Source: an uncultured Arenicella sp. (GTDB lineage Bacteria; Pseudomonadota; Gammaproteobacteria; Arenicellales; Arenicellaceae). From it: 44,586 nucleotides of DNA. The position numbers were made by a program, and so were the translations under genes. The stretch lies in the NCBI GenBank assembly GCA_937989675.1, contig CALKRK010000155.1, forward strand, positions 1 to 44,586. Direction: 5' to 3'. This document shows, in pieces, positions 1 to 44,586 of the stretch (positions are counted from its first letter, which is position 1; every line of letters begins with the position of its first letter). Below the pieces are notes generated by a model, which did not search any database, was not told the DNA's origin, and saw nothing but the letters and a program-made list of their open reading frames with translations.

Positions 1-363
1 GAGTCATTATTCAGGCAAGTATTCTCTCTTAGCCAACAATTATTCAGTGATAAACACTACATACCGGGCATTCATTTAACCAACATTATTATTGTTTTGA
101 ATAAACAAAATCAATACCAGCAAGCTTGTGCTTTAACTGATCAGGCAGAGCAGTTATTGTCAAATTCACTTGCGCCTGATCATTGGCGTTATTCGGTTTT
201 AAACAGTGCAAAAGGTCAGTGCCTATATTCAAGCCCCGCTCAATCCAGACAGCTAATGGCTAGCGCTTATGAAGATTTAAAGTTGAAGCAAGGTGATAAC
301 TCGGAGTACACAAAAGAAGCACTGGAGCGATTGCTTCAACGCTTTCCAGAATACGCTAATTAG
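1..363 (+). CDS. C-terminal part of a TPR-like protein (5' end outside window)
   Basis: The reading frame is open from the first base of the window and ends with TAG at 361-363, so this is the last ~120 residues of a longer protein. The visible part is helical and soluble-looking, with the alternating small and aromatic residues of tetratricopeptide-type helical hairpins (for example the QACALTDQAEQLL and ALERLLQRFPEY stretches). I infer a TPR-rich C-terminus of the kind found in TPR scaffold proteins or TPR-bearing serine/threonine kinases; no catalytic domain is visible. An internal ATG-less start at 97 would be artificial because the frame continues upstream. It is followed after 13 nt by the next gene and may be co-transcribed with it. 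Confidence 0.6.
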   Translation, partial: ESLFRQVFSLSQQLFSDKHYIPGIHLTNIIIVLNKQNQYQQACALTDQAEQLLSNSLAPDHWRYSVLNSAKGQCLYSSPAQSRQLMASAYEDLKLKQGDNSEYTKEALERLLQRFPEYAN

Positions 364-376
364 AACAAGGTAAGTG

Positions 377-763
377 ATGAGATTTTTGATTGCTTGTTTG
401 GCTGTGTTTTATTGCCTTTCAACGAATGCGAAAGAGGTAAGGTGCGGTTGGTTAGAAAACCCTTCACCGTCAAATATGTGGTTAATTGATCGAGATGGAA
501 TTTGGAATATTTCAGTGCAAGGAGCAGTTAATAATCTGGACGATAAGTCTATTGAACTTGCTTATCAGGCAATCGCAGACGATAAAGACTTTGTTCGAAC
601 CAACAATAATTATGAGTTTAGCTGCGCTTGTTTAACGGTCGACCTGGATATCGATAGAATGCTTGTTAAAACAGTATATAAAGCAGATCAACTTAACCTA
701 AAGCAATGTTTGGAAGACGTCGCTATCACGGAACATATTCCACTTCGCCTTAACCATAAATAG
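377..763 (+). CDS. Small exported protein, DUF4087-like
   Basis: A 128-residue protein with an N-terminal signal peptide (MRFLIACLAVFYCLSTNAK). The mature part carries the pattern CGWLENPSPSNMWLIDRDG followed by W-x-I-x-V-Q-G, a later FVRTNNNYEFSCACL segment and several cysteines, which resembles the DUF4087 family of small exported proteins of unknown function. GTG at 374 is also in frame, but the ATG at 377 has AAGG six bases upstream and is preferred. It lies 13 nt after the TPR-like gene. Family assignment is from memory of the pattern; function is unknown. Confidence 0.72.
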   Translation: MRFLIACLAVFYCLSTNAKEVRCGWLENPSPSNMWLIDRDGIWNISVQGAVNNLDDKSIELAYQAIADDKDFVRTNNNYEFSCACLTVDLDIDRMLVKTVYKADQLNLKQCLEDVAITEHIPLRLNHK

Positions 764-1223
764 TTTTGATGTGTAAGGTATTACAATTACAAGCACCGTT
801 GGATATTTTTGTCAGGAAACCTTGGTAATCTTGCCTTCCTAATAGCCACGAGCCAGAGGCCATCTACACAATATTATTATCTTGTTATGGGCAAAGTTTA
901 TGGATGGTTGTATCACTGAGGGCCAACTATATTGTCATTTCACACTAGTTGTGGAATAAGCGTTAGATTTCACCCGAATGCGCCATAAGCTTTAGATATA
1001 ACGGATCTGAAAGAGCTAATAATGCGCTTATTGAATCTCTTCTATTGTTGTTGGCGCGTACGATCAAATTTGAAGCGCCACGTCAGCAAACGTGGCGCTA
1101 ATCATTATATTTTTACAACGAAGGTCTGGGGTTGATACGCCATATTGGTTGTGCAAGAGTTAAGTTGGAGTTCCACCTAAAATACCGGTGCAAGTTTTAC
1201 GCGATATAATGACTCGCCTAGTA
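764..1223. other. Intergenic region, convergent gene ends
   Basis: About 460 bases between the end of the DUF4087-like gene and the end of the GH8 gene, which converge here. No open frame that resembles a protein is seen. The only clear structure is the stem-loop at 1074-1099. Confidence 0.6.
1074..1099. terminator. Perfect 10-bp stem-loop between convergent genes
   Basis: AGCGCCACGT (1074-1083) and ACGTGGCGCT (1090-1099) form a perfect GC-rich stem with a 6-base loop. On the plus strand it is followed by an AT-rich run ending in TTTTT some 11 bases on; on the minus strand the tail is TCAAATTTG. It could serve as a bidirectional terminator for the GH8 gene, whose stop is 125 bases away, and for the genes on the left. 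The T-tracts are not ideal, so the assignment is tentative. Confidence 0.45.
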
Positions 1224-3440
1224 TCAAAATGACTCGGTCATAAACACTTGGTCGATGAAAATATCAACGCCTGACCCGGGGCCTTGAAAATATAATCTCA
1301 ATGCACTTGCTGGGCAATTGGGCACGGTTATCGATCCAGAGAGTGTCGCCCAGCCGGTATTGACCGCCGACACACTGCCAATTGTTGGAAATTGATCTCC
1401 ACCTGGGCAAACTACTTGGAGGGTGGCTTGAACCGTTTCGGCCGAGGTGCTCACTCTAACTCGAGCGCTTAAAGAGTATGTTGAACCGGGTTGGAGTACA
1501 CCAACTAGGTCGATTGCTGGGCCTTCAAAGTTTTGGGTTCTCCCTGTCGTCTGCAAGCTTTGGCTGCCAGAAAAAGCCTGCGAGGTTGTTGTGGAGATTG
1601 TTGGTGAACCGAACCTAAACCAGCCAGAAGTGCCTGATTCAAAATCGGAATTACTGATCAGATTAGACAAAGCGGGGGCAACAACAACGGATACTTCGTC
1701 TAAATAGATATCCACTCCAGAACTCGGCCCTTCAAAGTAAAGACGATGAGCCGTTGCTCCGCAATTTGGAATCGTAATGGTACCGCTTAGTTCTTGCCAA
1801 GCTGTGTTATTCGCATCCACCCCAGCGGCTGTATTAAATTGGTCGCCGCCACTGCATGTGGATTGTACGGTGGCTCTGACCTCTTCAAATCCGTTATCGG
1901 AGGTGCGCACTCGAGCGCTTAAGCTATAACGGCCTCCGGGCTGCACGACGCTAAACAGATCTATTGCCGGACCTTCAAAAACTTGCGTGCGAGAACTGGC
2001 TAATAGGCTTTGCGTACCTGCAAACGCTTGTGTAGTGGTCACCTCTATAGAGGCATTGCCGAAAGCAAACCAACCACTGTCATTTTCTTCGAAGCCTGAG
2101 TTTTCTATAAGGTTTGGATCCACTGGTTCAGAGCTTGGAGCGGGGGCGTCGTCGGACAACAGCAATGTTAGCAGTGGACCAACGATAACCGGTTTTGTGT
2201 TTTCTCCGGGTTTGTATATTTTAAATTCACCCGATACGTGCAGCAAACCCAGCATATACAACATGCCGCTGTAGTAGCGAAATTCACCTGTTGGTACGTT
2301 TACATTCCAAAGGTCTTGGACAAAACGTGTTTTGTTTGGGCTTGATGCCGCAAGCGCGGCGACTGCGTTCATCGCCACATGGCCTTCTGTTCTGTAGGGT
2401 ACTTGCGGAACACCATTATGAGTGTAGACCGACACGTAGTTCCCTTTCGAGTTGTAGAAATTTAGAATTCTATTCGCTAGACCTACCGCACGGTTGTCCT
2501 TTTTGAACCACGCGTAGTCAAAGGCAACATTCTGGATTGTGCGCATTGCGTCGAACGCGGATAAATGACTGTTGGGGTTAAATGTGGTGAACTTTGGAGA
2601 TCCATCAAAATTTGCGTAGTCCGTATACAGGCCGGTAGTTGGGTGCGCCGCTGTTTGGAAAAAATCTCTACTTACTCGCGCTGCTGATCGCCAAAAGGCC
2701 TGATTTTTGTCGGCCCACAATGCCCACAATTCGTAAAAACCGGGTAGATGGTAGGATGGGTCGGTATATTGTTCCGAGCGAACGTCAGGTGTGAATACGA
2801 TTTGCTTATTAGTTGGATTAAACAGAGGGCCAACAGTGTTGTTAGGTCTTTTATTGACAATTTCATCCAGAATTAGATTGGCTTCTTTGGAGTAGTTAAA
2901 AATACCACTGCCATTTCCCCAGCGATTGGCGGCGAACATGAGTGCCATGGCAAAGTATGCCTCGCCATCTGGGGCCGGGTTTGGATCTATGGGGTTAAAC
3001 GGAGCCGTGGTTTCTAGTTGCCAGGAGAAATAATATTTGCGGTCGCCGCTTAAATGTTGCATCTCTGTTTTGGAGAATTTCCACAACTTATTAAACGTAC
3101 TTTTGTCGTTCATCATGATCGAAATCATCATGCCGTAAGACATGCCTTCAGAACGAATGTCATTTGAATCAATAGACTTAATAAAAGCTCTGTCAGACCC
3201 AACCGCGTACATGATTGACTGGTCGTTGGGGTTACCAAAGAATAATTGCTGATACGCTGCCTGCAACTTCTGTTTTACCGCGCTACTACTAGCGATATTC
3301 ATTTCTGCAAACAGGTTTCGGTGCTTGTCGCTCGTGAATGCACCTGTAGCACTGGCCACAGTACAATTAAAGATTAGTGCCACTAAGAAAGTGTTCAAAA
3401 ACACTTTTAAGAGATTCGTAATACCTAGATTGTTTTTCAT
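1224..3440 (-). CDS. Secreted GH8 xylanase (Rex-like) with two CBM22-like modules
   Basis: 738 residues: signal peptide (about 1-31, ending ASA), GH8 catalytic domain (about 35-410), linker, then two repeats of a ~145-residue beta-sandwich module (about 442-588 and 591-738). E98 in RSEGMSYGMM matches the GH8 general acid, and D297 in LSAFDAMRT is the likely base by spacing (199 residues apart, close to known GH8 xylanases). DPSYHLPGFYELWA is typical of reducing-end xylose-releasing exo-oligoxylanases, so this activity (EC 3.2.1.156) is more likely than cellulase. Both modules carry RTQ-x-FEGPAIDL and LYF(E/Q)GP-x-SGVDI-x-(L/I)D motifs and a conserved cysteine pair (529/560, 678/709), like CBM22 and related CBM4/9-fold modules. 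A secreted Rex with binding modules is unusual, since Rex enzymes are often cytoplasmic. An operator-like palindrome lies 224 bases upstream of the start. Confidence 0.93.
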   Translation of the reverse strand: MKNNLGITNLLKVFLNTFLVALIFNCTVASATGAFTSDKHRNLFAEMNIASSSAVKQKLQAAYQQLFFGNPNDQSIMYAVGSDRAFIKSIDSNDIRSEGMSYGMMISIMMNDKSTFNKLWKFSKTEMQHLSGDRKYYFSWQLETTAPFNPIDPNPAPDGEAYFAMALMFAANRWGNGSGIFNYSKEANLILDEIVNKRPNNTVGPLFNPTNKQIVFTPDVRSEQYTDPSYHLPGFYELWALWADKNQAFWRSAARVSRDFFQTAAHPTTGLYTDYANFDGSPKFTTFNPNSHLSAFDAMRTIQNVAFDYAWFKKDNRAVGLANRILNFYNSKGNYVSVYTHNGVPQVPYRTEGHVAMNAVAALAASSPNKTRFVQDLWNVNVPTGEFRYYSGMLYMLGLLHVSGEFKIYKPGENTKPVIVGPLLTLLLSDDAPAPSSEPVDPNLIENSGFEENDSGWFAFGNASIEVTTTQAFAGTQSLLASSRTQVFEGPAIDLFSVVQPGGRYSLSARVRTSDNGFEEVRATVQSTCSGGDQFNTAAGVDANNTAWQELSGTITIPNCGATAHRLYFEGPSSGVDIYLDEVSVVVAPALSNLISNSDFESGTSGWFRFGSPTISTTTSQAFSGSQSLQTTGRTQNFEGPAIDLVGVLQPGSTYSLSARVRVSTSAETVQATLQVVCPGGDQFPTIGSVSAVNTGWATLSGSITVPNCPASALRLYFQGPGSGVDIFIDQVFMTESF

Positions 3441-3856
3441 TTCTTATACCAGTTTCCCCTCTCGCTCATTATTAAGGCGATAGAACCTCCGGGCTGAAAC
3501 GGCACCAAACAACTCCCTTGCTTATATAGGTTTTTATCGACTAGGTATCGCGAGATTTTTCGAAGATGATTTATTTTGAGTACGTTTTTGCCCTCACTGC
3601 CACGGCTGGCATATTGACGGAATCGCCTCGCCTGATAGCAATGTCTAACGTATTATTATTACTTATAGTCATAATGACAATATAGAGATTAGATTATTAT
3701 ATTAGGATGGTCAAGCTGAATAGAGTGGAAACTCTGAGAGGGGGAAGGGCGAGCGATCTTGGGGCAAAGGAACCTCTGGTCAAGAAAGTCCTATCGATTG
3801 CTTAAGCGGTATCGCGATTAAATCTACCTCTGTCGACTAAGTTTAGTTTAGTGTTC
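3441..3856. other. Intergenic leader of the GH8 gene
   Basis: This region separates the GH8 start (3440) from the terminator of the transketolase gene. It holds the operator-like palindrome at 3664-3682. If the GH8 promoter lies at that site, the mRNA leader would be about 200 bases. I see no gene in it and no other convincing structure. Confidence 0.5.
3664..3682. promoter_or_regulatory. Operator-like palindrome A (GH8 gene)
   Basis: TATAGTCAT-A-ATGACAATA: one mismatch from the perfect 9+1+9 palindrome that recurs through the locus. It lies upstream of the GH8 gene, the only gene starting nearby. The minus strand offers TATAAG as a possible -10 overlapping the site, without a clear -35. Confidence 0.7.
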
Positions 3857-3893
3857 ATAAAAATCAGCCCACAACAACTTGTTGTGGGCTGAT
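3857..3893 (-). terminator. Rho-independent terminator of the transketolase gene
   Basis: ATCAGCCCACAACAA (3863-3877) is the exact reverse complement of 3879-3893, giving a very strong hairpin. On the minus strand the stem is followed directly by a TTTTT tract (plus-strand A-run 3859-3863). It begins 47 bases after the transketolase stop codon. Confidence 0.88.
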
Positions 3894-3939
3894 GCGTAGT
3901 AAGAAAGGCTACAAAATCAATTAATAAGGCCGGATCAAT

Positions 3940-5946
3940 TTACAACCAACCGCGGCTTGTTAGTTTCGCTATAACAGCGTCTGAAGTGATACCGAAGTGT
4001 TGGTAGAGTTCGTTTGCTGGGCCTGATTCTCCAAAGCTATGCATGCCGATGACTTCGCCATCTAGCCCGGTATACTTGTGCCAACCGTCCATGGATCCGG
4101 CTTCGATGGCCAAACGATGGTTAACGCTAGGCGGTAGAACTTGATCTTTGTAATCTTTAGATTGGGATTCGAATAGATCACAACATGGCATGCTTACAAC
4201 CCGAATACTAACATCGCTCGGCTGCAATTGATCAGCAACGGTTAATGCAATATTTAGCTCTGAACCTGTGGCGATTATTATTACATCGGGTTTTGATGTG
4301 CCTTCTCTCAGAACATAGCCACCACGCTCAATATTATTGATCTGTTCTTGGGTTCGTTCGACATGTGGCAAATTTTGGCGTGATAATACAAGCGATGTTG
4401 GTGTCTCCAGAGACAAGATCGCTTTTTTCCACGCGACAAAAGTTTCTACAGCATCGCCCGGTCTCCAGACCGACATATTTGGAATTAGTCTTAAACTTGC
4501 TGTGTGTTCAACCGGTTGATGTGTCGGGCCATCTTCACCTAAGCCAATGGAGTCATGTGTCAAAACATAGATCACAGGTTGTTTCATCAACGCTGACATA
4601 CGCATACCGTTGCGCATGTAATCGGAAAAAACTAAGAATGTGCCGTTGTAAACTCGATAGCCACCGTAGACAGACAGTCCATTCGATATCGCTGCCATAC
4701 CAAATTCTCTAACGCCGTAATGCAGATAGTTGCCAGCTTTGTCATCTTTACTGATGGGGCGTGAGTCACTCCAGATCGTATAGTTTGAGCCCGCTAAATC
4801 AGCTGATCCGCCTAACAATTCGGGTGTCAAAGGGCCAAATGCTTCTAAAGCCATTAGGCTTGCTTTACGGCTCGCCACGGTATGCTTGGCGCTATCACAT
4901 TGCTCAATCAATTGTTGAACCTTGTCGTGCCATAAGTGCGTATGGTTTCCACTCATCCGCCTAGCAAACTCCGCAGCTAGGTCAGGGTGTGCTTTTTCGT
5001 ACTCAGCAAACATATCGTTCCAATCCTGCTCGCATTGTTGCCCCTTGTTCTCAGCATTCCAAGCCTTTGCAACCTCGTCTGGAATGCTAAATTCGGGAGC
5101 TTGCCAACCAAGTTGCTCACGCACCAGTTTGATTTCATCGGTACCCAAAGGTGCACCATGGCAGGACTCAGTGCCTTGTTTCGAGGGCGATCCTTTGCCG
5201 ATGATCGTTTTACAGCAGATTAGGCTAGGTTTGTCTGTTTCTTGTTGGGCTTGAGTAATCGCATCAGAAATGGCGGCATGGTCGTGCCCATCAATGCCGC
5301 TCATTACATGCCAACCGTAAGCTTCAAATCTTGAAACGGTGTCATCTGTGAACCAACCTTCAACTTCGCCATCGATGGAAATACCGTTGTCATCCCAAAA
5401 CGCTATTAACTTGCCAAGACCAAGTGTCCCAGCGAGCGCACAAGCTTCGTGAGAAATGCCCTCCATCAAGCAACCATCACCCATAAATGCATAAGTGAAA
5501 TGGTCAATGATTTTCTGCTCGTCGGAATTGAATTGCGCGGCTAAATTAGCTTCTCCGATGGCCATACCAACTGCGTTCGCGATACCTTGTCCAAGCGGGC
5601 CGGTCGTGGTTTCGACACCAGGAGTGTAACCATACTCGGGGTGACCAGGAGTTTTGGAGTGTAGCTGGCGAAAGTTTTTAATTTCTTCTATTGGTAAATC
5701 GTAGCCGCTTAAATGCAGTAGGCTATAAAGCAACATGGAACCGTGGCCGTTTGACAACACAAAACGGTCGCGGTTGGCCCAATCAGGACTGTTGGGATTG
5801 TGCTTTAAGTGATCGCACCATAGCACTTGCGCGATATCGGCCATTCCCATCGGTGCGCCCGGATGCCCGCTATTGGCCGCTTGAACCGCGTCAGCGCTGA
5901 GTATTCGAATGGCATTCGCCATAGTCGATGGTGATATTACTGTCAT
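3940..5946 (-). CDS. tkt: Transketolase
   Basis: 668 residues, about the usual length (663 in E. coli TktA). Family hallmarks are in order: [12 protein letters not shown] near the N-terminus, the [13 protein letters not shown] region, the thiamine diphosphate motif beginning GDGCLMEG, and the C-terminal-half [12 protein letters not shown] motif. It transfers two-carbon ketol units between xylulose-5-phosphate and ribose-5-phosphate or erythrose-4-phosphate in the cytosolic pentose phosphate pathway. Operator-like palindrome B lies 42 bases upstream and a strong terminator follows, so it is probably a single-gene unit under the same control as xylan and xylose genes. This suggests a xylose-dedicated copy, with a housekeeping transketolase perhaps elsewhere; that cannot be tested from the window. 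Confidence 0.97.
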
Positions 5947-5987
5947 TTTACCCTCTGTTTTGTAATTAAATCTTCCGATTCAAAATT

Positions 5988-6010
5988 GTTATAGTAAAAA
6001 TGACTATAAC
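5988..6010. promoter_or_regulatory. Operator-like palindrome B (transketolase)
   Basis: GTTATAGTAAA-A-ATGACTATAAC, 23 bases with two mismatches between arms. It lies 42 bases upstream of the leftward transketolase start and 202 bases upstream of the rightward nucleoside-hydrolase-like gene, which has its own site C. On the minus strand TATAGT within it could serve as a -10. Confidence 0.75.
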
Positions 6011-6163
6011 AAAAATAGACAGTAATAACTACATGTTAGCTCTATCTAGATTGCACTAACAATGCAGTGCAAAAGAGGGTGTCTTAAGAAAGTTTTGGTG
6101 ACTCCTAAAATATTTCCAAAGTCTGTTTTGCAGCGAAACTATGATCTGGTATTTACTAATACG

Positions 6164-6192
6164 CAATATATAGTCATAATGACTATATATTG
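6164..6192. promoter_or_regulatory. Operator-like palindrome C, perfect 29 bp (halogenase operon)
   Basis: CAATATATAGTCAT-A-ATGACTATATATTG: two 14-base arms that are exact reverse complements around one central base. It is the most perfect copy in the window. It ends 19 bases before the ATG at 6212, so a bound protein there would block transcription initiation or early elongation of the five-gene operon. Its position also argues against any start codon upstream of 6164. Confidence 0.85.
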
Positions 6193-6211
6193 TTTGGCTG
6201 ATATAAACATA

Positions 6212-7066
6212 ATGAAAATAATAATAACGACGCTTTTTAGCTTTTTTTTGTTGGTTTGCACTCATACTCAAGCCAAGTCTGAAAATGCGTTACTAGGCCG
6301 TACTGATCTGCCGAAGTTTTCGATTAAACAAGATTTGCTGTTGTTGAATTACGATTTAAAAACGGATGTGGACGATGTTCACACGGTTGCGGCAGCTTAT
6401 TCAATTTTCAAAAGTGAGCGCTTTAGGAATGTGAAAAGGCTTGCTGTAAGTGGTACGTATGGTGTGCAAGCGGGCTTGTATGTGCGAGCGGATTCGCTGT
6501 TCAATCTAGTCTATGGTGTTACTTGGCTCGATGCGCACCAAAGCCGTTTGATGTCTTTGAGACGTACAGTCGATGTTATTGAAACAACACTAAGTACAAA
6601 GGGGCGTGTGTGGGTAGCGGAAGCGGGTCAAAGCGATTTTACAGATGACGTTATTGTTGAGTTGAAGCGACGTAATATGGACTTCAATCGTTCTGATATC
6701 GTGGTAGTTCAACACAGTGAATGGAACGAAGGAGAGACCAGTAAAATGGCACTAGGACGAGTTAAAAGTGAGGCAACCTACGTCAAAATACCGGATGGTA
6801 ATCAAGCAGGAAACGGTTCTCCTGGGTTTAATGAGGCAAGTTACAAAATTTCAGACTTGATGGCCCGTGATGGATTAATGGGTAAGGTCTGGCTGGCGGC
6901 AAACGAAATTTCAAAAAAATACAACGGTGTGGATGGCCGCTATTTAAACAAAACAATTGATGAAGGCGGACTAGACTTTTCCGATTTATCCGAAGTCGTC
7001 TGGATTCTAAACATAGAAGGGGTTGAATCGCCAAATCGTTTTTTTGAAGTTTTCTCAAGCCAATAA
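6212..7066 (+). CDS. Exported nucleoside-hydrolase-like (DUF1593-type) protein
   Basis: 284 residues from the ATG at 6212. The frame is open further upstream, to an ATG at 6062, but that would run through palindrome C and displace the signal peptide, so 6212 is chosen. The N-terminus MKIIITTLFSFFLLVCTHTQA is a signal peptide. The early motif NYDLKTDVDDVHTVAA resembles the D-x-x-x-D-x-D-D calcium-binding start of inosine/uridine nucleoside hydrolases and of DUF1593 proteins. No second confirmed catalytic residue is claimed. It would act in the periplasm or outside the cell, with a glycosidic or glycan-related substrate as the likeliest idea. It is first in an operon with the halogenase 49 bases downstream. 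No strong ribosome-binding site is seen. Confidence 0.7.
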   Translation: MKIIITTLFSFFLLVCTHTQAKSENALLGRTDLPKFSIKQDLLLLNYDLKTDVDDVHTVAAAYSIFKSERFRNVKRLAVSGTYGVQAGLYVRADSLFNLVYGVTWLDAHQSRLMSLRRTVDVIETTLSTKGRVWVAEAGQSDFTDDVIVELKRRNMDFNRSDIVVVQHSEWNEGETSKMALGRVKSEATYVKIPDGNQAGNGSPGFNEASYKISDLMARDGLMGKVWLAANEISKKYNGVDGRYLNKTIDEGGLDFSDLSEVVWILNIEGVESPNRFFEVFSSQ

Positions 7067-7115
7067 CGATGCGACGGCCTCATTTTCTAAATTACATTGC
7101 GCGTGAACATCGACA

Positions 7116-8666
7116 ATGACTAATACATCAATTGTTCAAAGGGTTGCAATCGTTGGCGGAGGGAGCGCAGGTTGGATGACCGCAGCCGCGCTTACAGAGT
7201 TATTCAAAGACCTTCCGATTTCAATAAGTTTAATCGAATCAAACCAAGTTGGAACAGTCGGTGTGGGGGAGGCGACGCTACCTCACCTGCGTTTTTTCAA
7301 TCAAAGACTGGGTATAAACGAGCCTGAGTTTATGAAATTCGTCAATGCGACGTATAAATTAGGTATTGAGTTCGTTAACTGGGGCCAGATTGGCGATGCG
7401 TATATTCACCCATTTGGTGACTTTGGTGTGCCAGCAAATGGGGTTGATTTTCATCACTATTGGCTAAAAGCGAGAGCGATGGGGCTCGGCTCGCCGATTG
7501 GGCGATTTTCATTACCTGTTGTTGCAGCATTGGAGGAAAAGTTTGATTTTCCAAGATCGGATAGGAGCTCTTGGTTATCGACTTACTCCTATGCTTATCA
7601 TATTGACGCTGGTTTGTACGCTAAATACCTACGTGAATTTTCCGAGCAGCGTGGATTGATTCGTGTCGAAGGTTTGATCAACGACGTTGCTCTAAACCCC
7701 TGTACTGGCTTTGTTGAATCTGTCCGTATTGAAGGAGGGCAATCGGTCGAAGCTGATCTATTTATCGATTGCAGTGGCTTTAGAGGTTTGTTGATTGAGC
7801 AGGCACTCAAGACAGGCTACGAGCATTGGAATAAATGGTTACCTTGCGACCGGGCGATCGCAATTCCATCTGCTTCAAATTCTAGTCCGTTGCCGTACAC
7901 GCGGGCCACCGCGGATTCCGCCGGATGGCGATGGCGCATTCCTTTGCAGAACAGAGTTGGTAATGGACACGTCTATTGCAGCGACTATATCAGCGACGAT
8001 GATGCCGAAATGAAATTGCGAGATGGCCTAGACGGTGAAGCTTTAGCAAGTGCAAACAGATTACGATTTAACACCGGTCGGCGGCGAAAAATGTGGAACA
8101 AAAATGTCGTGGCTATTGGCCTTTCTGGTGGTTTTTTGGAGCCATTGGAGTCAACCGGAATTCACTTGATTCAATTGGCCATTATGAAACTTATAGAGTT
8201 TTTTCCAGATCGTGAAATGGAGCCTCAATATCAACGAGAATTTAACCGCTCTATGGATATGGAGATCAATCGAATTAAAAATTTTTTGATACTGCATTAC
8301 AACGCTACAGCGCGTGATGATACTGAATTCTGGCGATACGTACGCAGCATGTCTTTACCTACAGAACTCGAAGATAAAATTGAGTTGTTTAAAGAGACGG
8401 GTCATATGCTTGGTTATCGCGAAGGGCTGTTTTTGGAGCCGAGCTGGGTGGCAGTGTTTCTGGGCCAACGAGTATGGCCGAAAAGGTTGGACCCAAGGCT
8501 GGCAAAAATTAGTGAGGCTCAGCTATTGAGCAAACTTAACAAGCTAGAGAAAGCGATTAAAGACGATGTGGACGAGATGCCACTTCACGTCGAAGCGCTC
8601 GATGATATTGACAGTCAAGTCCGACAAGGCTGGCGAAAAACGGGGCTTAATCTGTATGGGCGCTAG
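7116..8666 (+). CDS. Flavin-dependent tryptophan-halogenase-family protein
   Basis: 516 residues with the complete family signature: FAD-binding GGGSAG (14-19), GEAT (51-54), the catalytic lysine position in ATYKLGIEF (K81, equivalent to K79 of PrnA/RebH), the W-x-W-x-I-P motif (271-276, WRWRIP) and a later FLEPLESTGIHLI segment. Known members use reduced FAD, chloride or bromide and oxygen to halogenate indoles or other electron-rich rings. No signal peptide is present, so it should be cytosolic. It is the second gene of the operon behind palindrome C and overlaps the next gene. Halogenase-like genes beside TonB receptors and carbohydrate enzymes are known in Proteobacteria, but their substrate is not established. 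No flavin reductase is encoded in the window. Confidence 0.93.
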   Translation: MTNTSIVQRVAIVGGGSAGWMTAAALTELFKDLPISISLIESNQVGTVGVGEATLPHLRFFNQRLGINEPEFMKFVNATYKLGIEFVNWGQIGDAYIHPFGDFGVPANGVDFHHYWLKARAMGLGSPIGRFSLPVVAALEEKFDFPRSDRSSWLSTYSYAYHIDAGLYAKYLREFSEQRGLIRVEGLINDVALNPCTGFVESVRIEGGQSVEADLFIDCSGFRGLLIEQALKTGYEHWNKWLPCDRAIAIPSASNSSPLPYTRATADSAGWRWRIPLQNRVGNGHVYCSDYISDDDAEMKLRDGLDGEALASANRLRFNTGRRRKMWNKNVVAIGLSGGFLEPLESTGIHLIQLAIMKLIEFFPDREMEPQYQREFNRSMDMEINRIKNFLILHYNATARDDTEFWRYVRSMSLPTELEDKIELFKETGHMLGYREGLFLEPSWVAVFLGQRVWPKRLDPRLAKISEAQLLSKLNKLEKAIKDDVDEMPLHVEALDDIDSQVRQGWRKTGLNLYGR

Positions 8667-10056
8667 CCGTATGCAAAATGGGGTACCGAGTTCAGTTGTT
8701 ATTGTTGGCAACGATATACAATCCTTGCTGACGGCTTGTTTATTTGCGCAATCACTAAAGGCGCACGGCACAAAAATAAAACTGGTTTCGTTGTCTTCGA
8801 GCCAGGAAACTGAGTCGAGCCATATCTTATGCGATGCTAATATTTTAGCCTCTTTATCCAGTTTAGGCTTGAGTCTGGTAAAACTCAAAAACACGCAGAG
8901 TATTCGTTTTCGCTACGGCAAGTATCTCTATTTTTCTGAGGTTGAAAATGGTTTTGTTTACACCCAATCGCCTCTGGGTAAGTTGATTGATCGAGTTCAT
9001 TTTCATCACTATTTGGCTCGTCATCGTCAAAGCGGAAGGTCGGTCGATACGGATCAATATTCAGTCGCAGCAACCGCGAGCAAAGAACAGAAATTCGTTT
9101 TTCCGGAAACTCAAAGTAATCGAGATTGGGCTGAGTTTACCGCGTCGATACCCAGCTCATTGTTGATCGAGTTTCTAGTTCATTGTGCAAACAAGTTCGA
9201 GGTCGCATTTATTGAGGCTTCCACTTTGGACGTTGTAATGGATTCACAATCAGAGCAAATCACGTCTTTGATTTTATCGTCACAGCGGCGTGTTAATGCC
9301 GAATTCTATATAGATTGCACGCCAGACGGGATATTACATCATAGAGTAGGAACTAAAAGTATTGTCACACAGCATGCGGGATCAGGTTCGATCAGACTTT
9401 CGATTCAATCCAATCAATGTGCAGAATCGTATCTCGATTCCCTAAGCATTGATAAGGCGGGCTTTGTTGTTTGTAGCGGTTCAACGGAACGCACTTATCA
9501 GCGGTCTGAATTAGACAGAGGTCAAGGCGAAGAACGTACACTCTTTTATCTTTCAAAGCCTTGGCAGGCCAATTGCTTGGCTATGGGCAAAGCACAGAGT
9601 TTCATACCTGAGACTCTGGTTCCCTTGCTAAATGCCACAATAGAGAGTGTCGCGCAGTTTCTCAATTTTTTACCTGATGATCCAAGCTCTTGGCCTTACC
9701 TTCAAAAGGCCTACAACCGCCAACAGAGTGAATACTATAAATGCCTGGTTGACGCACAATTATTTCCTCTTGCCGCTCGTGACTACCTTCTTGGTCAGAA
9801 AAAGTCAGATTACTTAACAAAACGTTTATTGCATCGATTTCAGCTTTTTCATCGTACCGGACAGTTTGCGTTTTACGAGCATGACGTTCTTGAAAAAGAT
9901 CAATGGTTTAACTTAATGCAGGGCGCTGGAATTTGGCCAGAGCGATATGATTCCTTGGTTAGAAAACTAGATAATCACGAACTGAATCAGATGTTAAAAA
10001 AACATCGTCGATCAGTGCGGGAGATGGTGGATTCGATTTCCAGAATGACGAGTTGA
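8656..10056 (+). CDS. Degenerate halogenase-like protein
   Basis: 466 residues from the ATG at 8656, which overlaps the end of the halogenase gene by 11 bases; ATG 8671 is an alternative. A start at 8566 would overlap by 101 bases and is disfavoured. The fold appears to follow the preceding halogenase: a Rossmann-like start (VVIVGNDIQSLLTA), an HFHHYLARH segment, and a C-terminal W-x-x-L-x-Q-x-x-x-x-W-P-x-R-x-D block matching the neighbour. Key residues are lost: GxGxxG is G-N-D-I-Q-S, no GEAT, no W-x-W-x-I-P, and the ESTG segment is replaced (FIPETLVPLLNAT). It therefore probably lacks halogenase activity and may be a partner or regulatory subunit of its neighbour. The frame is long and intact, so it is not a decaying pseudogene. 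Confidence 0.8.
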   Translation: MGASRMQNGVPSSVVIVGNDIQSLLTACLFAQSLKAHGTKIKLVSLSSSQETESSHILCDANILASLSSLGLSLVKLKNTQSIRFRYGKYLYFSEVENGFVYTQSPLGKLIDRVHFHHYLARHRQSGRSVDTDQYSVAATASKEQKFVFPETQSNRDWAEFTASIPSSLLIEFLVHCANKFEVAFIEASTLDVVMDSQSEQITSLILSSQRRVNAEFYIDCTPDGILHHRVGTKSIVTQHAGSGSIRLSIQSNQCAESYLDSLSIDKAGFVVCSGSTERTYQRSELDRGQGEERTLFYLSKPWQANCLAMGKAQSFIPETLVPLLNATIESVAQFLNFLPDDPSSWPYLQKAYNRQQSEYYKCLVDAQLFPLAARDYLLGQKKSDYLTKRLLHRFQLFHRTGQFAFYEHDVLEKDQWFNLMQGAGIWPERYDSLVRKLDNHELNQMLKKHRRSVREMVDSISRMTS

Positions 10057-10132
10057 GCACTAATTAGAGAGATTGCTTGTTTTGTCTAATTGCAGATTTA
10101 TTTTTGAATTAACAGTGAGGTAGCAACATTTA

Positions 10133-10591
10133 ATGAACATTTTAATAAAACCTATTTTGGCTTTTTGCAGCCTAATGCTTTTAAGTTCGGGTACGACAGT
10201 CGATGCAAACGAATTCGAACAAGAAATTGAAACCAAAGTTGTTTCAGCCGATCAAAGCCACATAACGCCCTATGAAGGCAGTCAGTTTAATACGTATTTT
10301 ATCGGCCAAACAGTAGGTACCAAAAATGCCATTGCTGGCGTAGCTACGATTGAACCTAATAATGAAATTCACCCCGCTCATGAGCATGAAGAAGAGGAGT
10401 ATCTGTTGATTCTAGAAGGCTCTGGAGAATGGGAGCTGGATGGAAAAAAGTTCTCTGCTAGCTCAGGAGATATGCTCTATGTAGCTCCAGGTATTAAACA
10501 TGGCCTATTCAACTCAGGTTCAACTGTGATGAAATTCGCAGTCTGGAAGTGGAGTAGCAAAGGAGATGTTACTTCCAAAGAGAGGAAGTAA
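10133..10591 (+). CDS. Exported single-domain cupin
   Basis: 152 residues with a signal peptide (about 1-25) and one cupin_2 barrel. The first cupin motif is visible as HPAHEHEEEEYLLILEGSG (metal-ligand pattern H-x-H and a following E), and the second as a GDMLYVAPGIKHG stretch with its histidine. Such small exported cupins bind a metal and often a sugar or carboxylate ligand; no reaction can be assigned. It lies 76 bases after the degenerate halogenase and 28 bases before the ThuA gene, in the same direction, so it probably belongs to the same operon. Confidence 0.85.
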   Translation: MNILIKPILAFCSLMLLSSGTTVDANEFEQEIETKVVSADQSHITPYEGSQFNTYFIGQTVGTKNAIAGVATIEPNNEIHPAHEHEEEEYLLILEGSGEWELDGKKFSASSGDMLYVAPGIKHGLFNSGSTVMKFAVWKWSSKGDVTSKERK

Positions 10592-10619
10592 GGTGCCCAA
10601 AAATAGAGGCTAGAACATT

Positions 10620-11396
10620 GTGAATCAAACGCGCTTTTACATTTTTTCTTTTTCGCTAATCCTTTTAGTTATTACATCTATTCAACCCGTGTCTGCCAAA
10701 CAGTTTAAAGTATTGCTATTCACCAAAACGACTGAGTGGCATCATGAATCGATCCTTGATGGCGTAACGGCCATGAGGAAACTTTCCCAAAAGCATCATT
10801 TTGACTTAGAGTGGCATGAAGACGCGACTCGAATTAATGCTGAGAATTTGGCTAACTTTGATGTAATTGTATTCTTATGCACTACTGGTCAAGTTCTAGA
10901 TAATGAACAACGCGAGTCTTTGAAAGGGTTCGTGCAGTCTGGCAAAGGTTTTGTTGGCGTTCACAGTGCTGCTGATACTGAGAGTCAGTGGCCATGGTAC
11001 GGAAAATTAATTGGTCGAAATTTTATTATTCATCCTCCAGTACAGACCGCGCCCGTTAAAGTTGAGCGCCGAGATTTTTATGGTTTAGAAGGGTTTCAGG
11101 ACACTTTTCTATGGACTGACGAATGGTATGACTTTGGCCCGGAAAATGTCTCCGGCCTCAACTATTTATTGTCTATCAATGAGCGCGATTACGACACTAA
11201 ATCTGATTGGGGAGATCGAAAAGGCAATGGAATGCGAGGCTTTCACCCTCTAGCTTGGTTTCATGAGTTCGATGGTGGGCGCTCGTTTTACACGTCTTTA
11301 GGTCATTTGCCCGAGTCATATCGTGACCAACGGTTCACCGAGCACTTGTACGGTGGAATTTTCTGGGCGGCAACGGGAAAACGTCCTCAGCCCTAG
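10620..11396 (+). CDS. Exported ThuA-domain protein
   Basis: 258 residues from a GTG start preceded by AGAGG ten bases upstream. A signal peptide (about 1-26, ending VSA) is followed by a ThuA / trehalose-utilisation fold, a class I glutamine-amidotransferase-like domain. Visible family motifs are KTTEWHHESILDG, the GFVGVHSAADTE strand-loop and a final HLYGGIFWA. Substrates of ThuA proteins are largely unknown; some act on keto-sugars. It is the last gene of the operon begun at 6212. Confidence 0.88.
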   Translation: MNQTRFYIFSFSLILLVITSIQPVSAKQFKVLLFTKTTEWHHESILDGVTAMRKLSQKHHFDLEWHEDATRINAENLANFDVIVFLCTTGQVLDNEQRESLKGFVQSGKGFVGVHSAADTESQWPWYGKLIGRNFIIHPPVQTAPVKVERRDFYGLEGFQDTFLWTDEWYDFGPENVSGLNYLLSINERDYDTKSDWGDRKGNGMRGFHPLAWFHEFDGGRSFYTSLGHLPESYRDQRFTEHLYGGIFWAATGKRPQP

Positions 11397-11740
11397 GTTT
11401 CGTTGCTCTTATCAATCCGCTAAAAATACCTGAAACCTTAGTTTACGCGAGGCATGAATTGATCTAGCAATAGCAGCGCTCAAGCCGCTGTTTATATCTC
11501 CAGCAATGTTTATGTACTGAAGCTCAAACGTTATGAAGCGATCAAACTGGCGGTAATGAAGGGTGGTTCTAAACTAACGAGCGTTCAATTAGGTTTCCGT
11601 CGCATAAGAGTTTCTTTCGTTGTTAATAGGGACATCTGATTAAGGAGCATTCGTCAAAAAGGATAGGGCTTCGTGTATTCATAATTTCTTTAGAAACTTG
11701 GCTAAACGAGTTCATAAGCATTTTTATGCTCATAAATGTA
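11397..11740. other. Intergenic region upstream of the GH10 promoter
   Basis: This stretch lies between the ThuA gene and the GH10 promoter. A ~60-codon open segment near 11460-11640 lacks a good start and resembles nothing I know. A weak inverted repeat (CTAGGTTTC near 11393 with GAAACCTTAG near 11431) has a loop too long for a typical terminator. I see no supportable gene. Confidence 0.45.
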
Positions 11741-11768
11741 TTGATCATATAGTCATATGGACTATAAT
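11741..11768 (+). promoter_or_regulatory. Predicted sigma70-type promoter of the GH10 gene
   Basis: TTGATC (11741-11746) and a perfect TATAAT (11763-11768) are 16 bases apart. Palindrome D fills the space between them and overlaps the -10, the geometry of a repressor operator. The start codon lies 49 bases downstream of the -10. Confidence 0.6.
11748..11766. promoter_or_regulatory. Operator-like palindrome D (GH10 gene)
   Basis: TATAGTCAT-A-TGGACTATA, two mismatches between arms. It lies 51 bases upstream of the GH10 start and within the predicted promoter. Confidence 0.72.
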
Positions 11769-11817
11769 AAGAGGGCATGAATATCATAACTAAAACAAAT
11801 TTCTTAACGAGGGGTTT

Positions 11818-14800
11818 ATGTCCACAAAAATTGTTCTATTGATCGGCTTCATCGTGACGTTCTGCACGGGAACAACGGCCGCAACAGCATCACAGGAGGC
11901 GGCGTATCAAAGGGTGGGCGCTGAACATTTTAGTGCCTGGAATAATCCGCTGATCTGGAAGCGCTTCAAGCGTTATTTTGGATGGAAGCGGGTAGATTCA
12001 ATTGCGTCTGCGGCTGATCGCAGTGGCCGGCTGGCCGGCGCAGCGGTGAGTCAGGCACCATTTCAGGCAGACGAAGACTACCTGAATATATTGAACAAGG
12101 AGTTCAACTATATTACCCCGGAAAATGTCGCGAAGTGGGGCGAACTCCAACCAAATAACTCGAACGAGTGGAGTTTCGAAGCAACCGACGCGATGCTCGA
12201 AAGTAGCGAGCAAAACAATCAACTGTTTAAGGGGCATGCCCTAGTTTGGCACGTTCAGCTGCCTAGTTTTATTAATGATGATCTAACAGCCAACGAGCTG
12301 AAGGTTCTTACCGACACCCATATCACGACTGTCTTGAACCGCTACGCGGGCAGAATCTATTCGTGGGACGTTGTTAATGAGGCCATTTCTGACGGCGAAG
12401 AAGTGTATCGAGACTCAGTGTTTTTGAGCAAATTGGGAACTGATTTTATCGCGGACGCTTTCCACACAGCTAAAGCTGCCGACCCATTTGCGCAACTTTA
12501 CTACAATGACTATGGAATTGAGCGAATCAACACCAAATCAGATAAAGTTTACGCCGTTCTCAAAGAATTGGTTGAAGCTGGTGCACCAATAGATGGCATC
12601 GGTTTTCAAATGCACTTGGATGCAAACTTTGCACCCTCGGTAGACCAAATGGTGGAGAACTTTGAACGCTTTACCGCATTAGGGCTCACGGTAAATGTCA
12701 GCGAGCTCGACGTTCGCACTGCCAATTTACCTTGGGACAAAGCGACCAATTTGGCGATTCAAAAACAGGTGTATCATCGTGTTGTCGACGCGTGTATGCG
12801 AGTTCCCGATTGTGAAGGTGTGACTACATGGGGATTTACGGATAAACATTCCTGGATTGACTCGACCTTTGCGCCAGATGACCCACTTCAGTACGACGAA
12901 TCTTATGAGAGAAAGCCTGCGTATTACGGCATGGTAGACGGATTCTTAGGGCTTGACTCTGAACCATTGGGAACGTTACCAAACTTGATCGCAAACAGCA
13001 GCTTTGAGGTCGGAACGGATGGTTGGTTTGCCTCTGGCGGCGGTACCTTAAAAACAATACGCAGTCAGCGTGTTCATGGTCGCTACAGGCAGACTGGTAG
13101 TAGATCTTTACTGATTAAAAATCGGACTGAAACTTTTCATGGCCCAGCGTATGATTTATTAAGCGTGCTACGGCCTAATCAAACCTATGATGTGTCTTCA
13201 TTGGTAAGCATTAGAGGTACCCGGCGCGGTGCAATCAGTGCGTCTGTCCAACTTCAGTGCGTTGGTGAGGAGTCACAGTTTGTGCAAGCAGGTACAGTGA
13301 CTGCGAAAAAATGGAGATGGCGCGACCTAGAAGGTGAATTCACCACTCCTGATTGTGAGCTTGAGGTAGCGAATTTGTATTTCGAGAGCCCAATTACGCG
13401 CGCTAAGCTTATTTTAGACAACCCAGCGGTACGCGCTCGTGAGCTAGTCGTTGCACCAAACCCAAATTTAGGACCAAATGTTCTCACTAATGGCGGTTTT
13501 GAATCCGGCACGGATACTTGGTTTGGGTTTGATACAGCAACCGTAGAAACCAGCGATCAAGAACCTTTCGCAGGCCTTGCGGCTGGCTTTGCCACAAACC
13601 GAGTCGCGGAGTTTGACGGCTTTGCTACGAGCTTGCTTGGCTTAGTTGTTCCCGGAGAACAATACCAGTTAACTTCGCGAACTAAGGTCAGCGGTGTAAA
13701 CCAAGCGCAAGTCAAGGCAACGTTAAGAGCTGATTGCCCAACAGGACCTCAATTCTTGGGCATCGCTGGTGCAGTTGCAAATGAGCAAACTTGGTCTTTA
13801 CTAACCGGTACTATTCAGATCCCAAATTGTGAGGCGTCAGATTTAGTATTGTATTTTGAAGGCCCCGATGCTGCGGTTGATTTGCGTCTTGATGAAGTCT
13901 ATCTGCAACAAGACCTGACTGAACCTTCTTCTAATATCATTGGAAACTCTGATTTTGAAGGTAACGCGGATGGCTGGTTTGCATTTGGTAGTGCCTTTCT
14001 CTCAACGACTTCAGAATTCGCATATCAGGGTTCTCAAAGTTTATTGGCGACAAACCGTACGCAGAATTTTGAAGGTCCTGCAATCGGCTTGGGTAACGTT
14101 CTGATCCCGGGTGAAGCATACAGCTTTACCGGTTTTACTCGTATAAGAAATGCCGCGTCGGCTGAGGTGCGTGCTACTCTTCAACTTAAGTGTGCGAGTG
14201 ATGTTGCAGAGCAGTATCTAGGTGTTGCGAGCACCACAGCAAACGAATTAGATTGGTCTGAATTGGCGGGCAGTGTTGTAATTCCCGCGTGCGAAATCGA
14301 GTACGCGAACCTATTTGTAGAAGGCCCTGATTCAGGAATCGATATTGCTATTGATGCGTTGACAATGGAAGTGGACTCGGGTGGCAACCCACCAGTAGGT
14401 GGCAATTTGGTTGGGAATTCTGGCTTTGAAGAAGGCGCTACAGCACCGTGGTTTGGTTTTGGCGGCGCTCTAATTGAAGTGACAACAGCGCAGGCATTTG
14501 CTGGTCAGTTCAGCTTGATTGCGACAAACCGAACTCAGAGCTTTGAAGGCCCGGCTGTAGATTTAGTTGGAGTGGTCACTGGAGGAGAAACCTATAGTGT
14601 TGGCGCTCAAGTCAGAGTGAGTGGTTCAAACAGTGCACCTGTCTCCGCTACCGTACAAACAGTGTGTGCCGATGGTTCTGAGGAGTTCAGCGGCACGGCC
14701 AGCGTTACCGCGACAGATTCACAGTGGACAGCCTTGTCGGGTGAGATAACCCTACCCAGTTGCGACGCTACGGCTCAGCGCTTGTACTTTCAAGGGGCTG

Positions 14801-15306
14801 ATGCGGGAGTTGATATACTGATTGATGAGGTACAAGTATCGCTTGTCGTTGCGAGTAGCAATTTAGTTTTGAATGGCGATTTTGAAAATGGCACTGACAA
14901 CTGGTTTGGTTTCGGAGGGGCCGTTTTGGCAACTGTAGATCAAGATCCTCACGAAGGTCTCTTAAGCCTTATTGCAACCAACAGGACTGCTGGGTTTGAA
15001 GGGCCTGCGACTGACTTAATAGGCCGTGTAGACCCAGCATCAACTTACAGCATCAGTGCTCAGCTCAAAGTTTCAGGTATAGACATGGCCGACGTAAGCG
15101 CTACCATCCAAACCGTTTGTGAGGATGGAACTGAACAGTTTAATGGTACGGGTTCAGTCAGTGCGAGCAATTCAAATTGGATTGCCTTGTCTGGTGATAT
15201 AACCTTACCTGATTGCGCAGCTACGGCTCAGCGGCTCTATTTTCAGGGCCCTGATGGTGGCATAGATATCTTATTAGATTCAGTCGAAGTCGTATTGGCT
15301 CAGTAA
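11818..15306 (+). CDS. Secreted GH10 endo-xylanase with five C-terminal CBM22-like modules
   Basis: 1162 residues: signal peptide (about 1-24), GH10 domain (about 60-380), then five tandem beta-sandwich modules (about 388-540, 552-698, 705-852, 862-1010, 1013-1162). The catalytic acid/base is E188 in WDVVNEAI and the nucleophile E296 in VSELDVR. Modules share the NRT-x-x-FEGPA-x-DL and LYF-x-GP-x-x-x-(V/I)D-I motifs with the two modules of the GH8 enzyme, and each has a cysteine pair (481/513, 640/671, 792/825, 950/982, 1101/1133) likely to form a disulphide. The first module is the most diverged. CBM22 modules are more usual N-terminal to GH10; five C-terminal copies are notable. It would cut xylan backbone outside the cell. 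Confidence 0.96.
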   Translation: MSTKIVLLIGFIVTFCTGTTAATASQEAAYQRVGAEHFSAWNNPLIWKRFKRYFGWKRVDSIASAADRSGRLAGAAVSQAPFQADEDYLNILNKEFNYITPENVAKWGELQPNNSNEWSFEATDAMLESSEQNNQLFKGHALVWHVQLPSFINDDLTANELKVLTDTHITTVLNRYAGRIYSWDVVNEAISDGEEVYRDSVFLSKLGTDFIADAFHTAKAADPFAQLYYNDYGIERINTKSDKVYAVLKELVEAGAPIDGIGFQMHLDANFAPSVDQMVENFERFTALGLTVNVSELDVRTANLPWDKATNLAIQKQVYHRVVDACMRVPDCEGVTTWGFTDKHSWIDSTFAPDDPLQYDESYERKPAYYGMVDGFLGLDSEPLGTLPNLIANSSFEVGTDGWFASGGGTLKTIRSQRVHGRYRQTGSRSLLIKNRTETFHGPAYDLLSVLRPNQTYDVSSLVSIRGTRRGAISASVQLQCVGEESQFVQAGTVTAKKWRWRDLEGEFTTPDCELEVANLYFESPITRAKLILDNPAVRARELVVAPNPNLGPNVLTNGGFESGTDTWFGFDTATVETSDQEPFAGLAAGFATNRVAEFDGFATSLLGLVVPGEQYQLTSRTKVSGVNQAQVKATLRADCPTGPQFLGIAGAVANEQTWSLLTGTIQIPNCEASDLVLYFEGPDAAVDLRLDEVYLQQDLTEPSSNIIGNSDFEGNADGWFAFGSAFLSTTSEFAYQGSQSLLATNRTQNFEGPAIGLGNVLIPGEAYSFTGFTRIRNAASAEVRATLQLKCASDVAEQYLGVASTTANELDWSELAGSVVIPACEIEYANLFVEGPDSGIDIAIDALTMEVDSGGNPPVGGNLVGNSGFEEGATAPWFGFGGALIEVTTAQAFAGQFSLIATNRTQSFEGPAVDLVGVVTGGETYSVGAQVRVSGSNSAPVSATVQTVCADGSEEFSGTASVTATDSQWTALSGEITLPSCDATAQRLYFQGADAGVDILIDEVQVSLVVASSNLVLNGDFENGTDNWFGFGGAVLATVDQDPHEGLLSLIATNRTAGFEGPATDLIGRVDPASTYSISAQLKVSGIDMADVSATIQTVCEDGTEQFNGTGSVSASNSNWIALSGDITLPDCAATAQRLYFQGPDGGIDILLDSVEVVLAQ

Positions 15307-15377
15307 GATAGTATTATTGTTAGAGGGCCGGGGCTCTCGAATTCATCGGTCATTGATACCAATGAATGAGTTGTAAC

Positions 15378-15440
15378 TTAGTGCTCAAAGCATCAGCTAA
15401 TTCTTTATCCAGCTGGTACTTTGGGCACTAAAAGTTTTAC
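15378..15440 (+). terminator. Imperfect terminator hairpin after the GH10 gene
   Basis: A 21-base arm at 15378-15398 pairs with 15411-15431 with one mismatch and two G-U pairs around a 12-base AT-rich loop. It is followed by AAGTTTTACT, a short T-run. It starts 72 bases after the GH10 stop. Confidence 0.6.
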
Positions 15441-15949
15441 TATTCAGGAAGTTAAGCCATATTGCTAGGCATCTGCGAATAGAGGTCATCAAAGTCGACG
15501 ACGAAAGTTATTGTCAAGTACAACAAAATTAGGCGTTTGATAAAATCATCTAATCTGGATTTGGCCGGCCAAGAACGTGTTTGTTAGAAAAAAAGGTCGA
15601 TTTGCGACACTCTGGTACTCCTTTGGATATGCACCAAGTCTAATAACTCTGGCTTGAAGACTTTCTTCTGCCGTCAAATCTATCTGGCTGCGAAACTTCC
15701 GCGACGCACTGGTCTTTATCAATAAGCGGTTTAAACGCCTTTGAGAACTTATTGTGTCGAGATGCTGACACTGCGATACACATCTCAAAGTTCGGGAAAG
15801 TCGGCCGTCCCTATATGGTTGACGTGCATTCTGGATTGAGGAAGAGCCAGAGGCTGAGACATGAGTATGATTTTCTTGGTACGCTAGACGAGAGTTAAGT
15901 GCTTTCGCGAGTGCTTTTCTTGAGGTAGTTAAACGAGTGAAATGTCTAC

Positions 15950-15982
15950 CGCGTAGCTCACTTTTTCAGAGTGCGCTACGCG
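15950..15982. terminator. Stem-loop downstream of the transporter gene
   Basis: CGCGTAGCTCACT (15950-15962) pairs with AGTGCGCTACGCG (15970-15982) with one mismatch and a 7-base loop. It is 46 bases past the stop of the leftward transporter gene. Neither strand has a clear T-tract after the stem, so it may stabilise the mRNA end rather than terminate transcription. Confidence 0.4.
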
Positions 15983-16028
15983 AATCTATTCTTCTATTTA
16001 ACTCTGCACAAGACAACAAAGCTTATTA

Positions 16029-17462
16029 TTACGTTGACGCTCTGGATTGTATCTCTTTTTGAATCTGAATGAGCCTGCTGCTCGTTAAGCTATACAAAAA
16101 GCAGCATACTAATACTGCAAAACATACGCCTGCTGGGATGATTGATAGAATAAGAGAAATCCCGTTTAAGGCACTTTCAGGCTGGACCTGCTCTACCTTG
16201 TCGATAGGCTCCGCATACTCGAATAGAGTCAGTAATTTTCCTAAGAGAAATCCTCCAATGGCTGCCCCGAACTTTAGCGCAAATAAGTGGCCTGAGAAGG
16301 TCATTGCTGTTGCACGGGAGCCGTTGACATACTCTCCCCAATCGACTGTATCAGCGGTCATCGCAAAGACTAATACAATCATCATTATGTGAAAGTAGCC
16401 CCCAAGCGTGTTTAATATTATCGCCATCCAAAGCATATCGCTTTGGACGAAATACAGGCCAATTGACGTGACGATAAAGCACAGTGCGGCAAACTTCATG
16501 ATTACGGTTTTACACAAAGTTCTCGTTAGAAATATAGTCGTGATGGCGCCAACGATGGAGCCCAATGTACCTACGGTCATGATTGCTGTCCCGAGGCTAT
16601 TGGGGTTACATGCGTCATAACTGACCAGCAATAAATCGATTGTTTCGCCATTTGAACAAGATAAAAAGTACTTTGCGTAATACATGACTATGCCGCCACG
16701 TAATACGGCGATAACCAGTAGAAAAAACGTGGCGACAGCTACGATCGCCCATTCTCGATTACTCTTTAGTAAAACCCAAAAGTCGGAAAATATTCCTTTA
16801 ATGGAATCAAGAATTGTTGATTCGTTCCTAGATTCTTCGCTTTCTAGGCGTTCCTTTGTAGAAATAAAACACAAAAAGAAACATATAAGTGCTACGACCG
16901 ATAGCACCATCATTGCGTAAGTGAAGCCGGTTTGGTCATTTCCATTCCCCAAACGTTCAACTAACGAGAGTAGAGTGGCACTAACAATAAAGTTTCCTAC
17001 CATGGCCATGGCAAAACGGTAGCCTTGAATTTCACCTCGCTCGTTCGGGTCGGCTGTCATTACCCCTCCTAAGGCGCCATAGGGAATATTGATAGCGGTA
17101 TAGGCTGCACGGAGCAATATATGCGTTACATAGGCGTATATTATTTTTTGAGGTACTGTTAAATCGGGAGTGGTGAAAGCCAATACGGCGAAGATGCCAT
17201 ACGGTATGGCCATCCAAATCAGGTAAGGACGATATTTTCCCCATCGGGTTCTCGTTCTGTCAGCTATACCCCCCATAATCGGGTCAGTAACCATATCAAA
17301 GAGGGTGACGACTAACATTAGTGTTCCTGCCACGGCCGCCGTTATACCAAAAACATCGGTATAGAAATACATGGCGAAACTCATAACAACCTGCCAAACA
17401 ATGTTGCTGGCGGTATCCCCGAACCCGTAACCCATCTTCTCCTGTATTGATAATCTAATCAT
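16029..17462 (-). CDS. GPH-family sugar:cation symporter (xylose or xyloside)
   Basis: 477 residues with about twelve hydrophobic segments, an inner-membrane protein. The N-terminal KMGYGFGDTASNIVW and the following TDPIMGGIADRTRTRWGKYRPY loop are signatures of the glycoside-pentoside-hexuronide (MFS_2) family, which includes XynT/XylP- and MelB-type transporters. It diverges from xylB, with operator-like palindrome E in the shared 197-base intergenic region, so the natural substrate is xylose or short xylosides. The exact sugar and the coupling ion cannot be read from the sequence. Confidence 0.92.
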   Translation of the reverse strand: MIRLSIQEKMGYGFGDTASNIVWQVVMSFAMYFYTDVFGITAAVAGTLMLVVTLFDMVTDPIMGGIADRTRTRWGKYRPYLIWMAIPYGIFAVLAFTTPDLTVPQKIIYAYVTHILLRAAYTAINIPYGALGGVMTADPNERGEIQGYRFAMAMVGNFIVSATLLSLVERLGNGNDQTGFTYAMMVLSVVALICFFLCFISTKERLESEESRNESTILDSIKGIFSDFWVLLKSNREWAIVAVATFFLLVIAVLRGGIVMYYAKYFLSCSNGETIDLLLVSYDACNPNSLGTAIMTVGTLGSIVGAITTIFLTRTLCKTVIMKFAALCFIVTSIGLYFVQSDMLWMAIILNTLGGYFHIMMIVLVFAMTADTVDWGEYVNGSRATAMTFSGHLFALKFGAAIGGFLLGKLLTLFEYAEPIDKVEQVQPESALNGISLILSIIPAGVCFAVLVCCFLYSLTSSRLIQIQKEIQSRAST

Positions 17463-17546
17463 TTTTGATTTCTTATTTGCGTTTTATAAGTTGTGTGGCA
17501 ACTCACAACACGCTTTTAGCAAGAGCATTATGAGCAATCGACGAAT

Positions 17547-17575
17547 TTGACCACAATATATCATATATTCAAAAT
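17547..17575 (+). promoter_or_regulatory. Possible promoter for xylB-xylA-Nudix
   Basis: TTGACC (17547-17552) and CAAAAT (17570-17575) are 17 bases apart and overlap palindrome E. The -10 is a 4/6 match, so this is a weak prediction. On the opposite strand TATAGT inside the palindrome could serve as the -10 of the transporter gene. Confidence 0.35.
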
Positions 17576-17592
17576 GACTATATGATATATTG
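17554..17592. promoter_or_regulatory. Operator-like palindrome E (transporter / xylB divergent promoter)
   Basis: CAATATATCATATA (17554-17567) and TATATGATATATTG (17579-17592) are exact reverse complements around an 11-base centre, and the core 17564-17582 follows the common pattern (TATATTCAA-A-ATGACTATA). It lies 91 bases from the transporter start and 67 bases from the xylB start, suitable for controlling both. Confidence 0.78.
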
Positions 17593-17659
17593 TCGACACA
17601 ATTAACATGGTTGGCGATGATTTCACTTCAACCTACATAGCTATTACTACTTACTATAG

Positions 17660-19147
17660 ATGAAAACGACTTTGGGAATCGATTTAGGAACGCAATCAGT
17701 AAAGGTTTTGTTTTATGACTATGCACGCAAGAAAACTATTGCGTCCGCGTCGTCCCCGTTAAATTTGTATCAAGATGATTGTGGGTCAGCGGAGCAACAA
17801 ACCCATTGGTGGACCAAAGCTCTGCGAGATGCGCTTTCACAGGTGCCTAAAGATATTCTTTCATCTACACAAGCAATAAGCGTTTCGGGCCAACAACACG
17901 GCTTTGTTCCGATTGATCAACATGGTCAATCGCTGGCACCGGTCAAGCTCTGGTGTGATACATCGACGGAGCTTGAATGTCGCGAGATTACTGAGCGACT
18001 AGGCGGAGAAACGGCCACTTTCGAAGCAACTGGAAATAAGTTAGTTACAGGTTATACGGCTTCTAAAATTTTGTCGTTTAAAAAGCGTTATAGTCAATTT
18101 TACAGTCAACTCGATACCATTTTGTTACCCCATGACTACTTAAATTTTTGGTTAACTGGTGAGAGGGTCATGGAGATGGGAGATGCCTCTGGTACCGGCT
18201 TCTTGGATGTGAAAAACCGCAAATGGTCTGATCAAGCATTGCAGGCAATAGACCCTGATCGCAATCTCAAAGACTGTTTGCCCACACTCGTACAAAATAA
18301 CCAGATAATTGGTCGAGTTACCGAGTTTGCCGCGGGTAAGACAGGTCTACCAGAAGGAACGCCCGTGGCTATCGGGGGTGGCGACAATATGATGGGAGCA
18401 ATCGGTACTGGGAACATAGCGCAAGGTAAGGTTACGATGAGCTTAGGCACATCTGGAACGGTATATGCTTATTCAGACACTCCAATCGTTGACCCAGCCG
18501 GCGAAATCGCCGCATTTTGCTCATCGACCGGCGGATGGCTGCCTCTGCTTTGCACAATGAACTGCACCGTTACGACCGAGCTTTTTAGACAACTCCTAGA
18601 CGTGAGTATCAGCCAATTTGACGAAGTCGTATCGTTGGCACCAGCTGGTTCAGATGGCGTGATAACCGTCCCGTTTTTTAATGGCGAGCGAACTCCAGAT
18701 CTGCCGAATGCAAAGGGCTGTGTTTACGGCGTAAGCAGTCAAAACTGTACTCGAGAACATCTGATGCGCTCTGGCGTAGAGGGTGCCACATTTGCACTGA
18801 AATCGGGTGTGGATAAATTGAGTTTGTTGGGATTAAAGCCAGAAGAAATAACCTTAACGGGTGGTGGCACACGTAGCCAACAATGGCGGCAGATAGTAGC
18901 TGATGTTATTGGCTTACCGGTGTTTATTTTAAAGCAGGACGAAGGAGCGGCGTTTGGAGCGGCACTACAAGCATTGGAAGTGCTTGATCAAGGGCAGGGC
19001 AGTTCCAGCTCGGATTTTTATTCTGAATATTATGACATAGATGAAGAACGTAGCTGTGAACCGAACGCTGTGTCGCAAGCAACGTATAAAGAAGCATACG
19101 AACATTATCAAGAGGCCGTCGCATCGGTCGCAACAGTTTATAAGTAA
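17660..19147 (+). CDS. xylB: Xylulokinase
   Basis: 495 residues of the FGGY carbohydrate kinase family. The N-terminal phosphate-binding motif is [29 protein letters not shown] and a C-terminal [19 protein letters not shown] segment are the characteristic FGGY nucleotide-binding signatures, and [11 protein letters not shown] near residue 75 matches the sugar-binding region of xylulokinases. It phosphorylates D-xylulose to xylulose-5-phosphate in the cytosol. It precedes xylA by 23 bases and is divergent from the sugar symporter, a standard xylose operon layout. Confidence 0.97.
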
Positions 19148-19170
19148 AATATATTTTTGAGGAAATACAC

Positions 19171-20517
19171 ATGAAACGCGATGTTTTTAAAGGCGATACC
19201 GAATATTTTAAGGGTATCGGGCAAATTGCTTACGAAGGTCATGAGTCGGACAACCCACTTGCCTTTAAGGCTTACGATCCAGATCGAGTGGTGTCGGGAA
19301 AAACAATGGAAGAACACCTTCGCTTTGCCGTTTGCTATTGGCACACATTCTGCTCTGGCGGACATGACCCCTTTGGTCCAGAAACTCGTCAACACGCCTG
19401 GTTGAAAGGCAGTGATCCAGTTGCAATTGCGATGAATAAAATGGATGCAGCCTTTGAGCTCTTTACTAAGCTTAACGTGCCATTTTACTGCTTCCATGAC
19501 AGAGATTTGGCACCTCAGGGCGCAACTGTTGCTGAGAGTGAAAAGAATCTGCAAACTTTGGTTGAAGCAGCAAAAGTTCGCCAGAAAGAAACCAATGTGA
19601 ATCTTCTATGGGGCACAGCGAACGCGTTTACGGACCCTCGTTATATGAATGGAGCGTCTACTAACCCAAATTTTGATGTGGTTGCTCACGCAGGCGCGCA
19701 AGTCAAAGCTGCGTTGGATGCCACGGTTGAGCTGGGTGGGCAGAACTATGTATTTTGGGGTGGCCGTGAAGGCTACATTTGCCTTTTCAATAGTAATACC
19801 AAGCGAGAGCTGGAGCACATGGGGCAATTTTTGACAATGGCCCGTGACTACGGGCGGTCAATCGGATTTGAAGGTACATTTTTAATCGAGCCCAAGCCAA
19901 TGGAACCGACTAAGCACCAATATGACTTTGATGCGCAAACGGTTATCGGTTTTCTGCGTGAGCACAATTTGCAAGACGATTTTAAGCTCAACATTGAAGC
20001 GAATCACGCCACGCTGGCAGGCCATACGTTTGCGCATGAATTGCAAATGTGTGCAGACGCTAGCATGTTGGGGTCGATCGACGCCAACCGCGGTGATTAT
20101 CAAAATGGATGGGATACCGATCAATTTCCAGTAGATTTATACGATTGTATGCAAGCTATGTTAGTTGTACTTGAGGATGGTGGTTTCAAAAATGGCGGTC
20201 TAAACTTCGATGCAAAACTTCGTCGCGAGTCGACGGATATCGAAGATTTCTTTATCTCTCATATCGGTGGTATGGACTCTTTCGCGAGAGGCTTGTTAGC
20301 GGCCGATAAGTTAATTCAAGATGGTAGGTTAAGCGGCTTAACGTCGGCTCGTTATGAGAGCTTTGACGGTGGTAAAGGTCAAGCTTTTGAAAGCGGAGAG
20401 TTGTCATTGTCAGATCTGCGAGACCATGCGGCACATGTTGGTGAGCCAGCGCAAATCAGCGGCAAGCAAGAGTTGGTTGAAAATCTTATGAACGATGCAT
20501 TGATGTCAGTATCATAG
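19171..20517 (+). CDS. xylA: Xylose isomerase
   Basis: 448 residues, close to the 440 of E. coli XylA. Signatures include [13 protein letters not shown] near the N-terminus, the metal and substrate region [24 protein letters not shown], and GSIDANRGD. It interconverts D-xylose and D-xylulose with divalent metal in the cytosol. A GAGG ribosome-binding site sits just upstream of the ATG. It lies between xylB and the Nudix regulator and is probably in one transcript with them. Confidence 0.98.
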
Positions 20518-20528
20518 TGATATATTCA

Positions 20529-20566
20529 CGACCACCTTGCTCGCGATTAGTTTAGCGAGGTGGTCG
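20529..20566. terminator. Stem-loop between xylA and the Nudix regulator
   Basis: CGACCACCTTGCT (20529-20541) pairs with AGCGAGGTGGTCG (20554-20566), thirteen pairs including one G-U, with a 12-base loop. No T-tract follows on either strand. It probably lowers read-through or protects the xylBA message, so that the regulator is expressed less than the enzymes. Confidence 0.5.
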
Positions 20567-20631
20567 ATATCTAGGATACTGTGCTATCCTCGACCCCTAG
20601 ATTTGTTAATCTCTATTCTAGGTTCCCCTCC

Positions 20632-21297
20632 ATGCGCAGTATGTCCGTTGATAATTTGATTTTCTGTTGTGAAAACAGGACTTTAGAGATACTTCTCGTC
20701 AAACACGCAGTGGGGAAAAGTCGCGGGCAATGGGGCTTGCCAGGTGATTGGATGAAGGATGACGAATCACTAGAGCAGGCGGCAGAGAGAACTCTATTTG
20801 AACGTACTGGAATTTCCGACGTGTATCTGGAGCAATTGCATACCTTTAGTGACATAAACCGACATCCGGACGAGCGAATAATTACAACTGCTTTTTTTGC
20901 CTTGATTCGCCCTGACCTTTACTCACACGTGAGCGTTGAAACGCAATTAGATGCAGACTGGTTTGATGTTAAGTCCTTACCGAAACTTATATTTGACCAT
21001 CGAAAGATAATCAACTTTGGCGTTGCGCATCTAAAGACGAAAGTGCGGCATGAGCCGATAGGCTTCAACCTTTTATCGAAAAAATTTAGCTTGCTTCAAT
21101 TACAAAATCTATATGAAGCAATTTTAGATACAAAATTGGATAAGCCAAACTTTAGAAGAAAAATGATGAAGATGGCACTGCTAACCGATTGCGAAGAAAA
21201 ACAAAGCGGAGTTGCTCACCGGGCTCCCAAACTGTACCGGTTTGATAAAACTAACTACAACAAGCTAAAGAAAAAAGGATTTTCGTTTGAATTGTAG
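20632..21297 (+). CDS. NrtR-like Nudix-family transcriptional regulator
   Basis: 221 residues from ATG 20632 (GTG 20581 and ATG 20641 are other in-frame starts). Residues 5-130 form a Nudix domain and the C-terminal ~80 residues match the winged-helix region of NrtR-family regulators (FSLLQLQNLYEAIL, a PNFRRKMMKMA helix and LYRFD). The Nudix box at 38-61 is decayed: the R-E-x-x-E-E core is R53-T-L-F-E57-R58, losing two metal-binding glutamates, so hydrolysis is unlikely and ligand sensing likely. Nudix regulators of arabinose or xylose genes are known (for example AraR of Bacteroidetes). Its place after xylA and the repeated palindrome in the locus make it the best candidate for the regulon's DNA-binding protein. 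Confidence 0.88.
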   Translation: MRSMSVDNLIFCCENRTLEILLVKHAVGKSRGQWGLPGDWMKDDESLEQAAERTLFERTGISDVYLEQLHTFSDINRHPDERIITTAFFALIRPDLYSHVSVETQLDADWFDVKSLPKLIFDHRKIINFGVAHLKTKVRHEPIGFNLLSKKFSLLQLQNLYEAILDTKLDKPNFRRKMMKMALLTDCEEKQSGVAHRAPKLYRFDKTNYNKLKKKGFSFEL

Positions 21298-21482
21298 ATC
21301 GATCCTTTGGATATTTTGAGTTGTATTGAAAGAAGCACAGGAAGGCGCAACAACAGCTTAAAAAATAGTGCTCGTCGTGTGTTCATCTACAATGGCGGAG
21401 TGTTAGAAATGGTGTGGTTAACGGGCATTTTTACAAACTGCCGAGTAGTCATTTTTAAATCAATAATATAATTATCTAGACA

Positions 21483-21819
21483 TTATTTGATTAAGGGAAT
21501 GTACATTACAAATACAGCACCTTTGCCATCTGGACCGTCTAAAATTTGGATAGAACCTTGGTGCGCGCGAACAATTGATTTAACAACAGTTAAACCAAGC
21601 CCTGAACCACCTTCCACACGCGACCTTGAGCTTTCAGCTCTCCACCATCGATCAAACACTTTGAATGTAAGCACTTTTACCACTAAGGCCAGTTTCTACA
21701 CGGATATACTTTCCAGAAGCAGCATTCTCAATAAGGTCGTGCAAAGCCTGGCGTAATCGTATCTCATCGCCTCTTACGAATGAGGTACTAAGTTCATACT
21801 CCAAAGCTATTCCATTCAT
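21483..21819 (-). pseudogene. Remnant of a sensor histidine kinase ATPase domain
   Basis: Read leftward, one frame gives GIALEYELSTSF followed by LRQALHDLIENAA, the N-box of a histidine kinase, and runs into a stop. A different frame then resumes with VFDRWWRAESSRSR and GGSGLGLTVVKSIV, the F- and G2-box region, and a normal C-terminus. The D-box region between them (DxGxG) is missing and there is no dimerisation domain, membrane segment or partner regulator. This is a frameshifted, internally deleted fragment of a two-component kinase of the type that ends in an HATPase_c domain. Confidence 0.8.
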
Positions 21820-21899
21820 TTAATGTCAGTTAAAAAAGTCATGCCCTAAGCTGGATATAATTTAGTCATGTATTCAGCTCTATAAATGTTACCTAAACA

Positions 21900-22877
21900 T
21901 TAGTAGCCGAGTTGTTTGTTGACTGTGTTTCTCAAAGGCACCCCTCGGCTAAACCGTTCAAGGTTTTCAAGGGCCACATCCCGCCATAGTTTAAGCACCT
22001 GATTGTGGTGACCCGCAACATGAGGGGTGATAAGTAAATTTGGGCATTTCCACAGTTCCGAATCCTTCGCTAACGGTTCCTGTTTGGTTACGTCTATGGC
22101 TGCTGCCGCAATGCGTTGGCTTTTGAGTGCGTTGCAGAGGGCGGTTTCGTTCACCGTGTAGCCTCGGCCAACATTAATGAAAATTGCACTCGATCTCATT
22201 TCTTTAAATATTGAATCATCGAATACCTTGTTTGTGTTCGGAGTGTCCGGCAAGCACGCTATCACGATGTCTGCTTGTTTAACGGCGGAGCTTAAATCGC
22301 GTAATGAGAATAGGTTTGAAATTCCAGCTATTTGGCGCTGGGTGTCGCGCTTGACTCCGTTCGTCTTCAGGCCAAAGGCTCGCGCGCGTTTGGCAATTTC
22401 TTTGCCTATCGACCCTAGGCCGACCATCAACAGAGTTTTGCCGTTGAGTTGAGAGAGGCGAGGGGAATCTAAAGTGGTCGGTGGTGCCCATTCAGTATTC
22501 GACTGTGCGTTAACATACTGAGGTATGTTTCGCGTACAAGCGAGCAGCAATGCAAACGCATGATCAGCAACAACAGCATAATGGTCATCAGAGCAACTAG
22601 TTAATATGAATGGCGCTGCCACACAACGTGGCTCTGACCTAAGCCATTCAACTCCTGTGCCGAATTGTTGGAACCAAATTAGATTTGGCAAACTTGGTAA
22701 TAAATCGCGAGGGAAGTCACCGAGAACAACTTCAATTGAGTCGCAAAGACTTGCTATGTCATGGCGATCTGTTGTGAATACAACTCGCCGATGGTCAGCA
22801 TAACGTTCGACATGGGTCTTGGTCTCGGCATTTAAATAGGCTTCCTGCATCCAGCAAACTAGTGTGGCGTTTGTCAT
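21900..22877 (-). CDS. D-2-hydroxyacid dehydrogenase family protein
   Basis: 325 residues with the NAD(P)-binding motif GLGSIG (153-158) and the catalytic R/E/H set of the family: R238 in NVGRG, E267 in KQEP and H286 in TPHVAGH. It would reduce a 2-keto acid or oxidise a D-2-hydroxy acid in the cytosol. It is the last gene of the leftward transaldolase-to-dehydrogenase cluster, 89 bases after the kelch gene. A role on a keto-acid intermediate or by-product of the neighbouring aldonate pathway, or as a glyoxylate-type reductase, is possible, but the substrate is not readable. It does not look like a sugar dehydrogenase. Confidence 0.9.
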   Translation of the reverse strand: MTNATLVCWMQEAYLNAETKTHVERYADHRRVVFTTDRHDIASLCDSIEVVLGDFPRDLLPSLPNLIWFQQFGTGVEWLRSEPRCVAAPFILTSCSDDHYAVVADHAFALLLACTRNIPQYVNAQSNTEWAPPTTLDSPRLSQLNGKTLLMVGLGSIGKEIAKRARAFGLKTNGVKRDTQRQIAGISNLFSLRDLSSAVKQADIVIACLPDTPNTNKVFDDSIFKEMRSSAIFINVGRGYTVNETALCNALKSQRIAAAAIDVTKQEPLAKDSELWKCPNLLITPHVAGHHNQVLKLWRDVALENLERFSRGVPLRNTVNKQLGY

Positions 22878-22935
22878 AACAATTGGTGGTGATCGCGAGT
22901 GCTGGCTATTGATCGACTGCGGAGATTTTCATAAC

Positions 22936-22972
22936 AACTAAGATTATCAAAATTTTAAAATTCATCTTAGTT
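22936..22972. repeat. Inverted repeat at the end of the kelch gene
   Basis: AACTAAGAT (22936-22944) and ATCTTAGTT (22964-22972) are exact reverse complements around a 19-base AT-rich centre that itself contains AATTTTAAAATT. It overlaps the stop codon of the kelch gene and lies before the hydroxyacid dehydrogenase gene. It could form a hairpin in the message; a regulatory role is unproven. Confidence 0.35.
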
Positions 22973-23983
22973 TAATAGCTCATCTAAGCGAACAAATTCA
23001 AGGCTCGAATGATCACCTTTGGCCACACTGAGGTAGATCGTGTCATTAACAATCGCGGCTTGAAAACCATGATGCGGAGTAAGCAAGGGAGATGCTGAGT
23101 GCCACATACTTGAATGTAAGTCTAGAATTTGCACCTCTGTGTGAACGGTTTTATCGGTAGCGCTAGGCAGTTTTGATTCACCGCCGAGAACTAATATTTG
23201 ATTTTTGTAGTTCAAGGTCGCGATGCCTGATCTGGGGGTAGGGATGTTGCCGGAGCTAGCATTCAATGTGCGCCACGATTCAGATTCTAGATCAAATACA
23301 TCGGTCGCCGCGACAGTGTGCTGGTACGGTTCGTTGTTGGCCATCCGGCTTCGGCGCCCGCCCACCGCTACGAGTGCATTGTCGACCACGGCGGCTTGAA
23401 AGTGGTCACGTTTGTGCGGTGCATCGGCAAGCACTCGCCATTTATTGGTGATGGGGTCATATTCATCAAGCCAGTCAACCGTAGTGTCGAGATGACCATT
23501 AACGACGCCACCCAATAAGTAAAACTTGCTTTCATATGACGCTAGAGCCGCCGCGCCGCGCCGACGGTTAGCTGGGATCTCGATACCTTGCTGCCACTTG
23601 TCAGTCGCAATGTCGTAAATGTAAACGTGCGATACTGGAGTGTCCTCGGGATAGTCTCCAGTAAACGCGCCAATAACGTATATTTTGTGGTTATGAACCT
23701 GCGCTTGAAAGTGATGTAACTCTATCGGTGGAGCATTTTTTATTGACCAACTTTTTGCCTCAATATCGTACTCGCTAACGGGCACCGCACCGCGACCCCC
23801 TAGTAAATAGATTTTGCCTCGACTCGTTGTCATCGCATATTCACCTCCACGGACCGGATTGTTAGTGGGCTGAATTGACGACCAAGCAGTCTTAGGTATC
23901 GCTATCTCGCTGTGTGTTGCGCAGCCGGTCAGCAGCAAAAAGGGGAGAGTGAATAAGATATAAGATAGTAGTTTTCTTTTCAT
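22967..23983 (-). CDS. Kelch-repeat lipoprotein
   Basis: 338 residues. Residues 1-21 form a lipoprotein signal with lipobox LTGC (18-21), so the mature protein starts at C21 and is membrane-anchored. The rest contains kelch repeats, visible as YLLGG, YVIGA, FYLLGGV, LVAVGGR and LVLGGES strands each followed about 20-30 residues later by a W, making a six-bladed beta-propeller like NanM mutarotases. It may bind or epimerise a sugar or lactone in the periplasm. It sits 189 bases after the aldehyde dehydrogenase in the same direction. A lactonase or mutarotase role in the aldonate branch is a hypothesis only. Confidence 0.82.
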   Translation of the reverse strand: MKRKLLSYILFTLPFLLLTGCATHSEIAIPKTAWSSIQPTNNPVRGGEYAMTTSRGKIYLLGGRGAVPVSEYDIEAKSWSIKNAPPIELHHFQAQVHNHKIYVIGAFTGDYPEDTPVSHVYIYDIATDKWQQGIEIPANRRRGAAALASYESKFYLLGGVVNGHLDTTVDWLDEYDPITNKWRVLADAPHKRDHFQAAVVDNALVAVGGRRSRMANNEPYQHTVAATDVFDLESESWRTLNASSGNIPTPRSGIATLNYKNQILVLGGESKLPSATDKTVHTEVQILDLHSSMWHSASPLLTPHHGFQAAIVNDTIYLSVAKGDHSSLEFVRLDELLN

Positions 23984-24172
23984 GGTCGATTTAGAGCTCG
24001 ATGTCTTCGTGAGTTTTGTTTGACAGTTATTAGTCGTACTTATTTACGCGCAGTCCTCGAGTTTGAGTCTTATAGGAAAACAGCGATCCCGCCAAAGGTT
24101 GTGTCTCTAGTTCCTTGTCTGATAGATATTCGCAAACTGTGGATGTCATGATGTCATCGACTCTAGTTGGCG

Positions 24173-25756
24173 TCAGCTTATGACTTCGGTATTGAAGCGA
24201 CCATTTAGTTTGCGCATTAGCGTATCTGGGTTGGAATTTTGCAGGGCTGAGGGAAGCAGGGCGTCGGGTAAATTTTGATACGAAACAAATCGTGCAAATC
24301 TTACAATTGCATCTGAACCGACACTGGTGGCCGAAGCCTGGGACCCTGCTGGATAGGGCCCACCATGATGTTGTGATGGGCAAACTTCTACGCCAGTTGG
24401 AAAGCCATTCATAATTACTCGCCCGGCCTTTTGTTCGAGAACATTGAATAGTTCAGCAGCTTGATCTACATCCTTTTCTGTTGCATGAACTGTCGCCGTA
24501 AGGTTCCCACTTAAGGATTTTGCTACCGCGGCCATTTGATTCGCGTTGTCACAATCCACCACTAACGTTGCCGGGCCAAACACTTCCTCTTGGAGGCTGG
24601 GGTCGTTGATAAATGCCTGTGCCGATGTAGCGAATACGGCATTGGGAGGGGAAAATACATCTTCGTTAACGATATTTACATCACTTAACCAAGAAACCTC
24701 TGCGTGCGAGGCCAGCGCTTGCAGGCCACTTTGTAGAGATTCACCAATGCGCTTATTAAGAACTACTCCACGCGGTTTGTCAGTCAAAATTTTAGAAAGC
24801 GCGTTGGCAAAATCAGTCCCTTTTACTGTAATTACGACACCAGGTGACGTACAAAACTGCCCGGTACCCATACACACAGAGTCGGCCAGATTCTCGACAA
24901 TAGTAGAACCTTGAGTGGCGAGGGCATCGCTGGCGATGAACACTGGATTGATGCTGCCCATTTCAGCAAATACGGGAATCGGTGAAGGGCGTGCTGCCGC
25001 GACGTCCATGATGGCACGACCACCTTTCAAAGAGCCAGTGAAACCAACTGCTTGTGTGTTTGGATGTTGCACAAGTGCGGTGCCAAGCTCAATAGTGTTG
25101 CCCTGTAGCAAAGAAAATACGCCAGCAGGCATGCCGTTTTTTGCAATAGCTTTGTCGATTGCGTGAGCAAATAATTCGTTGGTGGCCGGTTGCGAAGGAT
25201 GGCCTTTTACGACTACTGGGTTACCTGCAGCTAGTGCAGATGCGGTATCACCACCAATCGTGCCAAACGCAAACGGAAAATTTGAAGCGCCGAACACGAC
25301 TACCGGGCCTAGGGGCCGTAACATTTTGCGCAGGTCCGGCTTAGCTAACGGTTCACGTTTTGGTTGTGCTGTGTCAATGCTGGCCTGGACCCAGTTTCCT
25401 TCACTAACTAACTCGGCAAACGCTCTTAGTTGCCCAGTAGTGCGCCCACGTTCCCCGGTCAGGCGCGGTAAGCCTAAGCCGCACTCTTCGTTGCAAATCT
25501 CAAGCAGTGTACTGCCAAGTTCCTCTATTTGATCGGCAATTGTATTTAGAAACAATGCGATTTCGTCTTTGGTTTTTGAGCGATACACGGTTGCAGCAGT
25601 TGCCGCGGCTTGCATAGCTTGTTCCGCCTCGGTCTCCTGGCAGCTAGCGTAGGTGGCCAGCATGGCTTTGGTAACAGGGTTCTGAGCGGTAAATTCCGGG
25701 CCTGTTGGGCTTACCCATCGGCCAGCGATGTAGGATTGTTGTGATAGTTGCGGCAT
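24173..25756 (-). CDS. Aldehyde dehydrogenase, alpha-ketoglutarate semialdehyde type
   Basis: 527 residues of the aldehyde dehydrogenase superfamily. The catalytic cysteine is C302 in GTGQFCTSPG and the general base E265 in FAEMGSINPV. The Q-F-C-T-S-P-G surroundings and the 520-residue length are typical of the NADP-linked 2,5-dioxovalerate (alpha-ketoglutarate semialdehyde) dehydrogenases. It would convert the semialdehyde to 2-oxoglutarate, the last step of oxidative pentose catabolism. It starts 3 bases after the FAH gene, so translation is probably coupled. Confidence 0.92.
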   Translation of the reverse strand: MPQLSQQSYIAGRWVSPTGPEFTAQNPVTKAMLATYASCQETEAEQAMQAAATAATVYRSKTKDEIALFLNTIADQIEELGSTLLEICNEECGLGLPRLTGERGRTTGQLRAFAELVSEGNWVQASIDTAQPKREPLAKPDLRKMLRPLGPVVVFGASNFPFAFGTIGGDTASALAAGNPVVVKGHPSQPATNELFAHAIDKAIAKNGMPAGVFSLLQGNTIELGTALVQHPNTQAVGFTGSLKGGRAIMDVAAARPSPIPVFAEMGSINPVFIASDALATQGSTIVENLADSVCMGTGQFCTSPGVVITVKGTDFANALSKILTDKPRGVVLNKRIGESLQSGLQALASHAEVSWLSDVNIVNEDVFSPPNAVFATSAQAFINDPSLQEEVFGPATLVVDCDNANQMAAVAKSLSGNLTATVHATEKDVDQAAELFNVLEQKAGRVIMNGFPTGVEVCPSQHHGGPYPAGSQASATSVGSDAIVRFARFVSYQNLPDALLPSALQNSNPDTLMRKLNGRFNTEVIS

Positions 25757-25759
25757 GGT

Positions 25760-26947
25760 TTAGTTTTCCTTATTTAAAAGATTTCGTTGTGCAAGATTTT
25801 GCATCAGAGCCGTAATACCGAATTCCCAAGGCGGGGCAAGGTTTGAGCGAGTGACTCGATTTTGTAGAGAGCCTAGTTTGTCCGAAGCAATGGTGACAAT
25901 GTCTCCTTGTTTGTGAGTGAATCCATTGCCGGCTTCGTCACGGTCCTTAGTCGGCGCGAATAGAGTGCCTGTAAATAGCGCAAGGCCGTCAGGATATTGA
26001 TGATTAGGTGAAATGGTTTGAGAGACTAAGTCCAAAACGTCACGACTGATTTCGCGCATACTACTGCCGTCGCGCAGTTCAAACTGATCTTCTACGCCCT
26101 CTACCACCAAACTGACTTCGGCTTTACGAACGTCGTTTAGGTTGAACGTATCATCAAACAGACGTATGAATGGGCCTATCGCACACGATGCGTTGTTATC
26201 CTTCGCTTTACCGAGTAGTAAGGCACTACGGCCTTCGATATCACGCAGATTTACGTCATTGCCGAGGCTGGCTCCTACTACTTTTGCATGGCAATTTACT
26301 GCCAGTACAATTTCAGGCTCGGGGTTATTCCAGTTGGAGATAGGGTGTAAACCAACCTCAGCGCCAGGCCCCACTGTAGATAATGGCTGTGCTTTGGTAA
26401 ACACTTCCGCATCGGGGCCAATACCGACTTCGAGGTATTGCGACCACAAGCCCTGAGATTTGAGCAGGTGTTTTAGTTCCTCCGCTTGTGCTGAGCCTGG
26501 CTCAAGCTTACTCAAATTTTCACCTACTTTAGCGGCGATATCAGCACGTAACTCCGCAGCTAAACTTAGGTCGCCAGCGGCACGCTCCTCGATTACTCGT
26601 TCGATCATTGACGCAGCAAAGGTCACACCACACGCTTTGATAGCCTGTAAATCAAATGGCGATAAAAAGTAAGGCGTCGATCGGTTATGTTTAAGCGCCA
26701 TGGTGTTGCTCATTACATTATCGAAGGAACCAATGTTCGGAAAATCGCTTGCTTGAATGGCACTCATCAACTCTGCCTTATTTAACAGTGCGGATGTCGT
26801 GACAGCAAAATTAGAAAGATCAAGAACACCGTTTTCCGTTACCCACACTGGGCTTGGCCCGGCGACCGGGTTTGCTTCGCTTTGCGGTATCCATGCACGC
26901 CCCAATAGAGTGCCGTTAAAACCGTCAGAAGGCAGAAATTTTTGCAT
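25760..26947 (-). CDS. FAH-family 2-keto-3-deoxypentonate dehydratase-like protein
   Basis: 395 residues of the fumarylacetoacetate-hydrolase superfamily. The metal-site region is seen around GIGPDAEVFTKAQPLST and the glutamate-rich WNNPEPEIVLAVN strand. The long N-terminal extension and total length match the group that dehydrates 2-keto-3-deoxy-D-xylonate or L-arabinonate to alpha-ketoglutarate semialdehyde. It is tightly packed between the IlvD/Edd dehydratase (6 bases) and the aldehyde dehydrogenase (3 bases), which supports that step. Confidence 0.88.
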   Translation of the reverse strand: MQKFLPSDGFNGTLLGRAWIPQSEANPVAGPSPVWVTENGVLDLSNFAVTTSALLNKAELMSAIQASDFPNIGSFDNVMSNTMALKHNRSTPYFLSPFDLQAIKACGVTFAASMIERVIEERAAGDLSLAAELRADIAAKVGENLSKLEPGSAQAEELKHLLKSQGLWSQYLEVGIGPDAEVFTKAQPLSTVGPGAEVGLHPISNWNNPEPEIVLAVNCHAKVVGASLGNDVNLRDIEGRSALLLGKAKDNNASCAIGPFIRLFDDTFNLNDVRKAEVSLVVEGVEDQFELRDGSSMREISRDVLDLVSQTISPNHQYPDGLALFTGTLFAPTKDRDEAGNGFTHKQGDIVTIASDKLGSLQNRVTRSNLAPPWEFGITALMQNLAQRNLLNKEN

Positions 26948-26953
26948 AGCAAA

Positions 26954-28726
26954 TTAGTGATTATGTCTTGGTAGTTTGCTTGAAATACGACGATACTTAA
27001 TCGCCGACTTGATTACCGCACCGTCTGATAATTGACTTACAGAGTCACGATAGATTTCTTGCCAAGGTGTTTGTGAAGCTGGTACGTTGGGCAGCTCTTG
27101 CTTTTTACGCTTCTGCCAATCGGCGTCAGCTACTAGCGCATTGCATTGACCTTTGGTCAGGTCAATTCGTAGCACATCGCCATCTCTTAAAAACGCTAAG
27201 CTACCGCCCGCGGCACTCTCTGGTGACGCGTGTAAAATGGAAGGGCTATCTGATGTGCCGGACTGCCTTCCGTCGCCCAAGGTTGGTAGGCTTTCGACGC
27301 CGCGGTTTAACAAATAGTCTGGCGGTTGCATATTCACAACTTCCGCCGCACCCGGCCAGCCCAATGGGCCGCTGCCGCGTATAACCAGAATGCAGTCTTC
27401 GTCTATGTTTAGTTCGGGGGCGTTGATACGTGCGTGATAGTCCTCGGACCCTTCGAATACAACGGCGCGGGCTTCGAAAATTCCTTCCTCGCCTGGTTTT
27501 CGAAGATAACGCTGTACAAAATCGTCTGACATTACACTGGTCTTCATAATGGCGAAGTCGAATAAATTGCCAGAGAGGACAATAAAACCGGCGTTTTCTC
27601 TTAGGGGAGAAGCGTAAGGCCGAATAACCTCAGGGTCACGGCTTTGTCGCTGCGTAAGATTTTCGCGCATTGATTTACCGGTAACGGTTATAGCATCCGC
27701 AAGTAGTTCATCGGCATGTAGCAATTCCCACATGACTGCCGGCACGCCGCCACCACGATAAAAACGCTCGCCTAAGTATTTTCCTGAAGGTTGTAGATTC
27801 GCCAACAAAGGAATATTCATGCCGTGCTCAAACCAGTCTTCGGCAGTCAGCTCTACTCCAGCATGTTGTGCCATAGCCGACATGTGCGGTTGCGCGTTAG
27901 TCGAGCCTCCTATCGCTGATATCACTTTAATTGCATTGATAAATGCAGATTTAGTAAGAATTTTCGAAGGAGTTAAATCCTCATAGGCCATTTCAACAAT
28001 TCGTTGACCTGTGTAGTAGGCCATTTGGCCTCGCTCACGATACGGTGCAGGAATAGCAGCACATCCGGTTAGTGACATTCCGAGTGCTTCGGCAACTGAA
28101 TTCATGGTTAACGCTGTTCCCATGGTATTGCAATGGCCGGCTGATGGTGCAGATTCCATAGCTGCGTTTAAAAAACCATCGCGATCGATTTCTCCTTTAG
28201 CGTATCGCCGTCGTGACTGCCAAATGACGGTGCCGGACCCAACTAATTTCCCGTCATGCCAACCATCAAGCATCGGGCCACCCGATAAAACAATAGCTGG
28301 AATATCTACTGTAGATGCAGCCATCAAACCCGACGGGGTAGTTTTATCGCAACCGGTGGTGAGCACGACCGCATCAATTGGGTAGCCATATAGGGTCTCG
28401 ACCAAGCTAAGGTATGCTAGATTTCGATCCAGTGCTGCAGTCGGGCGTTTACAATTTTCAAAAATAGGGTGAGTAGGAAACTCAAGCGGAATGCCGCCAG
28501 CCGCGCGAATACCATCTTTGACTCGTTTAGCTAGCTCGATATGAATACGGTTACACGGAGTCAAGTCACTGCCGGTTTGTGCGATTCCAATGATTGGCTT
28601 ACCGGACCTCAGTTCCTCCGGCGTGGTGCCAAAGTTCATAAAGCGCTCTAGGTAAAGCGCGCAAAGATCTAAATGGTCTGGGTTATCAAACCAATCTTGA
28701 GAGCGAAACCGTCTTTTAGTTTTCAT
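26954..28726 (-). CDS. IlvD/Edd-family sugar-acid (xylonate/pentonate) dehydratase
   Basis: 590 residues. The three cysteines that hold the iron-sulphur cluster are C58 (LTPCN), C126 (TTGCDKTTPSG) and C199 (AGHCNTMG). The family includes dihydroxyacid, phosphogluconate, xylonate and arabinonate dehydratases; length and the neighbouring FAH and aldehyde dehydrogenase genes point to a pentonate. D-xylonate is the natural guess in a xylan locus, yielding 2-keto-3-deoxyxylonate, but L-arabinonate is equally possible. It is 15 bases from pgi upstream and 6 bases from the FAH gene downstream. Confidence 0.92.
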   Translation of the reverse strand: MKTKRRFRSQDWFDNPDHLDLCALYLERFMNFGTTPEELRSGKPIIGIAQTGSDLTPCNRIHIELAKRVKDGIRAAGGIPLEFPTHPIFENCKRPTAALDRNLAYLSLVETLYGYPIDAVVLTTGCDKTTPSGLMAASTVDIPAIVLSGGPMLDGWHDGKLVGSGTVIWQSRRRYAKGEIDRDGFLNAAMESAPSAGHCNTMGTALTMNSVAEALGMSLTGCAAIPAPYRERGQMAYYTGQRIVEMAYEDLTPSKILTKSAFINAIKVISAIGGSTNAQPHMSAMAQHAGVELTAEDWFEHGMNIPLLANLQPSGKYLGERFYRGGGVPAVMWELLHADELLADAITVTGKSMRENLTQRQSRDPEVIRPYASPLRENAGFIVLSGNLFDFAIMKTSVMSDDFVQRYLRKPGEEGIFEARAVVFEGSEDYHARINAPELNIDEDCILVIRGSGPLGWPGAAEVVNMQPPDYLLNRGVESLPTLGDGRQSGTSDSPSILHASPESAAGGSLAFLRDGDVLRIDLTKGQCNALVADADWQKRKKQELPNVPASQTPWQEIYRDSVSQLSDGAVIKSAIKYRRISSKLPRHNH

Positions 28727-28741
28727 TCAACCCGAATAGTT

Positions 28742-30322
28742 TTACATGTCTAACCTTTTTAACAAGGATCGAGTCGATGGATCGAATGAATCAGCAGCGT
28801 CCACGCCGGAGTTTAACTCCCTCGCAAGGCGTTTCCCTAGTTCAACGCCCATCTGATCGAAAGAGTTGATTGAACAGATTAAACCAAAGCTCAGTGTGCG
28901 GTTTTCGTAAAAGGCTAGTAGTTGCCCTAAAGTGCTGGGGGTCAGTTTCTTCAAAATAGTGACCGCAGAGGGGCGTTCACCACTAAAAATTTTAGAATTT
29001 AGACAGACCTCTGATTTATCGTCTTCACCCGAGAGCGCTCTAACTTCATCAAGTGTTTGCCCTTTAAGGAGTGCTGCTGCTTGAGCAAGGCCGTTGGCCA
29101 ATAGCTCACGATGGTGTGAACTATGGCCGTGATCAGGCTTTGCAACGAGAATAAATTCGGCTGGAATGATATGAGTTCCCTGATGCATCATTTGGAATAC
29201 CGAATGTTGAACGTCCGTACCTACTCCTCCCCAGACAGCGGGAGATGTTTTACCAACTATTGGTGAGCCATCGATAGTTCGATCCTTGCCATTACTCTCG
29301 GTTTCGAGTTGCTGCAAGTAGTCAACCAGTGAGCGCAGACGAAAATCATATGGGAATACCGCCCGACTTGAGACACCTAGATAATTTACATAGTAGTGGT
29401 CCAGAGCGGCTGAGATAAAACATGCATTCTTTGTAAGAGGTGCATTTCTGAAGTAGTTATCAACTTCTTCAGCACCGGACAAGAAATCTCTAAATGCTTG
29501 TTTACCCAGTTCCAAAATCACTGACATTGATACTGATGACCATACTGAATAACGGCCACCGACCCATGATGGAAACGGTACTATGTTATCCGCCGGAATC
29601 CCTTGAGCGCGCGCGGCCTTAGGCGCGGCAGTTACTGCAAAAAGCCTACTACTTGAGTCCTCATTATTCTGTGCTTCGAGCCAAGCTCTAACAGAATTCA
29701 TATTCATGAGAGTTTCTAAGGTTGTGAATGTTTTAGAAACAGCGATAACAAGAGTTGTTTTAGGGTCACAACTTTTAAGAATGTTATCGAGTGCGTGACC
29801 ATCTATGTTAGATAAGAAGTGGATTGTCGCGGAAGGGCCTGTGAAGTGCGCCTCCAAGGCCTCATCAAGCAATTTCGGCCCTAGGAAAGAACCGCCAATA
29901 CCGATATGGATAATGCTTTCAATTTTTGGGCTGGAGCAGTCGATCTTTTTCTTTAGTAGATCGTGAATAGATTCCAAATCGTTCTTCGCGGATTGCGCTT
30001 CTTTTAGCTGATTTGAGTTAACCTGAGGCGATTCATCGGCTCCGTTGTTTGATCTAAGCAGATGATGCAGTACCGCTCGGTCTTCAGAACTATTAACATT
30101 TTCGCCGCTGAAAAGTCGGTCTACGCAGCCACCGAAATCTCTTTGTAGATTATCGTCGGCATAAAAATCTACAAGTTCATGATCTACGTGTGTCTTGCTT
30201 AAATCGAAGGTGAGGTCAGCTACTTTAAAGGTAAAGTCGTCGACTCGGTTTCGATCTGAAAATTTGCGTTTGATGCCTTTCTCAAGGTCTTTGATCGCTT
30301 TTCGCTGGAGAATAGAATTCAT
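28742..30322 (-). CDS. pgi: Glucose-6-phosphate isomerase
   Basis: 526 residues, slightly shorter than E. coli Pgi (549). Characteristic stretches are IGIGGSFLGPKLL, VVIAVSKTFTTLET-like (TTLVIAVSKTFTTLET), VGGRYSVWSSVS and HQGTHIIPAEFI. It interconverts fructose-6-phosphate and glucose-6-phosphate. In this cluster it would take fructose-6-phosphate from transaldolase and transketolase towards glucose-6-phosphate. It is 54 bases after the transaldolase gene and 15 bases before the pentonate dehydratase, indicating one transcript. Whether the genome has another copy is unknown. Confidence 0.96.
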   Translation of the reverse strand: MNSILQRKAIKDLEKGIKRKFSDRNRVDDFTFKVADLTFDLSKTHVDHELVDFYADDNLQRDFGGCVDRLFSGENVNSSEDRAVLHHLLRSNNGADESPQVNSNQLKEAQSAKNDLESIHDLLKKKIDCSSPKIESIIHIGIGGSFLGPKLLDEALEAHFTGPSATIHFLSNIDGHALDNILKSCDPKTTLVIAVSKTFTTLETLMNMNSVRAWLEAQNNEDSSSRLFAVTAAPKAARAQGIPADNIVPFPSWVGGRYSVWSSVSMSVILELGKQAFRDFLSGAEEVDNYFRNAPLTKNACFISAALDHYYVNYLGVSSRAVFPYDFRLRSLVDYLQQLETESNGKDRTIDGSPIVGKTSPAVWGGVGTDVQHSVFQMMHQGTHIIPAEFILVAKPDHGHSSHHRELLANGLAQAAALLKGQTLDEVRALSGEDDKSEVCLNSKIFSGERPSAVTILKKLTPSTLGQLLAFYENRTLSFGLICSINSFDQMGVELGKRLARELNSGVDAADSFDPSTRSLLKRLDM

Positions 30323-30376
30323 TCTAACTAGGCTTACTTGGATAGCTTTATTTATGATTAAAGGAACAATGCCTAA

Positions 30377-31312
30377 CTATTTATGCATCATCTTCTTGAA
30401 AATGTTTTCAAGTTTCACTTGATCAGCAACAAAGTTGCGGATTCCCTCACCAAGTTTTTCGTGAGCCATTGCGTTTTCGTTCAGCTGGGATCTAAATTCA
30501 ATTTCAGATACCGGTGCAGGCTTTGCGATAACGTTAGCGCTAGGCGCAAGGTTTCTTTCCACTTTGTCAGTAGAGAGTTCCAATTGTTCTAAAAGGTTTG
30601 GGGAAACTGTGAGTTTATCGCAACCGGCGAGGCTCACGACTTGACCTGTATTCCTGAAACTTGCTCCCATTACAATCGTGGGGTAATCGTAGTTTTTATA
30701 GTACTCGTAGATTTCTTTAACAGATTGCACCCCAGGGTCTTCTTCTCCTTTGAAGGACGTATTAGGTTCTTGTGCAACATGCCAATCTAAAATTCGCCCA
30801 ACGAATGGCGATATCAGATATGCCTTTGCGTCGGCGCAAGCAATAGCTTGAGTTAAGCAAAATACCAACGTCAAATTACAGTTGATATTTTCTCGCTCGA
30901 GAATTTCCGCAGCCTTGATCCCTTCCCAGGTGGCCGCAATTTTTATCAAAATTCGCTCCGAACTAATACCCGCATCTTCGTACAAAGCTATTATTTTACG
31001 CGCTTTTGCCACAGTAGCATCTGTGTCAAAAGAAAGCCGAGCGTCGACCTCAGTGGAAATTCTGCCAGGAATAATTTCTAGTATTGAGCAGCCTATTTCA
31101 ACTGAAAATATATCCTGAGCTGCTTCCAAATTGTTGTTAGATTTTTCAATTGCGCTGGTTAAAGTAGGCGCTGCTGTTTCTTCACTCGCTACTTTGAGCA
31201 ATAGTGATGGATTGGTCGTGGCATCATTTGGTAAGAATTTTCCAATTGATACGATGTCTCCTGTGTCGGCGACAATGTCAGAAAATTGTTTTATCGATGT
31301 AAGTTGGTTCAT
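30377..31312 (-). CDS. tal: Transaldolase
   Basis: 311 residues, similar to TalB (317). The N-terminal TTNPSLL motif and the Schiff-base lysine K124 in ILIKIAATWEG identify a classical transaldolase, followed by NLTLVFCLTQA and ISPFVGRILDWH. It moves a three-carbon unit between sedoheptulose-7-phosphate and glyceraldehyde-3-phosphate. It is the first gene of the leftward operon, behind a structured ~260-base leader and an operator-like palindrome. Confidence 0.97.
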   Translation of the reverse strand: MNQLTSIKQFSDIVADTGDIVSIGKFLPNDATTNPSLLLKVASEETAAPTLTSAIEKSNNNLEAAQDIFSVEIGCSILEIIPGRISTEVDARLSFDTDATVAKARKIIALYEDAGISSERILIKIAATWEGIKAAEILERENINCNLTLVFCLTQAIACADAKAYLISPFVGRILDWHVAQEPNTSFKGEEDPGVQSVKEIYEYYKNYDYPTIVMGASFRNTGQVVSLAGCDKLTVSPNLLEQLELSTDKVERNLAPSANVIAKPAPVSEIEFRSQLNENAMAHEKLGEGIRNFVADQVKLENIFKKMMHK

Positions 31313-31456
31313 GTCTTTATGCCAGTAGCTAAGCGTATGTTTAGAGGTTTATGTATGGTCTTTCGAATGAGTCGCTTTTTGAGTCGGATGGCGGGCCATT
31401 TTTTATAAACAAATTCTTTTTTTGCCGAAAGCCACAGCGCTCGAATCATCAAAATA

Positions 31457-31535
31457 AAAGCTATCTCAGTAAAGTATTAAAGGGGCTTTTACTTTGAAAA
31501 GATCCACACCTTAGTATCAGTTTACTGAGATAGCT
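31457..31535 (-). terminator. Terminator-like structure in the leader of the transaldolase operon
   Basis: AGCTATCTCAGTAAA (31459-31473) and TTTACTGAGATAGCT (31521-31535) are exact reverse complements with a 47-base centre. On the minus strand the second arm is followed by TTTTATTTT, the polarity of an intrinsic terminator directed towards the transaldolase gene. The stem is rather AT-rich and the loop long. It may act as an attenuator or end a small RNA. Confidence 0.5.
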
Positions 31536-31540
31536 GAATA

Positions 31541-31563
31541 TTCCCCTCAAGGAGGAAGGGGAA
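31541..31563. other. Second stem-loop in the transaldolase leader
   Basis: TTCCCCT (31541-31547) pairs with AGGGGAA (31557-31563) around a 9-base loop CAAGGAGGA. It sits between palindrome F2 and the larger hairpin at 31459-31535, close to the expected 5' end of a leftward transcript. Confidence 0.45.
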
Positions 31564-31592
31564 CGGGCGATACAATAGCAGCCATTAGCTTA

Positions 31593-31611
31593 AATAGTCA
31601 ATAAGACTATA
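31593..31611. promoter_or_regulatory. Operator-like palindrome F2 (transaldolase operon)
   Basis: AATAGTCAA-T-AAGACTATA: the arms differ at one position, and the site follows the locus consensus except next to the centre. On the minus strand TTGACT (31602-31597) in it could serve as a -35 with TATTGT 18 bases downstream, which would start a leftward transcript near 31565. Confidence 0.65.
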
Positions 31612-31660
31612 ACATATTTTGAACCTTAGTCGGTAATCCAACGGAGAAGACAAAACTTTA

Positions 31661-31689
31661 TTGACGACAACATAAAACTTCTTTATAGT
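31661..31689 (+). promoter_or_regulatory. Sigma70-type promoter of the TonB receptor gene
   Basis: TTGACG (31661-31666) and TATAGT (31684-31689) are exactly 17 bases apart, each a 5/6 match to the consensus. The -10 is the left end of palindrome F, so a bound regulator would occlude it. The receptor start codon is about 100 bases downstream. Confidence 0.72.
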
Positions 31690-31702
31690 CATTATGACTA
31701 TC
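31684..31702. promoter_or_regulatory. Operator-like palindrome F (TonB receptor gene)
   Basis: TATAGTCAT-T-ATGACTATC, one mismatch between arms. It overlaps the predicted -10 of the receptor promoter. Confidence 0.8.
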
Positions 31703-31791
31703 AGTAATATATGCTGCGATGAACAGTAGTCGATAGTTGAGGCCGCAATACTTCCAGCGGGAGTGAGACTAATAATCAAAATAGGTTGTAA

Positions 31792-34700
31792 ATGATGAAG
31801 AATGAGAAGGGTGGTGAATATTCACCAGATTTGAGGAGATCTGTTGTGTCGCTATGTGTTCTAGCGGCATGCTCAGGCAATGCGTTTTCGCAAACCGAAG
31901 CGGAGCCAACGACAACTTCTAGCGAGCAAGTCAGCGAGCTAGAAGAGGTCATGGTAATTGGCACTAAAGTCAATATTATGCGCGCTCAGGATATTAAGCG
32001 TAACGCTGATACGGTAGTCGATGCAATTTCAGCGTCCGACATTAATTCCTTACCTGATAAAAGCGTGCTCGAAGCGATTCAGAGATTACCAGGGGTTTCG
32101 ATCGAAAGATTTGCGGCTGCTAATGATGCAGACCATTTTTCGGTTGAGGGTTCCGGAGTGGTTGTTCGAGGTTTGAGCCAAACAAGAAGCGAATTTAATG
32201 GGCGAGACGCTTTCGCTGCGAATAATGACAACGGACTAAGCTTCCAAGACATTCCTCCCGAGTTAGTTGGGGGAGTTCAACTCGTAAAAAATCAGACCGC
32301 TTCTTTAATTGAAGGTGGAATTTCGGGAAACATCAATATCATTACGCGTAAGCCCTTCGATAGTGATGAATCATTTGCGGCGTTCACTGCAAAAGCGAGT
32401 TATTCAGACGATATTGACGAGGTTACCCCTGCGCTGTCAGGTACTTACAGTACAAGATGGGAAAATGATGCAGGTGAGTGGGGTTTCCTAATTAACGCGT
32501 CGGCGGCGAATCTAAAGTCGCGTGCAGACGGCGTACAGCTCTATAATCATTATCAGCGTACTCCGAATACCGATACCGGCATCAATGGGATTAATAATCA
32601 GGTAGCGTTTGTTCCAAATGGCGCAAATATACGTCGCCAAGATTTTGATCGTGACCGAACAGGTGGCGCAATGAGCTTGCAGTGGAGAAGCCCAGATCAA
32701 GCGACTGAGGTTACTACTGAGTATCTTTATTCAGACTCACAAATAAATTGGGTTGAAAGGGCGCTGGAGTATCCCGACCAACCGTTTTCAGTGGGGCCTG
32801 GCCAAGGAACAGCATTAGCTCAGCCCTTCGATGGTGGATCATTTCAAATTGGTGAGAGCGGATTCTTCCAGTCAGGAATTCTTTCAAATGGTGCTGGTAA
32901 CGGTGGCGGTCGATATTTAACTTATACGCGAGACAATCGTGAAGAATCGACTATTCAAGATTTTTCGATTAACGTTAAGCATGACTTCAGTGATCGTCTT
33001 AGGATGGCCGCCGACCTTCAATATGTTGATGCTGAATTTCAGCAGCTCGATGTTACAGCGATGTTCAACTTTTTTTCCGAGTTGGCGGTTAATGCATCTC
33101 AGGATATTCCATCTTTACAGTTCTTAGGTCGAGGTGGTGATGCTTCGCGGCTTTTGGACCCTACTGAGTTCTATTTTCGTTCAGCGATGGACCATGGCGA
33201 AGATGATGAGGCTGAGAGTGTTGCAGCCGAGCTTGAATTCGAGTTCGATTTGGAAGGTGATTTCCTCGAAAGTGTTGAAACGGGTATTCGTATAGCAAGC
33301 CGAGAGAATACTATTCGAGAGTCGAATTACAACTGGGGAAGCGTTTCCGAATCATGGAACGGTGGCACAACAACAGCTGATAGGATTCAAGCCTCAGATC
33401 CTAGTCTAGTAGAGGAATTTAGCTTTGGTGAGTTTTCAAACGGCTCTCAACTAAATGGGGATCAACGTTTTATTTTTCCGGCGTTCAGCCTCGTCGATAT
33501 CGACAATTATGCGGACTACTTTTCTAGAATCGAGCCGTTTAAGAGTTCGGGTTCAAGTTGGTTTTCTTTAGGAAATAGACCGGGTGTTGTCGATGGTACT
33601 CTTTTCTTGCCAAGTGATATTTCGGTTTCTGAGCTAAAGAATCAAGCTGCATATGTTCAGTTTAACTTTGCCGGTGAACTCAATAATGGCAATAATCGGT
33701 TCTCTGGTAACGTTGGCCTGAGATACATTAACTACGATTGGGATTTGAATGGGTCTATTGGCTTACCGAACCCTATTTCTTCGAATCTACAGCAATTTAT
33801 TCCAGCAGAGGACATCGCATTTACTGCAAATGGGGGCGGCTTAGTAGAAAACACGGTAAAAGACTCTTTTTCAAAGGTGTTACCAAGTTTAAATATCAAG
33901 TACGAGTTTACCGAGAATATTATTGGTCGGTTTGCTTTCTCTCAAGCGGTGTCTATTCCTGATTTACGTGACAAACGCAATACGCTTGGTATAAGTCGCG
34001 AGCTTATTGTCGAGAACCTAGATCCAAATGATTCCTCTTCCCCTGTTATTGGCGCTAGAGTTAACGGATATTCTGCTGGAGGAGGTAACCCGACTCTGAA
34101 ACCAATCGAGTCGGATAACATCGATTTGACTCTCGAATGGTACTTTGCTGATACCGGATCCTTAACAGCGGCGTATTTCCGAAAAGACGCGGAAGGATTC
34201 TTCCGTTTTGGCCCAAGCACAATCCAGATTACTAACAACGATGTTACAAGAGACGTTCTTGTCAGCGGCCCGGTGAATGGAGAAGATGTCACTATCCAAG
34301 GTTTTGAGCTTGCATACACGCAGTTCTATGAAAATCTGCCGGCACCGTTTGATGGCTTAGGTCTGCAGGCGAACTATACGTACATTGATTCTGACGGGAG
34401 TTCTTCATCAGAGAACGCGCTAACTCCGGAAGGTCGTCAAGTATCAAACAATCTGGGTGTTTTTGACGGTCTGCCTACAGAAGGGCTGTCTGAGGACACT
34501 TTGAATTTGATACTTATGTACGAGAAAGGTCCTGTTTCTGCACGCGTAGCATATAACTATCGATCTGAGTATTTGTTGACGACGCGCGATGTGATTACGT
34601 TTGCACCTAATTTTTCTGGTTCTACCGAGCAAGTTGATGCGTCTTTTTCATACCAAATCAATGACAGTCTAAAAGTCGGTTTTGAAGCTAATAACTTGAC

Positions 34701-34812
34701 GAACGAAACTAACCGTTTGTTCTCAGTTGTAAACCAAGACCTATTGTTAGCACCACGATCATATTTTGTTAACGACCGTCGTTATTCGATCACGCTATCT
34801 GGAAGTTTCTAA
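31792..34812 (+). CDS. TonB-dependent outer-membrane receptor (xylo-oligosaccharide uptake)
   Basis: 1006 residues. A signal peptide (about 1-34) is followed by a possible TonB box (EEVMVIGT near 48-56), a plug domain with SLPDKSVLEAIQRLPGVSI and GVVVRGL, and a long beta-barrel ending in the terminal phenylalanine YSITLSGSF required for assembly. The RVNGYSAGGGNPTLKPIESDN region is typical of the Xanthomonas/Caulobacter-type carbohydrate receptors (TIGR01782-like). No SusD partner is present. With the surrounding GH10, GH43 and GH8 genes, the substrate is presumably a xylo-oligosaccharide, imported with TonB/ExbBD encoded elsewhere. It starts a cluster with the JmjC-like, GH10 and GH43 genes. 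ATG 31795 is an alternative start. Confidence 0.95.
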   Translation: MMKNEKGGEYSPDLRRSVVSLCVLAACSGNAFSQTEAEPTTTSSEQVSELEEVMVIGTKVNIMRAQDIKRNADTVVDAISASDINSLPDKSVLEAIQRLPGVSIERFAAANDADHFSVEGSGVVVRGLSQTRSEFNGRDAFAANNDNGLSFQDIPPELVGGVQLVKNQTASLIEGGISGNINIITRKPFDSDESFAAFTAKASYSDDIDEVTPALSGTYSTRWENDAGEWGFLINASAANLKSRADGVQLYNHYQRTPNTDTGINGINNQVAFVPNGANIRRQDFDRDRTGGAMSLQWRSPDQATEVTTEYLYSDSQINWVERALEYPDQPFSVGPGQGTALAQPFDGGSFQIGESGFFQSGILSNGAGNGGGRYLTYTRDNREESTIQDFSINVKHDFSDRLRMAADLQYVDAEFQQLDVTAMFNFFSELAVNASQDIPSLQFLGRGGDASRLLDPTEFYFRSAMDHGEDDEAESVAAELEFEFDLEGDFLESVETGIRIASRENTIRESNYNWGSVSESWNGGTTTADRIQASDPSLVEEFSFGEFSNGSQLNGDQRFIFPAFSLVDIDNYADYFSRIEPFKSSGSSWFSLGNRPGVVDGTLFLPSDISVSELKNQAAYVQFNFAGELNNGNNRFSGNVGLRYINYDWDLNGSIGLPNPISSNLQQFIPAEDIAFTANGGGLVENTVKDSFSKVLPSLNIKYEFTENIIGRFAFSQAVSIPDLRDKRNTLGISRELIVENLDPNDSSSPVIGARVNGYSAGGGNPTLKPIESDNIDLTLEWYFADTGSLTAAYFRKDAEGFFRFGPSTIQITNNDVTRDVLVSGPVNGEDVTIQGFELAYTQFYENLPAPFDGLGLQANYTYIDSDGSSSSENALTPEGRQVSNNLGVFDGLPTEGLSEDTLNLILMYEKGPVSARVAYNYRSEYLLTTRDVITFAPNFSGSTEQVDASFSYQINDSLKVGFEANNLTNETNRLFSVVNQDLLLAPRSYFVNDRRYSITLSGSF

Positions 34813-34845
34813 CATAAGTTAGTTTTCAAGTAGTTCGCCGTTAGG

Positions 34846-34880
34846 GCGGGGTGCCGAGGTTTTCAGTATCCCGCTCTTTC
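34846..34880 (+). terminator. Possible weak terminator after the TonB receptor gene
   Basis: GCGGG (34846-34850) can pair with CCCGC (34870-34874), followed by TCTTTCT. The stem is only five pairs and the loop is 19 bases, so it is a partial terminator at best. Reduced expression of downstream genes could follow. Confidence 0.3.
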
Positions 34881-34999
34881 TACTCTATTAGTTCGCCATG
34901 CTATGTTGTACGGACTGAATAAAAGAGTTATGGACTGCTTTGCATAGCAGTGAGCGTTTGTAACTGGTGTAAGCACTTTTACGTCAATGGAAGCCAGAA

Positions 35000-36028
35000 G
35001 TGAAAGTTGATATCAAAAAAATGAAGCAGATTGAGGAGATGATCAACGTTGATTTAACTCAATTTCTTCAGCATACCAATCTACAACATCAGCCTTTTGT
35101 AATGAGAGGGCTTGTTAAAGAATGGCCGATTGTACAAGCCGGATTAAAATCTGCACATTGCATGTTTGACTATTTAGGCACTCGAGCTAAACCAAGTAAT
35201 GTAGAACTATTTGCTGTCGATAAATCCCATAGCGGCGCGCTTAAGTACGATTCAAATTTAGAGGAAACGTCCTTTGTTTCTAAAAAGGTTGACTACTCTT
35301 TAGCATTAGCACGTTTGTTCGATGTGGATGGTATAGCGAATGATCAAGATTGGTACATGGGCTCAGTCGAAGCTAGAAAAATAGCCGAAGGTTTCACTGC
35401 CGATAATAGAATTGATTGGTTTCCAAAATCAATAGAGCCAAGATTTTGGTTAAGCAACAAAGTTCAAGTATCGGCGCACTATGATACCTCCGATAATTTG
35501 GCTTGTTGTGTATATGGTCGGCGTCGATTTATCTTGTTCCCCCCCGATCAAGTAGGCAATCTTTATATTGGCCCGATTGACCAAACGTTAGCAGGCAGAC
35601 CAGCTAGTTTGGTTGACTTCGCTGATGTTGACGAACAAAGGTATCCGCGTTTTTCAGAAGCGCTGGAGTCGGCTTCTTATGTTGATCTGTTTCCTGGCGA
35701 TGTTTTGTTCATCCCGAATTTATGGTGGCACCACGTATCCTCTTTAGAAAGCGTTAATTTGTTGGTTAATTATTGGTGGAGTGATGCTAATTTTGGAGGA
35801 GGACGAGCTTATAACTCGATGCTGCATAGTATGTTAACGATAAGCCAGTTACCCAGAGCACAAAGAGCGGCATGGAAAGCATTTTATGAGCATTATGTAT
35901 TCCGAACTCAAATTAACCCCGGTGACCACATACCTGAGTCTAAGCGTGGCGTTTTAGGGGAGATTACCCCTCAAATTTACGTGAAGATTGCTCAATATGT
36001 CGCCCGGTCCTTTAGAAAGAAAAACTAA
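35000..36028 (+). CDS. JmjC-like cupin_8 (2-oxoglutarate oxygenase-type) protein
   Basis: 342 residues from GTG 35000, preceded by GGAAG seven bases upstream (ATG 35021 is a later option). The fold is that of cupin_8 / JmjC-type proteins: HYDTSDNL gives the iron-binding H-x-D pair (H160, D162), GRRRFILFPPDQ follows, and LFIPNLWWHHVSS gives the third histidine (H244 or H245). These enzymes hydroxylate proteins or small molecules with Fe(II) and 2-oxoglutarate. Such genes recur beside TonB receptors and tryptophan-halogenase-like genes in Proteobacteria, but the substrate is unknown. It has no signal peptide and lies 187 bases after the receptor and 20 bases before the GH10 gene. Confidence 0.88.
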   Translation: MKVDIKKMKQIEEMINVDLTQFLQHTNLQHQPFVMRGLVKEWPIVQAGLKSAHCMFDYLGTRAKPSNVELFAVDKSHSGALKYDSNLEETSFVSKKVDYSLALARLFDVDGIANDQDWYMGSVEARKIAEGFTADNRIDWFPKSIEPRFWLSNKVQVSAHYDTSDNLACCVYGRRRFILFPPDQVGNLYIGPIDQTLAGRPASLVDFADVDEQRYPRFSEALESASYVDLFPGDVLFIPNLWWHHVSSLESVNLLVNYWWSDANFGGGRAYNSMLHSMLTISQLPRAQRAAWKAFYEHYVFRTQINPGDHIPESKRGVLGEITPQIYVKIAQYVARSFRKKN

Positions 36029-36048
36029 GCCACTTAGATTAAGTTGTT

Positions 36049-37191
36049 ATGAAAATGAATAGAAGAAATTTCGTCCTCGCGGCGTCCTTAGCTCCGCTTT
36101 CAGCCTGTGTTAAAACGCAAGCGATTTCCAGCGCGGTCAAATCCAGCGGTTTAGCCGAAGCCTACAGAGATAAGTTTCTGGTCGGTGCAGCCGTATCAAC
36201 AGATACTTTGATGAATTCGGATGTCGCAGATCAACAACTTTTGAAATCTGAATTTAATTCTATTACGGCAGAAAACTGTCAAAAGTGGGAGGAAATCCAC
36301 CCTGAATTAGATCGTTGGAATTGGGAGGCGTCCGATCGGTTTGTCAAATTTGGTATCGAGAACAAGCAACATGTGTTGGGGCATACGCTGGTATGGCACT
36401 CTCAAATTCCTGAGCATGTTTTTAGAGATTCAGATCAAAACTTGGCTTCTCCAGGCCTACTGAAAAGCAGGATGGAAAACCACATAAATACGCTCGTGGA
36501 TCGCTACAAAGGCAAAATAGACACGTGGGATGTCGTGAACGAAATTGTCAGCGACGATGGCTATGATAAGTGGCGCGAAAGTGATTGGTACAAAATAATG
36601 GGGCCAGAGTTTTTCTATCATGCGTTTAAAACTGCTCATGCGGCGGACCCGAAGGCCGAGCTTTTGTACAACGACTACAATATGCACTACAAATCTAAGC
36701 AGGTTTTTTTAAAGCGTGCGCTTAGTGAAGCTTTGGATCGTGGAGTGCCAATACATGGAGTTGGTCTACAAGCTCATTACATGTTGGGAGAGCCTAGTAT
36801 CGAGGAAATCGAAAGAGCAATCGAGGTGTACGCCGAGATGGGCTTGTCTGTGCATATTACCGAGCTTGATGTAGACGTATTGCCCGCTGCGTTTGAATAT
36901 ATGGGGGCAGAGATCTCGACGTCGTTCGAATACTCTGATGAACTCAATCCCTACCCAAATGGTCTTCCTGAGGCTGTTGCGGAAGAATTAGCTACTCGAT
37001 ATGCGGAGCTATTTAAACTATTTATTAAGCACAAAGATTCTATTTCTCGCGTTACAACATGGGGCACGACGGATGCCAATTCTTGGAAAAACAATTGGCC
37101 AGTTAAAGGGCGCACCAACTATCCATTACTCTTTGATCGATCCGGCAATCCTAAGAAAGCCTATCATTCGGTTTTAGGCCTTGTGAGTTAA
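36049..37191 (+). CDS. GH10 xylanase, predicted Tat-dependent lipoprotein
   Basis: 380 residues, single GH10 domain (about 38-378) with no binding module. Acid/base E165 in WDVVNEIV and nucleophile E272 in HITELDVD are present. The N-terminus has the twin-arginine pattern NRRNFVLAASL followed by lipobox LSAC (17-20), so it is probably a folded protein exported by Tat and anchored by lipid at C20. This places it at the membrane, possibly periplasmic, as an oligosaccharide-processing xylanase complementing the large secreted GH10. It follows the JmjC-like gene by 20 bases and precedes the GH43 gene, which has its own palindrome. Confidence 0.95.
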   Translation: MKMNRRNFVLAASLAPLSACVKTQAISSAVKSSGLAEAYRDKFLVGAAVSTDTLMNSDVADQQLLKSEFNSITAENCQKWEEIHPELDRWNWEASDRFVKFGIENKQHVLGHTLVWHSQIPEHVFRDSDQNLASPGLLKSRMENHINTLVDRYKGKIDTWDVVNEIVSDDGYDKWRESDWYKIMGPEFFYHAFKTAHAADPKAELLYNDYNMHYKSKQVFLKRALSEALDRGVPIHGVGLQAHYMLGEPSIEEIERAIEVYAEMGLSVHITELDVDVLPAAFEYMGAEISTSFEYSDELNPYPNGLPEAVAEELATRYAELFKLFIKHKDSISRVTTWGTTDANSWKNNWPVKGRTNYPLLFDRSGNPKKAYHSVLGLVS

Positions 37192-37207
37192 CCATTCGGA
37201 TCAATTT

Positions 37208-37230
37208 ATTACAGTCGAGATGACTGTAAT
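37208..37230. promoter_or_regulatory. Operator-like palindrome G (GH43 gene)
   Basis: ATTACAGTC-GAGAT-GACTGTAAT: nine-base exact arms. The core is TACAGTCGA-G-ATGACTGTA, the most divergent copy, with C/G replacing T/A in both arms. It is 30 bases upstream of the GH43 start. TGTAAT (37225-37230) is a possible -10 without a good -35. Confidence 0.65.
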
Positions 37231-37260
37231 TGTTTTATTATTCAAATTTAGAGTGAACAG

Positions 37261-38904
37261 ATGAACATTTCCATCTCCAAAAAAATTAAAAACCCTATCT
37301 TACCCGGATTTAATCCTGACCCATCCATAGTTAGGGTGGGTGAAGATTTCTATATAGCAACTTCTACATTCGAGTGGTATCCCGGTGTGCAAATTCACCA
37401 TTCGCGTGACTTAGTTAATTGGCGCCTGGTGTCGAGGCCGCTTAATCGACCAGATTTACTCGATATGATTGGCGAGCCCTGTTCTTGCGGTATTTGGGCT
37501 CCTTGCTTAACGTATTCCGATGGCCTCTTTCATTTGATTTATACCGATGTAAAGCGATTTGATGGAATAAAAGATACGCCTAACTTTTTAACCACTTGCG
37601 AGACTATCGATGGTGATTGGTCAGAACCGGTTTATTTGAATAACAGTGGGTTCGATCCATCTCTTTTTCATGATGATGACGGTCGCAAATGGTTAGTGAA
37701 TATGGTTTGGGATTATCGACCAAACAAAAATCCATTTGGTGGCATCTATCTGCAGGAGTATTCACCGGATGAGAGAAAAATGATCGGCCCGGTCACTAAT
37801 ATATTCAAAGGCACCGACTTGGGGCTAACCGAAGCGCCTCACCTCTACAAGAGAAATGGCTACTACTATTTAGTCACGGCGGAAGGTGGAACGGAGTATG
37901 ATCACGCAATGACAATGGCACGTTCAAAAACAATTGACGGGCCGTATGAAGTAGACCCAATCAAACATTTCGTTACTTCGAAGGATAACCCAGACCTTTA
38001 TATCCAACGAGCTGGGCATGGTGATTTTGTTGAAACTGAAGATGGGCAAGTCTATGTTGTACACCTTTGTGGGCGTCCATTACCAGGCCCTCAAAGGCGC
38101 TGTGTTTTAGGTCGAGAAACAGCCATACAGGAGGCCTATTGGAATGAAGATGGTTGGTTGCGATTGAAAAATGGCACCAATGAACCAGACGATATTGTCG
38201 AGCACGCCGGTTTAGCGGCCTGTGAATGGCCTGATGAAAATCCGAGAACCACTTTTGAAGGCGAAGAGTTGCCGATCGACTTTCAATGGTTAAGAACGCC
38301 GTACAAGGACGAGCTTTTTAGTTTGACAGAGCGCCCAGGGTACTTAAGATTGTTTGGTCGAGATTCCTTAGGTAGTTGGTACTATCAATCTTTGGTGGCG
38401 CGACGTCAACAAGCGTTTAACTATAGATCCGAGACAAAAATAGATTTTTCTCCAGAGAGCTTTCTGCAAAAAGCTGGGCTGGTGAGTTACTACAACTCTC
38501 ACAAATATCACTACTTCTATATCAGTATCAATGACGATGGTCAGCGAATTCTATCAATCATGAGTTGCGAGGGTGATCCTTCGCAAAATTTCATATTCCC
38601 TCTGTCTTCATCTGAATATGCAAGCGTTACCGACTCTGATGGAAACATCGTTATTCCGTCTAATGGGGCTGTTTATTTGAGGTCTGATGTAGCTGGTTCC
38701 GAGCTTACGTTTTCTTGGTCAATGGATGGAGACAACTGGAATCAAGTGCCATGTGTATTAGATCAGAGCTTGATCTCTGATCAGGCAGGAAAAGGCGCAG
38801 GTTGCAGTTTTACTGGTGCATTCACTGGCATGGCATGCCAAGACTTAGCCGGCACTAAAATCGCAGCTGACTTTGAGTATTTTGACTACATAGAACAGCC
38901 TTGA
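37261..38904 (+). CDS. GH43 beta-xylosidase (Selenomonas SXA type)
   Basis: 547 residues: five-bladed GH43 catalytic domain (about 8-320) and C-terminal concanavalin-like domain (about 340-545). It resembles the Selenomonas ruminantium beta-xylosidase along its length. Expected catalytic residues are D20 (FNPDPSI, base), D132 (GFDPSLF, pKa modulator) and E191 (TEAPHLY, acid). No signal peptide is present, so it acts inside the cell on imported xylobiose and short oligomers. An operator-like palindrome lies 30 bases upstream. The C-terminal stop is embedded in a 20-base direct repeat (38891-38950). Confidence 0.97.
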   Translation: MNISISKKIKNPILPGFNPDPSIVRVGEDFYIATSTFEWYPGVQIHHSRDLVNWRLVSRPLNRPDLLDMIGEPCSCGIWAPCLTYSDGLFHLIYTDVKRFDGIKDTPNFLTTCETIDGDWSEPVYLNNSGFDPSLFHDDDGRKWLVNMVWDYRPNKNPFGGIYLQEYSPDERKMIGPVTNIFKGTDLGLTEAPHLYKRNGYYYLVTAEGGTEYDHAMTMARSKTIDGPYEVDPIKHFVTSKDNPDLYIQRAGHGDFVETEDGQVYVVHLCGRPLPGPQRRCVLGRETAIQEAYWNEDGWLRLKNGTNEPDDIVEHAGLAACEWPDENPRTTFEGEELPIDFQWLRTPYKDELFSLTERPGYLRLFGRDSLGSWYYQSLVARRQQAFNYRSETKIDFSPESFLQKAGLVSYYNSHKYHYFYISINDDGQRILSIMSCEGDPSQNFIFPLSSSEYASVTDSDGNIVIPSNGAVYLRSDVAGSELTFSWSMDGDNWNQVPCVLDQSLISDQAGKGAGCSFTGAFTGMACQDLAGTKIAADFEYFDYIEQP

Positions 38905-38950
38905 GCTTGATAGAACAGCCCTGAGCTCGATAAAACAGCCCTGAGCTACT
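38891..38950. repeat. Short tandem repeat at the end of the GH43 gene
   Basis: Nearly three copies of a 20-base unit TAGAACAGCCTTGAGCTTGA (38891-38910, 38911-38930, and 38931-38950, the last diverging in its final bases). The GH43 stop codon TGA (38902-38904) lies inside the first copy. It looks like a recent slippage duplication. Confidence 0.75.
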
Positions 38951-39199
38951 CGAGTCGCCTTCGAATATCCTCGAGGATGCTGACGCTCTGCGAGTTTAAT
39001 TTGATTTTAATCAAGTTAATGATGGCCCCGCGCAGAGTGTTTGCGTAGTGATGCAAGTGTGAACATTGAATTGAGAAAGGAGTGACGATCTAGTACGACT
39101 AGTTTCAAAGTTGCATATTGAGCCTTTTGAGCGGACTTTATGATAGTTTTGTTGCACGAGCGGTGAACTCTATTATCAATTTACTCTGAGGGGAGTCTA
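38951..39199. other. Intergenic region with nested hairpins, GH43 to Rieske gene
   Basis: ACGCTCTGCG (38983-38992) can pair with CGCAGAGTGT (39031-39040), one G-U pair included, enclosing an inner hairpin TTAATTTGATT (38996-39006) / AATCAAGTTAA (39009-39019). ATCCTCGAGGAT (38967-38978) is a perfect palindrome just upstream. No T-tract follows. A clear GAGGGGAG ribosome-binding site precedes the Rieske gene. Confidence 0.45.
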
Positions 39200-40342
39200 A
39201 TGAAAGCCAATTTCTACGCTAGCCAAATCGAAAAGGTTATTGCCATGATCAAGGCCGGCAAGGGCGATGAGGCGAGTGATATTGGTATTCTGACTGCACA
39301 AGATTACGTTAATAAGGAACGTTTGCTGGCTGAGAAGGCAATGTTTCGAAAGTTGCCATTAATAGTTGCCCACAGTACCGAGGTAAGTAGTGCAGGTGAT
39401 TTTATTGTCAGGGAATTAGATGGCCGTTCGTTTTTGATTGTGCGTGGTGACGATGGTGTTGCGCGGGCTTTTTACAATTATTGTCAGCACCGTGGTACCA
39501 AATTAGTGCACGAATCAGAGGGGTGCAGGAAGAGGTTTAGCTGCCCTTATCACGCATGGACATACGGTGTGCGCGGCAACTTGCTTGGTGTGCCTCGGTC
39601 GGATTTGTTCCCCGGCCTGAATAAGTCAGAGAAAGGTCTAAAACCAGTAACTTTAGAGGAGAGTTTTGGGTTTTTATGGCTAACGCAAGAGCCGACTAAA
39701 GCAGCCTCAGTGGAATCGTATTTAAGTGGTTTAAGCCCCGAGCTTACAGAATTGGACTTAGGCTCGTATCAGATATATTTCGATAAAACCCGCACTTTGA
39801 AAGCTAATTGGAAGCTGCCAATTTTCGCGTTTCTTGAGTCATATCACATTAGCACATTGCATCGAAATTCGATTGCCGACTTTTTTTACGAAAATATTGC
39901 GTACAGCGAACGTTTTCCGCCACACATTCGCTCTTTTGTACCGCGTAAGAATGCGCTCGAATTGGCTGATGCAGACCTCAGTGCACGGAATATTTCTGAA
40001 TATATAACGCCAACTAACATCGTGTTTCCAAACGTGTGTATGATCGCGCATCCAAGCAGCTACACTATTATCTCAATGTTTCCAGGGCAGACGCCCGGGA
40101 CCAGTATCTGGCGACATATGTTATTGGTTCCCGAGATACCTAAAACAGATGCAGAACGTGCACATTTTGATAAAACCGTTGCTGTACTTGATGGTATTAC
40201 CTACGAGAAGGAAGATTTTTGGATATCCGAGCAGGCACAAGAAGGCATTAATGCGGGTGCAATTGAAGAGTTGGTACTGGCTAAGAATGAGTATATGTTG
40301 AAAGTATTTGCGGACACCGTAGCTGAGTGGTCGCAGGCCTAG
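39200..40342 (+). CDS. Rieske-type non-heme iron oxygenase, alpha-subunit-like
   Basis: 380 residues. The Rieske centre is C95-x-H97 and C115-x-x-H118 (YCQHRG and CPYHAW). The mononuclear iron site is E213-x-x-H216-x4-H221 (ESYHISTLHR), with an acidic residue near D339 as the third ligand. Such enzymes hydroxylate, demethylate or desaturate aromatic or methylated substrates with electrons from a separate reductase, which is not encoded in the window. It has a strong GAGGGG ribosome-binding site. It is separated from the GH43 gene by 295 bases without an operator-like palindrome. A role in removing methyl or aromatic groups from xylan is speculation. Confidence 0.9.
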   Translation: MKANFYASQIEKVIAMIKAGKGDEASDIGILTAQDYVNKERLLAEKAMFRKLPLIVAHSTEVSSAGDFIVRELDGRSFLIVRGDDGVARAFYNYCQHRGTKLVHESEGCRKRFSCPYHAWTYGVRGNLLGVPRSDLFPGLNKSEKGLKPVTLEESFGFLWLTQEPTKAASVESYLSGLSPELTELDLGSYQIYFDKTRTLKANWKLPIFAFLESYHISTLHRNSIADFFYENIAYSERFPPHIRSFVPRKNALELADADLSARNISEYITPTNIVFPNVCMIAHPSSYTIISMFPGQTPGTSIWRHMLLVPEIPKTDAERAHFDKTVAVLDGITYEKEDFWISEQAQEGINAGAIEELVLAKNEYMLKVFADTVAEWSQA

Positions 40343-40360
40343 CTGGTTCTTATTAAAGCC

Positions 40361-40912
40361 TTAACCTTTACCGAGCAAGACATATACAGCGCCGGTGCCG
40401 CCATCATTGGCGGGGGTTGAGACAACCGCAATAACATGTTGATTTTTACTTAACCACCCAATCAACATATTCTTTAACACTGGCTTTCGGCCCGCTGAGT
40501 TACGCCCTTTGCCGTGCACAATTCTTACCGCTCGCACATTGTCTCGCGCGCACTCATTGATAAAACCGTGCGTTTCTTGTTTGGCTTCTCCAGCAACGAG
40601 ACCATGCAAATCCAGTTCGTCCTGAATGGCGTAATCGCCGCGGCGCAGTTTTTTTAGCAAGCGGCTTGAAAAGCCCGACCGCAAGAACTTAAGCTCATCG
40701 CCACTTTCAAAGCTAGCGCTTTCGTCAGACTCCTCGAGCAATTCTTGCATTACGCGCTGATCATCCAGTTGTCGTTGTCTAGGCGTTGGGTCAGCTGGCT
40801 TTCGGTAGGGCGTGATTTTATCTTGTTTTAGTGGCTTAACGCCCATGTCGAGCAACTGCGCCAGCTCCTCAGGGGTGGCGCAGTCAGGTTTGGAATCGTC
40901 ATGAGGGGGCAT
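40361..40912 (-). CDS. Smr-domain protein
   Basis: 183 residues. The C-terminal ~90 residues form a Smr domain with the LDLHGL motif (in DELDLHGLVAGEA) and the later IVHGKGRNS stretch, common to bacterial MutS2-type and stand-alone Smr nucleases. The N-terminal half is charged and disordered-looking. The stand-alone gammaproteobacterial proteins (SmrA/SmrB type) are linked to RNA or DNA cleavage, including at collided ribosomes for SmrB. It converges with the Rieske gene, with 18 bases between stops, and lies 38 bases downstream of trxB in the same direction. Confidence 0.9.
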   Translation of the reverse strand: MPPHDDSKPDCATPEELAQLLDMGVKPLKQDKITPYRKPADPTPRQRQLDDQRVMQELLEESDESASFESGDELKFLRSGFSSRLLKKLRRGDYAIQDELDLHGLVAGEAKQETHGFINECARDNVRAVRIVHGKGRNSAGRKPVLKNMLIGWLSKNQHVIAVVSTPANDGGTGAVYVLLGKG

Positions 40913-40950
40913 GGTTCTATTATGCCGTTTCGTCGTAAAGGTTGTGTCGC

Positions 40951-41967
<1,017 letters not shown>

Positions 41968-42099
41968 TTAATAGTAATTGTGAGCTTCATTTCAAGCCCT
42001 GCCTAACAAAACCTTAGGAAAGATGTTATTCCCTATTTTTCGCGTTAGAATAAGGCGTTTTAGGGGATAGCGGATCTGTAATAGGACCAAAAGAAAGAG

Positions 42100-44424
42100 A
42101 TGCCACAGGCAAAACGAAAACAAGTAAAAGAGTCGACTGAGGGGTTGCTGTCGCCACGAGTACAGGAGTTGAGCTCTGAAATAGTGGTGGTGGTAAGTGC
42201 GTTTATTTCTATTTATGCGCTGTTATCTTTGCTGACGTATAACCCAGTTGACCCGGCGTGGTCTCATAGTGGCGGGCATGGGCGCGAGGTAAGCAATCTT
42301 GGAGGGTCATTTGGCGCGTATTTTTCAGACATGTTATTGCATGGTTTTGGATACATTGCCTTTTTAGTTCCGATTATGATTTTGGCTTTGGGTATTAGCT
42401 ATTTTCGTAATCGTCATGACACCTCTGAGCCTTCATATTTAAATCGAGTGCTGGTTGCAATCGGATTCTTAATTACCGTTATGGGTGGGTGTGGGCTTGA
42501 AAACTTGCATTTCAACCATTGGGCCGAATCCAAGCATTTTAATGCTGGTGGTTATCTAGGCGGTTGGTTGAATGGAGGCTTGGTTGAGTTGTTTGGTCAG
42601 CTTGGTTCTACCTTGATGATGGTGACCTTATTTCTTACTGGAGTTACGATCTTTTCTGGATTGTCTTGGTTTAAGCTAATGGACTCAATAGGGGCGGCCA
42701 TTTTCAAGACGATTGAGAATTTTCACGAGCGGCGTGAACAGAAAGAAGACAGAGAGATTGGCGCGAAAGCACGTATTGTTCGTCAAGAAACCGTTACCGA
42801 ACTCAAAGAGAAGGTAAAGATTGCGCCGACTATTAAGCCCAAGATTGCACCAGCGCTGGCTAAAAAGGAGGACAGTGGCCGGATGGAGCGAGAGAAGCAG
42901 GCCAACTTGTTTGATACCATGCACAGCTCAAATGATGCTTTGCCCGCACTATCGTTACTTGATCCGCCTGAGCCGCAGGCATTCGGTTATTCTGATGAAG
43001 AGTTAAATGCACTTTCTGTGTTGCTGGTTAAAAAGCTTGCCGATTTCAATGTGTCAGTTGAGGTAGTCAGCGTTCATCAAGGGCCGGTTATTACTCGCTT
43101 CGAAATTGACCCAGCGCCAGGCATCAAGGCGGCGACGATTACCGGTTTAGCGAGGGATTTAGCCCGAGCTATGTCGACGGTGAGCGTTCGAGTGGTTGAG
43201 AATATCCCTGGTAAGTCGTACATCGGTATTGAAATACCCAATGAGTCACGTGAGATTGTGCGCCTAGTTGAAGGTTTGTCGTCTAGCCAGTTTGAAGATA
43301 TGAGTTCGCCATTGGCTTTAGTGCTTGGGAAAGACATCAGTGGCAAAACTGTGATTGCCGACCTGGCGAAAATGCCACACGTACTAATTGCGGGAACCAC
43401 TGGTTCCGGTAAGTCGGTTTGTATTAATGCGTTGATCTTAAGTCTTATATACAAGGCTACGGCGCAACAGGTTCGCATGATTATGGTTGACCCGAAGATG
43501 CTCGAACTTTCGGTGTATGAGGGTATTCCGCATCTGATGTGCCCCGTGGTGACCGACATGAGCGAGGCTGCTAATGCGCTGCGTTGGAGCATCGTAGAAA
43601 TGGAGCGCCGCTACAAGCTTATGTCTGAGCTAGGCGTAAGGAATTTGGCCGGTTATAACCGCAAGATTAAATTAGCCGAAGAATCCGGTAAGCCCATTTT
43701 GGACCCGATGGTACGAGAGGGTCAGGTGGCTGAACCATTGCAAGAGCTGCCATGTTTGGTGGTTATTATTGATGAATTGGCCGATTTGATGATGTCAGTG
43801 GGCAAGAAAGTAGAGGAGTTAATTACACGCTTGGCACAAAAAGGGCGGGCGTCAGGTATTCACTTAGTATTGGCGACTCAGCGGCCATCGGTTGATGTGA
43901 TCACCGGCTTGCTAAAGGCGAATATCCCAACGAGAATAGCGTTTCAAGTGTCTTCCAAGGTGGATTCGCGCACGGTGATTGATCAAATGGGCGCCGAGAT
44001 GCTGCTTGGCCATGGAGACATGCTTTATGTACCTCCGGGTACCAGTTTGCCTGAGCGCGTACATGGTAGCTTTGTTTCGGATAAAGAAGTTCATGAAGTG
44101 GTTCAGTCGCTTAAAGGCACGTCTAAACCTGAGTATGATGAGTCGATCTTAAGCGCGCCCAAAGAAGTGAATGATGCATTGCCTAGTGCTTTTCGTGACG
44201 AAGCGGTTAATGATGACCCCGAGAACGACCCGTTATACGACCAAGCGGTAGAATTTGTGACGCGCACTCGCAAAGCCTCTATTTCGTCTGTGCAACGCCA
44301 ACTTCGTGTTGGCTACAATCGAGCGGCGCGCATGATCGAAACTATGGAAATGACTGGCGTGGTAACACCTGCCGAAGAAAATGGGCGTCGTGAAGTGTTG
44401 GCTCCACCGCCACCAGAGGATTAA
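42100..44424 (+). CDS. ftsK: DNA translocase FtsK
   Basis: 774 residues. Four N-terminal membrane segments (up to about residue 190) anchor it at the septum, followed by a short charged linker and a RecA-like motor with Walker A GTTGSGKS (432-439 region) and Walker B VVIIDELAD. The C-terminal gamma winged-helix domain (about 700-765) recognises KOPS sequences. It pumps chromosome ends through the division septum and activates XerCD. The linker is shorter than in E. coli FtsK (1329 residues), as in many other bacteria. It precedes lolA by 34 bases. Confidence 0.98.
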   Translation: MPQAKRKQVKESTEGLLSPRVQELSSEIVVVVSAFISIYALLSLLTYNPVDPAWSHSGGHGREVSNLGGSFGAYFSDMLLHGFGYIAFLVPIMILALGISYFRNRHDTSEPSYLNRVLVAIGFLITVMGGCGLENLHFNHWAESKHFNAGGYLGGWLNGGLVELFGQLGSTLMMVTLFLTGVTIFSGLSWFKLMDSIGAAIFKTIENFHERREQKEDREIGAKARIVRQETVTELKEKVKIAPTIKPKIAPALAKKEDSGRMEREKQANLFDTMHSSNDALPALSLLDPPEPQAFGYSDEELNALSVLLVKKLADFNVSVEVVSVHQGPVITRFEIDPAPGIKAATITGLARDLARAMSTVSVRVVENIPGKSYIGIEIPNESREIVRLVEGLSSSQFEDMSSPLALVLGKDISGKTVIADLAKMPHVLIAGTTGSGKSVCINALILSLIYKATAQQVRMIMVDPKMLELSVYEGIPHLMCPVVTDMSEAANALRWSIVEMERRYKLMSELGVRNLAGYNRKIKLAEESGKPILDPMVREGQVAEPLQELPCLVVIIDELADLMMSVGKKVEELITRLAQKGRASGIHLVLATQRPSVDVITGLLKANIPTRIAFQVSSKVDSRTVIDQMGAEMLLGHGDMLYVPPGTSLPERVHGSFVSDKEVHEVVQSLKGTSKPEYDESILSAPKEVNDALPSAFRDEAVNDDPENDPLYDQAVEFVTRTRKASISSVQRQLRVGYNRAARMIETMEMTGVVTPAEENGRREVLAPPPPED

Positions 44425-44458
44425 ATGTCCGTTGCGAGAATCTAGAGTGAGCTTTGCT

Positions 44459-44586
44459 ATGAAACAAATATTGATGGTGTTGCTATTTAGCGTGTTTAGT
44501 TTGAACACTCAGGCGTCCGAAAAAGAGCTGCGCGGTTTTTTTACTGGCGTAACGACTTTGCAAGCGAACTTTAGTCAGCGAGTGAC
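44459..44586 (+). CDS. lolA: LolA, start only (outer-membrane lipoprotein carrier)
   Basis: The first 42 codons are in the window; the gene runs past the right edge. The signal peptide MKQILMVLLFSVFSLNTQA is followed by a mature start with the TLQANFSQRV pattern typical of LolA. LolA carries lipoproteins across the periplasm to LolB. Its position 34 bases after ftsK matches the conserved ftsK-lolA order. Confidence 0.88.
   Translation, partial: MKQILMVLLFSVFSLNTQASEKELRGFFTGVTTLQANFSQRV

Follow-up and report, generated by a model that had tools for sequence, protein, structure and literature searches.

A halogenase and its degenerate partner in a xylan regulon of an uncultured Arenicella: possible displaced half of a TonB-receptor cassette

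A 44,586-nucleotide stretch from an uncultured Arenicella sp., hereafter the window, carries a halogenase gene and a divergent second copy under the best-matching operator of a xylan regulon, which raises the question of what such a pair would act on in this setting. Five collinear genes, separated by gaps of 49, -11, 76 and 28 bp, follow the operator, and the gene after ThuA, starting at 11818, is preceded by a separate operator at 11748:

6164..6192, no strand: operator of the five-gene operon, a 29-base perfect palindrome
6212..7066, plus strand: gene1, exported protein with a DxDD-like motif (by eye)
7116..8666, plus strand: HalA, predicted flavin-dependent halogenase (PF04820, E 4e-184)
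8656..10056, plus strand: HalB, pseudo-halogenase (PF04820, divergent, E 1.5e-28)
10133..10591, plus strand: exported Cupin_2 protein (Pfam E 3e-15)
10620..11396, plus strand: exported ThuA-domain protein (Pfam E 3e-65)

The family labels first given to HalA, HalB, the cupin and ThuA are borne out by these Pfam matches, while the N-terminal signal peptides of gene1, the cupin and ThuA were judged by eye only. The start of gene1 is most likely the ATG at 6212; a longer reading frame from 6062 would include the operator.

The palindrome at 6164-6192 proved to be real, with two 14-nt arms of 100% complementarity and a 1-nt spacer. Its core, TATAGTCATNATGACTATA, is matched seven times in the window at up to 3 mismatches versus 0.01 expected, and only the 6169 site is free of mismatches; longer arms (24 nt) occur in the palindrome at 17548-17598, but these are imperfect (88%). 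All seven sites are intergenic and 5' of a gene. Over the whole genome (3.58 Mb, 80% complete) the core was found eight times versus once for a reversed control pattern, the eighth match being a weak one (3 mismatches) on a different contig. The other sites and the genes around them are as follows:

3664..3682, no strand: operator, GH8-CBM4_9 gene (1224-3440, minus) downstream
5990..6008, no strand: operator, transketolase gene (3940-5946, minus) downstream
11748..11766, no strand: operator, GH10 xylanase gene (11818-15306) downstream, the xylanase having five CBM4_9 stretches
17564..17582, no strand: operator between a GPH-family sugar symporter gene (16029-17462, minus) and xylB (17660)
17660..20517, plus strand: xylB (xylulokinase) and xylA (xylose isomerase)
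20581..21297, plus strand: Nudix, NrtR_WHD and AraR_C regulator, candidate operator binder by its profile matches
31593..31611, no strand: operator with 3 mismatches, in the gap that separates transaldolase (minus) from the TonB receptor (plus)
31684..31702, no strand: operator with 1 mismatch, ~90 bases 5' of the TonB receptor
31792..34812, plus strand: TonB-dependent receptor (TIGR01782) of the clade that accompanies HalA-HalB
35000..36028, plus strand: Cupin_8/JmjC-type protein, directly 3' of the receptor
36049..38904, plus strand: genes for GH10 and GH43 enzymes, part of the xylan locus

With a TIGR01782 receptor, two GH10 genes, GH43, GH8, xylA, xylB and seven operators, the window holds a xylan-type TonB-receptor carbohydrate regulon, and the repetition of the operator across it places the five-gene operon within that regulon, as had been proposed. 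A Rieske ring-hydroxylating oxygenase gene lies downstream at 39200.

The operators are likely bound by the NrtR/AraR-type Nudix protein encoded beside xylA, an assignment made from its domains (Pfam NrtR_WHD 1.9e-25, AraR_C 1.4e-13, NUDIX 7.9e-12) and from its position. It resembles AraR (BT0354) and XylR (BT0791) of Bacteroides in combining a Nudix domain with an NrtR_WHD/AraR_C winged helix and in its location next to xylA, but PMC4666351 reports AraR and XylR in Bacteroidetes only, whereas the window regulator is gammaproteobacterial. BtAraR is released from DNA by arabinose (PMC4666351). As an ADP-ribose-responsive NrtR equivalog the window protein was rejected, its score being 132.7 bits against an NCBIfam cut-off of 400 (NF050029). 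Nudix regulators 58-60% identical to it lie near xylA in G007, G014 and G002, three genomes where related palindromes were also found near xylA, at up to 4 mismatches and without a chance control. Moreover, the regulator of genome G005 is 69% identical and stands at an orthologous xylan locus, which contains four operators in 55 kb, versus none in 60 Markov-resampled sequences, located 5' of ThuA, symporter/xylB, receptor and transaldolase.

This G005 locus bears directly on the proposal that the five genes form one accessory xylan system. Its ThuA ortholog is under an operator of its own and its receptor keeps a JmjC-type gene beside it, while gene1, the halogenases and the cupin are absent from the locus; HalA, HalB and HalC are present elsewhere in the same genome (L044). 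Because the G005 xylan receptor locus has a JmjC gene and no halogenase, xylan uptake needs no local halogenase, a point that weighs against a role of the pair at the receptor. The halogenase block is likewise absent from a more distant xylan-type locus in G763, and a conserved xylan unit of five genes was therefore rejected on these two loci.

HalA matches PF04820 at 613 bits (cut-off 21) over profile positions 1-456 of 458 and retains all four signatures: GxGxxG as GGGSAG at 14-19, Lys81, WxWxIP as WRWRIP at 271-276, and Glu345. Lys81 and Glu345 are what we take to be the catalytic residues, by analogy with PrnA and with their positions placed by motif. Hence HalA, as far as its predicted protein goes, has every residue of a working halogenase. 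Both Lys and Glu are also kept in 72/72 aligned non-HalB copies. PrnA, RebH and PyrH, which halogenate free tryptophan, share the PF04820 fold family and the catalytic residues with HalA, and the alignments of PrnA and RebH end at HalA residue 426. The top three solved structures are 6frl (BrvH of Brevundimonas; residues 7-500, E 4.5e-142), 9luq and 6y1w (Xcc4156 of Xanthomonas; residues 5-495, E 1.7e-132), while the match to MibH (5uao) is much weaker than that to BrvH (E 1.5e-59). BrvH and Xcc4156 have the same signature motifs as HalA; they are described as having an open active site and as not accepting free tryptophan, and their native substrates are given as unknown (PMC5945002, PMC7336383). 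At the Fx.Px.Sx.G site BrvH has Ser and Xcc4156 Asn (PMC7336383), whereas HalA has Gly, so that a departure from Gly like theirs was not found in HalA. Gly occupies this site in 7/7 HalA copies of HalA-HalB loci, whereas among the 62 copies whose best hit gives them the label HC, 31 have Ser, 29 Ala and 2 Gly.

HalB had been described as a degenerate halogenase, and it is indeed degenerate: the window copy is without GxGxxG, Lys, WxWxIP and Glu, and HalB was rejected as a flavin-dependent halogenase on these signatures. However, it is not a case of random decay. GxGxxG, WxWxIP and Glu are lost in 6/6 complete HalB copies and Lys in 4/6, the copies form a single clade (support 1.0), and members of this dead-halogenase clade sit after HalA across the genus. 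HalB is thus a conserved partner, catalytically dead to judge by its residues. The predicted HalB model has a mean pLDDT of 48, too poor for fold comparison. A second halogenase gene, 42.7% identical, also accompanies brvH, upstream of it (PMC5945002); in the window a dead HalB comes after a HalA of predicted activity.

The surroundings of HalA and HalB in relatives were then compared over 48 halogenase loci (the window, seven and a further 40), with strong matches at G006:C82, G006:C84, G007:C27, G012:C24, G012:C222 and G017:C122, and the weak matches, standing outside this set. The six other HalA-HalB loci found all belong to the Arenicella group and show the order receptor-HalA-HalB(-HalC). 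With the window included, 7/7 HalA-HalB loci have a receptor of the same clade, although the window receptor (31792), which carries the common operator, lies ~20 kb from the halogenases. In L043 the cassette neighbours are GH97 and GH94, and in L044 GH3. Across the genus a TIGR01782-like receptor is found within 3 ORFs of the halogenase at 37/48 loci, directly adjacent in 34, and two further loci have a different TonB receptor directly 5' of the halogenase. The remaining nine, with no TonB receptor within 5 ORFs in the fetched stretch, are the window, L048 (contig end), L122, L125, L130, L131, L134, L135 and L139; in L134 and L135 a TonB receptor is some 8-9 kb away. Furthermore, receptor and halogenase distances are correlated over the 37 pairs (r 0.665; 0/2000 permutations above 0.200), which, as a relation between sequences, speaks for co-inheritance and not for a shared reaction.

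We consider it very probable that HalA-HalB is one half of a receptor cassette, its halogenase part, which has become displaced. As the pair adjoins one receptor type in relatives, this arrangement suggests that its role is tied to the receptor rather than to the sugar. A pentose signal would relieve the Nudix regulator, and receptor, JmjC-type protein, HalA and HalB would then be produced together. With oxygen, reduced flavin and a halide (bromide or chloride), HalA would modify an aromatic side chain of a protein, most likely of the nascent receptor while this is still cytoplasmic and not yet exported, and HalB, non-catalytic, would hold either HalA or its substrate. A separate role, on periplasmic sugars, would fall to ThuA and perhaps also to the cupin and gene1. 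Taken as a whole, a displaced halogenase half in a xylan regulon that halogenates a protein, most likely the receptor, is a reading we favour tentatively, at a little short of an even chance; that the receptor itself is the substrate of HalA is, taken alone, rather doubtful. A receptor had been named among the possible targets from the start: clade pairing and the common operator make it the best-supported partner, but a comparison of its Trp residues did not discriminate.

That comparison used 78 receptors of >820 aa from the fetched loci, duplicates removed; receptors from unfetched stretches, e.g. G003:C126:10424, G006:C158 and G010:C235, are outside the set, and the linked and unlinked labels were set by the analyst, L159, L181 and L182 being linked by position. 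Trp320, Trp515 and Trp522, the candidate halogenation sites on sequence grounds, are clade-specific among the 78. They fail to separate linked from unlinked receptors because the G005 receptor has all three. Trp content is 0.89% in linked versus 0.84% in unlinked receptors, and when Trp, Tyr, Phe and His were compared between the halogenase-linked receptors and that of G005, differences were seen at Phe577 and Phe941 only. The stretch around a 35%-identical receptor in G120 showed no recognisable halogenase and no recognisable xylan gene.

Alternatively, and as first proposed, HalA could halogenate a small aromatic taken up via the receptor, such as an indole signal or a phenolic ester released from xylan of plants or algae, with the exported partners processing the product. 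Free indole is a bromination substrate of BrvH in vitro (PMC5945002), and the Rieske oxygenase at 39200 also counts in favour. However, the cassette also stands beside GH97/GH94 and GH3, whose substrates can be free of aromatics, and across the loci read HalA-HalB has no conserved neighbour that would handle a product; we regard this alternative as possible but doubtful. It is unlikely that gene1, HalA, HalB and the cupin are a recent passenger under a strong operator, drifting without xylan-linked function. The absence of the block from the G005 locus and from G763, the long branches of window HalA and HalB, and a window HalB that, among the six complete copies, seems to have degenerated furthest (alignment gap at WxWxIP, Lys lost) would agree with such a passenger, but the ORFs are all intact, theirs is the regulon's most perfect operator, HalA retains all signature residues and the regulon receptor belongs to the HalA-HalB-associated clade. 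Tests of whether window HalA falls within the HalA group of the cassettes gave AU p values of 0.07, 0.27 and 0.38, and the tree is compatible with an old as well as with a recently transferred HalA. Very unlikely, finally, is a cellular role of HalA-HalB other than halogenation, as a monooxygenase or flavin oxidase that would modify a sugar or cofactor or generate peroxide or hypohalite. HalB-type proteins do show that the fold can serve without halogenation, and BrvH and Xcc4156 have no known native substrate according to PMC7336383, but HalA keeps the halogenase Lys and Glu, as do the 72 non-HalB copies, and both relatives brominate model substrates (PMC5945002, PMC7336383).

The halogenation of a receptor by HalA can be extended to the genus, where Arenicella would introduce bromine or chlorine into conserved aromatic residues, with Trp320, Trp515 and Trp522 as candidates, of its own nascent carbohydrate TonB receptors by means of HalA and an obligate dead partner, an adjacent JmjC-type oxygenase adding further modifications; this general form we hold to be improbable. 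If true, the halogenase-SapC-JmjC-receptor cassettes (the SapC label comes from a Pfam check on one clustered member) would be receptor-maturation systems and would account for the missing substrate of the BrvH/Xcc4156 enzymes. Halogenation of peptidyl Trp has a precedent in MibH-like and marine RiPP peptide halogenases (PMC10286304, PMC7336383). Halogenation of an outer-membrane receptor, if real, would to our knowledge be a new bacterial protein modification. Both the dead partner and the link between receptor and halogenase are new, and the pairing of receptor and halogenase clades, the dead partner and the split operons under one operator make the native-substrate question of BrvH and Xcc4156 experimentally tractable. 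Among the open-licence matches listed, no title or abstract start dealt with a halogenase together with a TonB receptor, SapC, JmjC, xylan or a carbohydrate regulon. The CUT loci of Xanthomonas, among them a probable xylan locus, also bring a TonB receptor, degradative enzymes and a transporter into one locus (PMC1790865), but the word halogenase is absent from the main text of that paper, whereas the window has a halogenase operon under the common operator.

Apart from the halogenases, gene1 and the cupin are, from the distribution of their homologs, apparently rare additions. The original prediction of a nucleoside hydrolase for gene1 had to be abandoned, as no match was obtained in Pfam (up to E=10), NCBIfam (up to 0.01) or solved structures (up to 0.1); its predicted model, with a mean pLDDT of 37, is too poor for fold comparison. 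The search for gene1 homologs yielded only its own contig (C193) and two further genomes of gammaproteobacteria, where one of the copies has a sulfatase, a TonB receptor and a halogenase in its vicinity; a search of viral contigs found none. Among 18 genus genomes the cupin has one homolog besides itself, 46% identical and at an unrelated locus. Promoter and terminator scans of the window were uninformative, yielding 8 promoter-like sites versus 11.4 in shuffles and 8 terminator-like sites versus 5.3.

A xylan/xylose regulon was identified by family searches in the window, whose assembly is 80% complete. The searches returned a GH8 with CBM4_9, a GH10 with five CBM4_9 stretches, GH10 and GH43, a GPH-family sugar symporter, xylose isomerase, xylulokinase, transketolase, transaldolase, a Cupin_8/JmjC-type protein, a Nudix regulator (20581..21297, + strand), a TIGR01782 TonB receptor (31792..34812, + strand) and a Rieske ring-hydroxylating oxygenase (39200-40342), the latter bordering the xylan locus and with no fitting operator ahead of it. 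The palindrome TATAGTCATNATGACTATA is found in 7 window copies at ≤3 mismatches, against 0.01 expected, all intergenic and each upstream of a gene. As originally predicted, the most perfect copy heads a five-gene operon: at 6164-6192 it has 14-nt arms with zero mismatches, and the gene following ThuA has a separate operator of its own.

Genes of the operon behind palindrome 6164-6192
6212-7066, gene1
7116-8666, HalA, flavin-dependent halogenase (PF04820)
8656-10056, HalB, divergent relative of HalA
10133-10591, cupin
10620-11396, ThuA

The regulon would be induced by pentose. The remainder of the genome holds one further TATAGTCATNATGACTATA copy, with 3 mismatches; this operator-like site lies at 4981-4999 of locus L205 (contig C267), just upstream of a GH3-like gene recognised by eye (2445-4802, minus strand). 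The same assembly encodes another Nudix regulator at a contig end (C151:7394-8068), which shares 60% identity with that at 20581. Within the window, a minus-strand block at 21900-30322 (2-hydroxyacid dehydrogenase, kelch protein, aldehyde dehydrogenase, FAH-like, IlvD/Edd-like dehydratase, Pgi) appears to encode an oxidative pathway for sugar acids in addition to the xylose isomerase pathway.

An orthologous xylan locus is present in G005, a 99% complete genome of the same genus, with ThuA, symporter, xylB, xylA, Nudix regulator, GH43, GH10, JmjC, receptor and transaldolase. The Nudix regulators of the two loci share 69% identity and the receptors 78% (1742 bits). Four operator copies are found in G005, ahead of ThuA, in the symporter/xylB gap, ahead of the receptor and ahead of the transaldolase, with zero matches in 60 Markov-resampled control sequences. 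Conservation of the five genes as a unit with xylan loci did not hold, since ThuA is common to both loci but gene1, HalA, HalB and the cupin are missing from that of G005, in which none of the PF04820 matches lies on the contig of the xylan locus. Likewise, no halogenase was found at a more distant xylan-type locus (G763) with two GH10 genes ~11 kb or less from a 37%-identical receptor. Given the G005 locus, the gene1-HalA-HalB-cupin block was gained in the lineage of the window or lost in G005; judged by gene content, the regulon itself predates the five-gene operon.

Three other genomes (G007, G014 and G002) encode a Nudix regulator at 58-60% identity near xylA, with candidate related palindromes of the type TATATTCA-N3-TGAMTATA in that region (in L202 ahead of xylA, in L204 ahead of xylB and in L203 at the xylB ORF start). 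Because these related palindromes sit by the regulators, the operator can putatively be tied to this Nudix family, in the same way as operators are linked to the Bacteroides pentose regulators AraR and XylR (PMC4666351). In both L202 and L204, a GH3-like gene resembling that of L205 adjoins the Nudix regulator.

HalA matches the halogenases BrvH (6frl, E 4.5e-142) and Xcc4156 (6y1w, E 1.7e-132) over nearly its full length and keeps GxGxxG, Lys81, WxWxIP and Glu345, signature residues by which it is predicted to be an intact halogenase. According to the reports on BrvH and Xcc4156 (PMC5945002, PMC7336383), both have an open site and brominate indoles and not free tryptophan, with a peptide as the proposed substrate.

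HalB, in contrast, is degenerate as predicted, with a weak PF04820 match (100 bits). In an alignment of 78 sequences >430 aa (6 HalB, 72 others), GxGxxG, WxWxIP and Glu are missing from 6/6 HalB copies and Lys from 4/6, whereas Lys and Glu are kept in 72/72 of the others and GxGxxG in 71/72, the exception being truncated at the motif; WxWxIP is strict in 46 of these and WxWxIG or WxWxIA in 26. The HalB ORFs are intact and form a single clade (support 1.0); their conservation falls to 0.20 around WxWxIP and peaks in the C-terminal stretch (0.43) and residues 61-130 (0.41), compared to 0.66-0.83 along the entire HalA and HalC (third halogenase of cassettes elsewhere). We therefore read HalB as a pseudoenzyme retaining a putative binding surface, and it may act as partner of HalA.

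HalB-type genes occur at 7 loci in 6/18 genus genomes, one being interrupted by a contig end. The order receptor-HalA-HalB is found in all 6 loci outside the window, followed by HalC in the 5 whose contig continues. In a class draw of 274 genomes, a HalB profile built from these same genes exceeded 600 bits only in the 3 genomes of this genus, every other match being ≤302. More generally, a TIGR01782-like receptor lies ≤3 ORFs from a halogenase in 37/48 genus loci read (adjacent in 34), a SapC-family gene in 22 and a JmjC-type gene in 13; a different TonB receptor type is directly upstream in 2 further loci, and nine have no TonB receptor ≤5 ORFs away. Outside the genus, 4/8 loci have a TIGR01782-like receptor ≤3 ORFs away, L232 has an 848-aa TonB-receptor-like protein (by eye) three ORFs away, two lack a receptor and one is truncated.

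In a tree of 78 receptors, those of the window and G005 xylan loci form the sister group of the HalA-HalB-HalC cassette receptors, and receptor and halogenase distances correlate over 37 pairs (r 0.665; none of 2000 permutations >0.200). Gene order and phylogeny indicate that HalA-HalB is co-inherited with one receptor clade. The window is the sole locus of 7 with HalA-HalB ~20 kb from its receptor, and there both carry the operator, which is the strongest hint that they work together.

The HalA substrate could be the receptor or another protein. If HalA modifies the receptor, the target residue should be conserved. Trp320, Trp515 and Trp522 (window receptor numbering) are found in 6/6 cassette receptors and 0/70 receptors outside the clade, and also in the G005 xylan receptor, whose locus has no halogenase. 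Since G005 encodes HalA-HalB-HalC elsewhere, this pattern speaks neither for nor against receptor modification. BrvH-type halogenases being already known, the novelty would lie in the dead partner, which is conserved, and in the pairing with a receptor; neither was found among the open-access papers listed in literature searches, as judged mostly by titles and the start of abstracts.

A receptor-halogenase-SapC-JmjC-halogenase cassette recurs in many Arenicella genomes (L103-L113, L126; L107 and L111 differ), frequently accompanied by another JmjC gene in the opposite orientation, and L232, from outside the order, has a cassette of this SapC-JmjC type without a directly adjoining receptor. The HalA-HalB-HalC cassettes L041 and L044 (G005) have nearby Gfo/Idh/MocA genes as well as large proteins that belong to a single family; the L041 member has kelch repeats, DUF5060 and Collagen_bind_2 domains.

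Among 145 relatives, gene1 matched only in its own genome, where homologs on contig C193 share 33-36% identity over the domain; a 611-aa paralog (L042:8348-10183) has a long C-terminal extension matching no Pfam family. Beyond its own genome, homologs were found in 2 of 398 phylum-draw genomes. In G553, one copy adjoins a sulfatase and is two genes away from a halogenase, near a TonB-receptor barrel, and the other is beside a GH43 and an enolase-superfamily gene. The single homolog of the cupin in the genus is in G005, at an unrelated locus.
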